Part shown: one piece after another, positions 1 to 64,000 of the stretch | Layout of the letters: each line of letters starts with the position of its first letter | Position numbering within the stretch: position 1 is the first letter of the stretch | NCBI RefSeq assembly: GCF_000730425.1 | Contig: NZ_CP008896.1 | Span: 2,046,001-2,110,000, forward strand | Length of the DNA: 64,000 bases | Origin: Pseudomonas fluorescens | GTDB lineage: Bacteria > Pseudomonadota > Gammaproteobacteria > Pseudomonadales > Pseudomonadaceae | Direction of reading: 5' to 3' | Notes under the pieces: generated by a model | The model's input: the letters and a program-made list of their open reading frames with translations, nothing else | The model's database searches: none | What the model was told of the DNA's origin: nothing | Translations under genes and position numbers: made by a program

Positions 1-97
1 TGACCGCGATGGTTTCAAACAAACCATCGCCGTAGGCCAGGCCGCGATCTTTGAGCGGCACTGCGTCCGCTGGCTGACCGTCGACCCAGCTATGCAT
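1..97 (-). CDS. pabC: Aminodeoxychorismate lyase, N-terminal fragment (cut by window edge)
   Basis: The 32 visible residues start [11 protein letters not shown] and include the LKDRGLAYGDGLFET segment typical of the PLP-dependent fold IV lyase PabC, which converts 4-amino-4-deoxychorismate to p-aminobenzoate and pyruvate for folate synthesis. The start codon overlaps the fabF stop by one base (TGATG), so the two are translationally coupled. The fabF-pabC order is the conserved Pseudomonas and E. coli arrangement. The rest of the gene lies beyond base 1. Confidence 0.9.
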   Translation of the reverse strand, partial: MHSWVDGQPADAVPLKDRGLAYGDGLFETIAV

Positions 98-1341
98 CAC
101 TCGGTGAACCGGCGGAACACCAGGGAACCGTTGGTACCACCGAAGCCGAACGAGTTGGACAGCACCACGTCGATCGGCATTTTCTGCGGTTCGTGAGGTA
201 CGAAGTTCAGGTCGCAACCTTCATCCGGTTCATCAAGGTTGATGGTTGGCGGCGCGACCTGGTCCTTGATCGCCAGCACGCTGAAAATCGCTTCTACCGC
301 GCCTGCCGCACCCAGCAGGTGACCGGTCATGGACTTGGTGGAACTGACCGCCAACTTGTAGGCGTGCTCACCGAATACAGACTTGATGGCCTGGGCTTCC
401 GCCAGGTCGCCGGTCGGCGTCGAAGTGCCGTGGGCGTTGATGTACTGCACCTGGTCGACGTTGATCTTCGCGTCGCGCAGGGCATTGCCGATGCAACGTG
501 CAGCACCCGCACCGTCGGCAGGTGGCGAGGTCATGTGGTACGCATCGCCACTCATGCCAAAACCGATCAACTCGGCATAGATCGTCGCGCCACGGGCCTT
601 GGCGTGCTCCAGTTCTTCGAGAACCAGGGCACCGGCACCGTCGGACAGTACAAAGCCATCACGGCCCTTGTCCCACGGGCGACTGGCGCGAGTCGGCTCG
701 TCATTGCGCGTCGACAGCGCACGGGATGCGCCAAAGCCGCCCATGCCTAGCCCGCAGGCAGCCATTTCGGCGCCACCGGCGATCATCACGTCAGCCTCGT
801 CATAGGCGATGTTGCGTGCCGCCATGCCGATGCAGTGAGTGCCCGTGGTGCATGCCGTGGAAATGGCGTAGTTAGGCCCCTGGGCACCCAGATGGATGGA
901 CAGGAAACCGGAAATCATATTGATGATCGAGCCCGGGACGAAGAACGGTGAAATTCGACGAGGGCCGGAGTCATGCAGCGTGCGGCTGGTTTCTTCGATA
1001 TTGGTCAAGCCGCCAATACCCGAGCCCATGGCCACGCCGATGCGATCACGGTTGGCATCGGTGACTTCCAGGCCAGCATTACGCACTGCCTGAAAACCGG
1101 CTGCCAGGCCGTATTGAATGAACAGGTCGAGTTTGCGGGATTCCTTGATCGAGAGATATTCCTCGACATTGAAGCCCTTTACCGAGCCGCCAAAACGGGT
1201 GGAATAGGCAGAAAGGTCCGTATGCTCAATCAGACCAATACCACTGTGGCCAGCCAGAATGCCCTGCCAACTGCTCGGCACATCCGTACCCAGTGGCGAC
1301 AACATACCCATACCGGTGACTACGACGCGTCTACGCGACAC
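97..1341 (-). CDS. fabF: 3-oxoacyl-ACP synthase II (KAS II)
   Basis: 414 residues, normal length for FabF, the elongating condensing enzyme of cytosolic type II fatty acid synthesis that also governs the temperature response of unsaturated chains. The thiolase-fold Cys-His-His triad is visible: Cys in STACTTGTH, His in [11 protein letters not shown] and His in [12 protein letters not shown]. The FGFGGTNGS motif lies near the C-terminus. It lies downstream of acpP but is separated from it by a terminator-like hairpin, so it probably receives only part of the acpP transcription. It overlaps pabC at its stop codon. Confidence 0.98.
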
Positions 1342-1404
1342 AGCACTCTCCTTTTTCTAATGACGACACTTTGTTTCAAAGCTCACTTTTCATCAGAGCT
1401 AAAG

Positions 1405-1439
1405 AAAAAACCGCACGCCGTTATAGCAGTGCGGTTTTT
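1405..1439 (-). terminator. Terminator-like hairpin between acpP and fabF
   Basis: Six-base stem CCGCAC/GTGCGG with a 12-base loop, flanked by A-runs on the left and T-runs on the right, so it can act on either strand. For leftward transcripts it lies just after acpP. Inference: it attenuates read-through, letting the abundant acyl carrier protein message exceed fabF. Confidence 0.7.
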
Positions 1440-1468
1440 CCATGACAGCAAGCGACGATTACAAACTA

Positions 1469-1705
1469 TTACGCCTGGTGGCTAGTAACGTAGTCGATAG
1501 CAGCTTGAACAGTAGTGATTTTTTCAGCTTCTTCGTCCGGGATTTCGGTCTCGAATTCCTCTTCCAGAGCCATCACCAGCTCAACGGTGTCAAGGGAGTC
1601 GGCACCCAGGTCTTCAACGAAGGAAGCAGTGTTGACTACTTCGTCTTCTTTAACGCCCAGTTGCTCGGCAACGATTTTCTTGACGCGCTCTTCGATGGTG
1701 CTCAT
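1469..1705 (-). CDS. acpP: Acyl carrier protein
   Basis: 78 residues, acidic, four-helix carrier protein of type II fatty acid synthesis. The DSL motif ([11 protein letters not shown]) places the phosphopantetheine attachment site at Ser37. The broad-range phosphopantetheinyl transferase encoded at 41584-42300 could modify it. A consensus-like promoter lies directly upstream, and a hairpin follows the gene, in keeping with a very abundant independent transcript. RBS AGGAG precedes the ATG. Confidence 0.98.
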
Positions 1706-1757
1706 ACCTTGTTTTCACTCCTAATGGACAAATTCAGGCAGCTGGCCAGTGGGTAAG

Positions 1758-1785
1758 TGTATAGAAAGGCTTTTCAGCTTTTCAA
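1758..1785 (-). promoter_or_regulatory. Sigma-70 promoter candidate for acpP
   Basis: On the minus strand TTGAAA, 16 bases, then TATACA, about 55 bases upstream of the acpP start. This is the best sigma-70 match in the fabG-acpP gap. It fits separate high-level acpP transcription. Confidence 0.6.
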
Positions 1786-1898
1786 CTGAAAGCTTCACCC
1801 TCGTACCCTACCAACCACCTGCCTATAAATTAAGTTGCAGCTTTATAACGGATTTTAGACAGCTCGTATGACATTTTTTTGAAGCGATCCGTCACAAT

Positions 1899-2642
1899 TT
1901 AACTCATGTACATCCCGCCGTTCACCGGGATTGTAGCCCCAGTCACGTATGCCGCACCGTCAGACGCCAGGAAAGTGACCACATTGGCGATCTCTTGGGC
2001 CTGGCCCAGACGGCCCAGCGGAATTTGCGTCAGCAACGCTTCACGTTGCGCTTCAGGCAGCTCGCGGGTCATATCGGTATCGATAAACCCTGGAGCCACC
2101 GAGTTGACCGTAATCGACCGCGAGCCAACTTCACGCGCCAGGGCACGGCTGAAACCTTCCAGGCCTGCCTTGGCAGAAGCGTAGTTTACTTGGCCTGCGT
2201 TACCCATGGCACCCACTACGGAACCAATATTGATAATTCGCCCCCAACGCGCTTTGGTCATGCCACGCAAAACACCCTTGGACAGGCGAAACAGACTGTT
2301 CAAGTTGGTATCGACCACGTCGTACCACTCGTCGTCTTTCATGCGCATCATCAGGTTGTCGCGGGTAATACCGGCGTTGTTCACCAGAATAGCCGGCGCG
2401 CCAAACTGGGAAGTGATCTGGGCCAGTACAGCAGCCACGGACTCATCGCTGGTCACGTTGAGTTCAAGGCCAGTCCCTTGTACGCCATTTTCCTTCAGGG
2501 TTGCGGCGATGCGCTCGGCGCCCGAGGCAGAGGTGGCAGTACCGATCACGATTGCGCCCTGACGGCCCAGCTCCAGGGCGATCGCCTGGCCAATGCCACG
2601 GCTTGCGCCGGTAACCAGTGCAACTTTACCTTGCAGACTCAT
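1899..2642 (-). CDS. fabG: 3-oxoacyl-ACP reductase
   Basis: 247-residue short-chain dehydrogenase that reduces 3-oxoacyl-ACP with NADPH in fatty acid elongation. The N-terminal TGASRGIGQAIA is the nucleotide-binding glycine motif. NNAGITRDNLMMRM, the catalytic Ser in NIGSVVGAMGN and YASAKAG with the Tyr/Lys pair are all present, followed by the FabG-specific VAPGFIDTDMT. It lies 17 bases after fabD in the lipid operon. Confidence 0.98.
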   Translation of the reverse strand: MSLQGKVALVTGASRGIGQAIALELGRQGAIVIGTATSASGAERIAATLKENGVQGTGLELNVTSDESVAAVLAQITSQFGAPAILVNNAGITRDNLMMRMKDDEWYDVVDTNLNSLFRLSKGVLRGMTKARWGRIINIGSVVGAMGNAGQVNYASAKAGLEGFSRALAREVGSRSITVNSVAPGFIDTDMTRELPEAQREALLTQIPLGRLGQAQEIANVVTFLASDGAAYVTGATIPVNGGMYMS

Positions 2643-2659
2643 GCAGGCTTCTCCTAAAT

Positions 2660-3598
2660 TCAGGCCAGTATGGCGCGGGCGGCTGCGAAGCCGTCCGGAG
2701 TATTGAGGTTGGACGTCGACACGCCATCGGCGCAGCGCTTATTGAGACCGGCGAGGACTTTACCCGGACCACACTCAACCAGTTGGGTGGCCCCCTTGGC
2801 AGCCAGGGTCTGGACCGATTCAACCCAGCGCACCGGCTTGTACAGCTGCTCTAGCAGGTCGCGCTTGAGGGTTTCCAGGTCTGGCGCCACATCGGCGCTG
2901 ACGTTTTGCACCAGCGGGATCTGCGGTGCTTGCCAATTGATGGCCGCGATGGACTCGGCAAAACGCTCGGCCGCCGGGCGCATCAACTCGCAATGGGACG
3001 GTACGCTGACCGGCAGCGGCAATGCACGCTTGGCGCCACGGGCCTTGCAACCCTCGATAGCACGCTCGACCGCAGCCTTGGCACCGGCAATCACCACCTG
3101 GCCAGGCGAATTGAAGTTTACCGCGCTGACCACTTCGCCCTGGGCCGCTTCGGCACAGGCTTCGATCACCACGGCGTCGTCCAGGCCCAGAATAGCGGCC
3201 ATGCCGCCCTGCCCGGCTGGAACCGCTTCTTGCATCAGCTGACCACGGCGCTCTACCAGCTTGACCGCCTCGGCGAGGGTCAGGCTGCCTGCTGCGACCA
3301 GGGCGCTGTATTCGCCCAGGCTGTGACCGGCAACAAACGCCGGGCGCGAACCACCTTCAGCCAGCCAGACGCGCCACAGTGCAATGGAAGCCGTCAGAAT
3401 GGCAGGTTGGGTTTTATCAGTTTGATTGAGCAGTTCTTCCGGCCCGTCCTGGGTCAATGCCCAGAGGTCGTAGCCCAAGGCAGCAGAAGCTTCCTTGAAT
3501 GTTTCCAGGACTAGCGGGTATTGCGCGCCCAGCTCGGCCAACATGCCGAGGGACTGCGAACCCTGCCCTGGAAAGACGAATGCGAGGGATGTAGACAT
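2660..3598 (-). CDS. fabD: Malonyl-CoA:ACP transacylase
   Basis: 312 residues from the start MSTSLAFVFPGQGSQ. It loads malonyl groups from CoA onto ACP for fatty acid synthesis. The nucleophile elbow GHSLGEYSAL and the later VPSHCELM histidine are visible. The reading frame stays open 52 codons further upstream, but family alignment and the GGGGC purine tract before the ATG support the start at 3598. It sits between plsX and fabG. Confidence 0.97.
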   Translation of the reverse strand: MSTSLAFVFPGQGSQSLGMLAELGAQYPLVLETFKEASAALGYDLWALTQDGPEELLNQTDKTQPAILTASIALWRVWLAEGGSRPAFVAGHSLGEYSALVAAGSLTLAEAVKLVERRGQLMQEAVPAGQGGMAAILGLDDAVVIEACAEAAQGEVVSAVNFNSPGQVVIAGAKAAVERAIEGCKARGAKRALPLPVSVPSHCELMRPAAERFAESIAAINWQAPQIPLVQNVSADVAPDLETLKRDLLEQLYKPVRWVESVQTLAAKGATQLVECGPGKVLAGLNKRCADGVSTSNLNTPDGFAAARAILA

Positions 3599-3725
3599 GT
3601 AACAAGCCCCTAATGATCTGGTCGTCGGTGAATTGACGCCCCACAGCTGGGAGCGCAAGAAACTGACAGATTGGATGGTCAATTGAACTGGCCGGTCACA
3701 TTTAAGCATTCCCAGCCCGATTCGC

Positions 3726-4736
3726 CTAAGGCAACAGATCCTCAAGACGGCCATGCAAGCGCTGCGGCAGGTTCTCCTGGATCTCGATCAGCGCGCGCGC
3801 AATGGCGCTCTGAAAACCCTGGACCCCCGCCGAACCGTGGCTTTTTACCACAATACCCTGCAAACCGAGGAAGCTTGCGCCATTGTGCCGCGCCGGGGCC
3901 AAGTCCTCCTGCAGACGCCGCATCAACGGCAGCGCCAGGGCACCCACCAGCCGGGAAACCAGGTTGCGCGTGAACAACGCCTCGATCCGCGCGGCAATCA
4001 TCGTAGCCAGACCCTCGCTGGATTTAAGCAGGATGTTTCCGACAAAACCGTCACACACCACCACATCGGCCTCACCGCGATACAGCCCATCGCCTTCGAC
4101 AAACCCGATGTAGTTCAAGCCCCGCGCCTGCTGCAACAGGCTGGCGGCCAACTTGACTTGCTGGTTGCCCTTGATGTCCTCGGTGCCAATGTTCAGCAAG
4201 GCCACTCTCGGACGCACCACGCCCAGCGCTTCGGCCGCGACCGACCCCATCAGGGCAAAGTGCAGCAAGTGCTCGGCACTGCAATCGACGTTCGCCCCCA
4301 GGTCCAGCAACTGGCAGTAGCCACGCTGCGTCGGGATCGCCGCGACCATCGCTGGCCGATCAATGCCCGGCAGGGTTTTCAGCACATGGCGGGACAAGGC
4401 CATCAAGGCCCCGGTATTACCCGCACTGACACACGCCTGGACCTTGCCATCGCGCAGCAGTTCAAGGGCCACGCGCATGGAAGAGTCGGGCTTGCCACGC
4501 AGAGCCTGGGCCGGTTTTTCATCCATGCCGATGGTTTCGCTGGCAGGCGTTATCGTCAGGCGCGCGCGATCCACAGCCGGATGACTGGCAATCAATTCTT
4601 CAAGTAAGGAAGGTTGACCGACAAGGGTCAGGTGTAGCGAGGGCGTAGCAGACAGGCTGGCTATGCATGCCTGGACAATGCTGCGGGGACCGAAGTCCCC
4701 GCCCATTGCGTCAATCGCGATGACTTGAGCAGACAA
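3726..4736 (-). CDS. plsX: Phosphate acyltransferase PlsX
   Basis: 336 residues. PlsX makes acyl-phosphate from acyl-ACP for the PlsY glycerol-3-phosphate acyltransferase, linking fatty acid and phospholipid synthesis at the inner face of the membrane. [12 protein letters not shown] at the N-terminus, [10 protein letters not shown] and [14 protein letters not shown] are family hallmarks. It starts four bases after the rpmF stop, as in E. coli (yceD-rpmF-plsX-fab). Confidence 0.97.
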
Positions 4737-4740
4737 GTGA

Positions 4741-4923
4741 TTACTCGTCAGCGCCCTTGTCGATCACTTTACGGCCACGGTATACGCCTTCTGGCGATAC
4801 GTGGTGACGCAGGTGAATTTCACCGGTGGTTTTTTCTACAGACAGAGTGCTTGCCGTCAGGGCATCGTGCGAACGACGCATGTCACGGGCAGAGCGGGAT
4901 TTTTTGTTCTGCTGAACAGCCAT
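4741..4923 (-). CDS. rpmF: 50S ribosomal protein L32
   Basis: 60 residues, basic, starting [20 protein letters not shown], the standard L32 N-terminus. No zinc-binding cysteines are present, so this is the non-zinc form. It lies between yceD and plsX, the conserved order that couples a ribosomal protein to membrane lipid synthesis. An AGGAG-type RBS precedes the start. Confidence 0.97.
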
Positions 4924-4936
4924 AATTGATTAACTC

Positions 4937-5467
4937 CTAAACGTTTGGGTCACGCTTTAACTGCGCCAATACACTGAACGGGTTGGACCGCGTTACCTCG
5001 TCCTCGCTCGGTTCGGACTCGTCATCGAGCCCCGCCGGCTGCTGGCATTCTTCCGGATGATGAGCAGGCACAATGGGCAAGGCGAGCAAAAGCTCTTCCT
5101 CGATCAGTGCATGCAGATCCAAAGGATCTTCGCCCAGTTCCAGCACGTCATAACCTTTCGGCAACGACTGGGTATTCGCACCCTCTGTCACCACAGCATA
5201 ACTGCATTCGCTGTGGATCGGCAGGGTGACCAGCTCAAGACAACGCTGGCAAACCATTTTGACCTCGGTGTCGATAAAACTGTGGATTACCACAGATTTA
5301 CGTTCATCTCGTTCAAAAACGAATTTAGCCTGCACCGTACCGACAGTGTCGGAAAGCGGGTCGCAGAGTCTCTCCAAATCGGCCAGCAACACTTCACCTT
5401 GGAGGGTGGTGCCACGGTCAGCCAATTTGCGCGGGTCAACGTGAGGTGGAATCGGGTCATTCAACAT
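4937..5467 (-). CDS. yceD: YceD/DUF177 family protein (large-subunit rRNA accumulation)
   Basis: 176 residues starting MLNDPIPPHVDPRKLADRGT. DUF177 proteins are needed for 23S rRNA accumulation and sit with rpmF in most bacteria. A CQRC motif (CQRCLELVTLPIHSEC) and an acidic C-terminal part (EPSEDEVTR) are visible. An in-frame ATG eight codons upstream lies inside the promoter spacer and is unlikely to be used. The predicted transcription start is only a few bases before this ATG and no Shine-Dalgarno is visible, so the message may be leaderless. Confidence 0.92.
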   Translation of the reverse strand: MLNDPIPPHVDPRKLADRGTTLQGEVLLADLERLCDPLSDTVGTVQAKFVFERDERKSVVIHSFIDTEVKMVCQRCLELVTLPIHSECSYAVVTEGANTQSLPKGYDVLELGEDPLDLHALIEEELLLALPIVPAHHPEECQQPAGLDDESEPSEDEVTRSNPFSVLAQLKRDPNV

Positions 5468-5476
5468 AGGCGCAGC

Positions 5477-5504
5477 ATTATAGGGATGCACCCGCCCATG
5501 TCAA
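5477..5504 (-). promoter_or_regulatory. Consensus sigma-70 promoter of the yceD-rpmF-plsX-fab operon
   Basis: On the minus strand TTGACA, 16 bases, TATAAT: both hexamers match the consensus exactly. Its predicted start, near 5470, is about 3 bases before the yceD ATG. Confidence 0.8.
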
Positions 5505-5572
5505 AGGAAATTCAGCCCTGTGCGCCAGACTGCCTACTCGCTAGAATCCGCGACTGCCTTGAGGAGAGCCAC

Positions 5573-6151
5573 ATGTTGCCTTTATTACTCGCTTCCAGCT
5601 CGGTTTATCGCCGGGAACTGCTGAATCGCCTGCACCTACCGTTCATCTGCAGCGCACCGGATATCGACGAAAGCCATCATGCAAATGAGTCCGCGGCAGA
5701 CCTGGTCAAGCGCCTGGCCGAAGAGAAAGCCCGCGCCCTTGCCGACAGTCACCCGGGGCACCTGATCATCGGCTCGGACCAGGTGGCGACGCTGGACGGC
5801 CAGATCATCGGCAAGCCCCACACCTTTGAAAAGGCCCGCGAGCAATTGCTGGCCGCCAGCGGCCGGCAGATCAGCTTCCTGACCGGCCTGGCACTGCTCA
5901 ATAGCGACACCGGGCACTGCCAGGTGGACTGCGTCCCTTTCACCGTCACGATGCGCCAACTGGAGTCGGCGCAGATCGAGCGCTATCTGCGGATCGAACA
6001 ACCCTATGACTGCGCTGGCAGCTTCAAGGCTGAAGGACTGGGGGTGAGCCTGTTTCAAAGCACCGCAGGGCCGGATGCCACCAGCCTCGTCGGCCTGCCA
6101 TTGATTCGCCTGGTGGACATGTTGCTGGCCGAAGGCATACAGGTACCGTAA
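5573..6151 (+). CDS. maf: Maf-family nucleotide pyrophosphatase (YceF type)
   Basis: 192 residues from MLPLLLASSSVYRRELLNRL, the Maf N-terminus with the LASSS motif. Maf/YceF proteins hydrolyse non-canonical nucleoside triphosphates such as m7GTP as a house-cleaning function. SDQVATLDG and the CAGSFKAEGLG region carry the conserved acidic and Lys residues. It is divergent from yceD, as in E. coli yceF/yceD. An AGGAG RBS precedes the ATG. Confidence 0.95.
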   Translation: MLPLLLASSSVYRRELLNRLHLPFICSAPDIDESHHANESAADLVKRLAEEKARALADSHPGHLIIGSDQVATLDGQIIGKPHTFEKAREQLLAASGRQISFLTGLALLNSDTGHCQVDCVPFTVTMRQLESAQIERYLRIEQPYDCAGSFKAEGLGVSLFQSTAGPDATSLVGLPLIRLVDMLLAEGIQVP

Positions 6152-6172
6152 GCACATAACAAAACCCAAAGC

Positions 6173-6196
6173 GGGAGCAGGCAAGCCCGCCCCCAC
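6173..6196. repeat. REP-like palindrome
   Basis: GCGGGAGCAGGCAAGCCCGC type imperfect palindrome of the Pseudomonas REP class, in the gap between convergent maf and sppA. Related copies occur elsewhere in the window. Confidence 0.6.
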
Positions 6197-6221
6197 ACTT
6201 TGCGCTATGCCAATTTCGAGA

Positions 6222-7211
6222 TCAGCGCAGGGTCGGCCCCTGGAACCCCATATACAGCGCCAGCTTTTCCGCCACACTGGCGCCCAATCGCTTGGAGAAG
6301 CGGTCGAACGGCGACTCCTGAATGGTAAAGTCCACCAATTCCTTTTCGCCGACCACATCCCGCGCCACCGAACTGGCACTGCCCAGGCCATCGATCAAGC
6401 CCAGCGGCAACGCCTGCTCACCGGACCAGATCAGGCCGGAGAACAACTCCGGATGCTCTTTATCCTTGAGCCGCTCACCGCGCCCCTGCTTGACGCTGGC
6501 GATGAACTGGCGATGGGTGGTGTCGAGCACGCTCTGCCAGAACCGGGTTTCGTCAGCCTTTTGTGGCTGGAACGGATCAAGAAACGACTTGTGCTCACCC
6601 GACGTGTAGGTACGCCGTTCAACCCCCAGTTTCTCCATGGCCCCGACAAACCCGTAGCCGGCCGCCGTCACGCCAATGGAGCCCACCAGACTGGCCTTGT
6701 CGGCGTAGATCTGGTCGGCGGCGCTGGCGATGTAATAAGCGCCCGAAGCACCCAGGTCGGAAATCACCGCATACAGTTTGGTCTCGGGATGCAGCGCGCG
6801 CAGCCGGCGGATTTCGTCATACACATAGCCCGACTGCACCGGACTGCCGCCTGGGCTGTTGATGCGCAGCACCACACCCTTGACCTTGGGATCCTCGAAG
6901 GCTGTACGCAGACTGCTGACAATATTGTCGGCGCTGGCCGCTTCCTTGTCGGCAATCACCCCGCGCACCTCGATCAACGCGGTGTAGCTACCACTGCGGG
7001 CGGCGCTCTTTTCCATATCCACCAAGGGACTGAACAGCACCAGCATGCCAATCAGATAGGTAAAGGTCAGGAGCTTGAAGAAGATCCCCCAGCGCCGGGC
7101 GCGACGCTGCTCCTGAACGCCTGCCAGCAGTGTCTTTTCCAGCAACTTCCAGCTTTTATCATCGCCATTGTCAGCACCGGACTTGGTCGGCGCTTTCCAC
7201 TCATCGGTCAT
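6222..7211 (-). CDS. sppA: S49 signal-peptide peptidase, short SppA type
   Basis: 329 residues. After a cytosolic N-terminus, one membrane helix is visible at about residues 42-64 (WGIFFKLLTFTYLIGMLVLF), with the protease domain outside. It degrades cleaved signal peptides. The nucleophile Ser lies in DLGASGAYYIASAADQIYAD, followed by GSIGVTAAGYG, and an INSPGG motif precedes. The length matches the single-domain family rather than the ~600-residue E. coli form. It lies 21 bases after the HAD gene and is probably cotranscribed. Confidence 0.93.
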   Translation of the reverse strand: MTDEWKAPTKSGADNGDDKSWKLLEKTLLAGVQEQRRARRWGIFFKLLTFTYLIGMLVLFSPLVDMEKSAARSGSYTALIEVRGVIADKEAASADNIVSSLRTAFEDPKVKGVVLRINSPGGSPVQSGYVYDEIRRLRALHPETKLYAVISDLGASGAYYIASAADQIYADKASLVGSIGVTAAGYGFVGAMEKLGVERRTYTSGEHKSFLDPFQPQKADETRFWQSVLDTTHRQFIASVKQGRGERLKDKEHPELFSGLIWSGEQALPLGLIDGLGSASSVARDVVGEKELVDFTIQESPFDRFSKRLGASVAEKLALYMGFQGPTLR

Positions 7212-7232
7212 GCCATCTACCCCAGCAAAAAC

Positions 7233-7895
7233 TTAATGGACCTGGTTGAGCCAGGCATGCAATTGCGAAAACCGATCAATCATCAGTCGTGGCTCGTAAG
7301 CCTGCAAGGCCTCGGGGGACTGAGCCCCATAGCTGACAGCAACGCTGTCCATGCCGGCATTGCGCGCCATCAGCAGGTCGAACGAAGCATCACCGACCAT
7401 CAACGATTCACGGGCAGACACGCCGCAATGGGCCATGATCTGCTCCAGCATCAACGGATGGGGCTTGCTCGCGGTCTCATCGGCGGCACGGGTAACATCG
7501 AAATAATCTTCCCAGCCATTGGCCTTGAGCACCCGATCCAAGCCACGCCGGGCCTTGCCGGTCGCTACAGCCAGGTGGTAACCCTGCTCACGCAATGCCG
7601 CCAGAGATTGCACCACCCCCTCGAACAAGGGCGACGGCTGCGCCTCCAGGGCAATGTAGTGATCGGCATAGTGCTCGCGAAACGCTACCAGCTCACTGTC
7701 AGCGATCTGCGGGTACAAGGTGCGAATGGCCTCCGGCAAGCCGAGGCCAATGATGCCCTTGACCGCCAGGTCACTGCACAGTTCGAAGCCGGAACGGGTC
7801 GAAGCCACATGCATGGACTCGACAATCCGGCCAATGGAATCGCACAGGGTGCCATCCCAGTCAAAAATCAGCAGTTTGTAGTCAGGGCGCGACAC
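7233..7895 (-). CDS. HAD-superfamily phosphatase, Gph/PGPase-like
   Basis: 220 residues with motif [11 protein letters not shown] (two catalytic Asp), motif II VATGK, and a C-terminal [16 protein letters not shown] motif IV: a complete HAD phosphatase with an alpha-helical cap. Substrate unknown; phosphoglycolate-type or nucleotide phosphates are plausible. It begins with GTG and overlaps the rluC stop by 14 bases, so the two are translationally coupled, an arrangement common in gamma-proteobacteria. Confidence 0.9.
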
Positions 7896-8841
7896 TCAGG
7901 CGCTCCACGGTCTTGGCCCACATCTCATCGACGGGGGCCTGCAACTTCAATTCACCACCATCGGGCAACGGCACCGTCAGCATGTACGCATGCAGGAACA
8001 GGCGCTTGCCACCAAGGTCGCGAATCTCCTTGGAGAAGCCCTCGTCGCCATACTTGGTATCGCCAGCAATACAGTGCCCAGCGTGCAGGGTATGCACACG
8101 AATCTGATGGGTCCGCCCGGTCACTGGCTTGGCCTCGACCATGGTCGCGAAGTCACCGAAACGCCGCAGCACCTTGAATAGGGTCAGCGCCTCCTTGCCC
8201 TCCTCGTCCACCTCGACCATGCGCTCGCCGGAGCGCAGGTTGCTCTTCTGCAACGGCGCACGCACGCTTTTGATCGAAGATGCCCAATTGCCACGTACCA
8301 ACGCCATATAGCGCTTATCCACGCCATCGCCGCGCAAGGCAGTATGCAGATGGCGCAACATGCTGCGTTTCTTGGCGATCATCAACAGGCCGGAGGTGTC
8401 GCGGTCCAGGCGATGGACCAGTTCCAGCTCCTTGGCATCCGGACGCAACTGACGAAAGGCTTCGATCACCCCGAAATTCAGGCCGCTGCCACCATGGACC
8501 GCGATGCCGCATGGCTTGTTGATTACAATCAGCTTGTTGTCTTCGAAGACAATCGATGCCTCAAGGCGCTGCAACAGCCCCTGGGCCAATGGCACAGGCT
8601 CGTCACGCTCAGGCACGCGAACAGGCGGCACCCGGACGATATCACCCGCCTGCAGCTTGTACTCGGGCTTGATCCGACCTTTGTTCACCCGCACTTCGCC
8701 TTTACGCAAAATGCGATAAATCAAGGTCTTGGGCACGCCCTTGAGCCTGGCCAGAAGAAAATTGTCGATGCGTTGGCCGGCATATTCCGGCGAGACCTCA
8801 AGCAGCTGGACGCTGGGGGTCGGGGGGGTGGTAGTCGTCAT
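7882..8841 (-). CDS. rluC: 23S rRNA pseudouridine synthase RluC (U955/2504/2580)
   Basis: 319 residues. An N-terminal S4 RNA-binding domain (residues 18-80, [20 protein letters not shown]) is followed by the RluA-type synthase domain with catalytic Asp in [17 protein letters not shown], and [19 protein letters not shown] near the end. RluC modifies three 23S rRNA uridines. It is divergent from rne, the standard neighbour pair in gamma-proteobacteria. Confidence 0.96.
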
Positions 8842-8870
8842 GCCGGGAATGATAACAATTTTTTATGGAA

Positions 8871-8899
8871 TTGAAGCACTTAATCATTGCTGCTATAGT
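8871..8899 (+). promoter_or_regulatory. Sigma-70 promoter candidate for rne
   Basis: TTGAAG, 17 bases, TATAGT at the left end of the rluC-rne gap. This places the transcript start about 8906 and gives an rne leader of about 635 bases. Confidence 0.7.
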
Positions 8900-8905
8900 C
8901 GCGAA

Positions 8906-9542
8906 CGCCGCCAAAAGCGGCCTGGGCAGAGGACTCGCGGCAAACTGCCGCCCCTGACCATCGCAATTCATCAGGACGCGAGGCCGTCCTACGGGGCTCT
9001 TGCCACACTGGAAGGCTCAAGATTGTAACAAGCGCAGGTGACATGAGGCCTGAAGCGAGTGCAAGAAGCAGCGTGATTACTCGCCTCTTGCGCCGATATT
9101 TACGGCCAGTTCACAAAGTGCAGTCAGTCTTGTACCAGACCACGGCGAATGCTTCGGAAACAACGCCTGTTACTAGCCATGAGCGTGAACTCCCCATTGG
9201 AGAACACGGTAAATGCCAACCCGCTGCGGATTCTGCGCGCGGCAGCACCCGAATTATCAGGGATACGTGTAGGGTGGAGATGCACAACCGTCGGACTGTG
9301 TAGCACTAGGCTTATATTTAGACGCTTCATCTCGTCCACAGTCGCCGGTTGATTCCTCCTCCTGACTGAGTGCTTATTAAGTCACCACAGCAAGCAGGAC
9401 GCGTAAGTCGCGATACCAGCCCAATTGGTCGGTATTGCTGGACACTGGAGTGGCCAACCACTCTTGACGCACCTGACACCGACCGTGAGAAGTCGTGTGT
9501 GCCGAACGCCGTTTCCGGCAGCCCGGAAACCGACGGTACAAC
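8906..9542 (+). ncRNA. Long structured 5' leader of rne (rne-II-type element expected within it)
   Basis: About 635 bases without a credible gene. Hairpin-forming stretches are visible, including GCGGCAAACTGCCGC near 8938 and, just before the start codon, GTTTCCGG/CCGGAAAC (9511-9530). RNase E messages are autoregulated through leader structure, and a pseudomonad leader motif called rne-II is established knowledge. I infer that this leader contains it but cannot place its exact limits by eye. Confidence 0.6.
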
Positions 9543-12500
9543 ATGAAAAGAATGCTGATTAACGCAACTCAACCCGAAGAGTTGCGTGTTGCACTGGTAG
9601 ATGGCCAACGCCTCTACGACCTGGACATCGAGTCCGGTGCACGCGAGCAGAAGAAGGCCAACATCTATAAAGGCCGGATTACTCGCATCGAGCCGAGCCT
9701 TGAGGCTGCCTTTGTCGATTTTGGCTCTGAGCGCCATGGCTTCCTGCCCCTCAAAGAAATTTCCCGCGAATACTTCAAGAAAGCCCCTGAAGGCCGCGTG
9801 AACATCAAGGACGTCCTGAGCGAAGGCCAGGAAGTCATCGTTCAGGTAGAAAAAGAAGAACGTGGCAACAAGGGCGCAGCCCTGACCACCTTCATCAGCC
9901 TGGCTGGCCGCTACCTGGTCCTGATGCCGAACAACCCGCGTGCCGGCGGCATCTCCCGTCGCATCGAAGGCGAAGAGCGCAACGAACTGCGTGAAGCGCT
10001 GAACGGCCTCATCGCCCCTGCCGACATGGGCTTGATCGTGCGCACTGCCGGCCTTGGCCGCAGCAGCGAAGAAATGCAGTGGGACCTCGATTACCTGCTG
10101 CAACTGTGGACCGCTATCAAAGAAGCCTCCCTGGACCGTTCCGCGCCATTCCTGATCTATCAGGAAAGCAACGTGATCATCCGCGCCATCCGCGACTACC
10201 TGCGCCAGGACATCGGCGAAGTGCTGATCGACAGCGTTGAAGCCCAGGACGAAGCCCTGACCTTCATCCGCCAGGTGATGCCGCAGTACGCCAGCAAGAT
10301 CAAGCTGTACGAAGACAGCGTGCCGCTGTTCAACCGCTTCCAGATCGAAAGCCAGATCGAAACCGCCTTCCAGCGTGTGGTCGAGCTGCCTTCCGGCGGC
10401 TCCATCGTGATCGATCCGACCGAAGCCCTGGTGTCCATCGACATCAACTCGGCACGCGCCACCAAAGGCAGCGACATCGAAGAAACCGCCCTGCAGACCA
10501 ACCTGGAAGCGGCCGAAGAAATCGCTCGCCAACTGCGCCTGCGTGATATCGGCGGTCTGATCGTGATCGACTTCATCGACATGACCCCAGCCAAGAACCA
10601 GCGCGCCGTGGAAGAAAAAGTCCGCGAGTGCCTGGAAGCCGACCGTGCCCGCGTACAGGTTGGCCGTATCTCGCGCTTCGGCCTGCTGGAAATGTCCCGC
10701 CAGCGCCTGCGTCCATCCCTGGGCGAAAGCAGCGGTATCGTCTGCCCGCGTTGCAACGGCACCGGCATTATCCGTGACGTTGAATCGCTGTCCCTGGCGA
10801 TCCTGCGCCTGATCGAAGAAGAAGCCCTGAAAGACCGCACCGCCGAAGTCCGCGCGCAGGTGCCGATCCCGGTTGCAGCCTTCCTGCTCAACGAAAAACG
10901 CAACTCGATCACCAAGATCGAACTGCGCACCCGTGCCCGTATCGTGATCCTGCCGAACGATCACCTCGAGACGCCGCACTTCGAAGTACAGCGCCTGCGC
11001 GACGACAGCCCGGAGGCCCACAGCGGCCAGTCCAGCTACGAAATCGCCGCTGCCGCTGCCGAAGTCGAAGAAGTCCAGCCAGCCGCCGCGACCCGCACCC
11101 TGGTTCGCCAGGAAGCTGCCGTCAAGACCGCGCCAGCCCGTGCCAATGCACCGGTACCGGCTGAAGCCGCTGCACCGGTTGCCGCGCCTGCCTCCCTGCC
11201 AGAGCCAAGCCTGTTCAAGGGCCTGGTGAAGTCGCTGGTCAGCCTGTTCGCCACCAAGGAAGAGCCTGCAGCTCCAGCCGTGGTCGAGAAGCCAGCTGCT
11301 GAACGCCCGGCACGCAACGAAGAGCGTCGCAACGGTCGCCAGCAGAGCCGCAACCGCAACGGTCGCCGTGACGAAGAGCGCAAGCCTCGCGAAGAGCGGG
11401 CACCGCGTGAGGAACGCGCACCACGTGAAGAGCGCCAGCGCCGCGAAACCCGTGAAGAAATCCCGGCCGTAGCCCGTGAAGAACGCGCACCGAGTGAAGA
11501 GCGTGCACCACGTGAAGAACGCGCACCGCGTGCGCCTCGTGCCCCGCGTGAAGATCGCAAGCCACGTGGCGAGCGTGAAGAACGTGTACGTGAACTGCGC
11601 GAGCCACTGGACGCCGCCCCAGCTGTAGCAGCCGTTGCGGTGGATGCCGCAACTGAAGAACGCCCGGCCCGCCAGCCCCGTGAAGAGCGTGCGCCACGCC
11701 CACCGCGTGAAGAGCGTCAACCACGCGCCGAACAGGCTGCCGCAGCCAGCGAAGAAGAACTGCTGACCAACGACGAACAGTCACAGGAAGATGGCCAGGA
11801 CAACGCCGAAGGCGATCGTCCACGCCGCCGCTCTCGTGGCCAGCGTCGTCGCAGTAACCGTCGCGAGCGTCAGCGTGACGCCAACGGCAACGTGATCGAA
11901 GGCTCGGAAGAGACCGGCGAAGCCACTGAAGAAACCGCCAACAACGAGCCAACCAGCACCGAACTGGCTGCTGGCCTGGCCGTTACCGCTGCGGTTGCCA
12001 GCTCGGTCATCAGCGCTCCTGCCGAAGCCGAAGCCAACCAGCAGGCCGAACACGCCACCGCTGCCGTGCAGGAAACTGCCGTCGTCGAGGCGCCGGTTGT
12101 CGAAGCCACCACCGTGGTCGAAACACCTGCCGCTCCGGAAGTGGAAGTTGCACCGGTTCGCGAAGCCCAGCCTGAAGCCGAAGTCGTGGCTGCACCTGCG
12201 GTCGTGGTTGAGCCGCAGCCTGTGGTTGAAGCCGTTGTCGAAGCGCCAGCCGCCGAGCCAACCCCGCAAGTGCGTGAAGTTCGCGAAGAACAGACCGCCT
12301 TCCAGTGGACTGCCGAACCCGCCATCACCGCTGAAGCACCGGCACCGGCACCGATAGAAGCGCCAGCACCGGTTGCCGAAGTGGTTATCGTCGAACCTGC
12401 GGTGGTTGCAGAGCCAGTCGTGGTTGCCGAGCCTGCTGCGGTGGCCGTGCAAACCCCAGTGATTGCCGAAGTGGCCGCACCAGTGGTTGAAGCCCCTGCC

Positions 12501-12764
12501 AGCGCCCTTACCGAAAACGGCCGTGCGCCTAACGACCCACGTGAAGTGCGTCGTCGCAAGCGTGAAGCCGAGCGTCTGCAAAAAGAAGCCGAAGCAGCAG
12601 TGGCCACGGTCGTAGTCGAAGCAGCCCCGGCTGCACCGGCCATCGAAGCCGTAGTTGAGCACACTGCCCCGGCCATCGACGAGAACCTGCGTTCCGTTGA
12701 CGAAGTGGTAGAGCACAACCCAAAAGCCCTGGAAGAAGAACACGAGCCTAAACCCCTCGCCTGA
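9543..12764 (+). CDS. rne: Ribonuclease E
   Basis: 1073 residues. The N-terminal catalytic half (about 1-510) has the S1 domain, the DNase I-like Asp in [20 protein letters not shown] and IDFIDM, and the zinc-link CPRCNGTG. The second half is the unstructured scaffold region: Arg/Glu-rich repeats of the [10 protein letters not shown] kind at about residues 615-745, then Ala/Pro/Val-rich sequence. RNase E starts mRNA decay and processes rRNA and tRNA at the inner membrane. The start [10 protein letters not shown] is the conserved family start; the frame is open 16 codons upstream. Confidence 0.98.
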
Positions 12765-12778
12765 TTCCAACGGCAACT

Positions 12779-12815
12779 AAAAAGCCCCGCCTGAGCAATC
12801 AGGCGGGGCTTTTTT
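12779..12815 (+). terminator. Intrinsic terminator of rne
   Basis: Perfect 11-base stem GCCCCGCCTGA/TCAGGCGGGGC with GCAA loop, followed by six T, 15 bases after the rne stop. Confidence 0.95.
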
Positions 12816-12845
12816 ATACGTTCTATCCAACGACAACGATCAAAT

Positions 12846-12928
12846 GTGGGAGCTGGCTTGCCGGCGATGGCGGTAGATAGGGATGCGGTGATCTTGAGGT
12901 TGCCATCGCCGGCAAGCCGGCTCCTACA
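12846..12928. repeat. REPIN: inverted pair of REP sequences
   Basis: Two REP palindromes (GGAGCTGGCTTGCCGGCGAT type) in inverted orientation, separated by about 25 bases, the form typical of REPINs moved by RAYT transposases. It sits between rne and the convergent MobA-like gene. Confidence 0.8.
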
Positions 12929-13511
12929 GGGGGTGTGGGAATGTGAGCATTTGCGGTACATCCACATCCCACAACACCCCGGGATCATCCACCGGCACTT
13001 CCCGCACATCAGCCTGGGCAAACAACGACCTGGCGCCACGATCCCCGGTCAGCCCCCTCAAGGCCGGACCCAGGGCCTGGCTGAATGCAACGGGGTGGCC
13101 CCATCGGCCAGCATGCACTGGCACACTGACTCCGTCCACGCGCTCGATCAGCCGCTCAATACTCGACGACCGAATAAAGGGCATATCCCCTAGAACCACC
13201 AGCCAACCCGCTGCCGGGACGCTGGCCGCCACCGCGGCGGCGATACTGTCGCCCATGCCAGGCGAATCCAGCAGTAGCACTTCGCAAGCGTATGCCCTGG
13301 CCAGGCGCATGACCTCGCTGCGCTCTGGTGTTGTGACGACCCAACGCCGGGTGATGCTGGCAGGCAAATTGACCAACACCTGCTCGAATACCGGCCGCGT
13401 CACCCCATCACGCCCCACGCAAGGGGCCAGCAGTTTGTCCTGGCCGTTCTGCGCGCGGAACCGGCTGCCGTGCCCTGCCGCCAGGACAATTGCAGTGATC
13501 GCGCTCGTCAA
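12924..13511 (-). CDS. MobA/MocA-like molybdenum cofactor nucleotidyltransferase
   Basis: 195 residues of the NTP-transferase family: N-terminal VLAAGHGSRF, Lys in QDKLLAP, and VLGDMPFI. Members adjacent to XdhC and molybdenum hydroxylases (MocA) add CMP to molybdopterin to make the cytosine-dinucleotide cofactor those enzymes use. The likely start is TTG at 13511, overlapping the XdhC stop (TTGA), with a GGGGGAGG tract about 6 bases upstream. It is the last gene of the operon. Confidence 0.85.
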   Translation of the reverse strand: MTSAITAIVLAAGHGSRFRAQNGQDKLLAPCVGRDGVTRPVFEQVLVNLPASITRRWVVTTPERSEVMRLARAYACEVLLLDSPGMGDSIAAAVAASVPAAGWLVVLGDMPFIRSSSIERLIERVDGVSVPVHAGRWGHPVAFSQALGPALRGLTGDRGARSLFAQADVREVPVDDPGVLWDVDVPQMLTFPHPL

Positions 13512-14494
13512 CTGACCGCCTCCCCCACGGGCTTGGCTTGCAACAGCGCCACACCGTTCTTGATCGCAACAATGTGCGCCATCAACGACAAGGCAATCTC
13601 TGCCGGCGTGTGGCTGCCAATATGAATACCAATCGGGCCATGCAGCCGCGCAATTGCCTCGGCCGCCAGCCCCAACATCGCCAGGTTCTCCCGGCGTTTA
13701 CGACTATTGACCCGTGACCCCAGGGCACCAATGTAGAACGCGCGGGAGTTCAATGCGGTCAACAGCGCCATATCGTCCAGGCGAGGATCATGGGTCAGGG
13801 CAACAATGGCCGTGCGCTCGTCTGTCTGGATAGTGAGCACCGCCTCATCAGGCATTCCCGGCACAAAGCGCCCATGCTGCGCCTCCCAGCCATGGACAAA
13901 CTCTTTACGGGGGTCACAGATCAGTACTTCAAAATCCAGCAGGCGCGCGATGTCTGCCACGTAGCGCGACAACTGGCCCGCACCGATCAGCAGCAGGCGC
14001 CAGCGCGGGCCGTAGATGGCCCGCAAGCGCTCACCATCAAAACTGACAAGGTCGGACTGGCTCGCCGCACTCAAGCGCACGCCCCCCGTCGCCAAGTCCA
14101 ACTCCCGCGCCACAATTTCATGGGCCTCGCAACGCGCCAGCAACTCGGCAACCCACCCTGGGTCACCCACCCGCTCCTCCGTCAGACGCAAGGTGCCGCC
14201 ACAGGGCAGACCAAACCGCGCAGCTTCATCCCGGGTGACACCATAGGTCACCAGTTGCACCGGCGGCCCATCGTCAGGTAAACGGCCATCGTGCAGACGG
14301 GCGATCAGATCATCCTCGATGCAACCACCGGATACCGAGCCGATCACCACGCCATCGCCGCGCAAGGCCAGCATCGCCCCTGGCGGCCGTGGCGCGCTGC
14401 CCCAGGTCTGGACCACGCTGTACAGCACCACCTGCTGCCCTGCGCGGCGCCACTCCAGCACGCTGCGCAGGACATTCAGATCCACGCTGTCCAT
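13508..14494 (-). CDS. XdhC/CoxI-family molybdenum hydroxylase maturation factor
   Basis: 328 residues from MDSVDLNVLRSVLEWRRAGQ. XdhC-family proteins bind sulfurated molybdenum cofactor and insert it into xanthine dehydrogenase-type enzymes. An N-terminal XdhC domain (GSVSGGCIEDDL) and a C-terminal Rossmann domain (LLIGAGQLSRYVADIARLL, GALGSR) are visible. Its start overlaps the oxidoreductase stop by one base (TGATG), so it is probably dedicated to that enzyme. Confidence 0.93.
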   Translation of the reverse strand: MDSVDLNVLRSVLEWRRAGQQVVLYSVVQTWGSAPRPPGAMLALRGDGVVIGSVSGGCIEDDLIARLHDGRLPDDGPPVQLVTYGVTRDEAARFGLPCGGTLRLTEERVGDPGWVAELLARCEAHEIVARELDLATGGVRLSAASQSDLVSFDGERLRAIYGPRWRLLLIGAGQLSRYVADIARLLDFEVLICDPRKEFVHGWEAQHGRFVPGMPDEAVLTIQTDERTAIVALTHDPRLDDMALLTALNSRAFYIGALGSRVNSRKRRENLAMLGLAAEAIARLHGPIGIHIGSHTPAEIALSLMAHIVAIKNGVALLQAKPVGEAVS

Positions 14495-16815
14495 CAGGCC
14501 TTCGCCTCCTGCTGCCAACCCTGCAACTGATAACGCACTGGCAGACTACGGATGCGCTTGCCAGTGGCGGCAAAGATCGCATTGCACAGCGCCGGCGCAA
14601 TCGGCGGTACGCCCGGCTCACCGACGCCGCCCAGGGGCACCTCACCGGGTGGCGTGACCAAATGTATGACGATTTCTCGGGGCGCCAGGGACATGCGCGC
14701 GACCTCATACATATGGAAATTGTCCTGCTGGACCTTGCCATCCTTGAAGCTGATTTCCCCCAGCACCGCATTACCCAGGCCCATGACGCAGGCACCCTCG
14801 AACTGCGAGCGGATGCGCTCCGGGTTGATCTGCGGGCCACAATCCACGGCGATATCGGCCTTGTGTACGATCAACGTGCCATCACCCTTGACCTCCACCT
14901 CGATCACCGCCGCCACATAGGTGACAAAACTGTAGTGCACCGCCAGCCCCAAACCGCGTCCCTTGGGCAGCGCTCGACCCCAGCCGGCAGCCTTGGCCGC
15001 CGTTTCCAGCACGCCACGCATACGCGCAGTATCAATCGGGTAACGCTCGGGAGACTCGCCGTAGTTCCATTCTTCACTCAAGGTTCGCGGATCGATCTGA
15101 CGATCCGGGCCCAGCAGCTTGAGCTGATATTTCAGCGGATCCTGGCCAGCCTTGTGCGCCAGTTCATCGACAAAGCTCTGAATGGCAAAACCGTGGGGGA
15201 TGTTCGACACCGAACGGTACCAGCCCACACGGGTGTGGGCGGCAGCTTCAGGGTTTTCCAGGCGCACATTGGGAATGGCGTAAGCCATGTTGGTAAAGCC
15301 CATGCCCAACTCGAACGCAGCCTCATGGTTCATGCCCGGCGCAAACAACGCGGTGATGCTCGGTGCCACGGTGCGGTGCAGCCAGCCGGAGGGCATGCCG
15401 TCCTTGTTCAGGCCAGCCTTGAGGTACTCGGCGGAAACGGTATGGAAGTAGGAGTTATGGATATCGTCTTCACGGGTCCACTGCACACGCACGGCCTTGC
15501 CGGGAAACTCCTTGGCCAGCACCGCGGCTTCAATGATGAAGTCCGGCTTGGACTTGCGCCCGAAGCCGCCGCCCAACAGGGTGACGTGGATCGTGACGTT
15601 ATCGAACGGCAGGCCGAGGCGTTCGGCCACCCGCTCGCGCGTGACCTGCGGCGCCTGGCTCGGGGCCCAGGCCTCGCATTGCCCGTCTTGATAACGGGCC
15701 ACGGCAACCATCGGCTCCATCGGCGACTGCGCCAGGTGTGGCAAGTAATACGCAGCGTCGAACGTGCTGTCGGCATCGCTCAGGGCCTGGTCGATGCTGC
15801 CGGTATTGCGCACCACTTTGCCAGGCTGAAGGGCCGCGGCTTCCAGGGTTTTGCGATAGTCGATGGAGTTGTAGCCAGCATTGGCGCCATCCTCCCAGAC
15901 AATCTGCAACGCCTCGCGGCCCTTGATCGCCGCCCAGGTGTTGCTGGCCACCACTGCTACGCCGCCCAAAGGCTGGAATTCCGAGGGCAAGGGCCGGCTT
16001 TCGATTGACAGGACCTTGATCGCCCCGGGGACTTTCAACGCCGCGCTGGCATCGAACGACTTGACCTTGCCGCCATACACTTTGGGCCGCGCAATGGTCG
16101 CGAACAACATGCCGTCAAAATGCACATCGGCACCGTACAGCGCCCGGCCGTTGACGATATCGGCACCGTCGATGGCCTTGGTGGCCTCCTTGCCGATATA
16201 GCGAAATTCCGACGGCTGCTTGAGCCGCAGGCTATCGCGCGCTGGCACCGCCAGTGCACCGGCGGCGGCGGCCAGGGCGCCATAGCCCAGTTCGCGGCCG
16301 CTGGGCTGGTGAATCACTTTATGCAACTGCGCACGACATTCGCCCAGAGGGACTTTCCATTGCTCGGCAGCGGCCTGTTCCAGCATGCTGCGCACGGCTG
16401 CGCCGCAACGGCGCATCGGTTCGTACCAATGGCGCATGCTGCGCGAACCGTCGGTATCCTGGTTGCCGAAACGCACTTCATCGCCCGGCGCTTGCTCGAC
16501 TTTGACCTGGGCCCAATCGGCCTCCAGCTCATCGGCCACCACCATGGCCAAGCTGGTACGAACCCCCTGGCCCATTTCCGAACGGTTGCAGATCACCGTC
16601 ACGCTGCCGTCGGCAGCAATGCTGACGTAGACCTTGGGATCATCGATCACACCATTGGGCATCGCCTCGGCACCGTACTTCTTCACCTCTTCGGCAAAGG
16701 CACCCGGCACGCCCCAACTGGCGGCCACCACCAGGGCAGCGGTGGCGCCAATGCCCTTGAGGAAGCCTCGGCGACTCAGGTTGTTCAGGACGAAATTGCT
16801 CGGCAACCGGCTCAT
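14494..16815 (-). CDS. Tat-exported molybdopterin oxidoreductase large subunit (IorB-like aldehyde/isoquinoline oxidoreductase)
   Basis: 773 residues. The N-terminus carries a twin-arginine signal, SRRGFLKG followed by a hydrophobic stretch ending PGAFA, so the mature enzyme is periplasmic. GGGFGRKSKPDF and VGEPGVPPIAPALCNA are molybdenum-hydroxylase motifs, the second near the conserved catalytic Glu. The family oxidises aldehydes or N-heterocycles; the substrate here cannot be read from sequence. The separate 2Fe-2S subunit precedes it with a 4-base overlap. No cytochrome c subunit gene is adjacent, unlike some relatives. Confidence 0.93.
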   Translation of the reverse strand: MSRLPSNFVLNNLSRRGFLKGIGATAALVVAASWGVPGAFAEEVKKYGAEAMPNGVIDDPKVYVSIAADGSVTVICNRSEMGQGVRTSLAMVVADELEADWAQVKVEQAPGDEVRFGNQDTDGSRSMRHWYEPMRRCGAAVRSMLEQAAAEQWKVPLGECRAQLHKVIHQPSGRELGYGALAAAAGALAVPARDSLRLKQPSEFRYIGKEATKAIDGADIVNGRALYGADVHFDGMLFATIARPKVYGGKVKSFDASAALKVPGAIKVLSIESRPLPSEFQPLGGVAVVASNTWAAIKGREALQIVWEDGANAGYNSIDYRKTLEAAALQPGKVVRNTGSIDQALSDADSTFDAAYYLPHLAQSPMEPMVAVARYQDGQCEAWAPSQAPQVTRERVAERLGLPFDNVTIHVTLLGGGFGRKSKPDFIIEAAVLAKEFPGKAVRVQWTREDDIHNSYFHTVSAEYLKAGLNKDGMPSGWLHRTVAPSITALFAPGMNHEAAFELGMGFTNMAYAIPNVRLENPEAAAHTRVGWYRSVSNIPHGFAIQSFVDELAHKAGQDPLKYQLKLLGPDRQIDPRTLSEEWNYGESPERYPIDTARMRGVLETAAKAAGWGRALPKGRGLGLAVHYSFVTYVAAVIEVEVKGDGTLIVHKADIAVDCGPQINPERIRSQFEGACVMGLGNAVLGEISFKDGKVQQDNFHMYEVARMSLAPREIVIHLVTPPGEVPLGGVGEPGVPPIAPALCNAIFAATGKRIRSLPVRYQLQGWQQEAKA

Positions 16816-17282
16816 GCCTTGGCCCCCTGCAAGTGAGTAGCGGCCTGGCGGATCGCCGTTTTGATGCGGTTATATGTGCCACAACGGCAGATATTGCCGA
16901 CCATGGCCTCTTCAATCTGCGCATCGCTGGGGTTGGGGTTGGTTTTCAGCAATGCCGTGGCCGACATGATCTGCCCACCCTGACAGTACCCGCATTGGGC
17001 CACCGCCGTATCCAGCCACGCTTGCTGTACAACCTGGCCGACCGGGTCATTGTGCAGGTTGTCGATGGTGCTGACGTTCTGCCCTTTGACCGAACCAATA
17101 GGCGTGATGCAACTGCGGGCCGGCGAGCCGTCGATATGAATGGTGCAGGCGCCACACAGGCCCATGCCGCACCCGAACTTGGTGCCGTTGTAACCCGCTA
17201 CGTCGCGGATCGCCCACAACAGGGGCATGTCCTCGGTGACATCCAGCGGATGATCTTGACCGTTGAGTTTGAGAGTAATCAT
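16812..17282 (-). CDS. (2Fe-2S)-binding small subunit of the molybdenum hydroxylase (IorA-like)
   Basis: 156 residues from ATG at 17282; a GTG two codons earlier is an alternative start. Two cluster domains are visible: plant-type ferredoxin cysteines in GCGMGLCGACTIHIDG, then CGYCQGGQIM and NICRCGTYNRI. It passes electrons from the molybdenum subunit. It has no export signal of its own, so it is presumably carried out of the cell with the Tat-signal partner. First gene of a four-gene leftward operon. Confidence 0.93.
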   Translation of the reverse strand: MITLKLNGQDHPLDVTEDMPLLWAIRDVAGYNGTKFGCGMGLCGACTIHIDGSPARSCITPIGSVKGQNVSTIDNLHNDPVGQVVQQAWLDTAVAQCGYCQGGQIMSATALLKTNPNPSDAQIEEAMVGNICRCGTYNRIKTAIRQAATHLQGAKA

Positions 17283-17477
17283 GGGCACGCCCGCATAGTG
17301 ATTGGAGTATGGGGTCGAGCTATCTGCCGCTTTCAGGGGAGCGGAGTCGGTTCACGCAGATGGCTCAGGCTAATCGGGCTCTCTTGTGAAGACAGGTCTT
17401 CACCGGGCCTTTGATAAACAACATCTATCGAACGATAAACAGGCATCGTTAGCCTGCTAAGTTAACCCACCATTCAC

Positions 17478-17506
17478 AAAAAAGCCCTGCAATGCAGGGC
17501 TTTTTT
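17478..17506 (-). terminator. Intrinsic terminator of murB
   Basis: Stem GCCCTGC/GCAGGGC with a 3-base loop, flanked by six A and six T, about 20 bases after the murB stop. Symmetric, so it could work in both directions. Confidence 0.9.
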
Positions 17507-17525
17507 CAACACGCTAGAGCGTAGC

Positions 17526-18545
17526 TCAATAACGATTGGGCTCCATTTCCAGATCGACCTCGAAGCGCTCGGCGATATCACGCTGAATGCGTTGGGCCAG
17601 GCTGGAAATATCCAGGCCCGTCGCCGCGCCATAATTGACCAGCACCAGCGCCTGCAGACGATGCACGCCCGCATCACCGTCGCGAAAGCCTTTCCAGCCG
17701 GCCTTTTCAATCAACCAGCCCGCTGCCAGTTTCACTTGGCCGTCAGCCTGGGGATAGGCCACCAGATCGGGATATTGCAGCTTTAACTGCGCTGCCTGCA
17801 CCTGGGACACCAGGGGGTTCTTGAAAAAGCTGCCGGCATTGCCCAAGACCGCAGGGTCGGGCAGTTTTTCACTGCGGATGCTGCAAATGGCCCGGCTGAC
17901 ATCGCTCGGCGTCGCCTGGGTAATCCCCTGTTCGGCCAGGCGTTGTTGCACCGGGCCATAGCCGAGTTTGAGGTGAGAGACGCGGCTCAGGGCAAAACGC
18001 ACCCGCAGGATCAACCAGCGCCCCACCTCGTGCTTGAACACGCTGTCGCGGTAGGCGAAGTGGCACTCTGACAGGCTGAAATCCCGCAACTCGCCAGTCT
18101 GGCGGTCGAGGGCGGTCAGGCCCGCGAACACATCCTTGATCTCGACACCGTAGGCGCCGATGTTCTGCATCGGTGCCGCACCGACAGTACCGGGAATCAA
18201 GCTGAGGTTTTCCAGGCCGCAAAACCCTTGCTCAAGGGTCCACAGCACAAAGGGGTGCCAGGCCTCACCCGCCTCGGCTTCCACCACAACCTGCTGCGCA
18301 TCCTCGTGCAGAATGCGGATCCCCTGGGTCGCCATACGCAATACCAGCGCCGGGATATCCTGGGTCAGCAGCAGGTTGCTGCCGCCCCCGATCACCAGCA
18401 ATGGCAACTGTTGCGTGGCCGCGCAGGCCAGGGCCTCGCGCACATCCGCATCGCTGTGGGCCTCGGCGAACAACTGCGCGCGCACGTCGATGCCAAAACT
18501 GTTGAAGGCCTTCAGGGACACCTGGGGCCGTACATCCAGGCTCAT
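17526..18545 (-). CDS. murB: UDP-N-acetylenolpyruvoylglucosamine reductase
   Basis: 339 residues, type I MurB length. It reduces enolpyruvyl-UDP-GlcNAc to UDP-MurNAc with FAD and NADPH in cytosolic peptidoglycan precursor synthesis. The N-terminal FNSFGIDVRA and GGGSNLLL form the FAD site; IPGTVGAAPMQNIGAYG and NAGSFFKNP carry active-site residues. It overlaps the phosphatase gene by four bases (ATGA). Confidence 0.97.
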   Translation of the reverse strand: MSLDVRPQVSLKAFNSFGIDVRAQLFAEAHSDADVREALACAATQQLPLLVIGGGSNLLLTQDIPALVLRMATQGIRILHEDAQQVVVEAEAGEAWHPFVLWTLEQGFCGLENLSLIPGTVGAAPMQNIGAYGVEIKDVFAGLTALDRQTGELRDFSLSECHFAYRDSVFKHEVGRWLILRVRFALSRVSHLKLGYGPVQQRLAEQGITQATPSDVSRAICSIRSEKLPDPAVLGNAGSFFKNPLVSQVQAAQLKLQYPDLVAYPQADGQVKLAAGWLIEKAGWKGFRDGDAGVHRLQALVLVNYGAATGLDISSLAQRIQRDIAERFEVDLEMEPNRY

Positions 18546-19006
18546 AACCGCCCCTTCAATTCGATCACCAGCAAATCACAAGCCGCCTCGATCAGGTCCA
18601 GGACCTGCTCGAAACCCTGCTCGCTGTCGTAATACGGATCCGGCACTTCATCCACCAGACAGTCGTAGCGGCGCAGGAACAGGTCCAGCTCCGCCTTGCC
18701 CTGGGCCGGCTGCATGGCCTTGAGGTTGCGCAGGTTGCTCTGGTCCATGGCCAGGATCAGGTCATAGCGCGCAAAATCGGCGCGCGACACCTGCTGGGCA
18801 CGCTGGGCCGACAGGTCGTAGCCACGGCGCAGGGCCGCGTGTTGGCTGCGTTTGTCCGGCGCCTTGCCGATATGCCATTCGCCGGTACCGGCTGAAGCCA
18901 CCTCGACCCGGCCCGCCAGCCCGGCTGCCCGCAGTTTGTGGCGCAGGACACCTTCGGCGGTAGGCGAGCGACAGATATTGCCCAGACACACAAACAGGAC
19001 TTCCAT
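18542..19006 (-). CDS. Low-molecular-weight protein-tyrosine phosphatase
   Basis: 154 residues with the LMW-PTP P-loop CLGNICRSPTAEG at the extreme N-terminus (Cys7, Arg13) and the general-acid loop VPDPYYD. The family dephosphorylates tyrosine, often on polysaccharide kinases, but no kinase is adjacent here, so the partner is unknown. The start overlaps the kdsB stop by one base. Gene order kdsB-ptp-murB is conserved in Pseudomonas. Confidence 0.93.
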   Translation of the reverse strand: MEVLFVCLGNICRSPTAEGVLRHKLRAAGLAGRVEVASAGTGEWHIGKAPDKRSQHAALRRGYDLSAQRAQQVSRADFARYDLILAMDQSNLRNLKAMQPAQGKAELDLFLRRYDCLVDEVPDPYYDSEQGFEQVLDLIEAACDLLVIELKGRL

Positions 19007-19770
19007 CAAACCCCCAGCAATCGACGCACGCGCTCAAGGTCTTGCGGCGTATCGACGCCAGCCGGTGGAGCTTCCATCGCATCATCGACATGGATCCGCA
19101 CGCCGTGCCACAGGGCTCGCAACTGCTCCAGGGCCTCGGTGTCTTCCAGCCAGCACGGGCCCCAGCTGACGAAATCATGCAGGAAGCCGGCGCGATAGGC
19201 ATAGATACCGATATGGCGGCGATATGGCACGCCGGCCGGCAATACCTCACGCTGCCTGGCGAACTCGTCGCGCGCCCAGGGCAGGGTCGAACGGCTGAAG
19301 GTCAAGGCCAGGCCGTTGATGTCGCTGACCACCTTGACCACGTTGGGGTTGAACAGCGTCTCAATGTCTTCGATAGGTTCGGCCAGGGTCGCCATGCGTG
19401 CCTCGGCATGGGCGGCCAGGTTGGCAGCGACCTGATCGATGACACACGGCGGGATCAGCGGCTCGTCGCCCTGCACATTGACCACGATGGCGTCCGGCGC
19501 CAGGCCCAGGTGCGTGGCGACTTCGGCCAGGCGATCGGTGCCGGAATTGTGATCTTCACGGGTCAGCACCGCTTCGGCGCCGAAACCCTTGCAGGCCTCG
19601 ATGATCCGCAGGTCATCAGTGGCCACCACCACGCGCTGGGCGTTGCTTTTGCAGGCCTGTTCCCAGACCAGCTGGATCATCGGCTTGCCGCCGATCAACT
19701 GCAGCGGTTTGCCGGGCAGGCGAGTGGAGGCGTAGCGCGATGGGATGACTACAGTGAAGGCAGTGGTCAT
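19006..19770 (-). CDS. kdsB: CMP-KDO synthetase
   Basis: 254 residues. It activates KDO with CTP for lipopolysaccharide inner-core synthesis in the cytosol. The N-terminus [17 protein letters not shown] is the nucleotidyltransferase signature. [24 protein letters not shown] and [11 protein letters not shown] are conserved KdsB motifs. It overlaps the Trm112-like gene by four bases and lies near lpxK, grouping lipid A and core functions. Confidence 0.97.
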
Positions 19771-19952
19771 TTATCCAGGCGCTCGTCGGTCGTCAGGGTA
19801 CGGGCTTCGCTTTCCAGCATCACCGGGATGCCATCGCGGATCGGGTAGGCCAGGCCGGCGCCTTTACTGATCAGCTCGGTCTTGTCGGCACTGAGCTTGA
19901 GCGGGCCTTTGCAGATCGGGCAAGCGAGGATATCGAGCAGTTTGGTGTCCAT
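19767..19952 (-). CDS. Trm112/YcaR family small protein
   Basis: 61 residues beginning [20 protein letters not shown]. Trm112-family proteins are short and often activate methyltransferases in eukaryotes; the bacterial role between lpxK and kdsB is unproven. Only the CPIC pair of cysteines is present, so any zinc site would be incomplete or intermolecular. The position is conserved (ycaR in E. coli). Confidence 0.9.
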
Positions 19953-19976
19953 GGGGGGTTCCTGGATAAAAACGGT

Positions 19977-20987
19977 TTAAGGCAAAAGTCGATCAGGCAG
20001 CAGACGCATCAGTTGCGTGTCGAACCAGGCGATAAACGCCGGTGACGGTGCCGCATCGACTGCAAGGTACCACCAGTGTGCCTGGGCAAAGGCGCGGCAC
20101 TTCACCGCGTCCTTTTCGGTCATGACCAGCGGCAGTGACGGCGTAAAATTCAGGACCTCGGCGCTGTAAGGCGCATGGTCGGCAAACGCATGGGGTATCG
20201 GCAGCCAGTGTAGCGTTTCGAGGGTATTGAAGAAACGTTGCGGGTTGCCGATGCCGGCGACCGCATGCACCCTTTGGCCCACGGGAAAATGGTCCAGCGG
20301 CTGGCGCTCACCGGTTAGCAGGTTGACCAGCGTCGTGGGCAGCAGACGGAAGGCGAAACCATCCTCACGATCCGCCCCGGCGCCGTTGTATAGCAGCGCA
20401 TCGACACTTTGCAGACGCTCGACCGGTTCGCGCAGCGGCCCGGCGGGCAGGCAACGGCGATTGCCCAGGCCACGTGCATTGTCGATCAGTACCAGTTCCA
20501 GGTCACGGGCCAGGCGGTAATGCTGCAAGCCATCGTCGGACAGGATCAGGTCCAGGGTGTCGTTGGCCAACAGGGCCTGTACCGCACGGCTGCGATCAGG
20601 GTCGATCACCAGGGGCACGCCGCTGCGTTGCACAATCAGCAAGGGCTCGTCGCCTGCCACTTGCGCGCTATCGCTGGCGTGCACCCGCCATGGCAACTGT
20701 GGCGGCTTGGCTGCGTAGCCACGGCTGACCACGCCGACGCGCAGGCCACTGCGCTGGCAATGGTCGATCAGCCACAGGATCAACGGCGTCTTGCCCGTGC
20801 CGCCCACGGTGATATTGCCGACGACCACTATGGGCACCGGCGATTGGTAGATCGTCCCCTCACCCGCCAGGAACCGCTCGCGCTTGCGCTTGACCACCCG
20901 ACGATAGAGCGACTCCAGCGGTTGCAGGAGCTTGAGCGCCGGATGCCCGTCATACCAGGCCTTGAGCAGACGATCGGACAGGGCCAT
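19977..20987 (-). CDS. lpxK: Tetraacyldisaccharide 4'-kinase
   Basis: 336 residues. It phosphorylates the lipid A disaccharide at the 4' position on the inner membrane. The P-loop [18 protein letters not shown], preceded by a hydrophobic/basic N-terminus, is the LpxK signature, with SRGYA and [12 protein letters not shown] later. Its start abuts the exbD stop, placing it in an exbB-exbD-lpxK operon instead of next to msbA as in E. coli. Confidence 0.97.
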
Positions 20988-21415
20988 CAGGGTTGCCCCG
21001 CCGCCTCGACGGTGGTCATGCGCAAATGGCTGAAGCCGAGCTTGCCGGCAGCATCCATCGCAGTGATCACGGCCTGGTGCGGGGTTTTGCCATCGGCGCT
21101 GATGGACAGCGGCAATTGTGTATCACCGCCAGACTCCTTCTGCAGCGCATCCATCACGCTGGCGACGTCGTTCTTCTCAAGCAACTGGTTGTTCACCGAA
21201 AACACCCCTTCGGCGCTAATGGTGATATCCAGTTGCTTGAGCGGCTGGTCTTCGGCTGGCGAGCCGCTGACGGCTTCCGGCAATTCGACCCGCAGTTGGG
21301 TTTCCCGGGTAAAGGTGGTGGTGACGACAAAAAACAACAACAGGATAAACACCACATCAATCAACGACGCCAGGTTGATATCGACGGTTTCCCGGGGCTT
21401 GCGGCGAAATTTCAC
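20987..21415 (-). CDS. exbD: ExbD/TolR-family biopolymer transport protein
   Basis: 142 residues: short cytosolic N-terminus [21 protein letters not shown], one membrane helix ([14 protein letters not shown]) with the conserved Asp in LIDVVFILL, then a periplasmic domain. With ExbB it forms a proton-driven stator complex. No TonB or TolA gene is adjacent, so which energiser it drives is not evident. It overlaps exbB by four bases. Confidence 0.92.
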
Positions 21416-22047
21416 GCTTTGCCCTCGACCAGGTCGACGTCACGATCGCCCTGGACCACTTCCACCAGCTTGATCGCTTCCTGCTCCATGCCTACCACCA
21501 ATTCATCGATGCGACGCTGCAGGAACCGGTGGAAAAACACGGCCGGGATGCCGACCATCAGGCCGGCAGCCGTGGTGATCAAGGCCTTGGAGATACCACC
21601 GGCCAGTACCGAGGCGTTGGTGGTCATGCCCGAGCCGGTAAAAGCACTGAAGATATCGATCATGCCCAGCACGGTGCCGAGCAAACCGAGCAACGGCGCC
21701 ATCGCCGCGATGGTGCCCAGGGCATTGATATAGCGCTCCAGCTCGTGGATAACCCGGGCGGCGGCTTCTTCAATGCACTCCTTCATGATCTCGCGACCGT
21801 GCTTGGAGTTGGCAAGGCCCGCAGCGAGAATCTCGCCCAGGGGGGAATTGGCCCGGAGCTCCTTGAGCTTTTCCTTGTCCAGTTGCTTGTCCTTGATCCA
21901 GCGCCAGACCTGCCCCAGCAGATGATCAGGGGTCACGCGACTGGCGCGCAGGGTCCACAAGCGTTCGGCAACGATGCCGAGTGCGGCGATGGAGCTCAGA
22001 ATGATCGGCAACATCATCCAGCCGCCGGATTTGACCAATTCCCACAC
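21412..22047 (-). CDS. exbB: ExbB/TolQ/MotA-family proton channel protein
   Basis: 211 residues from GTG at 22047 (WELVKSGGWMMLPIIL), chosen because GAGGGGG lies 8 bases upstream; a GTG ten codons earlier is possible. Three membrane segments (about 12-34, 115-137 and 150-172) match the MotA/TolQ/ExbB domain, including APLLGLLGTVLGMIDIF. Operon with exbD, lpxK and the kdsB group, linking this stator to envelope assembly genes. Confidence 0.9.
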   Translation of the reverse strand: MWELVKSGGWMMLPIILSSIAALGIVAERLWTLRASRVTPDHLLGQVWRWIKDKQLDKEKLKELRANSPLGEILAAGLANSKHGREIMKECIEEAAARVIHELERYINALGTIAAMAPLLGLLGTVLGMIDIFSAFTGSGMTTNASVLAGGISKALITTAAGLMVGIPAVFFHRFLQRRIDELVVGMEQEAIKLVEVVQGDRDVDLVEGKA

Positions 22048-22122
22048 AGTGAATGCCCCCTCGAAAAAGTGCGCCACTCTAGCATATAGGCTGGCGAGGA
22101 AGGACCTGCCTGCCGACAGGCA

Positions 22123-24378
22123 TCATGTCGCAGGCACTGGTCTTTGGTAACTGTCAATGACCGGCGCGCGCCAGAAACGGCGCTGGCTGCGCGCCGTCAC
22201 CGGAGCCTGGAAAGCTCCCAGGCGCAAACGCACGGCGCCCTGTTCGGCGCTGTCATAAATGGCGCTGCGCAAATGTTGGTAACGCGCCAGCACCTGCGGG
22301 TGCGGATGGCCAAAGGAATTGCCACGCCCGCGGGAAATCAGCACTGCCTTGGGGGCCAGTTGCTGGACAAACGGCCACGACGATGAACTGCGGCTGCCAT
22401 GATGGGGGGCTTGCAGCCAATCCGTGGCGACCGCCAAGGGCGTAGTGAGCAAGGCTCGCTCGGCCTCGCGATCGATATCGCCGGTCAGTAACAGCCGTTC
22501 ACCATTGGCCTGGACCTGCAACACACAAGACTTCGCGTTGCCGTTGCGGGCATCCGCCCATTGCCACAGCCGGAACATTACGCCGTCCCACTCCCACTGT
22601 TCACCGCTGACACAGGCCCGGGTATCGAGAAACGCTGGCAGCCCCTGGATTTCCCCGCCCACTATCCGCTTGACCGGCAACCCGAGCGCTACCGCCACGG
22701 CGCCCCCTGCGTGATCAGCGTCGGCGTGACTGAGCAGCATCAAATCCAACTGGCTAACCCCCAGCTTGCGCAGCGCCGGCAATACCACACGCTCACCGAG
22801 GTCGAAATCCCCCTGCCGTGGCCCGGCGTCATACAACAGCGCATGGTTGCGGGTGCGTAACACTATCGAGAGGCCCTGGCCGACATCCAGTTGCTCCACC
22901 GCCACCTGGCCCAATGGGATCGATTCTCGGGGCGGGAACACCGCCAGCAGCAACATGGGCCAACCCAGCAGGCGAAAAGGAACGCCCTTGGGCATCAATA
23001 ACAACAAAGTCCCCAACAAACTGAGCAACCAGTAGCCAACGGGCACCTCGGCAGGCATCCAGGCCGGTACACGCCCGGCCAGTATTGCCAACGCCTTGAA
23101 CAATCCATCCAGCGCACCACCGGCCAGCCACAACAAGCCACTGCCCAGCCACGGTACCGCCAGCAACAGCGTGCCCGCCAGCGCCAGCGGCAGCACCAGC
23201 AGGCTGATCCAAGGCACGGCGAACAGATTGGCCAGCGGCGCAGTCAAGCTGATGGGCAGGCCCAGAATCAGCAGCAGTGGAAACAGCCCGATAGCGATCA
23301 GCCATTGGGCACGGGTCCAGGCCTGCCATGCACGCCATGGTCCCAAACGGCCGCCAAAGGTCAGCACCAACACGGCCACGGCGGCAAATGACAGCCAGAA
23401 GCCCGGTTGCAGACTGGCCAATGGTTCAAGGAGCAACACCGCATTCAGGGCCAGCAGCAGTGGCCACCAAACCCCCAGGTGGCGAAACCGCAGGCGCCAC
23501 AGCAACACCAGCCCCACCATCACACAGGCCCGTTGCACCGGCACGGCAAAACCAGCCAGCAAGCCATAAGCCAGAGCCGCAGCAAATGCCAGGCCACAGG
23601 CCCAGGGCAGCCAGGGCAAGCGCCTGGGCCAGCAACCATAGCGGGCCATTGCGGCCACCAGCCCATAGATCAACCCCGACAACAGGCCGATATGCTGACC
23701 GGAGATGACCAATAGATGCACGGTGCCGGTGTCCTGCAAAATGCGCCAATCCCCGGCTGCCAAGCCGGAGCCGTCGCCCAGCACCAGTGCGGCCAGCCCC
23801 GGTTCGCGGCCCTGGGCGTCGACTGCCAGTAGCCGCTGGCGGATTCCGTCGCGCCAGGCATGCCGGGCCGGTGCCAGGCGCTGGCCGTCCTTGACCGAGC
23901 CGATCGCCCCCACACGCTGGGCCAATAGCCAGGCCTCCTGGTCGAAGCCATGAAAATTCAGCCGTCCAGAGGGGCGCTTGAGGGTAACGGCCAAACGCCA
24001 GCGCTCACCACTGCGCACTTGCGGGCCGCCCTGCCACGTCACACGGATACGCCGGGGTAGCCGGTCCCGGCGCGACTGGCTGTCGCTCAACTGAAAACGC
24101 ACCACCCCATCGCCCTGCTGCACCAGCTCGCTGACGCGCCCTTCCAGCCAACGGGTCTGCCCATCCAGGGCCGGAGCGAGCCGGTCGTCCAGTGCCCGCT
24201 GCGCGCTGAAACAGGCCCACGCCAGGCCCAGCAGGAAAAACGCCAGCGGATAAGTACGAAACGGCAGCAACATCAACACCACCATCGGCAACACCAGCAA
24301 CCAACCGACCGGCGGCAAGACGGGCAGCAGGCGCAACGCCAGCAGCCCCAACGCCAGCGCAAACATCCCTGTACGCAT
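22123..24378 (-). CDS. comEC: ComEC/Rec2 DNA-uptake channel protein
   Basis: 751 residues, normal ComEC size. Many hydrophobic helices span residues 1-480, with a competence domain containing LLVISGQHIGLLSG. A C-terminal metallo-beta-lactamase-like domain follows, with LLSHADADHAGG and GDIDREAE and a late HHGSRSSSSWPF. ComEC carries single-stranded DNA across the inner membrane in transformation; the C-terminal domain is a candidate nuclease. It reads towards exbB, with 75 bases between them. Confidence 0.95.
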   Translation of the reverse strand: MRTGMFALALGLLALRLLPVLPPVGWLLVLPMVVLMLLPFRTYPLAFFLLGLAWACFSAQRALDDRLAPALDGQTRWLEGRVSELVQQGDGVVRFQLSDSQSRRDRLPRRIRVTWQGGPQVRSGERWRLAVTLKRPSGRLNFHGFDQEAWLLAQRVGAIGSVKDGQRLAPARHAWRDGIRQRLLAVDAQGREPGLAALVLGDGSGLAAGDWRILQDTGTVHLLVISGQHIGLLSGLIYGLVAAMARYGCWPRRLPWLPWACGLAFAAALAYGLLAGFAVPVQRACVMVGLVLLWRLRFRHLGVWWPLLLALNAVLLLEPLASLQPGFWLSFAAVAVLVLTFGGRLGPWRAWQAWTRAQWLIAIGLFPLLLILGLPISLTAPLANLFAVPWISLLVLPLALAGTLLLAVPWLGSGLLWLAGGALDGLFKALAILAGRVPAWMPAEVPVGYWLLSLLGTLLLLMPKGVPFRLLGWPMLLLAVFPPRESIPLGQVAVEQLDVGQGLSIVLRTRNHALLYDAGPRQGDFDLGERVVLPALRKLGVSQLDLMLLSHADADHAGGAVAVALGLPVKRIVGGEIQGLPAFLDTRACVSGEQWEWDGVMFRLWQWADARNGNAKSCVLQVQANGERLLLTGDIDREAERALLTTPLAVATDWLQAPHHGSRSSSSWPFVQQLAPKAVLISRGRGNSFGHPHPQVLARYQHLRSAIYDSAEQGAVRLRLGAFQAPVTARSQRRFWRAPVIDSYQRPVPAT

Positions 24379-24514
24379 GGATCATTCCTTGAAAGTGATC
24401 CATTGAGTGTTAGCCGGTTGGTTCAGGGCGAACTATGATTTTTTGTCACAAAGTCTGAATTTCCCGTTCGTAGAATACGGGCATACTTGCCCCTCGAACT
24501 GATCTGGACCCCTT

Positions 24515-25030
24515 ATGCCACGGCGCTTATTCAAACGGTACATGCCTGATCCGACCAGCATTCGGGAACACAAGTCCTTACGCTTTCTCGGCACGCTGCT
24601 CCATGACCCCAACCTCTGGCACCTCAATCGGCACTCGGTCGCCCGGGCCATGGCTGTCGGCCTGTTTGCTGCCTTCATTCCCATTCCCTTGCAGATGTTG
24701 CTGGCGGCTATCCTCGCCATCGCCGTGCGCGGCAATATGCCCATCGCCGTGAGCCTGGTATGGCTGACCAACCCGATCACCATGCCCGTGGTGTTTTTCT
24801 GTACCTATATGACCGGCACCTGGCTGATGAACATCCCGGCCCGCACCCTGCCCCATGAACTGACCTGGGAATGGATCAGCGGGCAACTTTCCACGATGTG
24901 GCAACCCTTCCTGCTGGGCTCGGTGGTGATGGGCCTGGTATTGGGCGCGCTGGCGTACTGCCTGACCATGGTCTATTGGCGCTGGTGGGTGGGTCATCAG
25001 TGGAAAAAGCGCCAGCAGCGCAACCGATAG
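24515..25030 (+). CDS. DUF2062 membrane protein
   Basis: 171 residues. The DUF2062 core is clear: FIPIPLQMLLAAILAIAVRGNMPIAVSLVWLTNPIT with two or three membrane helices, and a last helix near residues 137-157, ending in a basic tail (WKKRQQRNR). Function is unknown; family members are conserved inner-membrane proteins. Divergent from comEC and upstream of gacS, a neighbourhood kept in Pseudomonas. Confidence 0.9.
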   Translation: MPRRLFKRYMPDPTSIREHKSLRFLGTLLHDPNLWHLNRHSVARAMAVGLFAAFIPIPLQMLLAAILAIAVRGNMPIAVSLVWLTNPITMPVVFFCTYMTGTWLMNIPARTLPHELTWEWISGQLSTMWQPFLLGSVVMGLVLGALAYCLTMVYWRWWVGHQWKKRQQRNR

Positions 25031-25052
25031 GAGCCGGCTTGCCGGCGATGGT
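25028..25052. repeat. REP-like palindrome
   Basis: GGAGCCGGCTTGCCGGCGAT immediately after the DUF2062 stop codon, same family as the REPIN arms elsewhere in the window. Confidence 0.6.
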
Positions 25053-25263
25053 CGTCAACGATGACGGATGAATACCTGATCCCCCTGAGATCGCGTTACT
25101 GACGCCACCGCAGTGACGCGACGCGCCGAAAAGCCAGTTCCTCAATCCCCCCTCAAGCATCTTTTGCAAGATTCCAAGCCCCGCATATGGCTACACTGCG
25201 CAGGTGGCGCGGGCCGGATGCCTGCATAGAATGTCGACATCAGTGTGGTAGCGGGAGAGTGGC

Positions 25264-28017
25264 GTGCTAAGAAGAATGGGGATAAAAGGCCGCGTACTGT
25301 TGCTGACCTTATTGCCTACCAGCCTGATGGCATTGCTCCTGGGTGGCTATTTCACCTGGATGCAGCTCTCGGAGCTGCAAACCCAATTGCTCGATCGCGG
25401 CGAGATGATCGCTGAACAGTTGGCGCCCCTGGTGGCTCCGGCGCTGGGCAACAAGAACACCGACCTGCTGGAGCGCATCGCCACCCAGTCCCTGGAACAA
25501 GTCGATGTACGGGCTGTGTCCTTCCTGGCGCCCGACCGCACCCCCCTGGCCCATGCCGGCCCGACCATGCTCAATCAATCGCCCATTGGCAACAGCTCCC
25601 ATCTGTTGCAGCGCACCGGCAATGATGCCACCCGCTACCTGCTGCCCGTGTTCGGCCGCCATCGCAACCTCGCTGGCGAGCTGATTCCCGATGAAGCCGA
25701 CCGCCTGCTGGGCTGGGTCGAGCTGGAGCTGTCCCACAACGGCATGCTGCTGCGCGGCTATCGCAGCCTGTTCGCCAGCCTGCTGTTGATCGCCATCGGC
25801 CTGATCTGCACCGCGGCCCTGGCCTTGCGCATCAGCCGCACGATCAACTCGCCCATCGGCCAGATCAAGCAAGCGGTGGCTCAACTCAAGGATGGCAACC
25901 TGCAAACCCGTTTGCCGCCGCTGGGCAGCCAGGAGTTGGATCAGTTGGCGTCCGGCATCAACCGCATGGCCGACACCCTGCAAAACGCTCAGGAAGAATT
26001 GCAACACAGCATCGACCAGGCCACCGAGGATGTACGCCAGAACCTGGAAACCATCGAGATCCAGAACATCGAGCTGGACCTGGCCCGCAAGGAAGCCCTG
26101 GAAGCCAGCCGCATCAAGTCGGAGTTCCTGGCCAACATGAGCCATGAAATCCGTACGCCGCTCAATGGCATCCTCGGTTTCACCCACCTGTTGCAGAAAA
26201 GCGAGTTGTCGCCCCGTCAGTTGGATTACCTGGGCACCATCGAAAAATCCGCCGACAACCTGCTGGGCATCATCAACGAAATTCTCGACTTCTCGAAAAT
26301 AGAAGCCGGCAAGCTGGTACTCGACAACATTCCATTCAACCTGCGCGACCTGCTGCAAGACACCCTGACCATCCTCGCCCCGGCCGCCCACGCCAAACAG
26401 CTGGAACTGGTGAGCCTGGTGTACCGCGATACCCCTTTGTGCCTGGTGGGCGACCCGCTGCGCCTCAAGCAGATCCTCACCAACCTGGTCAGCAATGCCA
26501 TCAAGTTCACCCGTGAAGGCACTATCGTGGCCCGGGCTATGCTCGAAGACGAACAGGAAGACAGCGTGCAATTGCGCATCAGCGTGCAGGACACCGGCAT
26601 AGGCCTGTCCAACCAGGATGTGCGGGCGCTGTTCCAGGCCTTCAGCCAGGCAGATAACTCGCTGTCCCGGCAACCGGGCGGCACGGGCCTGGGGCTGGTG
26701 ATTTCCAAGCGCCTGATCGAGCAGATGGGTGGCGAAATTGGCGTCGACAGCACGCCGGGCCAAGGTTCGGAGTTTTGGATCAGCCTCAATCTGCCGAAAA
26801 CCCGCGACGACATCGAAGACCTGCCGGCCCCGCCGCTGCTGGGCCGGCGTGTGGCGGTGCTGGAGAATCACGAGCTGGCGCGCCAGGCCCTGCAACACCA
26901 GTTGGAAGACTGCGGCCTGGAGGTCACCCCGTTCAACAGCCTGGAAAACCTGACCAACGGCATCACCAGTGCGCACCAGACCGAGCAGGCCATCGACCTG
27001 GCAGTACTGGGCATCACCGCCAACGATATTCCACCGGAGCGCCTCAACCAACATCTCTGGGACCTTGAACACCTGGGCTGCAAAGTCCTGGTGCTGTGCC
27101 CGACCACCGAACAGATGTTGTTCAACCTGTCGGTGCCCAACCCTAATAGCCAGTTGCAGGCCAAACCGGCCTGCACCCGTAAATTGCGCCGGGCGCTGTC
27201 CGACCTGATCAGCCCGCGACCATTGCGCAGCGAGCCGGGCGAGCCGTTGTCCAGCCGCGCGCCACGGGTGCTGTGTGTCGACGACAACCCAGCCAACCTG
27301 CTGCTGGTACAGACCCTGCTCGAAGATATGGGCGCCAAGGTCCAGGCCGTGGAAAGCGGCTATACCGCCATCGAAGCGGTGAAGAAGGAAGCCTTCGACC
27401 TGGTGCTGATGGACGTGCAGATGCCCGGCATGGACGGACGCCAGAGCACCGAAGCAATTCGCCAATGGGAAAGTGAGCGCCACGGTACACCGCTGCCGAT
27501 TGTCGCGCTGACAGCCCATGCCATGGCCAATGAAAAACGCGCCCTGCTGCAAAGCGGCATGGATGACTACCTGACCAAACCCATCAGCGAACGGCAACTG
27601 GCCCAAGTGGTGCTGAAGTGGACCGGCCTGGCCTTGCGCAATCAAGGCTCGGAACGCGCAGTCGAAGGCCACGGTCCCGCCGCCCAACTGCCGGTGCTGG
27701 ACCATGAGGAAGGCCTGCGCCTGGCGGCCGGCAAGGCTGACTTGGCCGCCGATATGCTGGCCATGCTGCTGGCGTCCCTGGAAGCCGACCGCGAGGCGGT
27801 CTGTATCGCCCGCGAAGCCAACGACAACAACGCGCTGATCGAACGGGTCCACCGCCTGCACGGCGCCACTCGCTACTGCGGTGTGCCGCAGCTACGCGCA
27901 GCCTGCCAGCGCGCCGAAACCTTGCTCAAGCAGGATGACGCCAAGGCCATGGCCGCCCTCGATGAGCTGGACATGGCCATTGCCCGCCTGGCCAGCGAAG
28001 CCCGGGTCAACGCCTGA
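25264..28017 (+). CDS. gacS: Hybrid sensor kinase GacS (BarA-type)
   Basis: 917 residues from GTG with a GGGAGAG tract upstream. Order: membrane helix (about 12-32), periplasmic region, second helix (about 168-190), HAMP, histidine kinase with His294 in [10 protein letters not shown], ATPase with [12 protein letters not shown], receiver with Asp717 in [13 protein letters not shown], and C-terminal HPt with His863 in [11 protein letters not shown]. It phosphorylates GacA, which activates the Rsm small RNAs controlling secondary metabolism and biofilm. All relay residues are present, so it is not a gac mutant at this locus. Confidence 0.98.
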
Positions 28018-28111
28018 CACAGAACAACACGCCCGCCGCCAATGACGGGCAACCTAGCTGTAGGAGCCGGCGCCTACCGGTACCACACGCAATTTTGCAG
28101 GGAGCCCTTCG

Positions 28112-29101
28112 ATGCGCATCATCCTCTTCAGCAGCCAAGCCTATGACCGCGACAGTTTCCTCGCAGAACCCTTGCCTGCAGGCATGGAACTGCAGTTCCA
28201 GCCCGCACGCCTGAACCTCGACACCGTGGCCCTGGCCGACAAGCATGAGGTGGTCTGTGCCTTTATCAACGACGACCTCAGCTCCCCAGTGCTCGAACAC
28301 CTGGCCGCCGGTGGCACACGCTTGATCGCCCTGCGCTCGGCCGGCTACAACCATGTGGACCTGGCCGCCGCCAAACGCCTGGGCCTGACCATCGTGCGGG
28401 TGCCCGCCTACTCGCCCCATGCGGTGGCCGAACATGCCGTGGCCCTGGTGCTGGCCCTCAACCGCCGCCTGCATCGCGCCTATAACCGCACCCGCGACGG
28501 CGACTTCAGCCTGCACGGCCTGACCGGCTTCGACCTGGTGGGCAAGACCGTTGGCGTGGTGGGCACCGGGCAGATCGGCGCGACCTTTGCCAAGATCATG
28601 GCCGGTTTCGGCTGCACCTTGCTGGCCTACGACCCGTTTCCCAACCCTCAGGTCGAAGCCCTTGGCGCACGCTATGTCAGCCTGCCCCACTTGCTGGCCG
28701 AGGCGCAGATCATCAGCCTGCACTGCCCGCTGACCGCCGACAGCAAACACCTGATCAATACGCAATCCCTGGCCCATATGCAGCCAGGGGCGATGCTGAT
28801 CAATACCGGACGCGGCGGCCTGGTGGATACCCCGGCGCTGATTGAAGCGCTCAAGGACGGGCAATTGGGCTACCTGGGGCTGGATGTGTACGAGGAAGAA
28901 GCCCAACTGTTCTTTGAAGACCGTTCGGACCTGCCCTTGCAGGACGACGTGCTGGCACGTCTGTTGACCTTCCCCAACGTGATTATCACCGCGCACCAGG
29001 CTTTCCTGACCCGCGAAGCGCTGGCGGCGATTGCCGGGACCACCCTCGCCAATATCCAGGCCTGGGCCACTGGCCAGCCACAAAACCTGGTGCACGGATG
29101 A
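28112..29101 (+). CDS. ldhA: D-2-hydroxyacid dehydrogenase, D-lactate dehydrogenase type
   Basis: 329 residues. The NAD-binding fold has GVVGTGQIGATFAKI; ALRSAGYNHVDLAAA, CPLTADSKHLIN and NTGRGGLVDTPALIEAL are the D-LDH signatures; the catalytic His lies in ITAHQAFLT. It interconverts pyruvate and D-lactate with NADH, a fermentative role in Pseudomonas. An AGGGAG RBS precedes the ATG. A REP-like sequence lies in the gacS-ldhA gap. Confidence 0.92.
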   Translation: MRIILFSSQAYDRDSFLAEPLPAGMELQFQPARLNLDTVALADKHEVVCAFINDDLSSPVLEHLAAGGTRLIALRSAGYNHVDLAAAKRLGLTIVRVPAYSPHAVAEHAVALVLALNRRLHRAYNRTRDGDFSLHGLTGFDLVGKTVGVVGTGQIGATFAKIMAGFGCTLLAYDPFPNPQVEALGARYVSLPHLLAEAQIISLHCPLTADSKHLINTQSLAHMQPGAMLINTGRGGLVDTPALIEALKDGQLGYLGLDVYEEEAQLFFEDRSDLPLQDDVLARLLTFPNVIITAHQAFLTREALAAIAGTTLANIQAWATGQPQNLVHG

Positions 29102-29172
29102 TCAACGGTCACATACCGCGCGCATGGTAAACAGACGAGCGTGATAGGATGCCGCGCCTATTTGGAGGATCC

Positions 29173-29613
29173 ATGGCCGAACACGATTTCCGCTTCAGTT
29201 TGCTGAGCCCACAACACACCCTGATCGAATGCCGCGCCCTGGTGCCGGGCCGATACCAAGTCACCGGCAATGGTGGCTCGATCAAGCATGGCGATGTGCT
29301 GATCGTCACCTTGCGTGGAAGCAAGACCCTGTCGATGCGCCTCACTGTCGAAGGCGATGCGCGCTACTCCATCCGCCCGGCCGGGCAGTGGGTCGCCATG
29401 GCGCAAGGGCCGAAATTCGGCGAACTGGAGATCCACACCTGGAAGGTCAATTGCGACAGCTGCGACGCCGTGCTGGAGTTTGAGTTCTCGGTGGAAACCA
29501 AGCTGACCAAGGAACCGCTACAACCTGCCGCCACGGCGCGCATTGCCGAGTTGGGCTGGGCCACGATCGGCGACAAGCATCGTTGCCCGAAATGCCAGCA
29601 GGCCGCGCCATGA
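29173..29613 (+). CDS. Conserved hypothetical protein with two CxxC pairs
   Basis: 146 residues starting MAEHDFRFSLLSPQHTLIEC; GGAGG 5 bases upstream fixes the start. Two cysteine pairs, CDSC near residue 96 and CPKC near residue 140, could bind one zinc ion. No signal peptide or membrane segment. I do not recognise a function. It overlaps the META-domain lipoprotein gene by four bases and is probably in one operon with it. Confidence 0.8.
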   Translation: MAEHDFRFSLLSPQHTLIECRALVPGRYQVTGNGGSIKHGDVLIVTLRGSKTLSMRLTVEGDARYSIRPAGQWVAMAQGPKFGELEIHTWKVNCDSCDAVLEFEFSVETKLTKEPLQPAATARIAELGWATIGDKHRCPKCQQAAP

Positions 29614-30014
29614 AGAGCCTGCTGATGGTCGCAGCGCTGGGCGTCGGCCTTGCCGGCTGCGCCAGCGATGAGGTCAGGCTCAAGCAGGATCACAGCTACA
29701 TCGTGGAATGGATCGGCGAGCGTCCCCTGATGGACTACGCCCACCTGACCGTGACCCTCGGTGCCGATGGCCGGGCCTATGGCAATGGCGGCTGCAACCA
29801 CTGGTTCGCGCCATACAGCCTGGACGGTGAAAAGCTCAGCTTCGGCAAGATCGGCAGCACCCGCAAGCTGTGTGCCGAGGCCCTGATGGAACAGGAGCAC
29901 CGCTTCTTCAAGGCCCTGGAAACCGTGCAGCGCTGGGACATCTCTCCCATCGAACAGACCCGCTTCTGGCCTGCCGAGGGCAAGCCGCTGCGCTTGTGGC
30001 TGGAAGAAGGCTGA
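29610..30014 (+). CDS. META-domain lipoprotein
   Basis: 134 residues from ATG at 29610 (ATGA overlap with the previous stop). A lipoprotein signal is clear, MKSLLMVAALGVGLAGC, with the lipobox Cys at 16. The remainder resembles the META/HslJ fold: GRAYGNGGCNHWFAPY and STRKLCAEALMEQEHRFFKAL. Related proteins are linked to heat or antibiotic tolerance, without a defined reaction. Likely anchored in an envelope membrane. Confidence 0.88.
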   Translation: MKSLLMVAALGVGLAGCASDEVRLKQDHSYIVEWIGERPLMDYAHLTVTLGADGRAYGNGGCNHWFAPYSLDGEKLSFGKIGSTRKLCAEALMEQEHRFFKALETVQRWDISPIEQTRFWPAEGKPLRLWLEEG

Positions 30015-30021
30015 TCGCCCT

Positions 30022-30047
30022 GCAGGAGCCGGCTTGCCGGCTCCTGC
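30022..30047. terminator. Bidirectional terminator-like hairpin with REP sequence
   Basis: Perfect 11-base stem GCAGGAGCCGG/CCGGCTCCTGC with CTTG loop between two convergent genes. The arm matches the REP family, so this may be a REP serving as the shared 3' hairpin. No strong T-run. Confidence 0.55.
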
Positions 30048-30054
30048 AAGGGGG

Positions 30055-30516
30055 CTAGCCGCGCAACTCTTTGAGTTTGGCCAATACGCCCGCCGCTGTC
30101 TGCTCACCCAACATCTGTGCCCGCACCTTGCCCTTGTCATCGATGATGTAGGTCACCGGCAAGGCTTCGCTGCGCGGGATATCAAAAATCGCCTCGGGGT
30201 TCTGCGCCAATACGGTGAACTTGATGCCCAGCTTCTCGCTGGCGCTCTTGAGCTCTTCCCCCTGCACATTATCGAAGTTGACGCCAAACACACTCACCGG
30301 CTGGCCCTTGAGCTGCTCGGCCAGGGCGTTGAGTTCGGGAATCTCAATACGGCAAGGGCCGCACCATTCAGCCCAGTAATTGATCACCAGCCATTGCTTG
30401 TCGATGCGTTCGGACGCGACTTTCTGGCCGTATTGGTCGACGCCATAGTCATTGCCGCAACCGCTGAGCAGCAGAGTGGTGATAACTGCCAGTGCGCCTA
30501 TCAGTCGCCGTGTCAT
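30055..30516 (-). CDS. TlpA/thioredoxin-like lipoprotein
   Basis: 153 residues from MTRRLIGALAVITTLLLSGC, a lipoprotein signal with Cys at 20. The thioredoxin motif WCGPC lies in INYWAEWCGPCRIEIPELNAL, with the cis-Pro region ALPVTYIIDD. Probably a membrane-anchored periplasmic thiol-disulfide reductase of the TlpA/ResA type. An AAGGA RBS precedes the ATG; the frame is open upstream but without a credible start. Divergent from arsC. Confidence 0.9.
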   Translation of the reverse strand: MTRRLIGALAVITTLLLSGCGNDYGVDQYGQKVASERIDKQWLVINYWAEWCGPCRIEIPELNALAEQLKGQPVSVFGVNFDNVQGEELKSASEKLGIKFTVLAQNPEAIFDIPRSEALPVTYIIDDKGKVRAQMLGEQTAAGVLAKLKELRG

Positions 30517-30530
30517 GGGGTAATCCTTAG

Positions 30531-32001
<1,471 letters not shown>

Positions 32002-32026
32002 GGGGGTTTGTGGGGCCCGTCAGGCC

Positions 32027-32096
32027 CCCATCGCTGGCAAGCCAGCGCCTACATTTGGAATGCATTCCCCTGTGGGAGCTGGCTTGCCGGCGATGG
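32027..32096. repeat. REPIN: inverted pair of REP sequences
   Basis: Inverted REP arms (CGCTGGCAAGCCAGCG and GGAGCTGGCTTGCCGGCGAT) about 20 bases apart, between two convergent genes. Confidence 0.75.
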
Positions 32097-32109
32097 CATC
32101 ACCTCGATC

Positions 32110-32781
32110 TCAATGATTGACCGTATAAGCCAGCATCATCGACAACTGGCACATCGGCCGCCCGCTCTCGACGTGCCACTGGTTGAATGCTGCCTGCACC
32201 GTCGCCAGGTCCCGCAGGCTGGTAGGGGCCTTGTCGACAATCTCCTGTGCATTGAGCGCCGCGACCACGTCATAGCTGGGCACAAACGTGTCCTTGCCCA
32301 CCATGCGCAAGAAACGCGGCGCCGACAACCCGCCCAACTGGTGGCCGTGCTTGCTCAGGTATTTCCACAAACCGACGATATCGGTCACCGGCCAATCGGC
32401 AATCAGTGCACCAAAGCTGCCCTTTTCCTGCGCGACATCGAGGATCATCTGCGCATTGCGCGGCACGCTCTTGAGCTTGCCCAGATGACGGATGATTCGT
32501 GTGTCCTGCATCAGGCGCTCAAGGTGCTCGGCGCCCATCAACACGACTTTTTCTGGATCGAAGCCGAAGAACACCTGCTCGAACGCCGGCCACTTGGCAT
32601 CCACCACACTGTGCTTGAGCCCGGCGCGGAACACCCGCAGCGACAGGGTCGACAGATAACGATCATCGCTGATCTGACGCAACTGCGCCGATGTCTTGGG
32701 CACTGGCAGATGGGCTTCCAGCTCGGCCGTCGAACCAAAGCGGTTCAGGCAGTATTCGTGCAGCCATTTGTAATCGCGCAT
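32110..32781 (-). CDS. DNA-3-methyladenine glycosylase I family protein
   Basis: 223 residues matching the Tag-like (COG2818) family: RVFRAGLKHSVVDAKWPAFEQVFFGF followed by MQDTRIIRHLGKLKSVPRNAQMI. E. coli Tag removes 3-methyladenine from DNA. The cysteine/histidine zinc-snap residues of Tag are not obvious, so this is a divergent family member and its activity is not certain. Separate from ttcA by 67 bases. Confidence 0.8.
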   Translation of the reverse strand: MRDYKWLHEYCLNRFGSTAELEAHLPVPKTSAQLRQISDDRYLSTLSLRVFRAGLKHSVVDAKWPAFEQVFFGFDPEKVVLMGAEHLERLMQDTRIIRHLGKLKSVPRNAQMILDVAQEKGSFGALIADWPVTDIVGLWKYLSKHGHQLGGLSAPRFLRMVGKDTFVPSYDVVAALNAQEIVDKAPTSLRDLATVQAAFNQWHVESGRPMCQLSMMLAYTVNH

Positions 32782-32803
32782 GCCCTCTCCTACGGGTTGA
32801 AAT

Positions 32804-32827
32804 GAAAACGGCGCCCATGAGCGCCGT
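32804..32827 (-). terminator. Intrinsic terminator of ttcA
   Basis: Stem ACGGCGC/GCGCCGT with 6-base loop, followed on the minus strand by a TTTTC run, 22 bases after the ttcA stop. Confidence 0.75.
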
Positions 32828-32848
32828 CTGTCAGAGCCTGGAAAAGGC

Positions 32849-33673
32849 TCAGAGGTTCACAATGTTGACGAAGCGCGAAGCGGCGGTTTCGTCGATGCGC
32901 AGGCTGGTGAAGTCAAACAGATTGCGGTCGGCCAGTTGCGACGGGATCACATTCTGCAAGCTGCGAAAGATGCTCTCGCTGCGCCCCGGCGTCTTGCGCT
33001 CCCACTCCTGAAGCATGTCCTTGACCACCTGGCGCTGCAGGTTCTCCTGGGAACCGCAGAGGTTGCAGGGGATGATCGGGAATTGCTTGAAGTCGGAGTA
33101 GGCCTGGATGTCCTTCTCGTTGCAATACGCCAGCGGGCGGATCACCACGTTGCGCCCGTCATCGGCGCGCAGCTTGGGCGGCATGGCCTTGAGGGAACCG
33201 TTGAAGAACATGTTGAGGAAGAAGGTCTCGACGATGTCATCGCGGTGATGACCGAGGGCCATCTTGGTCGCGCCGATTTCATCGGCAAAGGTGTACAGAG
33301 TGCCACGGCGCAGGCGCGAGCACAGCGAGCAGGTGGTCTTGCCTTCCGGGATCAGTTCCTTGACCACCGAATAGGTGTCCTTCTCGACGATGTGGTACTC
33401 GATGCCCAGGGCCTTGAGGTAGGCCGGCAGCACATCCTCGGGGAAGCCGGGCTGTTTCTGGTCCATGTTGACGGCGACGATGTCGAACTGGATCGGTGCA
33501 ACCTTTTGCAGGTGCATCAGCACGTCGAGCATGGTGTAGCTGTCTTTGCCTCCAGACAGGCAGACCATGACCTTGTCGCCCTCCTCGATCATGTTGAAGT
33601 CAGCGACAGCCTCACCGGCCAGGCGCCGCAGGCGTTTTTGCAGTTTGTTCTGATTGACGGTAAGGGTGCCCAT
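32849..33673 (-). CDS. ttcA: tRNA 2-thiocytidine(32) synthetase
   Basis: 274 residues. The PP-loop [10 protein letters not shown] activates C32 of tRNA by adenylation. Two CxxC pairs, CSLC in [12 protein letters not shown] and CNLC in [12 protein letters not shown], hold the iron-sulfur cluster needed for thiolation. [19 protein letters not shown] is characteristic of TtcA. Single gene with its own terminator. Confidence 0.97.
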
Positions 33674-33745
33674 GGCGCTTGGATCCGCGAAAAGGTATGT
33701 GACGAAAAGCCCGGTATTTTAGCGGTATGGAGCACCGAGTTCCAA

Positions 33746-33835
33746 TGTGGGAGGGAGCTTGCTCCCGATGGCGGTGGATCGATCAATAAATCCGCTGCCT
33801 GACCTACCGCTATCGCGAGCAAGCCCGCTCCCACA
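33746..33835. repeat. REPIN: inverted pair of REP-like sequences
   Basis: TGTGGGAG-type arms facing each other across about 35 bases in the gap upstream of ttcA. The remainder of the 33674-34038 gap shows no gene; the last part is the leader of the Yip1-family gene. Confidence 0.75.
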
Positions 33836-34038
33836 GGGGACTGCATTCCACGTCACAGACCCAGGCGCGATTAAGCCCCGTGTTTACAGCGCAATTTGCT
33901 CTAAAGCCACACACTTTTTCCGATCATCACTTCCTATACTGCGACTTGAGGTCGCACATATATCCAGACCTTTCAGGCCACTTGGCCGGCGGGCGCTCCG
34001 CTTGGGGGGCGATGGTAATAACGACAGGAGTGACTGGC

Positions 34039-34641
34039 ATGATCCATCACGTCGTGGGGCTTTTCACCCATCCCGACCAGGAATGGCGGGAAATTCGTGG
34101 CGATAAAGAAGAAAGCATCGGCCACATGTACCTCACTCACACGCTGATTCTTGCGGCGATCCCCGCCGTATCAGCCTTTATCGGCACCACCCAGGTCGGC
34201 TGGGTCATCGGCAACCGCTCCCCGGTCATGCTGACCCAGGAAAGTGCGTTGTGGATGACCATCATGTCGTACCTGGCGATGCTCGGCGGCGTTGCGGTAA
34301 TGGGCGCCTTCATTCACTGGATGGCACGTACCTATGATGCCAATCCGAGCATGGCGCGCTGCGTCGCGTTCGCCACCTACACCGCCACGCCGCTGTTTAT
34401 CGGCGGGCTGGCGGCGCTGTATCCGCATATGTGGCTGGGCATGGTCGTGGGCACCGCCGCCATCTGCTACACGGTGTACCTGCTGTATGTAGGATTGCCG
34501 ACCTTCATGAGCATCGACCCGGACGAAGGCTTCCTGTTTTCCAGCTCGGTGCTGGCGGTAGGCCTGGTGGTACTGGTGGCAATCATGGCCTTTACCGTGA
34601 TCGTCTGGGGCCTCGGCGTGGGGCCGATCTACACCAGCTGA
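34039..34641 (+). CDS. Yip1-family inner membrane protein
   Basis: 200 residues from MIHHVVGLFTHPDQEWREI; ACAGGAG lies 8 bases upstream. An N-terminal amphipathic segment with a TxPxxxWxxI-like motif, then five hydrophobic helices. Yip1-domain proteins in bacteria are uncharacterised. Monocistronic, with its own terminator. Confidence 0.85.
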   Translation: MIHHVVGLFTHPDQEWREIRGDKEESIGHMYLTHTLILAAIPAVSAFIGTTQVGWVIGNRSPVMLTQESALWMTIMSYLAMLGGVAVMGAFIHWMARTYDANPSMARCVAFATYTATPLFIGGLAALYPHMWLGMVVGTAAICYTVYLLYVGLPTFMSIDPDEGFLFSSSVLAVGLVVLVAIMAFTVIVWGLGVGPIYTS

Positions 34642-34660
34642 CTCGCTTTCAACCGCAGGA

Positions 34661-34684
34661 AAAGCCACCGCAAGGTGGCTTTTT
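34661..34684 (+). terminator. Intrinsic terminator of the Yip1-family gene
   Basis: Stem AAAGCCACC/GGTGGCTTT with GCAA loop and following T-run, 19 bases after the stop. Confidence 0.9.
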
Positions 34685-34770
34685 GCGTTCTGCATGACCA
34701 TTCGGCGCCTGGCGGATTCGGAAGTGCCCCTGGATGCGGCATACTGGATCTCTCTGGAGATATGTACAGC

Positions 34771-35265
34771 ATGCCCGAGCAACTCAATACCCGCGTCGAA
34801 GATTGTTTCCTGCAAGCCGAATCCTTTTTCAAACGAAGTTTCAAACGCCCCCGGGTCAGCCTCAAGCTACGTGGGCAGAAAGCCGGTGTCGCGCATCTGC
34901 ACGAGAACCTGCTGCGCTTCAACCCCCAGCTGTACCGAGAAAACAGCCAACACTTCCTCAAACAGACGGTGGCCCACGAAGTGGCGCACCTGATCGCCCA
35001 CCAATTGTTTGGCGAACGTATCCAGCCCCATGGCGAGGAATGGCAGTTGATCATGCGCGGGGTCTACGAACTGCCGCCTGATCGATGCCATACCTATGAG
35101 ATCCAGCGCCGGCGGGTGACCCGCTACATCTATCGCTGCCCGTGTGCCGACAGTGACTTCCCATTCTCGGCCCAGCGCCATGGGCTGGTGAACCAGGGGC
35201 GGCGGTATTTGTGCCGCAGATGTCGGGAGACGTTGGTGTTTACCGGGGAGACTCGGGTGGAGTGA
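34771..35265 (+). CDS. sprT: SprT-family zinc metallopeptidase-like protein
   Basis: 164 residues from MPEQLNTRVEDCF; GGAGA lies 10 bases upstream, favouring this ATG over the one three codons earlier. The zinc motif HEVAH is in VAHEVAHLIAHQLFGE, and the C-terminal zinc ribbon is CPC...CRRC. SprT relatives (Spartan) act on DNA-protein crosslinks in eukaryotes; the bacterial role is poorly defined. Confidence 0.9.
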   Translation: MPEQLNTRVEDCFLQAESFFKRSFKRPRVSLKLRGQKAGVAHLHENLLRFNPQLYRENSQHFLKQTVAHEVAHLIAHQLFGERIQPHGEEWQLIMRGVYELPPDRCHTYEIQRRRVTRYIYRCPCADSDFPFSAQRHGLVNQGRRYLCRRCRETLVFTGETRVE

Positions 35266-35287
35266 GGTTTCTGGGTGCCTGTTCCGG

Positions 35288-35368
35288 CCCCTTCGCGAGC
35301 AAGCCCACTCCCACATTTTGATTTGTGAATACATTCAGAATGTGGGAGCGGGCTTACTCGCGAAGGGG
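35288..35368. repeat. REPIN between convergent genes
   Basis: Arms CCCTTCGCGAGCAAGCCC and its complement around a 25-base spacer that itself contains TGTGAATACATTC. The two arms differ at a few positions. Confidence 0.75.
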
Positions 35369-35380
35369 CCCAAACAGCCA

Positions 35381-36562
35381 CTATCCTACGACCTTGGCAC
35401 CCCGCAGCTCGGCAATCCGCTGAGTGCTGAAACCCAACTCACCCAACACCTCATCACTGTGCGCCCCTACCGCCACCCCAATATGCCTCGGCTGCGGCAA
35501 CCCCTCGGAAAATTTCAGCGGGCAGGCCATCTGCGCCTGGAACGAGTCATCCCCACACGGCACCTGGCTGACCAGCTCCCTGGCCTTTAATTGCGGATGC
35601 TCCAACGCTTCCCCAAGGCTGAGCACCGGTTCCACGCAAGCGTCTACCCCGGCAAACAACGTACACAGCTCCTCAAAACTGTGCCGCTCAAACTCAATCT
35701 GCAATGCCTGCTTGAGGGCCTTCTGCTGCCCAGGCTTGGGCGACAACCCCTTGGCCGCCAGTTCCGGACATCCCAGCGCAGCACACAGTTGCTGCATGAA
35801 CCCCGGTTCCAGGCTGCCCACCGACAGCCAGCGCCCATCCCGCGAGCGGTAGTAATCGTAGAAGCTGCCGCCATTGAGTACCTGGTCTTCGCGCCCGGGC
35901 TCCACGCCACAGGCCAGGTAAGCTGCACCGGCCATGGCGTTGAGGCTGAAGGCACAGTCGGTCATGCTCACATCCAGGTATTGGCCCACCCCGCTGTGCT
36001 GGCGCGCAATCACCGCCGCCAGCAGGCCGACCACGGCGTGCAGCGAGCCGCCAGCCACATCCGCCACTTGTACGCCCAGGGGCAACGGGCCGCTGTCCTC
36101 GCGCCCGGTGTAGCTGGCGATGCCGGACAGTGCCAGGTAGTTGATGTCGTGTCCGGCGCGGTCCTTGTAGGGGCCGGTCTGGCCGTAGCCAGTGATGGAC
36201 ACATAGATCAGCTTCGGGTTGATCGCCTTCAACGCTTCATAACCCAAGCCCAGGCGCTCCATGACCCCTGGGCGGAACTGCTCCAGTACGATGTCGTAGT
36301 CCGCCACCAATTGCCGCACGATCTCCAGCGCCTCGGACTGCTTGAGGTCCAGGGCCAGGCTGCGCTTGTTGCGGTTGAGATAGGCATGGCTGGCCGACAC
36401 GCCACGGTCGTGGGGCGGCAACACCCGCAGCAGGTCCATGCGCGTGGGGGACTCAATACGCAGCACCTCGGCGCCCATGTCCGCCAACAGCAGCGAAGCG
36501 AAAGGCCCCGGCAACAAGGTCGAGAAATCCAGCACTTTGAGGGACGCCAAGGGGCCTGACAT
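35381..36562 (-). CDS. CaiB/BaiF-family CoA-transferase (Amacr-like)
   Basis: 393 residues from MSGPLASLKVLDFSTLLPGPFA. Class III CoA-transferase fold: ADMGAEVLRIESP, LNRNKRSLALDLK, the catalytic Asp region AGHDINYLALSG and GGSLHAVVGLLAAV. Alpha-methylacyl-CoA racemases share these motifs and the residues cannot separate racemase from transferase by eye. Substrate unknown. The frame is open 20 codons upstream without a good start. Confidence 0.85.
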   Translation of the reverse strand: MSGPLASLKVLDFSTLLPGPFASLLLADMGAEVLRIESPTRMDLLRVLPPHDRGVSASHAYLNRNKRSLALDLKQSEALEIVRQLVADYDIVLEQFRPGVMERLGLGYEALKAINPKLIYVSITGYGQTGPYKDRAGHDINYLALSGIASYTGREDSGPLPLGVQVADVAGGSLHAVVGLLAAVIARQHSGVGQYLDVSMTDCAFSLNAMAGAAYLACGVEPGREDQVLNGGSFYDYYRSRDGRWLSVGSLEPGFMQQLCAALGCPELAAKGLSPKPGQQKALKQALQIEFERHSFEELCTLFAGVDACVEPVLSLGEALEHPQLKARELVSQVPCGDDSFQAQMACPLKFSEGLPQPRHIGVAVGAHSDEVLGELGFSTQRIAELRGAKVVG

Positions 36563-36668
36563 GAGAGCTCCGATTCCAGTTCGATGGGGCACAGAGTAGT
36601 CAGCCTTGGGCGCCAGCGGCAATTACCACAAGCATCATCGACAGTGACCGTTGTGCTCGCCCGACCAT

Positions 36669-36697
36669 AAAAAAACCCATCCGAAGATGGGTTTTTT
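36669..36697 (-). terminator. Intrinsic terminator of dctA
   Basis: Stem AACCCATC/GATGGGTT with CGAA tetraloop and flanking A/T runs, 16 bases after the dctA stop. Symmetric. Confidence 0.92.
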
Positions 36698-36712
36698 AGA
36701 GCGCTTGAGCCT

Positions 36713-38044
36713 TTACTTGATCGCCGGGGCCGGGCCTTCGGCTACGCCCAGGTCGTCCAGTTCACGGGTTTCGGAGATACCGGTACCGCCGGAAGCCAGT
36801 TCGCTTTGCAGCTTGTCGGTGTCCAGCTCCTTGACCCACTTGGCGACAACGATGGTCGCCACAGCATTACCGACCAGGTTGGTCAGCGCACGCGCTTCGG
36901 ACATGAAGCGGTCGATACCGAGGATCAGCGCCAGGCCGGCCACCGGCAGGTGGCCAACGGCCGACAGGGTCGCGGCCAGTACGATGAAACCACTGCCCGT
37001 CACGCCGGCAGCGCCTTTGGAGGACAGCAACAGCACCAGCAGCAGGGTGATCTGATGGGTGATGTCCATGTGGGTGTCAGTCGCCTGGGCGATAAACACG
37101 GCAGCCATGGTCAGGTAGATCGAAGTACCGTCGAGGTTGAAGGAGTAGCCAGTCGGGATAACCAGGCCAACCACCGATTTCTTCGCGCCCAGGCGCTCCA
37201 TCTTGATCAGCATGCGCGGCAGTGCGGATTCAGAGGAGGAAGTACCCAGTACGATCAGCAGTTCTTCACGGATGTAGCGCACCAGTTTCAGGATGCTGAA
37301 GCCGTGGGCGCGGCAGATGCCACCCAATACGACCAGTACGAACAGAATGCAGGTGATGTAGAAGCAGATCATCAACTGGCCCAGTTGCACCAGCGAGCCA
37401 ACACCGTAGGCCCCGATGGTGAACGCCATGGCGCCCAGGGCACCAATTGGCGCGAGCTTCATGATCATGTTGATGATGTTGAACATCACGTGGGCGAAGC
37501 GATCGATGAAGTCCAGCACCGGCTTGCCATAGGCACCCAGGCGATGCAGGGCGAAACCGAAGATCACCGAGAACATCAGTACTTGCAGGATATCGCCGTT
37601 GGCGAAGGCGCCGACGATGGTGTTGGGGATCACGTTGAGGATAAAGCCGACGATGCTCTGGTCTTTACCGGCGGTGACATAAGCGGCCACTTTCGACGCA
37701 TCCAGGGTGGCGACATCGATGTGCATGCCAACGCCTGGCTGCACCACGTTGACCACGATCAGGCCAATCAGCAGGGCGATGGTGGATACGATTTCGAAGT
37801 ACAGCAGCGCGTAGCCACCGGTCTTGCCCACCGACTTCATGCTCTGCATGCCGGCGATGCCGCTGACCACGGTACAGAAGATGATGGGGGCGATGACCAT
37901 TTTGATCAGCTTGATAAAGCCGTCACCCAGGGGCTTGAGGGCCACACCGGTCTGCGGGTAGAAGTGACCGAGCAGGATACCGATAACGATGGCAACGATT
38001 ACCTGGAAGTACAGGGTTTTGTAGAACGGCTGACGAGTCGTCAT
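36713..38044 (-). CDS. dctA: C4-dicarboxylate:proton symporter DctA
   Basis: 443 residues, the standard length. A DAACS-family transporter with about eight helices plus re-entrant loops; [17 protein letters not shown] is the serine-rich hairpin motif and [22 protein letters not shown] the substrate/cation region. It imports succinate, fumarate and malate, preferred carbon sources of Pseudomonas. A sigma-54 promoter and paired palindromic sites lie upstream, pointing to DctB/DctD-type control. Confidence 0.97.
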
Positions 38045-38071
38045 TGCAAAGTTTCCTCAAGAGTCCCGTGG

Positions 38072-38085
38072 GGCAAATATCCGCC
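38072..38085. promoter_or_regulatory. Imperfect third copy of the dctA upstream palindrome
   Basis: GGCAAATATCCGCC matches 12 of 14 bases of the GGCGGATATCCGCC sites, but lies in the dctA leader, downstream of the predicted sigma-54 start. Could be a repressing or accidental site. Confidence 0.35.
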
Positions 38086-38174
38086 ATTGCCCACGACACT
38101 TGAATTGCGAACCCTCCTGCACTGGAGGGATTTGTTTTGGCGAGCTGCTGGCTGGCAGGTCTGTGCTCCCTATC

Positions 38175-38189
38175 GCAAACGGCGTGCCA
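38175..38189 (-). promoter_or_regulatory. Sigma-54 (RpoN) promoter of dctA
   Basis: On the minus strand TGGCACG, four bases, TTGC: an exact match to the -24/-12 core, about 130 bases upstream of the dctA start codon. The rest of the 38045-38378 gap holds the enhancer sites and the leader of the AraC-type gene. Confidence 0.88.
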
Positions 38190-38267
38190 CTTTCCTGAAA
38201 AACCCCGTAACACCCAAGCCATGGGGGCTGACGACTATTTACAGCTGGTCCAAGGGCTGAAACAGAT

Positions 38268-38322
38268 GGCGGATATCCGCCCGCCACTCCGATCTCGTCC
38301 TACAATTTGGCGGATATCCGCC
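38268..38322. promoter_or_regulatory. Two identical palindromes, probable enhancer (DctD-type) binding sites
   Basis: The 14-base perfect palindrome GGCGGATATCCGCC occurs at 38268-38281 and 38309-38322, 41 bases apart, about four helical turns. They lie roughly 80-150 bases upstream of the sigma-54 promoter of dctA, the usual distance for an enhancer-binding activator. They also precede the AraC-type gene by 57 bases, so control of that gene is the alternative. Confidence 0.7.
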
Positions 38323-38378
38323 TTGTCCACCCACCGCACGATGGCTACCATCGGCCACTCAATGGACGAGGCCCCTGC

Positions 38379-39377
38379 ATGCGCGAACGCACCATCGCCA
38401 GTCATTACGCCCGCGCAGCCTTAGGCGGTGCGCACCGGGCCGGCTACGACTGCTCGACACTGTTGCAGCAACTGGGCATTACCCCGGAACTGCTGGCAGA
38501 GCCCCGCGCGCGCATCGCGCCGGAGCAGTTCACGGGGTTGTTGCAAATGCTGTGGCAGGCCCTGGATGACGAGTACCTGGGCTTCGCCGATGGGCCGAGC
38601 AAGCGCGGCACCTTCGCCATGATGTGCCACGCGCTGATTCATTGCCGTACCCTGGAAAAGGCGCTGGAGCGTGGCTTGTTGTTCTACAGCCTGTTCCCCC
38701 AGGGGCCGCGCTGGCGCCTGAGCCGTGAAGGCGACATGGCTCGCCTGAGCCTGGATGACTCGCAACTGTGGGATCCGGATCACTTTTTGAGCGAAAGCCT
38801 GCTGGTGATATGGCATCGCCTCGGCAGTTGGCTGGTTGGCCAGCGTATCCGCCTGGAGCAGGCAACCTTCAGCTACCCGATGCCAGCCCATGCCAGCGAG
38901 TACGACTTGCTGTTCCCCTGCCCCCTGGGCTTCGGCGCGGCCAGCAGCAGCCTGTTGTTCCACAGCCGCTACCTGAGCCTGCCACTGCTGCAGGATGAAC
39001 GCACCCTCAAGCACTTCCTTGAGCGCTCCCCCGCCGACCTGCTGTCCCGGCCGGACGAAGGCGACAGCCTGAGCAGCCAGTTGCGTCGCCTGCTGAGCCG
39101 CGACCGCACCCCCTGGCCAGACCTGGAGGCCGTGGCGCAGCACCTGCACATCAGCCCACAGACCCTGCGCCGGCATTTACGCGAGGAAGGCACCAGTTTC
39201 CAGGCACTCAAGGATGAGTTGCGCCGGGATATCGCGATTTTTCATCTGGGGCGCGCGGATCTGTCGTTGCAGGAGATTGCCGAGCAGTTGGGGTTTTCCG
39301 AGCCTTCGGCCTTTCACCGGGCGTTCAAGAAGTGGACGGGGGTGACGCCGGGGGCGTATCGGGCGCAGGAGAATTAG
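38379..39377 (+). CDS. AraC-family transcriptional regulator (OruR/FinR-like domain layout)
   Basis: 332 residues from MRERTIASHYARAAL. The N-terminal half (about 20-205) matches the arabinose-binding-type domain of the PF12625 regulators; the C-terminal 90 residues hold two helix-turn-helices: LEAVAQHLHISPQTLRRHLREEG and LSLQEIAEQLGFSEPSAFHRAFKKWTG. The target is unknown; divergent dctA is one candidate. The preceding 57 bases abut one of the GGCGGATATCCGCC sites. Confidence 0.88.
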   Translation: MRERTIASHYARAALGGAHRAGYDCSTLLQQLGITPELLAEPRARIAPEQFTGLLQMLWQALDDEYLGFADGPSKRGTFAMMCHALIHCRTLEKALERGLLFYSLFPQGPRWRLSREGDMARLSLDDSQLWDPDHFLSESLLVIWHRLGSWLVGQRIRLEQATFSYPMPAHASEYDLLFPCPLGFGAASSSLLFHSRYLSLPLLQDERTLKHFLERSPADLLSRPDEGDSLSSQLRRLLSRDRTPWPDLEAVAQHLHISPQTLRRHLREEGTSFQALKDELRRDIAIFHLGRADLSLQEIAEQLGFSEPSAFHRAFKKWTGVTPGAYRAQEN

Positions 39378-39414
39378 GGCTTGCCGGCGATGAGGCCCAT
39401 CAGTCCAACAAAGA

Positions 39415-40761
39415 TCACACCGCCGGAAAATGAATCCTGAACGCCGCGCCCCCTAAAGGCGAATCCCCCAGGGTCAACCGCGCGCCGTAGCTTTCAATGA
39501 TGTCCTTGACCACCGCCAATCCAATTCCCTGCCCCGGATGCTGGCGATCCAACCGCTCGCCGCGCTGCAGGATCCGCGCGCGCTGGTCGGCGGGCACGCC
39601 GGGGCCGTCGTCTTCGATGCATAAGCGCACGCCATCGGCACTTTCATCCAGGGTCACACGCACTTCGCCCAGGCACAGCCGGTAAGCGTTTTCCAGGAGG
39701 TTGCCGAGCAATTCCAGCAAGGCGCCCTGCTCGATGGGCACGTCGCATTGCTCCGGCAACGCGAAAGACACCCGCACACGCTTGTCACGGTAGACCTTGT
39801 CGAGGGTGTCGCACAGGCTTTGCAACACCGGGCGCAGGCGCACCTGATGGCGCACCAGGCCGCTTTTGCGCAGGCTGGCGCGCTGCAATTGGTAGCTGAT
39901 CTGCTGGCTCATGCGCTCGATCTGCGACTGCAGCACCCGCGCCTGTTCAAGGTCCTGGGGACGCTGGGCCATGTCTTCACTCACGCCCTGCAACACCGCC
40001 AGCGGGGTTTTCAGGCTGTGGGCCAGGTCGTCCAGGGAGTCGCGATAACGGCTACGCTGCTCGCGCTCGCTGTGCAGCAGACGGTTGAGGGAGCCGGTCA
40101 GGCGCAGCAACTCCCGGGGGTGTTGCTCGCTGAGGCTTTCACGGGTGCCACCTTCGATTTCATCCAGTTCCTGGCTCAGCCGTCGCAGGGCCTGCAAGCC
40201 CCAGGTCAGGCCGATCCACAGCAGGCTCAACAACACCAGCAAGGCCGCGCCGAAGCCCAGGTAGAGGTTTTCCCGCAGGCCTTCAAGGGTCACCTGGTAT
40301 TCGCGCACCGGCTGCAGGGCGACAATACTGAACGCCGCGCTCTTGCCCCCCAACAGCTTGACCTCGACGTCATAGACGAAGAATTCCTGGCCGTTGGCCT
40401 CGCGAATCTTCGCGAATTCGTTGCCGCGCCCATCGTAGCGCGGGCGGTAGTTGATGTTTTCTTCCTGAGTCGCCCGCGAACGCCACACCAGATGGCCTTC
40501 GCGGTCATAGATGTAGCCCAGCAGGCGGCTGTCGGTCAGGTTGAAGCGCTCGTCCGGCAGTTGCGCCGGCATCAGCAAGCGGTTGTTATCAACCCGCGCG
40601 GCAGAGATCAGCGTGGTCACATCCGACGCCAGGCGCTGCTCGATGGAGTCCTGCAACGCCAGGCTGAATGCCCCCTGCATCGCCGGCAACAGCCCTAGCA
40701 TGAACAACACGGCCAGGGTGGTGGCCGCCAGCATCAAGCGCACACGCAGCGAACGGATCAA
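39415..40761 (-). CDS. phoQ: Sensor kinase PhoQ
   Basis: 448 residues. Membrane helices at about 10-32 and 168-190 bracket a periplasmic sensor; then HAMP, His in DDLAHSLKTPLAVLQG, N box LLGNLLENAYRLC, and the ATP-binding G boxes DDGPGV and GQGIGLAVVKDI. In Pseudomonas PhoPQ responds to low magnesium and cationic peptides and controls lipid A modification. It overlaps phoP by four bases. No oprH is next to the pair, unlike P. aeruginosa. Confidence 0.92.
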   Translation of the reverse strand: MIRSLRVRLMLAATTLAVLFMLGLLPAMQGAFSLALQDSIEQRLASDVTTLISAARVDNNRLLMPAQLPDERFNLTDSRLLGYIYDREGHLVWRSRATQEENINYRPRYDGRGNEFAKIREANGQEFFVYDVEVKLLGGKSAAFSIVALQPVREYQVTLEGLRENLYLGFGAALLVLLSLLWIGLTWGLQALRRLSQELDEIEGGTRESLSEQHPRELLRLTGSLNRLLHSEREQRSRYRDSLDDLAHSLKTPLAVLQGVSEDMAQRPQDLEQARVLQSQIERMSQQISYQLQRASLRKSGLVRHQVRLRPVLQSLCDTLDKVYRDKRVRVSFALPEQCDVPIEQGALLELLGNLLENAYRLCLGEVRVTLDESADGVRLCIEDDGPGVPADQRARILQRGERLDRQHPGQGIGLAVVKDIIESYGARLTLGDSPLGGAAFRIHFPAV

Positions 40762-41435
40762 CGGCAGCGCTCGTTAAACAGGTAACCCAGGCCGCGCACG
40801 GTATCGATGGGCTTGAACCCGGCCGGACCTTCTAGCTTGCGACGCAGACGGCCGACCAGCACTTCAATCACGTTCGGATCACGCTCGTCGTCATCGGGAT
40901 AGAGTTGCTCCATCAACCGATCCTTGGCCACCACTTGCTGGTGGTGACGCATCAGGTATTCGAGGATTCGGTACTCATACGCCGTCAGCGCCAGGGGCTG
41001 CTCATCCAGGGATGCCTGTTTGCGATTGAGGTCGAGCAGCAAGGGGCCGGCGACGATGGTCGATTGGGTAAAGCCGCTGGAGCGGCGCAACAGGGCGTTC
41101 ATCCGCGCCTCCAGCTCCTCGAACTGGAAGGGTTTGACCACATAGTCGTCAGCCCCGGCAGCCAGGCCTTCGACCTTGTCCTGCCAGTTACCGCGCGCGG
41201 TGAGGATCAGGATCGGGAAGGTCTTGGCCTGGGCCCGCAGTTGGCGGATCAAGCCCAGGCCGTCCATGCCCGGCAGCCCCAGGTCGATGATCGCCAGGTC
41301 ATGATTGAATTGCCCGGTCTGGTACAGGGCCTCTTCGGCGTTGGCCACGGCTTCGACCACGTGGCCACTGTCGCCAAGACGGGTCAACAGGTGATGGCGC
41401 AACAACGCCTCATCTTCGACAACCAGCAATTTCAT
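40758..41435 (-). CDS. phoP: Response regulator PhoP
   Basis: 225 residues from MKLLVVEDEALLRHHL, the usual PhoP length. Receiver with Asp51 in DLAIIDLGLPGMDG, and TARGNWQDKVEGLAAGADDYVVKPF; OmpR-type winged helix with LTAYEYRILEYLMRHHQQVV and VIEVLVGRLRRKLEG. A frame extension of six codons upstream is not needed. Phosphorylated by PhoQ. Confidence 0.95.
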   Translation of the reverse strand: MKLLVVEDEALLRHHLLTRLGDSGHVVEAVANAEEALYQTGQFNHDLAIIDLGLPGMDGLGLIRQLRAQAKTFPILILTARGNWQDKVEGLAAGADDYVVKPFQFEELEARMNALLRRSSGFTQSTIVAGPLLLDLNRKQASLDEQPLALTAYEYRILEYLMRHHQQVVAKDRLMEQLYPDDDERDPNVIEVLVGRLRRKLEGPAGFKPIDTVRGLGYLFNERCR

Positions 41436-41583
41436 AACGCTCTCCAAGGCCAATCCACTGTCCCGCAGGGAAACATCATAGCGGCCCTGAAGGTATGCCT
41501 GCGCAGTTTACGGCCGTTGAACTGAACACTGTCTGAACCGGCGGGCTACCCAGGGGAGTGCCGCCCCGTGCAGAATAGCCGGT

Positions 41584-42300
41584 ATGAACCCGATACCCGC
41601 CTGCTGCACCCCACTTGATGATCACTGGCCGCTGCCCACCACCTTGCCCGGCACGGTGTTCCTGAGCACCCGCTTTGAGCCCAAATTGCTGGAAGCCGGC
41701 GACTTCCAGCGCTGCGCCGTACCACCACCGGCGAGCATCCAGCGCTCAGTGGCCAAGCGCCAGGCCGAGTTTCTTGCCGGCAGGCTGTGCGCCCGCAGCG
41801 CCTTAAAACAATTGGCAGGCCTGGACTTCATTCCCGCCATCGGTGAGGACCGTGCGCCGGTGTGGCCCGGCCATATCAGCGGTTCGATCACCCACAGCAC
41901 CGGGCATGCGGCGGCCATTGTCGGGCACAAGGCGCAATGGCGCGGGCTGGGCATGGACCTGGAGAACCTGTTGCCCCTTGAGCGGGCCGAGCGCCTGGCC
42001 GGGGAAATCCTCACCCCGGATGAAATGCAACGCATGGGCGCCGGGTCACGGGAGCAGATTGCGCAATGGGTGACCCTGACGTTTTCGGCCAAGGAAAGCC
42101 TGTTCAAGGCGCTCTACCCGATTGTGCAGAAGCGTTTTTACTTTGAGCACGCGGAGGTGGTGCAGTGGTCGGAGGCCGGCTCGCTGCGCCTGCGGTTGCT
42201 GACGGACTTGTCCAGTGAGTGGCGCCATGGCAAAGAGCTGGAGGGGCAGTTTGCGGTGCAAGAGGGGCAGTTGTTGAGCCTGGTGGCGATCAGCGCCTGA
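41584..42300 (+). CDS. pcpS: 4'-phosphopantetheinyl transferase (EntD/PcpS type)
   Basis: 238 residues. The Sfp/EntD motifs GLGMDLENLL and WVTLTFSAKESLFKALYP contain the magnesium-binding Asp/Glu residues. PcpS in Pseudomonas converts apo-carrier proteins to the holo form, both AcpP (1469-1705) and siderophore synthetases, in place of AcpS. N-terminal PGTVFLSTRFEP is as in EntD. Monocistronic. Confidence 0.9.
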   Translation: MNPIPACCTPLDDHWPLPTTLPGTVFLSTRFEPKLLEAGDFQRCAVPPPASIQRSVAKRQAEFLAGRLCARSALKQLAGLDFIPAIGEDRAPVWPGHISGSITHSTGHAAAIVGHKAQWRGLGMDLENLLPLERAERLAGEILTPDEMQRMGAGSREQIAQWVTLTFSAKESLFKALYPIVQKRFYFEHAEVVQWSEAGSLRLRLLTDLSSEWRHGKELEGQFAVQEGQLLSLVAISA

Positions 42301-42326
42301 TCCACTGCATATCCCTGTAGGAGCAG

Positions 42327-43937
42327 TCAGGTTTTGTCCTGGTCCCGGGGCCAGCTCAGGCTGAAACACGCGCCCCCCAGGTTGTTGCTCTTGCTGATCA
42401 ACGCTCGCCCACCATGCCAATAGATAATCCGCCGCACAATCGACAAACCCAGCCCATGCCCGCCCGAAGCACGGGTACGGCTGTCATCCAGGCGCAGGAA
42501 CGGGGTAAAGATCCGCTCCCAGGCACTTTCCGGTACGCCCGGGCCATCGTCTTCAACATCAATGCGGCAACGCACCTGGCCCACCTGGTAGCTGATCAGC
42601 ACCCGTGACTGGGCATGGCGCATGGCATTGCTCACCAGGTTTTGCAGGGCACGGTGCAGGTAACGCGGCTCGGCGTCGACCCAGGCAGCGTCCAGGTGCG
42701 TCGATGACAGGCACACTCCCCGTGCCACCTCGATACCTGGCCGCAAAGGCGCCAGTTCGCTGATCACCTGGTCGAGCAAGGCACTCAGGTCGAGCCGCTG
42801 AAAGCTCAAGGCCGGCGACCCCTGCTCCAGGCGGGCATAGGTCAGCATTTCATCCACCAGGCCGTCGAGGTCCTGGATATCGCTGTCCATGCCTTCCATG
42901 TATTTACGCCGGGCTTCGGGCGTGGCGGCGTCGCCGATCATCTCCAAGCCAAAGCGCAGGCGCGCCACCGGCGTACGCAACTCATGGGACACCGCACGCA
43001 CCAGTTCACGCTGGATCGCCAGCAGGCGTTGCAAGTGCTCGGCCATGCCATTGAAGGCCGCAGCCAGGCGCCCTACCGAGTCGGCACCGCGTGCCGGTAC
43101 CCTGGCCTCCAGGTTGCCTTTGGCGATCCGCGTGGCAGCCGCTTCGAGCCCGCGCAGGCGGCGCTCCAGTTGGCGCACCAGCAAATACACAATCAGGCCG
43201 ATCAGGGTCAGGCCAATCAAGGCAATCAGCACCAACCACTGCGCAGGATAAGGATTCATCTGGTACAGCGGGCCGATTTCCAACACCCACGGCGTGCCGA
43301 CCATGCCGGCAAACACGCGGATCGAGTCGCCACCCTTGCCCAGGGCCATCACCGTATCGCCTTCGGCCACGCGACGCCGCTGGTCCTCGTCCATATCGGC
43401 GTCGTCAAGCTTGAGCAGATGCATTTCAAAGCCGAAGCCCTTGGCCTCTTTCAGGTCGGCCAGGCGTTGCGGCTGCTCGGCCACCGGAAAACGCACCAGT
43501 TCGTCAGCCAGCAAGTAAATGGTGGCCCGGGCCAATTGCTCACTGATCTGCTGTACCTCACCGGTGAGCAGCAGTTGCTCTGTTTCACTGACCAGACGCA
43601 GGACCCGGGCCGCATGGGGTCCGGTCTGCTCCACCAGGACCTGGCCGCGTTGCAGGCGATTGCGCTGGCTCAGGTCCAGGCGGGCATCCGCCACCGTCTG
43701 CAACTGCAAGGGAATCCCCAGCAAACGCTCCCATACCGCGAGGGCCCGCTTGCGCTCGATGCTGCTCATCGGTTGCAGGTTGTCCCCCATCAGGGCAAAG
43801 GTGCCGTGGGCCAGGTGCTCGCGATACTGGCCGCTGCGCACCTCATTGAGTAGGTGCAGGGCCAGTACGCCGAGCAGGGCGACCAGGATCAGCGCCGCAC
43901 ACATGCCGCCATAGATGCGCAGGAAGATCGAGTTCAC
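42327..43937 (-). CDS. RstB-like sensor histidine kinase
   Basis: 536 residues. Helices at about 7-29 and 243-266 with a ~210-residue periplasmic region, HAMP (RIAKGNLEARVPARG), His in VRAVSHELRTPVARLRFGLEM, N box LQNLVSNAMRHAQ and G boxes DDGPGVP and GHGLGLSIVRRI. The H-box region resembles E. coli RstB. The signal is unknown. Overlaps the response regulator gene by four bases. Confidence 0.88.
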   Translation of the reverse strand: MNSIFLRIYGGMCAALILVALLGVLALHLLNEVRSGQYREHLAHGTFALMGDNLQPMSSIERKRALAVWERLLGIPLQLQTVADARLDLSQRNRLQRGQVLVEQTGPHAARVLRLVSETEQLLLTGEVQQISEQLARATIYLLADELVRFPVAEQPQRLADLKEAKGFGFEMHLLKLDDADMDEDQRRRVAEGDTVMALGKGGDSIRVFAGMVGTPWVLEIGPLYQMNPYPAQWLVLIALIGLTLIGLIVYLLVRQLERRLRGLEAAATRIAKGNLEARVPARGADSVGRLAAAFNGMAEHLQRLLAIQRELVRAVSHELRTPVARLRFGLEMIGDAATPEARRKYMEGMDSDIQDLDGLVDEMLTYARLEQGSPALSFQRLDLSALLDQVISELAPLRPGIEVARGVCLSSTHLDAAWVDAEPRYLHRALQNLVSNAMRHAQSRVLISYQVGQVRCRIDVEDDGPGVPESAWERIFTPFLRLDDSRTRASGGHGLGLSIVRRIIYWHGGRALISKSNNLGGACFSLSWPRDQDKT

Positions 43938-44659
43938 GACAGCATGTCGGCGGCAGCTTGCGGGACGAACAGGTAGCCTTTGCTGCGGATGGTCTTGATC
44001 AGGCGCGGGTGGATCGGGTCGTCGCCGATTTTCGGGCGGATCCGCGAGATGCGTACGTCAATGGAGCGGTCCTGGCCGTCATAGCCGATGCCGCGCAGGG
44101 CGGTGAAGATCTCTTCCCGGGACAGGATGCGCCCGGCATTGGCCACCAATAGCCACAACAGGTCGAATTCGGCGCTGGTCAACTCGATGCCGCCGTCGTG
44201 CAGCCAGGCTTCACGCAGCGCATTGTCCACCACCAGCGGGCCGAACTGCAGGCGCCGCTGCTTTTCCGGGGCGGCGGGCTCGGTGCTTTCGCTACGCCGC
44301 AACAAGGCCTGGATCCGCGCCAGCAGCAGGCGCGGGCGCACCGGTTTGCACACATAGTCGTCGGCGCCCATGTCCAGGCCCAGGACCTGGTCCATGTCGT
44401 CGGTACGCGCGGTGAGCATCAGGATCGCCCCGTCGTAGCGCTCGCGTACCTTACGGCAGATGCTCAGGCCATCTTCGCCGGGCAGCATCAGGTCGAGAAT
44501 TACCAGGTCCGGCTGCTCGGCAATGATCCGCGCCACCGCCAGGGCCCCGTTGCCTTCGATGGAGACCCGCAGGCCGTTGCTTTCCAGGTAGTCACGGGTC
44601 AACTCAGCCAGACGCTGGTCGTCCTCGACAATCAATACCTGCCAGGCTTCTTGCTCCAC
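43934..44659 (-). CDS. RstA-like OmpR-family response regulator
   Basis: 241 residues. Receiver with the phospho-acceptor Asp in PDLVILDLMLPGEDGLS and Lys in VCKPVRPRLL; winged-helix DNA-binding domain with LTSAEFDLLWLLVANAGRILSREEIF and RSIDVRISRIRPKIGD. Partner of the RstB-like kinase; the pair lies beside nrdA as in P. aeruginosa PA1156-PA1158. Confidence 0.9.
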   Translation of the reverse strand: MEQEAWQVLIVEDDQRLAELTRDYLESNGLRVSIEGNGALAVARIIAEQPDLVILDLMLPGEDGLSICRKVRERYDGAILMLTARTDDMDQVLGLDMGADDYVCKPVRPRLLLARIQALLRRSESTEPAAPEKQRRLQFGPLVVDNALREAWLHDGGIELTSAEFDLLWLLVANAGRILSREEIFTALRGIGYDGQDRSIDVRISRIRPKIGDDPIHPRLIKTIRSKGYLFVPQAAADMLS

Positions 44660-44709
44660 GGGGGGCCTCTTTTTTATAAGTCACTTGCCAGGACTGTGCA
44701 GTTTCAAAT

Positions 44710-44736
44710 GTAGGAACGGGCAAGCCCGCTCCCACA
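44710..44736. repeat. REP-like palindrome
   Basis: TAGGAACGGGCAAGCCCGCTCCCACA, single arm upstream of the RstA-like gene. The region from here to 44990 holds no gene I can support. Confidence 0.55.
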
Positions 44737-44990
44737 TTTTGATCTTCACCAGCCATACCTAATTTGTCATGCACAAAGGGCATAACAGTGTAGGAATAAA
44801 GGCCGATTGTAGCCATGGCCTGACCCTGCAACACAAGCCAGGAAATGCATTCGGTGATCATGTTTTTTTGTGATAGGGTTCGCGCCCGCAAAAATCCAAC
44901 CAGGTGTTTTCAGCTTGGAATATTCGGTGACAAACGGTGCGATGCAGCAGTACTGCGGCCTACACGGCTGTTCCGCCTTTCATACACATT

Positions 44991-45011
44991 TTACCCACAG
45001 CGTTATCCACA
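44991..45011 (+). promoter_or_regulatory. Two DnaA boxes upstream of nrdA
   Basis: TTACCCACA (44991-44999) and TTATCCACA (45003-45011), 12 bases apart. The second is the exact consensus box. DnaA control of nrdAB is established in E. coli, where it ties nucleotide supply to replication. They lie just upstream of the promoter candidate. Confidence 0.8.
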
Positions 45012-45020
45012 GCTAGTGCG

Positions 45021-45049
45021 TTGCTAAGCCTCCGAAAACGCATTATCTT
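45021..45049 (+). promoter_or_regulatory. Sigma-70 promoter candidate for nrdA
   Basis: TTGCTA, 17 bases, TATCTT, ten bases after the DnaA boxes. It predicts a leader of about 390 bases. Confidence 0.5.
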
Positions 45050-45055
45050 GTAGCT

Positions 45056-45445
45056 TGTCGCTAAAAAAAACCCTACATGTAGGGTTTCAAGCGAAAAGAC
45101 CAAACACAAATCAGACAAGAAACTCAAGCGCTTTCTTGCTCCTGTTTGGTGGAACTTAAACCTTTTTCGAAAGCCCAAACCGCGCACGCGGATGGCTGCT
45201 GTTTTCCAGCCCGAACGGGAGAAAGCGGTACGGGTGTTGCAATACAAACGACACCCACACAGCAATACGGTAAAGAGCCCAGGGCTTGGAACCGAAGACT
45301 TCGGCATGGAAGCGGCGCGAACAGCTCCCTTCCTCCTGTCCCGAGGTTGTTATGCCAGGCCAAGGCCTGTTGTAAGTGCTTCAGGACGGAACGGTGGGCA
45401 CCGTGATGGTGCCCAAATAAATATAGAATGTGGAGACAACCCCCC
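45056..45445 (+). ncRNA. Long structured nrdA leader (possible regulatory RNA)
   Basis: 390 bases with no credible gene but several hairpins: GGGTGT/ACACCC near 45225-45250, CCGAAG/CTTCGG near 45292-45304 and GGGCACC/GGTGCCC at 45396-45414, the last shortly before the RBS GGAG. I looked for the B12 riboswitch core and did not find it. Regulator or ligand unknown. Confidence 0.4.
45062..45087 (-). terminator. Minus-strand intrinsic terminator inside the nrdA leader
   Basis: Perfect palindrome 45068-45087 (AAACCCTACA/TGTAGGGTTT); with an A8 run at 45063-45070 on the plus strand. Read leftward this is a GC stem followed by eight T, the form of an intrinsic terminator. It would end a transcript antisense to the nrdA leader; no leftward gene precedes it. 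Confidence 0.6.
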
Positions 45446-48337
45446 ATGCAAACCGACACAACTCGCGAGAACCCGCAAGGCTCCGTGCCGCAGGGCGCTG
45501 ATTCGAATATGGATCTGTCCGCCACCGCGCCCGGCCAATTGCGCGTGATCAAGCGTAACGGCACTGTCGTTCCTTACACCGATGACAAAATCACCGTCGC
45601 CATCACCAAAGCGTTTCTTGCAGTTGAAGGCGGCACCGCTGCCGCTTCGTCGCGTATCCATGACACCGTTGCCCGCCTGACCGAACAAGTCACCGCGACC
45701 TTCAAGCGTCGCATGCCATCGGGCGGCACCATCCACATCGAAGAAATCCAGGACCAGGTCGAACTGGCCCTGATGCGCGCCGGCGAGCAGAAAGTGGCCC
45801 GCGACTACGTGATCTACCGTGATTCGCGCGCCAAGGAGCGTGCCGTACACGCACCGGCCGCCGAAGCCGTGCAAGCGCACCCGTCGATCCGCATTACCCT
45901 GGCTGATGGTTCGTTCGCGCCGCTGGACCTGGGCCGCCTGAACACCATCATCACCGAAGCCTGCGAAGGCCTGGAAGAAGTCGACGGCGACCTGATCCAG
46001 CGTGAAACCCTGAAGAACCTGTACGACGGCGTGGCCCTGACCGACGTCAACACCGCACTGGTGATGACCGCCCGCACCCTGGTTGAGCGTGAGCCGAACT
46101 ACTCGTTCGTGACCGCACGCCTGCTGATGGACACCCTGCGTGCCGAAGGCCTGGGTTTCCTGAAAGTCGCCGAAAGCGCTACCCACCACGAAATGGCCGA
46201 CCTGTACGCCAAGGCCCTGCCGGCCTACATCGCCAAGGGTATCGAATTTGAATTGCTGAACCCGATCCTGGCCACCTTCGACCTGGAAAAACTCGGCAAG
46301 GCGATCAACCACGAGCGTGACCAGCAGTTCACCTACCTGGGCCTGCAAACCCTGTACGACCGTTACTTCATCCACAAGGACGGGATCCGCTTCGAACTGC
46401 CGCAGGTGTTCTTCATGCGCGTGGCCATGGGCCTGGCGATCGAAGAGAAGCACAAAGAAGACCGTGCCATCGAGTTCTACAACCTGCTGTCGTCCTTCGA
46501 CTACATGTCGTCGACCCCGACCCTGTTCAACGCCGGCACCCTGCGTCCACAGCTGTCGAGCTGCTACCTGACCACCGTGCCGGATGACCTGTCGGGCATC
46601 TACCACGCGATCCACGACAACGCCATGCTGTCCAAATTCGCTGGCGGCCTGGGCAACGACTGGACGCCGGTCCGTGCACTGGGTTCGTACATCAAGGGCA
46701 CCAACGGCAAGTCCCAGGGCGTCGTGCCGTTCCTCAAGGTCGTGAACGACACCGCCGTGGCAGTAAACCAGGGCGGCAAGCGCAAAGGCGCTGTCTGTGC
46801 GTACCTGGAAACCTGGCACATGGACATTGAAGAGTTCATCGAGCTGCGCAAGAACACCGGTGATGATCGTCGTCGCACCCACGACATGAACACCGCCAAC
46901 TGGATCCCTGACCTGTTCATGAAGCGTGTCTTCGATGACGGCCCGTGGACCCTGTTCTCGCCATCCGAAGTGCCAGACCTGCATGACCTGACCGGCAAGG
47001 CCTTCGAAGAGCGCTACGAGTACTACGAAGCCCTGTCCCAGTACCCAGGCAAGATCAAGCTGTTCAAGACCATCCAGGCCAAAGACCTGTGGCGCAAGAT
47101 GCTGTCCATGCTGTTTGAAACCGGCCATCCATGGCTGACCTTCAAAGACCCATGCAACCTGCGCAGCCCGCAACAGCATGTGGGCGTGGTCCACAGCTCG
47201 AACCTGTGCACCGAGATCACCCTGAACACCAACAAGGACGAGATCGCTGTCTGCAACCTGGGCTCGATCAACCTGCCGAACCACATCGTGGGCGGCAAGC
47301 TGGACACCGCCAAGCTGGAACGCACTGTCAACACCGCCGTACGCATGCTCGATAACGTGATCGACATCAACTACTACTCGGTACCACAGGCGCAGAACTC
47401 CAACTTCAAGCACCGTCCGGTTGGCCTGGGTATCATGGGCTTCCAGGATGCGCTTTACCTGCAGCACATTCCTTACGGTTCGGATGCGGCGGTCGAGTTC
47501 GCCGACAAGTCCATGGAAGCGGTCAGCTACTACGCGATCCAGGCTTCCTGCGACCTGGCCGACGAGCGCGGCGCCTACGAGACGTTCCAGGGCTCGCTGT
47601 GGTCCAAGGGCATCCTGCCGCTGGATTCGCAACAGATCCTGATCGAAGCCCGTGGCCAGAAGTACATCGACGTTGACCTGAACGAAACCCTGGACTGGGC
47701 GCCGGTACGTGCCCGTGTGCAGAAAGGTATTCGTAACTCCAACATCATGGCCATCGCACCGACCGCCACCATCGCCAACATCACCGGCGTCTCGCAGTCG
47801 ATCGAACCGACCTACCAGAACCTGTATGTGAAATCGAACCTGTCGGGCGAATTCACCGTGATCAACCCGTACCTGGTCCGCGACCTGAAAGCCCGTGGCC
47901 TGTGGGACTCGGTGATGATCAACGACCTGAAGTACTACGACGGTTCCGTGCAGCAGATCGAACGCATCCCGCAAGAACTCAAGGAGCTCTACGCGACTGC
48001 CTTCGAAGTGGACACCAAGTGGATCGTTGACGCCGCCAGCCGTCGCCAGAAGTGGATCGACCAGGCCCAGTCCCTGAACCTGTACATCGCCGGCGCTTCG
48101 GGCAAGAAGCTGGACGTGACCTACCGCATGGCTTGGTACCGTGGCCTGAAAACCACTTACTACCTCCGTGCCCTGGCTGCAACCAGCACCGAGAAGTCGA
48201 CCATCAACACCGGCAAGCTGAACGCTGTTTCCAGCGGCAACCACGGTGATGATTCGGTACTTGCCGCACCGGCCGGCCCGGCCCCCGTGCCAAAGGCCTG
48301 CGCGATTGACGAGCCGGATTGCGAAGCTTGCCAGTAG
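45446..48337 (+). CDS. nrdA: Class Ia ribonucleotide reductase, large subunit
   Basis: 963 residues from MQTDTTRENPQ (GGAG 10 bases upstream). N-terminal ATP-cone (about 32-125, VIKRNGTVVPYTDDKI), then the ten-stranded reductase barrel: STPTLFNAGT, SSCYLTTVPDD, NLCTEI with the active-site Cys, and a C-terminal CAIDEPDCEACQ redox pair. It makes dNDPs using the NrdB tyrosyl radical. No nrdB follows: the next genes are recombinases of a mobile island. Confidence 0.97.
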   Translation: MQTDTTRENPQGSVPQGADSNMDLSATAPGQLRVIKRNGTVVPYTDDKITVAITKAFLAVEGGTAAASSRIHDTVARLTEQVTATFKRRMPSGGTIHIEEIQDQVELALMRAGEQKVARDYVIYRDSRAKERAVHAPAAEAVQAHPSIRITLADGSFAPLDLGRLNTIITEACEGLEEVDGDLIQRETLKNLYDGVALTDVNTALVMTARTLVEREPNYSFVTARLLMDTLRAEGLGFLKVAESATHHEMADLYAKALPAYIAKGIEFELLNPILATFDLEKLGKAINHERDQQFTYLGLQTLYDRYFIHKDGIRFELPQVFFMRVAMGLAIEEKHKEDRAIEFYNLLSSFDYMSSTPTLFNAGTLRPQLSSCYLTTVPDDLSGIYHAIHDNAMLSKFAGGLGNDWTPVRALGSYIKGTNGKSQGVVPFLKVVNDTAVAVNQGGKRKGAVCAYLETWHMDIEEFIELRKNTGDDRRRTHDMNTANWIPDLFMKRVFDDGPWTLFSPSEVPDLHDLTGKAFEERYEYYEALSQYPGKIKLFKTIQAKDLWRKMLSMLFETGHPWLTFKDPCNLRSPQQHVGVVHSSNLCTEITLNTNKDEIAVCNLGSINLPNHIVGGKLDTAKLERTVNTAVRMLDNVIDINYYSVPQAQNSNFKHRPVGLGIMGFQDALYLQHIPYGSDAAVEFADKSMEAVSYYAIQASCDLADERGAYETFQGSLWSKGILPLDSQQILIEARGQKYIDVDLNETLDWAPVRARVQKGIRNSNIMAIAPTATIANITGVSQSIEPTYQNLYVKSNLSGEFTVINPYLVRDLKARGLWDSVMINDLKYYDGSVQQIERIPQELKELYATAFEVDTKWIVDAASRRQKWIDQAQSLNLYIAGASGKKLDVTYRMAWYRGLKTTYYLRALAATSTEKSTINTGKLNAVSSGNHGDDSVLAAPAGPAPVPKACAIDEPDCEACQ

Positions 48338-48355
48338 CAATCATAAGTTTTAAAA

Positions 48356-48479
48356 CGTATACATCCTAAAAAGCAATACCCTCCAACCCCAAGAAAAACA
48401 AGGGGTTGGAGGGTTTACTTGCCGTATACCCATCCCTATACTCGCCGGCCTATCTAGCTCACAGGTCGGAAGCGTATAC
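48356..48479. repeat. Three CGTATAC copies at the island left edge
   Basis: CGTATAC at 48356-48362, 48423-48429 and 48473-48479, the outer two extended to CGTATACA. They surround the terminator and end just before the first recombinase gene, so they are candidate recombinase-binding sites. Confidence 0.4.
48379..48416 (+). terminator. Terminator after nrdA
   Basis: Perfect 12-base stem CCCTCCAACCCC/GGGGTTGGAGGG with an 11-base loop, followed by TTT. It would limit nrdA read-through into the recombinase genes. Whether it belongs to the chromosome or to the island end cannot be told. Confidence 0.75.
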
Positions 48480-48528
48480 ATTGGTCAGTTACTCCATCAG
48501 ATCTTTCACTGCATCCGACGACCTGCCC

Positions 48529-49725
48529 ATGGCTGTGCTCGTTGATCAGGAAGGTCGCCCCCTCTTCCTTCCCAATATCTATGTAACGCTCAGATATCGA
48601 GATGTAGGTCTTGCCGTAACCACAATTGAGAAAGTGCTCCGCTCGTTGGGTATGGCCTACCTGTGGGCAATTTCCCGGAAACTCGATTTCGACCAGATCC
48701 TTAAATCAGAGACGTTTCTATCGATTGAACAGTGTGAAGACCTAGCGTTCTTCCTTCGTCTTGATCGCGGTGCCCAAGACCAGATCGTTGAGGAGTCGCT
48801 GAATGCTCGACCACGCAAGATTGCGCGATTGGAGCAGGTGCGTAGTGGGGGTACTCCGAACGTACATAGAACAATGATTTCTGCTACGGAAGGTGGTTAC
48901 CGCATCCGGACTGTGGCGAACTATCTAGAATTCAATCACGAGCGAATCAGCCCAAAGGCATCAGATAAGCCCCGCAAAGACCTCGCCACAGCGCGTGAAA
49001 AGGCCATAGCTGCCTTGCGAGCCCAAGAGCCCAGGGCGAAGACCGCCGAGGAAGGTGACGCCCCAGAGGGACTTTCTGAAGACGTGATGGATGCCCTGGA
49101 CGCCGCGTTTGAGCCAGGATCCGAAACCAACCCATTTCAATCTGATTTTCATCAGTATCGGAATCACTTGATGTACCGGATTTTCTCTGAGACCGCGATC
49201 AGACGCAGTGAGCTTCGATACATACGAGTCGATGACATCAATCATGCAGCACGCCGTGTACGTGCCCGAGTATCGAAGACCGTTGCGCGGACGCTGCCCA
49301 TATCTGAGCAAACCGCATACGACTTTCACGACTTCGTCATGAAGTACTGGAGCCATATTCCAGCTAGGGCGAGGAAACATGGCTATCTCTTCACCACCGC
49401 CGATGGCGACCATTTGTCCTTAGGGGCAATCAATCTCGCTTTCAGGGAGCTTCGCCGCAAAAATAACCTGCCCGCCAGCGTGGCTCCGCATGCTCTTCGA
49501 CGTACGTGGAATGATCGTTTAAGCAGGAAGATAGACAGCCTTCCGCCTGAGAAACGGATGCAAGCGGGCGAAGAGAAGCAGATGAGGAACCGTTTGAATG
49601 GTTGGTCGAAAAAGTCTTCCATGGAAGCGCGTTACTCCAGCCGGCACATCCGGGAAAAATCGGACAAGATCGCTGAAAGCCTGGCTAACGAGTTGCGTGA
49701 AAAAAATAAAGGTGATTCGAAATGA
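48529..49725 (+). CDS. Tyrosine recombinase 1 of the island (site-specific integrase)
   Basis: 398 residues from ATG at 48529; a TTG at 48481 with GGAAG upstream is an alternative start. The N-terminal ~170 residues are a SAM-like DNA-binding domain. The catalytic domain keeps all key residues: Arg in AIRRSELRYI, Lys in SKTVARTLP, HALRR in APHALRRTW, Trp in LNGWSKKSSM and Tyr in EARYSSRH. First of three recombinases; its stop overlaps the next start (ATGA). It is additional to the named Gmt trio or corresponds to one RIT-type member. Confidence 0.88.
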   Translation: MAVLVDQEGRPLFLPNIYVTLRYRDVGLAVTTIEKVLRSLGMAYLWAISRKLDFDQILKSETFLSIEQCEDLAFFLRLDRGAQDQIVEESLNARPRKIARLEQVRSGGTPNVHRTMISATEGGYRIRTVANYLEFNHERISPKASDKPRKDLATAREKAIAALRAQEPRAKTAEEGDAPEGLSEDVMDALDAAFEPGSETNPFQSDFHQYRNHLMYRIFSETAIRRSELRYIRVDDINHAARRVRARVSKTVARTLPISEQTAYDFHDFVMKYWSHIPARARKHGYLFTTADGDHLSLGAINLAFRELRRKNNLPASVAPHALRRTWNDRLSRKIDSLPPEKRMQAGEEKQMRNRLNGWSKKSSMEARYSSRHIREKSDKIAESLANELREKNKGDSK

Positions 49726-51182
49726 CCGTCACAAGTAACGCTGTCCATAAAGACGAACCGAATTCTAATGCGAAGACCGACAAAGTTGTATTACTCGATG
49801 GCCGGATTATCGAACTCAGCATAGGTCGGCTTCTCAAGGTTGTTGATCGCGACGGGAATCTTCGCTCTCTGAACTTCGATATTCTTTCGCTTGGAAACAC
49901 GCTGCATGAAAGCATGTATCGGGCGATCAAAAACACGCTATCCACACACAGCCTTTCATATAACACCACCATTTTGAGTGCGGTGAGTAATTGGTTTCAA
50001 CTGCCAGAAATGGCTCGTAAAACTCAAATTGACATTTCGGAGATCAATCGCCTTAACGAGATCTCAGCAAACTACCGACCTTTCGTAATCCCTTTGTTAC
50101 GCCGAATATCAGCCTTGGGCATGCCCGGCCTGTCAGCTCAGGTCTGTGATTTTCTAGAGCACCCGTTTAAGTGGGAAGAACAAGGCACCGGCGCATACTT
50201 CGGGTTGCTCACCAATGATCCTGAAAGAGGCGCGCTCACCGAGCAAGAGATCCACAACATCCACCATCAACTTAATAGGGCATTTTCCAGCGGAGCCATC
50301 GACCAAGCCGACTACACAATCTGCTGGTTCTTCATTGGCACTGGCGTCAGGCCCGCCCAAGCTCACAGGATGAAAAAGAAAGACGTCATCATCCATGACA
50401 GAGATGGTATGGAGGTGACTCTCAGGGTTCCGTTGGCGAAGGGAGAAATGACCACGTCTCAGGAGTACTGGGTACGTCGAGCCCCTACGGTTCTAGCAGA
50501 ATGCCTGATCAACTACCTAGATGCATATCCATCGGCAGATGATGCGGGCACCGATGATCCGTTATTCACCGAGCCTTCCTCCAATGCGCTGGGGCAGCGC
50601 ATGAGCTCGATCATCCGAAAGCTGAATACCTACTCCGAGCGCCTTGGTACGAAGATCGCGATTACACCTTACCGCTTCAGGTACACCCTAGCTACCAGAG
50701 CTCTGGCTCAGGGGGCATCAGATTATGAGGTGGCTCGCCTGCTCACGCATCGAAGCACCTCCTGCATTCAGTACTACAGGGCGTCTATGCCAGAGCTTCA
50801 GAATCCTATCCGAGAGGCTCTTGGCAAGGAGATGAGCTACTTCGCAAGGGCGTTCCAGGGGAAGGCGATTTCCGGCCTCCATGAGGCCACTAGGGCAGGC
50901 GACCCTGATGCCGTAATCAGCGATTTCATGAGGCTCATGGGGATGCCCGTGGGCGCTTGCGGCACGCGCGCTGAATGCCACCAGAACGCCCCAGTTGCGT
51001 GTCTGGCGGGATGTGCTCATTTCGAGCCTTTGCTGAGCGCGCCTTGGGAGGCTTTGATGGCTTCTCTGGTGGAAGATCAAGAGCTCGAAACAGAGCCGAG
51101 GATCCGCCAAATCAATCACAGTGCAATGTCGGCAATCCAGCAGATCATTACCATCCGCGACACATCGGAAGAAGCAATTTAA
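49722..51182 (+). CDS. Tyrosine recombinase 2 (GmtY-like candidate)
   Basis: 486 residues. Catalytic Arg in GTGVRPAQAHRM, second box PYRFRYTLATRAL where the usual His is Tyr, His in LLTHRSTSCIQYY and the nucleophile Tyr there. A cysteine-rich stretch follows (GACGTRAECHQ...CLAGC), a feature shared with recombinase 3 and with Tn554-type proteins. Size and place fit GmtY of the Gamma-Mobile-Trio, but I name it by context only. The next gene starts directly after its stop codon. Confidence 0.82.
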   Translation: MTVTSNAVHKDEPNSNAKTDKVVLLDGRIIELSIGRLLKVVDRDGNLRSLNFDILSLGNTLHESMYRAIKNTLSTHSLSYNTTILSAVSNWFQLPEMARKTQIDISEINRLNEISANYRPFVIPLLRRISALGMPGLSAQVCDFLEHPFKWEEQGTGAYFGLLTNDPERGALTEQEIHNIHHQLNRAFSSGAIDQADYTICWFFIGTGVRPAQAHRMKKKDVIIHDRDGMEVTLRVPLAKGEMTTSQEYWVRRAPTVLAECLINYLDAYPSADDAGTDDPLFTEPSSNALGQRMSSIIRKLNTYSERLGTKIAITPYRFRYTLATRALAQGASDYEVARLLTHRSTSCIQYYRASMPELQNPIREALGKEMSYFARAFQGKAISGLHEATRAGDPDAVISDFMRLMGMPVGACGTRAECHQNAPVACLAGCAHFEPLLSAPWEALMASLVEDQELETEPRIRQINHSAMSAIQQIITIRDTSEEAI

Positions 51183-53321
51183 ATGGGCGAAATCGTACAC
51201 TTCATTGGTAGAGATGAGCTGACCGCTCAGGAAAACCTGGATTCGTTCATTTCACACGCTAAGGCTAACTTTCCTTTCATCAATGTTATTTGGGAAGATA
51301 ACAGCTGGGATATCTCGACCTTCATTATCGGAAGAGCCCAGGGTAAAACGAAGAAAATTGCACATTTCAAATCTCTGCGGGACGAATCTGGCAACAAATC
51401 AACCGTCCAGATTCCATTCGAGATCGATTTTTTACCATTCGCGAAATCCACATTTAGTGAGGTTATGCGCCGATTGCGCTTAGCCGAATTCAAAAGGCAC
51501 TTATACGCACTACAGGCGATTGAACAGGCGTTAATTGATTGCAAGCGCAGACCGTGCATCACGCAACTTACTCCGATAGTGCTCGATAAGGCTGCTGACT
51601 TGTTGAAAGCCAGATTTACGGATGCTTGGGCGACGGCAAGGGTTCTCGAACGGATTGTGACTGAAGTGGTAAATCCTGCTCGCCTCACTCCAAATCTTTT
51701 GGAGTGGAAGAGTCCGATTGGTTACAAGGCACCTGTAAGGAATGACAGGGTTGCGACAAAAGAATCTGAAAAAGCGGTCGCCAGACTCCCTTCTCTCGAA
51801 TCCATACTGGCATTGGCGGAGATTCATCACACCAGTAGCCATGTGTCAGACAAGCTGACAACCGCATTTGTCTCTCTTGCGATGTATGCCCCAAGCAGGT
51901 CGGCCGAAATTCTGAGCCTTCCAGTTGATTGCATCCGATCAGCAGACACCAAAGAAGGCCCTATCATGGGCATTGCCTGGGCACCCGCCAAAGGGGCGGG
52001 AGCAATGACGAAATTTGCTGCCTCCGATGAGTTCGAGGCGGTCGTAGAAAAGACAGTCAGTTATCTGGTGGATCTTGGCGCCCCCGCCAGAAAGGCTGCG
52101 GGCTGGTATACCGCAAACCCAGCGAAACTCTATCTCCCGCCTGGGACGGAACACCTGCGTAACCAGCCGATAACGCTTTACGAGGCCGCTATCATTTTGG
52201 GCAAGACAACCCCGATTCAAGGCTCTCACGCGACCAGATATGCCTTGGTAAAACGTGAGGATCGCACCACTGATAAATCACGAATGGGGCCAGAATCGCA
52301 GCAGGCTCGCTGGGTTGCGCTCTACGAATTTGAATCGCTTGAAAACTTCGTTCTGGCAAAGCTTCCAGACGCTTTTCCAATCTTGGATGGCCATACCGGC
52401 CTAAAGTGGCACGAGGCACTATGGGTACTGCCTGAAAACATCCTCCGGCCCAACGCCGAGCCTTTACTACATGTGCCTTCGCCGCTGTCGACGAATCAAT
52501 TCAATAACCAGCTAGGGGCCAATCCTGGCGGGGTTACGATTTTCAGCCGAAACGGCAAGGTGAACTCAGATGGCAGCCCCATCGCGATCACCACACACGA
52601 TTTTCGCCACTTGTTGAATACTCTCGCCCAGAGCAAGCACTTGAGCGAATCGCTCATTGCATTTTGGTCTGGGCGCAAGAGCGTCAAACAGAACGAATGG
52701 TATGACCACCTGCCTCAAGAGGCATTCATTGAGGCTTATCTCAAGCTCGGGGCCAATGAGCGCCCTCTCGTCATTGAAGGTCATCTCGAAGCCAAAGTGG
52801 ACTCGATAGCCATTGCTCATGGGCTCACCCGCGAGCAGGCCCTTAAAATTGAGCTAGGAGCGACTCACCGCACCCGCTACGGCATTTGCCGTCATGACCA
52901 TGCACTCACCCCCTGCCCGAAGGACAAGGACTGCGTGAACTGTGGAGAGCACACATTTACGAAGGGCGACAAACGTCATCATGACGAAGCTGAGTTCCAG
53001 TTTAAGCTGCATGAAAAAGCTGTAAGAGATGCAAAGAGCGCTCATGAACGAGGTGAGCCTGGGGCCTCTCGCTGGCTTAATCTGCACACTCCGAAGCTCG
53101 AACGCTGGCAGCTTGTTCTCAACAAGCTGAATGATCCGGCCATACCAGACGGGGCATTCATCACGTTACCTCCTCCCGAGAATTCGCAGTCGAAGGCCGG
53201 CTTGGCCCAGGCTGTCAGGATTATTAACCAAGACGTCCCTTCGCCTGCGCCATTCGTGGCGAGTGCGGATGTAGATTCGGACGCAGATGAGAAACTGTTA
53301 CTAGATATGGGTTTTTTCTAA
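51183..53321 (+). CDS. Large tyrosine recombinase 3 (GmtZ-like candidate)
   Basis: 712 residues, much longer than ordinary integrases. Arg in YAPSRSAEILSLPVDCI, THDFRHLLNTLA as box II, and W/Y in FWSGRKSVKQNEWYDH complete the catalytic set, with about 200 residues inserted between Arg and box II. After it comes a zinc-finger-like CRHD...CPKDKDCVNCGEH and a helical tail. Similar large partners are TnpB of Tn554 and GmtZ. Zero-base spacing from the previous stop (TAAATGGGCG) implies translational coupling. Confidence 0.85.
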   Translation: MGEIVHFIGRDELTAQENLDSFISHAKANFPFINVIWEDNSWDISTFIIGRAQGKTKKIAHFKSLRDESGNKSTVQIPFEIDFLPFAKSTFSEVMRRLRLAEFKRHLYALQAIEQALIDCKRRPCITQLTPIVLDKAADLLKARFTDAWATARVLERIVTEVVNPARLTPNLLEWKSPIGYKAPVRNDRVATKESEKAVARLPSLESILALAEIHHTSSHVSDKLTTAFVSLAMYAPSRSAEILSLPVDCIRSADTKEGPIMGIAWAPAKGAGAMTKFAASDEFEAVVEKTVSYLVDLGAPARKAAGWYTANPAKLYLPPGTEHLRNQPITLYEAAIILGKTTPIQGSHATRYALVKREDRTTDKSRMGPESQQARWVALYEFESLENFVLAKLPDAFPILDGHTGLKWHEALWVLPENILRPNAEPLLHVPSPLSTNQFNNQLGANPGGVTIFSRNGKVNSDGSPIAITTHDFRHLLNTLAQSKHLSESLIAFWSGRKSVKQNEWYDHLPQEAFIEAYLKLGANERPLVIEGHLEAKVDSIAIAHGLTREQALKIELGATHRTRYGICRHDHALTPCPKDKDCVNCGEHTFTKGDKRHHDEAEFQFKLHEKAVRDAKSAHERGEPGASRWLNLHTPKLERWQLVLNKLNDPAIPDGAFITLPPPENSQSKAGLAQAVRIINQDVPSPAPFVASADVDSDADEKLLLDMGFF

Positions 53322-53735
53322 ATGGGCGCACCAAAGCTAAACGACACCGGAATCGAAAAGGCAGTCCGCCTGCTGGATGGCTGGGCTGGAAAACTGACTT
53401 GGGATCGCTACCTCGCAATGCTAGAGGTCGATATTGGGCACAAGTACACCAAGGCGGCAATGCTCCGGCACCCGCGCATCAAATCGGCCTGGGATCACGC
53501 TAAGGAGCACGCAAAGGATGACAACGGAGTAAGCGTTTCTCGAAGCGCAGTTGAGACAACTAAGGCTTTGGAGCGCGTCAAGCTCCTGGAGACTCGGGTC
53601 GAACGCTTAACTCGTGAAAACAACGCTCTCTTGGAGCAATTTGTGCGGTGGAGCCACAACGCAGTACGGGGAGGTCTCACCCTGGATGACCTCGACCGGC
53701 CTCTGCCATATGCCAAGCCAAAAGAAATTCGGTAG
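53322..53735 (+). CDS. Small coiled-coil recombinase-accessory protein (GmtX/TnpC-like candidate)
   Basis: 137 residues, last gene of the recombinase operon, starting immediately after the previous stop. The N-terminal helical part (DGWAGKLTWDRYLAMLEVDIGHKYTKAAMLRHPRIK) suggests DNA binding; residues about 80-110 (ALERVKLLETRVERLTRENNALLEQ) form a clear coiled coil. TnpC of Tn554 is a comparable small partner that sets orientation and frequency. No enzyme motif. Confidence 0.75.
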   Translation: MGAPKLNDTGIEKAVRLLDGWAGKLTWDRYLAMLEVDIGHKYTKAAMLRHPRIKSAWDHAKEHAKDDNGVSVSRSAVETTKALERVKLLETRVERLTRENNALLEQFVRWSHNAVRGGLTLDDLDRPLPYAKPKEIR

Positions 53736-53902
53736 CCTCGTTGACGGGAAGGTGTGTTCGCCAGTGAGTCTGCACCGCAGCCTAATGGCGAATAACAAGA
53801 TCTATGGTAAATCAGACCGGGCCCGTTAATCGCTGGGGTTACAGACCAACCCGCTCCCAAGGTTCCGGTTACCGCCCCTGACATTCCGGCCTGACTACTT
53901 AA

Positions 53903-56900
53903 CTATAACCACGCTTCGCAGAGCGTTTCAGCTTGGTTGAGAATCAGCTGAGCCGCTTCCTCGGCTTGATCCGGCGGGTATTTGTACTTGCGCAGAATCC
54001 GCCGCACCAGGATGCGCAGTTTGGCCCTCACGCTTTCACGGCTGCTCCAATCGACACTCACGTTGGCCCTTAAGCTAGCGGTCAGTTCGTGGGCAATTTT
54101 GGCCAAGATCTCGTCGCCCAGTTCACGCACCGAGGCCTCGTTGTTGGCCAAGGCATCGTAAAACGCCAACTCGTCATCGTTGAGCCCTAGCGCTTCACCA
54201 CGCTGGCTTGCGGCAGCGAACTTCTTGGCCATTTCGATCAGCTCTTCGATGACCTGGGCGGTCTCGATAGATCGGTTTTGGTATCTTTTAATCACATTGG
54301 CCAGTAGCTCGGAAAACTTCTTCTCCTGTGCCAGGTTGGTGCTGTAACGGCTCTTGATTTCGCCTTCAAGCAAGCGCTCCAACAGCTCGACCGCCAGGTT
54401 CTTCTCGGGCAGGTTGCGCACCTCGGCGAGAAACGCGTCGTCGAGCAGGCCGATATTGGGCTTATCCAGGCCCACTGCCTCGAAGATGTCCACCACGTCG
54501 CCAGAGACCACAGCATTGCCGATGATCTGGCGAATGGCCAACTCACGCTCTTCGTCGGTCTTTTTCTGCTGACTCACTTCGCGCTTGATCAATATCACTT
54601 TGATCGCCTGGAAGAACGCCACTTCCTCGCGGACGGCTTTGGCTTCATCCAAGGTGCAGCACAGGGTGAAGGCCTTGCTCATGGCCAGCGCGGTGTCAGC
54701 AAAGCGCTTCTTGCCGTCTTCCAAGCCCAACACCTGATTGGCTGCTCCCGCCAGAAGCTTGTGTCCGCCGGTGAGGAAATGGCTGTAATCGAAACCATGC
54801 AGCAAGCTGCGCAGGACGTCGAGCTTTTCCTCCAGCACCGCATAGGCTTCATGGGCATCCACAGTTGGCCGCCCTTTGCCCTTGCTGCCGGTGTACTCCT
54901 TGAGCGCCGCTTTCAGCTCATTGGCGATACCGATGTAGTCCACCACCAGGCCGCCTTGCTTGTCCTTGAACACTCGGTTGACCCGAGCAATGGCCTGCAT
55001 CAGGTTGTGGCCCTTCATGGGCTTGTCCACGTACAGGGTATGTACGCAGGGTGCATCGAAACCCGTTAGCCACATGTCACGGACGATCACCAGCTTGAGC
55101 GGGTCAAATGGATCCTTGAAGCGCTTTTCCAGGCGTTTTTTAAGCTGTCCAGAATAGATGTGCGGTCGCAGCAAAGCCTTGTCCGACGCGCTGCCCGTCA
55201 TGATGACCTTGATGGCCCCTTTCTCCGGGTCTTCGTCGTGCCATTCCGGACGCAGGGCGACAATCTCGTTGTAAAGGTGCACGCAAATCTCGCGACTCAT
55301 AGCCACCACCATGGCTTTGCCCGGCATTTGGCCCACACTCACCATGCCCTGATTACGCTCCTCGAAATGCTTAACCAGGTCGGCGGCGACGCTATTAATA
55401 CGTGGTTCTGCGCCAACCACTTTTTCCAGTGCGGCCCAGCGACTTTTCAGGCGCGATTGCTGGTCATCTTCTTCGTCTTCGGCCAGCTCATCCACCTGAT
55501 CGTCAATCGCAGGGAGCTCGCTGTCTTTCAAGGACAGTTTGGCCAACCGCGACTCGTAGTAGATGGCGACGGTTGCACCATCTTCAGTGGCCTGCTGCAT
55601 ATCGTAGACGTGAATGTATTCGCCAAACACCGAGCGGGTGTCACGGTCTTCGCTGGACACCGGGGTGCCGGTAAAGGCCACGAATGTGGCGTTCGGCAGT
55701 GCATCACGCAGGTGCTGCGCATAACCGACCTGATAACGGGCTTGGCTTTCGCCGGACTCGGCCCCCTCCGATGCCTTCAACTCGGCGCCAAAGCCATACT
55801 GGGTGCGGTGCGCTTCGTCGGCGATGACCACGATGTTTGAGCGGTCAGACAGCACGGGGAAGTTGTCTTCATCCACTCCTGGCATGAACTTCTGGATCGT
55901 GGCAAAGATAATGCCGCCACTGGGCCGATTGGCCAGCTTGGTGCGTAAGTCGCCGCGTGACTCAACCTGGATGGGCTGTTCGCGTAGCAGATCCTGCGAT
56001 AGCGAGAACACCCCGAACAATTGACCATCCAGGTCGTTGCGGTCAGTGATGACCACAATGGTGGGATTCTCCATTGCTGCTTCCTGCATCACCCGAGCGG
56101 CGAAACAGGTCATGGTGATGCTCTTGCCTGAGCCCTGGGTGTGCCAGACAACCCCGCCCTTATGCGTCCCACCGGGACGCGAGGCACTAACCACCTGTTG
56201 AATGGCGGCGCGTACGGCGTGGAATTGGTGATAGCCCGCAATCTTCTTTACCAGTCGACCGTCATCTTCGAACAACACGAAGTAGCGTAAGTAATCGAGC
56301 AGCATCTTCGGAGCCAAAGCACCGCGCACCAAGGTTTCCAGTTCGTTGAACTGACCCAGGGGATCGAGATCTTGGCCATCGATGGTGCGCCAGTTCATGA
56401 AGCGTTCGGCATCTGCTGACAACGAGCCCATGCGCGCTTCACTACCGTCGGAGATCACCAGGATTTCGTTGTACTGGAACAGGTCAGGGATCTGTTCCTT
56501 GTAGGTCTGAATTTGGTCGAAGGCTTTGCCCAGGTCAGCCTTCACGTCGGCAGGATTCTTTAACTCCAGCAACACCAACGGTAGGCCGTTGACGAACAGG
56601 ATAATGTCCGGACGCCGGGTGTGTTTTGGCCCCAAAATGCTGAACTGATTGATGGCCAGCCAGTCGTTGGCTTTCACCTCAACCCAGTCGATCAGGCGTA
56701 CGAAATCGCCACGGGTTTCACCATCTTTTTGATACTGCACCGGTACGCCGCTGACCAACAGTCGATGGAACAGTCGGTTAGCCGACAGCTGTACCGGCAG
56801 ACCCAGTTCGAGCACCTGTTTGAGTGCATCTTCGCGTGCGGCCAGTGGCACCTTGGTATTGAGCTTGGCTATGGCACTGCGCAGGCGCTCGACCAAGACC

Positions 56901-57025
56901 ACTCGACGATAATGATCGCGCTCAGGGAATTCTCCATCATGGGCGATATCCGGCCCGTACAGGTGGGTATAGCCCACCTCCTTTAGCCAGCCGAGGGTTT
57001 CTTGTTCTAATTGGTCTTCGGTCAT
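53903..57025 (-). CDS. hsdR: Type I restriction enzyme R subunit
   Basis: 1040 residues. The N-terminal nuclease motif [19 protein letters not shown] (Asp...Glu-x-Lys, near residue 135-157) is followed by the translocase: Walker [23 protein letters not shown] box [24 protein letters not shown] and [23 protein letters not shown]. It cuts unmodified DNA far from the recognition site after ATP-driven translocation. All motifs are intact. Last gene of a leftward operon, convergent with the recombinase genes. Confidence 0.96.
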
Positions 57026-57110
57026 TCCACGTCACTTCCTGTGTTCAATCCACCAGCCAGTTTTTGGCTCAGGTCGCCTGCCAACCCATCATGCAATAAC
57101 TTAAGTGTCA

Positions 57111-58049
57111 TCATTCGCTGGCCACCCACTCCCTAGCCGAAACTTCACCGGTCTGGTGGAAGCGACGTATGCGACCGATGAACTCGGCGAAGTCGCCATT
57201 CTCTTCAGTCAGCCGATTACACATATCCCAATCGATTTCGCTACGTTCGCGAGCAGGGATCAGAATCTGGCTTTCCGTGGGACTCTGTACGTCTAGCTGA
57301 ATCACACCAATGCCATGAGCTGCGGCGAGCATGCGTAACTCTTTGAGCGTGCCGTCGCCCTCCACTGTGGCTGCCACCAGGTAGCCGAAATGCGCCCAAG
57401 AGGAATTGGACACGGCCTGGAAGAAACTCTTGCGCGCATTGGAACGATTGAGCAGCAGCTTGACCTCGAACGACCAAAGCCGAGCACGACGCTCGCCCAA
57501 CACACGGACACAGTCACGCAAATCAAGTTTCCAGTCGGCAGTCAGGTCTTCTAGGCCTACCAGATCCGGATGCAACCATTCGTTGCCACCGCTGCCAGCA
57601 CGGTTGGACGAACGCTTTTCGTTGATCCGCATAGCGTACACACGCTGCTCGTCTGTCAGCAGGTATTCAGCCAAGAACGGATACAGCGCATGCTCCCGTA
57701 ATGGCGAGGCCTCAGGCAGGCCTGACGGTACAAGCGTGCCCCCTTCAGCCGCCGCCACCTCAGCGTTGGCATCCATGTCCGACCAGTAATAGTGACGTGG
57801 CCGTCCTTCAGTGGTTTTCAGTTGATGGTGCATCTGCTGCCAGCGCGGGCGTGAACCAGAGATCTCTGCCACCAATTGCTGTACTAAGTCATTGTCGGTC
57901 TGGATGTAGCCGGCACTGCCCGCTTTCTTGATCGCGCATTCTGCAGGGAACTGCTCGAATATCCATTGCGCTAGTTCGCGAGCGCTCTGCTGAGTATCCG
58001 GAAGGCTTTGTAAGCGTTCGATGACACGTTGACGCAGATTCAGAGCCAT
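57111..58049 (-). CDS. COG2958/HrgA-like protein with PD-(D/E)xK nuclease motif
   Basis: 312 residues. The N-terminal ~80 residues (RELAQWIFEQFPAECAIKKA) look like a winged helix of the restriction-associated HTH kind. The C-terminal half holds HPDLVG, then WSFEVKLLLN and a Gln in FFQAVSNSSW, the layout of a PD-(D/E)xK fold. Such proteins occur at restriction loci with unknown role. It lies one base after hsdS and 85 before hsdR, so inside the operon. Confidence 0.8.
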   Translation of the reverse strand: MALNLRQRVIERLQSLPDTQQSARELAQWIFEQFPAECAIKKAGSAGYIQTDNDLVQQLVAEISGSRPRWQQMHHQLKTTEGRPRHYYWSDMDANAEVAAAEGGTLVPSGLPEASPLREHALYPFLAEYLLTDEQRVYAMRINEKRSSNRAGSGGNEWLHPDLVGLEDLTADWKLDLRDCVRVLGERRARLWSFEVKLLLNRSNARKSFFQAVSNSSWAHFGYLVAATVEGDGTLKELRMLAAAHGIGVIQLDVQSPTESQILIPARERSEIDWDMCNRLTEENGDFAEFIGRIRRFHQTGEVSAREWVASE

Positions 58050-58050
58050 A

Positions 58051-59325
58051 TCAGACAGCCTCCGACAACATATTTTCGATGAAGGTGTCAGTTTCCGGTA
58101 GCCGCAGTTGCCCAGAGATCAGACGCGGCAACAGGGTGTCGCGGAGCTGGGTGAGCGTTTGGGCCTGCCTGTTTTTTTCCAGTATCCGTAAGTGGATCGC
58201 AGTAGCGATGGCCTCATAAGTATGAACGAGCTCTAGAGGAGGCAGTACGTATGGAAGACCATGGATATGATTACGATTAAGCGTTGGAACGGCTGAGCCT
58301 GCATTGAATGATGAGAAGTCCAGTAGCCTCAGGATCTCATATGCATAACAAGGCGTCGCACGTTTAAACTCCTTGACCCACAATGTTGTATTTAAAGGCC
58401 AGTAATCCTCCAAGGTCAAAAACACCTTTCCAAGCACCCCTGAACGCCCTGTTACTACCCCTGGGCCTTTCGCCATGGCAATGTTATGTGTACCGCTAGG
58501 GCCACTTGCAGCGATCAGAGGGTAGACACCCTCAGTACGCTTGGAGGCGGGAAGATCAAATCCACGCTGGAGTACTAGCAAATCTTGCAGTTCGCCAATC
58601 AGCCACCCCTTTGGCACCAACCCCAGTTCAGATTCTTCAAAACTATCGGGAAATAACGCGGCGGCGGTCTCGTCCATGCCTTCTGGTTCCAGCCCTTCCG
58701 CCTTGGCCCGCACCGGATCAAAATCGACAAACCAGGACTTAAACAGCGCTTGGGCAATAGCTTCCAAGGTTGTATTTGTTTCGCGTAGCAGGGCAATACG
58801 GTCATCGAGGGAGCCAATCAGCTCAATGATCTTTCCACGCTCATACTCAGGAGCCATGGGAACCGGAAGCGCCCGTAAGTCTTTCAGATTAATGGTTGTC
58901 TGAACGGTTGTATTCGCTCGGCTCCCAAGCAAATGCTGGGACAAGGGTGATCTGAGACAAAGGGCAAGCCAATTTGGGTCGACATCTTGGGGGTGGATCA
59001 CTGCCACAGCTCTAGCTACGTTGAAGCCCTTGAGTGCCTCTGAAACTACAGCTACTTGGCCAACGCTACCAACAACCGTGAGCAGAACCTCGCCACCTTG
59101 CAATCGAGTTCGACCGTACTTGCTTTCAATCTCAGGCTCAATTCGCATGAGCTCCGATAGCTCAACACGGCCCTCTTTGAAGTTGTTCACTCGAACGATA
59201 GGAACACCATGATCAACGTGTGTACCTGGTTGCACGACACCGTAGGTTACGGAGTTTTTTTGAGCTAATTGTTCAAGAGGAACGTAGCTCCAGCCCTGTG
59301 GAAGAGTGGGAAGGTCAAAGCTCAT
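58051..59325 (-). CDS. hsdS: Type I restriction-modification specificity subunit
   Basis: 424 residues, two target-recognition domains each followed by a helical spacer. The first spacer contains IIELIGSLDDRIALLRETNTTLEAIAQALFKSWF, with the second at IATAIHLRILEKNRQAQTLTQLRDTLLPRLISGQL. It sets the bipartite DNA sequence recognised by HsdM and HsdR; the sequence itself cannot be predicted here. Start MSFDLPTLPQGWSYVPL overlaps the hsdM end by 11 bases. Confidence 0.94.
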   Translation of the reverse strand: MSFDLPTLPQGWSYVPLEQLAQKNSVTYGVVQPGTHVDHGVPIVRVNNFKEGRVELSELMRIEPEIESKYGRTRLQGGEVLLTVVGSVGQVAVVSEALKGFNVARAVAVIHPQDVDPNWLALCLRSPLSQHLLGSRANTTVQTTINLKDLRALPVPMAPEYERGKIIELIGSLDDRIALLRETNTTLEAIAQALFKSWFVDFDPVRAKAEGLEPEGMDETAAALFPDSFEESELGLVPKGWLIGELQDLLVLQRGFDLPASKRTEGVYPLIAASGPSGTHNIAMAKGPGVVTGRSGVLGKVFLTLEDYWPLNTTLWVKEFKRATPCYAYEILRLLDFSSFNAGSAVPTLNRNHIHGLPYVLPPLELVHTYEAIATAIHLRILEKNRQAQTLTQLRDTLLPRLISGQLRLPETDTFIENMLSEAV

Positions 59326-61045
59326 ACCCCAGCCCTCCCAGCTTCTGCCGGATCAACTGGTCGAGTTCCGCGCCTTTGGCCAACTGTTCACCCAGCAGCG
59401 CCGTGAGGTTCTGCATTTTATCGGCAAAGGCTTCGTCGTCATCTTCGACGGCCTCGGCACCGACATAACGGCCCGGGGTCAGCACATGGCCGTGCTCGGC
59501 GATTTCAGCGAGGGTAACGCTGCGGCAGAAGCCGGTAACATCGGTGTATTCGGCGATTTCACCACCGACATCAAGTGGTTCGCCACGCCAATTGGCCACA
59601 ATCTGCGCGATGCGCTCAATGTCGTTGTCGAGCAGTTCGATCTGCACCCGACTGACTTTGGTACCCAGCTTACGGGCGTCGATAAACAGTACTTCGCCAG
59701 GGCGGGCGACTTTCTGCTTGGTCAAAAACCATAGGCAGGCCGGGATCTGAGTGTTGAAGAACAACTGGCCCGGCAGTGCGATCATCACTTCAACCACGTC
59801 GGCCTCAACCATGGCGCGGCGAATGTCGCCTTCAGTGTTCTGACTGGAGCTCATCGAGCCGTTGGCCAGGACAATGCCGGCACGGCCGCTAGATTTCAGG
59901 TGAAACAGCATATGTTGCAGCCACGCGTAGTTGGCATTACCTTGCGGCGGCGGGCCGTAAACCCAGCGCGGGTCACCTTCCAGGGTACGGTGCCACCAGT
60001 CACTTATGTTGAACGGCGGGTTAGCCAGGACGAAATCGGCGCGTAAATCGCTGTGCTGGTTGCGGATGAAGGTGTCCGCAGGCTCACGGCCCAGGTTGAA
60101 ATCAATGCCGCGAATGGCTAGGTTCATCGCTGCCAGACGCCAAGTGGTGGGGTTGGACTCCTGGCCGTAGATGGAGACGTCGCCGAGTTTGCCGCCGTGG
60201 GCTTCGATGAATTTTTCCGACTGAACGAACATACCACCGGAGCCGCAGCAAGGATCGTAGACCTTGCCGTGGTGCGGGTTGAGTACCGCGACCAAGGTCT
60301 TGACGATGCTGGCCGGGGTGTAGAACTGGCCGCCTTTCTTACCTTCGGCACTTGCAAATTGGCCGAGGAAGTATTCATAGACCTGACCGAGCAGGTCGCG
60401 GGCATGGTGGGCGTCGCCGCCAAAGCCGATGATGGAAATCATATCGACCAACTCACCGAGCTTGCCATCGGGCAACTGGGAACGGGCATAACGCTTGTCG
60501 AGGATGTTTTTCAGACTGGAGTTTTCCGCCTCGATGGCGGACAGCGCCTCGTCGATGCGCTTGCCTATATCCACCTGTTTGGCGGAGGCACGGATTGACT
60601 CCCAGCGGGCTACTTCCGGTACCCAGAACACATTCACTTCTTTGTAATAGTCACGCTCTTCGAGTTCTGCGGCCAGATACGCCGGATCGTCACCTTCCAG
60701 GTAGTAGTCATCGCTGGCATCTGTAAAACGACGCTCCAGTTCGACACGGCGGCCTGCAAAGCTGTCGGAGATGTACTTAAGGAAGATCAGGCCGAGGACG
60801 ATGTGCTTGTATTCGGCGGCGTCCATATTGGCGCGCAACTTATCAGCCGTGGCCCAGAGGGTTTTCTCAAGCTCTTGCAAAGTGCTACTGGACTGGCTGT
60901 TGGTGGCTTTGCGGCCCGCCTTTTTCTTTGGTGCGTCAGGTTCGGCGATGGCGACAGTTTCGGGCGCTAAGCGGGCGCGCGCGGCGTTAAGGGCTTGTTC
61001 GGCCAGACTGTTGGCGACCTGTTCGGAATCCTTTTGATTCGTCAT
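59315..61045 (-). CDS. hsdM: Type I restriction-modification N6-adenine methyltransferase subunit
   Basis: 576 residues from MTNQKDSEQ (AGGAG 7 bases upstream). HsdM N-terminal helical domain (WATADKLRANMDAAEYKHIVLGLIFLKYISD), then the SAM motif DPCCGSGGMF and catalytic NPPF in VLANPPFNISDWW. It methylates adenine in the HsdS target and protects the host. An extra basic, Ala-rich N-terminus (KKKAGRKATNSQ) precedes the domain. First gene of the operon. Confidence 0.96.
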   Translation of the reverse strand: MTNQKDSEQVANSLAEQALNAARARLAPETVAIAEPDAPKKKAGRKATNSQSSSTLQELEKTLWATADKLRANMDAAEYKHIVLGLIFLKYISDSFAGRRVELERRFTDASDDYYLEGDDPAYLAAELEERDYYKEVNVFWVPEVARWESIRASAKQVDIGKRIDEALSAIEAENSSLKNILDKRYARSQLPDGKLGELVDMISIIGFGGDAHHARDLLGQVYEYFLGQFASAEGKKGGQFYTPASIVKTLVAVLNPHHGKVYDPCCGSGGMFVQSEKFIEAHGGKLGDVSIYGQESNPTTWRLAAMNLAIRGIDFNLGREPADTFIRNQHSDLRADFVLANPPFNISDWWHRTLEGDPRWVYGPPPQGNANYAWLQHMLFHLKSSGRAGIVLANGSMSSSQNTEGDIRRAMVEADVVEVMIALPGQLFFNTQIPACLWFLTKQKVARPGEVLFIDARKLGTKVSRVQIELLDNDIERIAQIVANWRGEPLDVGGEIAEYTDVTGFCRSVTLAEIAEHGHVLTPGRYVGAEAVEDDDEAFADKMQNLTALLGEQLAKGAELDQLIRQKLGGLGYEL

Positions 61046-61088
61046 GCACTGCTCCTGCATCCCACGCAGATGAATAGCGCGGTAAAAA

Positions 61089-61156
61089 AATGAAAACCCG
61101 ACCACCGATGGCCTGGGTGAAGATGGGCTTCATGATAACGGGTCGATGGGTTTTCG
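61089..61156. repeat. Inverted repeat upstream of hsdM
   Basis: GAAAACCC near 61090 and GGGTTTTC near 61148 face each other, with the flanks GACC/GGTC extending the pairing imperfectly. It covers the probable hsdM promoter region and could be an operator or a folded leader. Confidence 0.35.
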
Positions 61157-61248
61157 TCTGACTTCCTCGGTGTATTGCTAGCGATTGGCCACTTCTGGTT
61201 TATTTATATGTTGGGTAATGCTTTATCACACTAGGAAGGGATCCCAGC

Positions 61249-61353
61249 ATGAAGCCCGACAAAGACCTTGTGCGCGAAATTCTGCTGGCCATCGAAGCCA
61301 GCGACCTAACCCCTGACTCCTGGATCGATCTCACGCTTGGGCAAACCGAGTAG
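61249..61353 (+). pseudogene. Truncated DUF2513 protein gene
   Basis: 34 codons, starting MKPDKDLVREILLAIEASD, the N-terminus of DUF2513 proteins (usually over 100 residues, from prophages and islands), then an early stop in LTLGQTE. AGGAAGG lies 9 bases upstream, so initiation looks intact while the body is lost. A 40-base palindrome follows four bases later. Remnant from recombination. Confidence 0.7.
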
Positions 61354-61356
61354 GAA

Positions 61357-61396
61357 AAATTATGGCTCAGCAATAATTATTGCTGAGCCATAATTT
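61357..61396. repeat. 40-base perfect palindrome, probable bidirectional terminator or fused ends
   Basis: The left 20 bases begin AAATTATGGCTCAGC and the right 20 are their exact reverse complement, with no loop spacer. It lies between the stop of the DUF2513 fragment and contains the stop of a leftward ORF remnant (61377-61379). Ends in ATTT on both strands. Possible roles are a shared terminator or two copies of one end sequence joined head to head. Confidence 0.75.
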
Positions 61397-61500
61397 CGAA
61401 TAATTTGGCCTTCATCGACGTGGTCACCCAGTCGTTGACGAACCGGGCTTCCCCAAGACGCAGGTCGAAGTAGGGCCACTCGGCGCGGAGAGGCGAACTG
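61377..61500 (-). pseudogene. C-terminal ORF remnant of unknown protein
   Basis: Leftward open frame ending LRAEWPYFDLRLGEARFVNDWVTTSMKAKLFEIMAQQ then stop inside the palindrome. It has a plausible protein composition but no start codon; an in-frame stop near 61535 closes it upstream. I do not recognise the family. Likely the tail of a deleted gene. From 61500 to 61671 I see only short, unconvincing frames on both strands. Confidence 0.4.
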
Positions 61501-61671
61501 ATATCCCGCACCTTCGATGGCCTACTGCGGAGCAATCATTCAAGACCGCCGTGCGAATTCGATGCCATCAGAGACTTGTGGGGTTGCAGCCGCAACTGAA
61601 GGACAAGGACGTGATTGCCCTACGCGCTGGCCTGGACGCATTGCCAAGGGCCATTACACGTCACAATATTG

Positions 61672-64000
61672 TTACCCCTCCACGAAAGGCACCAAGTATT
61701 CAATCAGCCTATCAGCACGTATTGGCGATCGCTCAATCAATTGCTGGCACTGCCCTTCAAGTTCAATGTCGGTGAGCTGAGACTCGCACAGTTCCCTAAG
61801 TAGCACTCGCGCATCGGCAACCAGCGCCGTTAGACGGTCAAGCGTTAATGCATGGCTGCCGTGAGCCGCTGCTGCAGCGGTCGCCTTGTTCGTCGGATGA
61901 ATGACAACGCGCACGCTCGTATATCCATCGTAGTTTTTGTCGAACCATTGCTGGGCAACAAGCAGCTGACCGTGTTCCTCTTTGGTTAACGCGTTCTTGT
62001 CCAGCTTGCGACTTTTGGCTTCTAGGATCAGTGCAGTCTTGGTTGGAAGGAGCCAGAGTACATCCGGCCCTTCGCCGCCGTCGTCATGGCGCTCAGTTGA
62101 CACGCCAATTAGGTCACCAAGGTCTGCCAACGCTTGTTCGAACTGATTGGCAGAAGCGTTGCCATTGAGCTTCGAGGCCACCTGTTCAAAGCGTTGCAGC
62201 AGGCCGCGTCGCATACGATACCCACGCAGTTGAGATGCAATAGCAGCACCCTGTGCACCTGGAATAGGCAGAGGTCGGTAAGGAGGGGTGATCCGCGGAC
62301 GCAAAAGGTTTCGATTCGCGGCAAATGCTGAGCGTTGCAATTCGTCACTGCGCTCGGTTTGCCCCCAGTTGTTCGCTATGCGGCCCGCAAGTTGGAATAG
62401 CCAGCCGCGTGTTTGTTCGTCTGGAGCTTCCTGAGCATTAGCCACCTGATCTAACTTGGCTATCGCTTTGTCGTAATAGCCGTCAGCCCAATTGTTGAAA
62501 GCCTTACGTTCGGCTGCGGCCATATCAAACCGCTTGGGATCAGGTGCTTCTTGTATGACGTTCTCTGCAAGGGTAGCCGCGTGATATTCAACCCAGCCGG
62601 TGTCCCTGTTAATACTCAAAGTGATTGTATTCTCGAGATCATTGACGTCCTTCACTTCTTTACTGACCGTCGACCCCATTTCGAGCTGTGCGCGGGTCGC
62701 GCTCGTCAGTAGCTTGAAGTTTGCATCCTTGGCGATCCAACCAGCCAAATCCGAGCCAAGAAGCAGTACGACGCAGTGGTCACCCGCTCCACGAGCCCCG
62801 CGCCCGATGCCCTGTTCGATGCGCTGCGCTAGCATGCGGCTGATGGTTGCGCCGCCATAAAGGGTGGCCGCACGCAAAAGTTCATAGTCAGATGTACCGG
62901 CAGGAAGGCCCTCCATGATAAGAAGCCTGCACGAGTCCCCTGGTAAGTCGATGCCATCGTAGCGGTTTGCGAAAACAACCGGGCCGCTAGTCTTACGCGA
63001 CTGCAATGCCTCGATTTTTTTCTCCACTTGATCCGAGCCTTCTGAGAATTCTGCGACGTCTTCCCAAGCCTTAGCCGCATAGTTGGCGTGTACGAGAACG
63101 ACTGCGCCGAGGTTGTGATCTGCAACCTGCTTAAGAATTGCTTTCGTGACTTTATGTGCGTCGAAGTCGAACTTCATCAGGCTAGGGATCAGGATCATAC
63201 GTTCGCTGATGCCCGCCAGCGATCTTGAAGTCAAGGCACTATTAACGTGTCGGGGGTCGGCGTCGAATGTACGTACTATTTCACTATCGTCCGCGATAGT
63301 GGCGGACATGTAGATTCGGCGCGGCGCATCCGCGAAGGTTGGGAAGCTGTTGACCAGGGGGAGCACAGCAGTAACAGTGAAAGCTTTGCTGCTAATAAGC
63401 GCGTGGCACAAGTGTAAATTGTCACGCAATAGGGGCCAAGCGTACGGGGTGTCCTCGCCGTCGCCTCGCAATACTCCTCGAACCGTATCGATTTGCTCAT
63501 GCCAAGCCCAGTAAGGCACCTCAACTACGCCAGTACTGAGGCCCGAGACGGTATCATCAAAGGTGCCTAGTCGGTCTATCTCCCTGAACGCGGCTCGGAA
63601 CAGCATACACAGCGCGTCGTACCTTTCCTTGTCGACTTCTGATGAAATCTCGAGCGTGAACGACTCGCGGACTACCGAGAATGCCACATGAGCGTCATCA
63701 AGGATTACGGCTCCTGCTTTGATAGGCATCCGTCCCCCACGTACACCGAACTTGCTGTAGCCGTTGAACAGTGCCTTGTAAGACGCCACCATGACGGCTT
63801 TGCCATTCACGAAATCGTCCGCCAACGGCTGTCCTCGGACGTAAGGTACTGCGGCAATTCCTAGCGATTGAGCCTTTTCTAAGGTCTGCCTGACCAGCTG
63901 TGTTGTCGGTGCCAGATAGAGCACCGGCTCTTTGAGTTCATTCAGCGTCGACTGCGCTATTAGCAGACCAACCAGCGTCTTGCCGCCACCGGTATGCAGT
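61672..64000 (-). CDS. SF2 helicase with C-terminal PD-(D/E)xK nuclease-like domain (N-terminus beyond window)
   Basis: 776 residues visible, beginning in the Walker A motif HTGGGKT at the window edge. Motif II is DDAH (VILDDAHVAF) rather than DEAH; MSATIADDSE is motif III and QRIEQGIGRGARGAGDH motif VI. A middle helical region follows, then a domain with GPDVLW, ILEAKSRK and a nearby Gln: Asp...Glu-x-Lys, as in PD-(D/E)xK nucleases. The combination suggests a DNA-targeting defence enzyme, but I cannot assign it to a named system. It reads in the same direction as the hsd genes, separated by remnant sequence. Confidence 0.8.
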   Translation of the reverse strand, partial: LHTGGGKTLVGLLIAQSTLNELKEPVLYLAPTTQLVRQTLEKAQSLGIAAVPYVRGQPLADDFVNGKAVMVASYKALFNGYSKFGVRGGRMPIKAGAVILDDAHVAFSVVRESFTLEISSEVDKERYDALCMLFRAAFREIDRLGTFDDTVSGLSTGVVEVPYWAWHEQIDTVRGVLRGDGEDTPYAWPLLRDNLHLCHALISSKAFTVTAVLPLVNSFPTFADAPRRIYMSATIADDSEIVRTFDADPRHVNSALTSRSLAGISERMILIPSLMKFDFDAHKVTKAILKQVADHNLGAVVLVHANYAAKAWEDVAEFSEGSDQVEKKIEALQSRKTSGPVVFANRYDGIDLPGDSCRLLIMEGLPAGTSDYELLRAATLYGGATISRMLAQRIEQGIGRGARGAGDHCVVLLLGSDLAGWIAKDANFKLLTSATRAQLEMGSTVSKEVKDVNDLENTITLSINRDTGWVEYHAATLAENVIQEAPDPKRFDMAAAERKAFNNWADGYYDKAIAKLDQVANAQEAPDEQTRGWLFQLAGRIANNWGQTERSDELQRSAFAANRNLLRPRITPPYRPLPIPGAQGAAIASQLRGYRMRRGLLQRFEQVASKLNGNASANQFEQALADLGDLIGVSTERHDDGGEGPDVLWLLPTKTALILEAKSRKLDKNALTKEEHGQLLVAQQWFDKNYDGYTSVRVVIHPTNKATAAAAAHGSHALTLDRLTALVADARVLLRELCESQLTDIELEGQCQQLIERSPIRADRLIEYLVPFVEG

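Follow-up and report, generated by a model that had tools for sequence, protein, structure and literature searches.

Islands of the GInt type were defined in 2017 by their four-gene operon ginABCD (Bardaji et al., PMC5385486); according to the available part of that paper, all four genes are needed for excision and integration, the cargo lies behind ginD, imperfect direct repeats are found at the ends, and insertion takes place where ssb ends or where the gene for the alpha subunit of ribonucleotide reductase (RNR alpha) does. The same elements are named the Tn6571 family in the accessible text of PMC10121019, where they were found carrying defense systems in E. coli, and both sources describe GInts as carrying toxin, resistance, and defense genes between bacteria (PMC5385486, PMC10121019). 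As to the ends of these elements, no common feature for self-recognition is identified in the part of PMC5385486 at hand, in which the terms “inverted repeat” and “terminator” do not occur; end boxes of the kind reported below are likewise absent from the available text of PMC10214605, Figure 1c of which prints the ends of one GInt.

We analyzed a stretch of 64,000 nucleotides (hereafter “the window”, G000:C1:2046001-2110000) within a 6.06-Mb chromosome that is likely one of Pseudomonas, given that the nearest named locus belongs to P. antarctica (L073); in this window, an earlier note had picked out three tyrosine recombinase genes coupled to a gene for a 137-residue protein at the edge of an island, assigned to the Gamma-Mobile-Trio/Tn554/RIT kind, with an extra recombinase that made the layout an uncommon one. 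Four same-strand genes (48406-53735) indeed lie directly behind nrdA, and sequence comparison makes it very probable that they are the ginABCD operon of a 22.4-kb GInt located at the nrdA stop codon, the recombinases and GinD likely excising the element as a circle and inserting it there. Judged by its predicted genes, the island is of a known kind (GInt, also Tn6571 family) and a well-preserved member of it. The features of GInts are found here one after the other: the order ginA-ginB-ginC-ginD, in which three genes code for tyrosine recombinases and the fourth for a small helical protein; the operon at one end, with variable cargo behind ginD (the cargo genes being those read in this island); insertion where an ssb or RNR alpha gene ends; and direct repeats, slightly shorter here (9 nt) than the 10-17 nt printed. 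What had been taken for an extra recombinase is, by the description available in PMC5385486, part of the set of three recombinases and a small protein that has defined ginABCD since 2017.

Comparison with Described Elements

The likeness to the GInts of PMC5385486, in its available part, extends to operon order, small fourth protein, cargo position, repeats, and targets, the kinship to the proteins of the P. stutzeri DSM 4166 type being set by description only. The GInts of P. aeruginosa PA_D16 in the same text occupy the same target end, at a duplicated RNR alpha gene, and are by description 40.3 and 35.8 kb long vs. 22.4 kb here. Tn6571-family elements have three integrases, a short gene, and defense cargo, as here; those of the accessible part of PMC10121019 sit in E. 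coli hotspots and are set beside our island by description.

Part of the earlier assignment stands, as this is a multi-recombinase mobility operon of Tn554-like design. Like our operon, Tn554 (PMC3414803) combines an ordinary and a long tyrosine recombinase with a small protein, which in Tn554 influences orientation, but its tnpABC set has three genes and no counterpart of GinB, whereas four full-length genes are found in order and adjacent in 59 of the 60 loci having them (within the best 80 of 267 relatives). The RIT elements described in the same source are made of three adjacent, overlapping tyrosine recombinase genes covering about 3.5 kb, whereas our operon alone takes up 5.3 kb, has four genes, and belongs to a 22.4-kb element with cargo. 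The names Tn554 and RIT, thus, do not fit a four-gene set.

As to the third name, a Gamma-Mobile-Trio (GMT) or a strand-biased circularizing element (SE) would be copied out via one strand, so that no empty site is left behind. SEs are similar to our island in gene number, with four core genes at one end, imperfect terminal inverted repeats, and few target sites in the available part of PMC10214605, which also reports that no empty site arose in three of seven GInt strains. However, SE and GInt proteins form separate clusters in that same text, and relatives of our operon sit at the ends of ssb and RNR alpha genes, which are the GInt targets given in the available part of PMC5385486. With GMT and SE set apart by description, we consider an SE or GMT highly improbable and keep the GInt reading. 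The second SE protein (Tfp) is described as motif-less; the second protein here, GinB, carries catalytic residues. No Gamma-Mobile-Trio family came up in the Pfam, NCBIfam, and PADLOC scans.

The ginABCD Operon

The junctions between the four genes consist of a 4-bp overlap (ginA/ginB) followed by two of 0 bp (ginB/ginC and ginC/ginD). The first gene, ginA (48406..49725, + strand), codes for a tyrosine recombinase matched by Pfam Phage_integrase (55.0 bits for a cut-off of 27.1 bits), with R266, K291, H362, R365, W400, and Y410 as predicted catalytic residues in the 439-aa numbering. Its initiation codon is ambiguous: TTG at 48406 gives 439 codons, TTG at 48481 gives 414 aa, and ATG at 48529, the choice of the earlier note, gives 398 aa. 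The tyrosine recombinase encoded by ginB (49722..51182, + strand, 486 aa) also passes the Phage_integrase cut-off (34.4 bits) and displays R210, K240, R320, H343, and Y352, with Y317 at the variable His-II position; in the aligned rows, the R, K, and R are kept in 71/71 and the H and Y in 70/71. GinB also carries four conserved cysteines in its C-terminal part, and a search of the genome at E 0.001 brought up ginB only once.

The large tyrosine recombinase encoded by ginC (51183..53321, + strand, 712 aa; R239, K270, H472, R475, R498, Y507) carries a Cys/His cluster at its C-terminus. Pfam gave nothing for it up to an E of 1, and its profile gave one weak, unrelated match among PDB sequences. 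A fold search with the GinC model returned Cre, XerH, an integron integrase, and the Tn1549 integrase, a list to which other families may belong as well, the model itself being unreliable near Y507 (pLDDT under 50 for residues 506-535). The GinC alignment was made of the window sequence together with 13 of the 29 further loci fetched from the genus; with it, 267 relatives were found in a collection where each species is represented by one genome, and the best 80 were kept. The catalytic set R-K-H-R-R-Y is conserved in 78/78 aligned rows, R239 included. Going by aligned catalytic residues and model fold, GinC is a tyrosine recombinase. The first catalytic arginine is reported missing in GinC in the available part of PMC5385486, and the full set that we read in the aligned sequences of this sample disagrees with two papers.

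The product of ginD (53322..53735, + strand, 137 aa) is predicted to have a helical N-terminal part and a long helix (coiled coil). Its three Pfam matches are all weak and below their cut-offs, and a fold search of the PDB with its model gave nothing at E 0.001. The corresponding set in Tn554 has three genes, TnpA-TnpB-TnpC. With E up to 0.1, DUF6262, which we take to hold TnpC, weakly matches 16 of the 59 members in the GinD set (best 0.003), and ZapB, a coiled coil, matches 29. All in all, gene order, junctions, aligned catalytic residues, and the GinC fold model agree with the coupled set of three tyrosine recombinases and a 137-residue protein at the island edge that had been read from the letters.

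Island Limits and Empty Sites

The target gene is nrdA (45428..48337, + strand), encoding ribonucleoside-diphosphate reductase subunit alpha (NCBIfam NF005544, 1790 bits). The island extends from its stop codon (48337) to window-equivalent position 70753, that is, over 22,416 bp, with its right end about 6.75 kb past the end of the window; 48338 is the first base after the stop codon, and the quartet lies at the left edge of the island. Sequence comparison with the closest relatives places the attL core TGCCAGTAG at 48329..48337 (+ strand), on the last nrdA codons and the stop codon, and the attR core TGTCAATAA outside the window, at window-equivalent 70745-70753 (+ strand; L039:8745-8753 or G000:C1:2116745-2116753). 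These are imperfect direct repeats of 9 nt with 3 differences, and the closest relative reads TGCCAGTAAGCTGAG at the corresponding undivided site. In the occupied state, NrdA still ends with CEACQ, and its stop codon is TAG. As the end repeats are imperfect, an exact 10-mer search for them was unproductive and returned nothing useful.

Fifty-seven relatives were searched with the nrdA end, of which 48 matched (our own genome included); we fetched the best 30 loci, of which 29 lie in other genomes. The alignment of the fetched relatives with the window holds until about 48336, their nrdA end reads CCA(A/G)TAA in all 29, and the relatives without the island have a single TGCCA(A/G)TAA at the insertion place. 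The comparison of empty and occupied sites that the earlier note had proposed came out in favor of an island: a GInt end at nrdA, with its box, is absent from 29/29 fetched relatives (best 30 of 48 matching loci), and the three closest (L043, L044, and L045) align across the empty site, the alignment breaking at 48336 and resuming at window-equivalent 70744. The left edge stands out by composition more clearly than the right one, since the G+C content is 0.619 in the 20 kb to the left of nrdA, 0.539 in the island, and 0.566 in the next 20 kb.

Relatives and Target Genes

BLAST (E up to 0.01) matched all four genes in 74 of the best 80 of 267 relatives; the six loci missing one or more genes (L075, L084, L088, L099, L102, and L123) are at contig ends. 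Given these matches, the quartet appears, as a sequence unit, far beyond chance, which is the opposite of the outcome that would have spoken against the earlier note, namely large proteins matching unrelated phage integrases and a quartet never carried as a unit. The four-gene order is also shared by two distant loci of the genus, whose GinC is 24-25% identical and which may be of the SE, GMT, or GInt kind.

Regarding their targets, 11 loci among the best 80 of 267 follow an RNR alpha gene (CxACQ), 39 follow a gene with a DDDIPF-type tip, 19 follow neither, and 11 are too short. An RNR-type call required the CxACQ end and a BLAST join to NrdA, and three of these 11 loci (L076, L080, and L085) are RNR alpha by NCBIfam as well; ssb is confirmed by NCBIfam in one of the 39 (L095), the remaining ssb calls being based on the C-terminal motif. 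The 11 RNR-type loci come from two Pseudomonas, three Acinetobacter, a gammaproteobacterial bin, four Alphaproteobacteria, and a betaproteobacterial bin, with GinC 40-99% identical to ours, and the 39 ssb-type loci are more distant. At such identity, L089 (GinC 40%) is the only evaluable locus that is not behind RNR alpha, L075 and L084 being too short.

End Boxes and Hairpin

At the left end of the island, a box GTATAC (48357..48362, + strand) is found 19 bp past the nrdA stop codon; a mirror box GTATAC is found at the right end, beyond the window (L039:8719-8724), 21 bp before GTCAATAA. In the elements counted below, the left box reads GTATAC or GTAAAC and lies some 20 bp in from the left end, and the box mirroring it is 15-21 bp ahead of the right repeat. 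The pattern GT(A/T/C)(A/T)A occurs at +17 to +27 in 10/11 RNR-type and 31/39 ssb-type loci, as compared with 0-1 (RNR-type) and 0-2 (ssb-type) at ten control offsets.

At the right end, the mirror box lies 20-21 bp before an 8-nt core in 6/6 RNR-type elements for which 50 kb or more were available (this island, P. antarctica, P. psychrophila, A. colistiniresistens, A. seifertii, and a Rhodospirillaceae bin), and the left box is also present in all six; no mirror box came up in the remaining six nrdA-type elements (L077, L079, L081, L082, L083, and L085), for which 6.5-18.4 kb were at hand. Six nrdA-type elements measure 22.4, 14.4, 26.0, 11.6, 18.4, and 18.9 kb. The nrdA-type right-end pattern gave five forward and two reverse matches, both reverse ones in A. 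seifertii, and a looser, earlier version also matched once 43 kb past the right end of our island. The pattern missed the Rhodospirillaceae element because the core of the latter ends in TAG; this element was found by listing GTTTACG in its 55 kb, which gave two places, one with the core.

For the ssb type, a loose right-end pattern showed no enrichment in the 20 extended loci (25 forward vs. 20 reverse matches). A tight pattern, composed after matches had been looked at, gave 10 forward vs. 0 reverse matches over 915 kb in the 39 loci, with gaps of 15-18 bp; 8/20 extended and 2/19 unextended loci were matched, which leaves 12/20 and 17/19, respectively, in which this pattern found no right end. 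The left box is present as well in 8 of the 10 loci with a right-end match. Boxes near both ends are, thus, found in this island and in thirteen related islands. In Tepidimonas (L100 and L101), the first element has a second operon behind it in head-to-tail arrangement, and the right end can be read directly against the next left end.

Behind the left box comes a strong hairpin (48379..48416, + strand), a possible terminator replacing that of nrdA itself, with three T only behind it. The 70-nt stretch holding the hairpin has a predicted energy of -28.8 kcal/mol (z of -7.2 against mononucleotide shuffles) and no TTTT run. A z below -2 was obtained for the 70 nt behind the left box in 11/12 nrdA-type loci (this one counted) and 37/39 ssb-type loci vs. 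3/39 controls; a TTTT run is found at the hairpin in 7/12 and 38/39 of these loci, respectively, and is absent from this island.

Instead of taking part in recombination, boxes and hairpin could serve the expression of ginA, as sites for its promoter or for a regulator. Indeed, two more GTATAC copies (48424..48429 and 48474..48479, both + strand), which L073 and L074 have at identical offsets, are placed between the hairpin and the likely start of ginA, and promoters in both directions are described at the left end in the available part of PMC5385486. Such a role would not account, however, for the mirror box of the right end, which in the nrdA type is 20-21 bp away from the repeat and has no gin gene to control there, and we regard this role as unlikely compared with one in recombination. 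As far as the available parts of PMC5385486 and PMC10214605 go, the end boxes, the hairpin, and the full catalytic set of GinC apparently go beyond what these papers describe.

Possible Mechanism of Excision and Insertion

In the mechanism that we propose, the recombinases would exchange strands inside the short repeat, within CARTA, and a circle would be released. Gin proteins would bind the core and the two mirrored boxes, the latter being the recognition sites of the element itself and facing each other across the circle junction; that GinC or GinD binds the boxes, leaving the core to GinA and GinB, is a guess. Insertion at the last nrdA codons would rebuild the same residues and the stop codon, and the hairpin, if it acts as a terminator, would end the nrdA message in place of the host terminator, so that the end-of-gene position and the hairpin may together spare an essential gene. 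The tails of the target genes encode functionally fixed residues, namely the redox cysteines of RNR and the SSB tip, and a site chosen there would hardly drift.

We lean slightly toward a scheme valid for GInts across Proteobacteria, in which a mirrored GTWWAC about 20 bp inside the ends would make the site on the circle symmetric, its core being a copy of the last codons of an essential gene of DNA metabolism (the CxACQ tail of RNR or the DDDIPF tip of SSB), and in which all three recombinases, GinC included, would keep their catalytic tyrosine and act as a three-enzyme heteromer instead of as two enzymes with a dead partner. Should the boxes and the core be fixed, they would provide concrete sites for testing which Gin protein binds where, would allow the ends of GInts to be called automatically, and would help to explain how such an element can occupy the end of an essential gene and leave the gene unharmed.

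Cargo and State of the Element

The cargo behind ginD starts with type I restriction genes on the opposite strand, namely hsdR (53903..57025, − strand; restriction subunit, by Pfam, NCBIfam, and PADLOC), hsdS (58051..59325, − strand; specificity subunit), and hsdM (59315..61105, − strand; methyltransferase), with a gene for a 312-aa protein without Pfam, NCBIfam, or PADLOC match (57111..58049, − strand) between hsdR and hsdS. They are followed by a helicase-like gene (61672..64000 in the window, − strand, beginning at window-equivalent 64242). Further cargo comprises an HTH gene and IS66-family genes, and the gene adjoining the right end has a weak Mrr-type nuclease match, under its cut-off.

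The IS66-family genes within the cargo would suit a dead remnant, in which the operon and the ends remain, the element is immobile, and the cargo is kept for restriction. So would the lack of close GinC matches in the genus sample: a GinC relative (E up to 1e-10) is present in 48/298 genomes, none of them above 39% identity besides the source, although closer relatives do occur in other Pseudomonas (L073-L075). Against this, all four genes are open, the catalytic residues are complete except for the variable His-II position of GinB, both ends are present, and P. antarctica (L073; NrdA 98% identical) carries a GinC 99% identical to ours at its nrdA end in an element of 14.4 kb vs. 22.4 kb here. 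A dead remnant, therefore, seems rather unlikely to us.

Operon DNA nearly identical to ours had no match in the phage and plasmid collections, from which records very near the source genome were possibly left out. At the protein level, 90 of 72,556 plasmid records match, and one E. coli plasmid carries ssb, ginABCD, and avs4 in a row.

Further GTATAC copies and island cargo

Besides the GTATAC end box, two further copies of this hexamer (window positions 48424-48429 and 48474-48479) lie upstream of the likely ginA start, and the offsets of both are identical in P. antarctica and P. psychrophila. Within the cargo, the type I restriction operon includes, between hsdR on one side and hsdS on the other, a gene (window 57111-58049) for a 312-aa protein that has no Pfam match. 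IS66-family genes are also part of the cargo, close to the right end of the island, at positions 4780-7094 of L039, the fetched stretch that contains this end.

Gin quartets in other genomes and a possible relation to SEs

The same four-gene order occurs in two loci of the genus of the window, L188 (3404-9089) and L189 (4439-9809), with a GinC identity to that of the window of only 24-25%. The HxxR motif was not found in the second protein of L188 and is present in its large third protein, which hints that the counterpart of GinC in strand-biased circularizing integrative elements (SEs) may be the large recombinase rather than Tfp, their motif-less second core protein. In Acinetobacter colistiniresistens (L076), the ginA match is split over two separate open frames, and the ginA of this copy therefore looks broken.

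Quartets are also carried by plasmids: in NZ_CP045917.1 (L185) and NZ_MZ673648.1 (L186) of P. aeruginosa, the quartet, whose GinC is 60.7% identical to that of the window, is flanked by two aminoglycoside phosphotransferase genes; in E. coli plasmid NZ_CP011065.1 (L187), the plasmid ssb is followed by a gin-like quartet and then by the anti-phage gene avs4.

Tepidimonas fonticaldi has two head-to-tail gin operons (L100 and L101) separated by 21.7 kb, with equal gene offsets and lengths, the first being preceded by ssb; at their junction, a right end abuts a left end. Two neighbouring gin operons, or large portions thereof, share one contig in Alloalcanivorax balearicus (L140) and Paraburkholderia elongata (L143).
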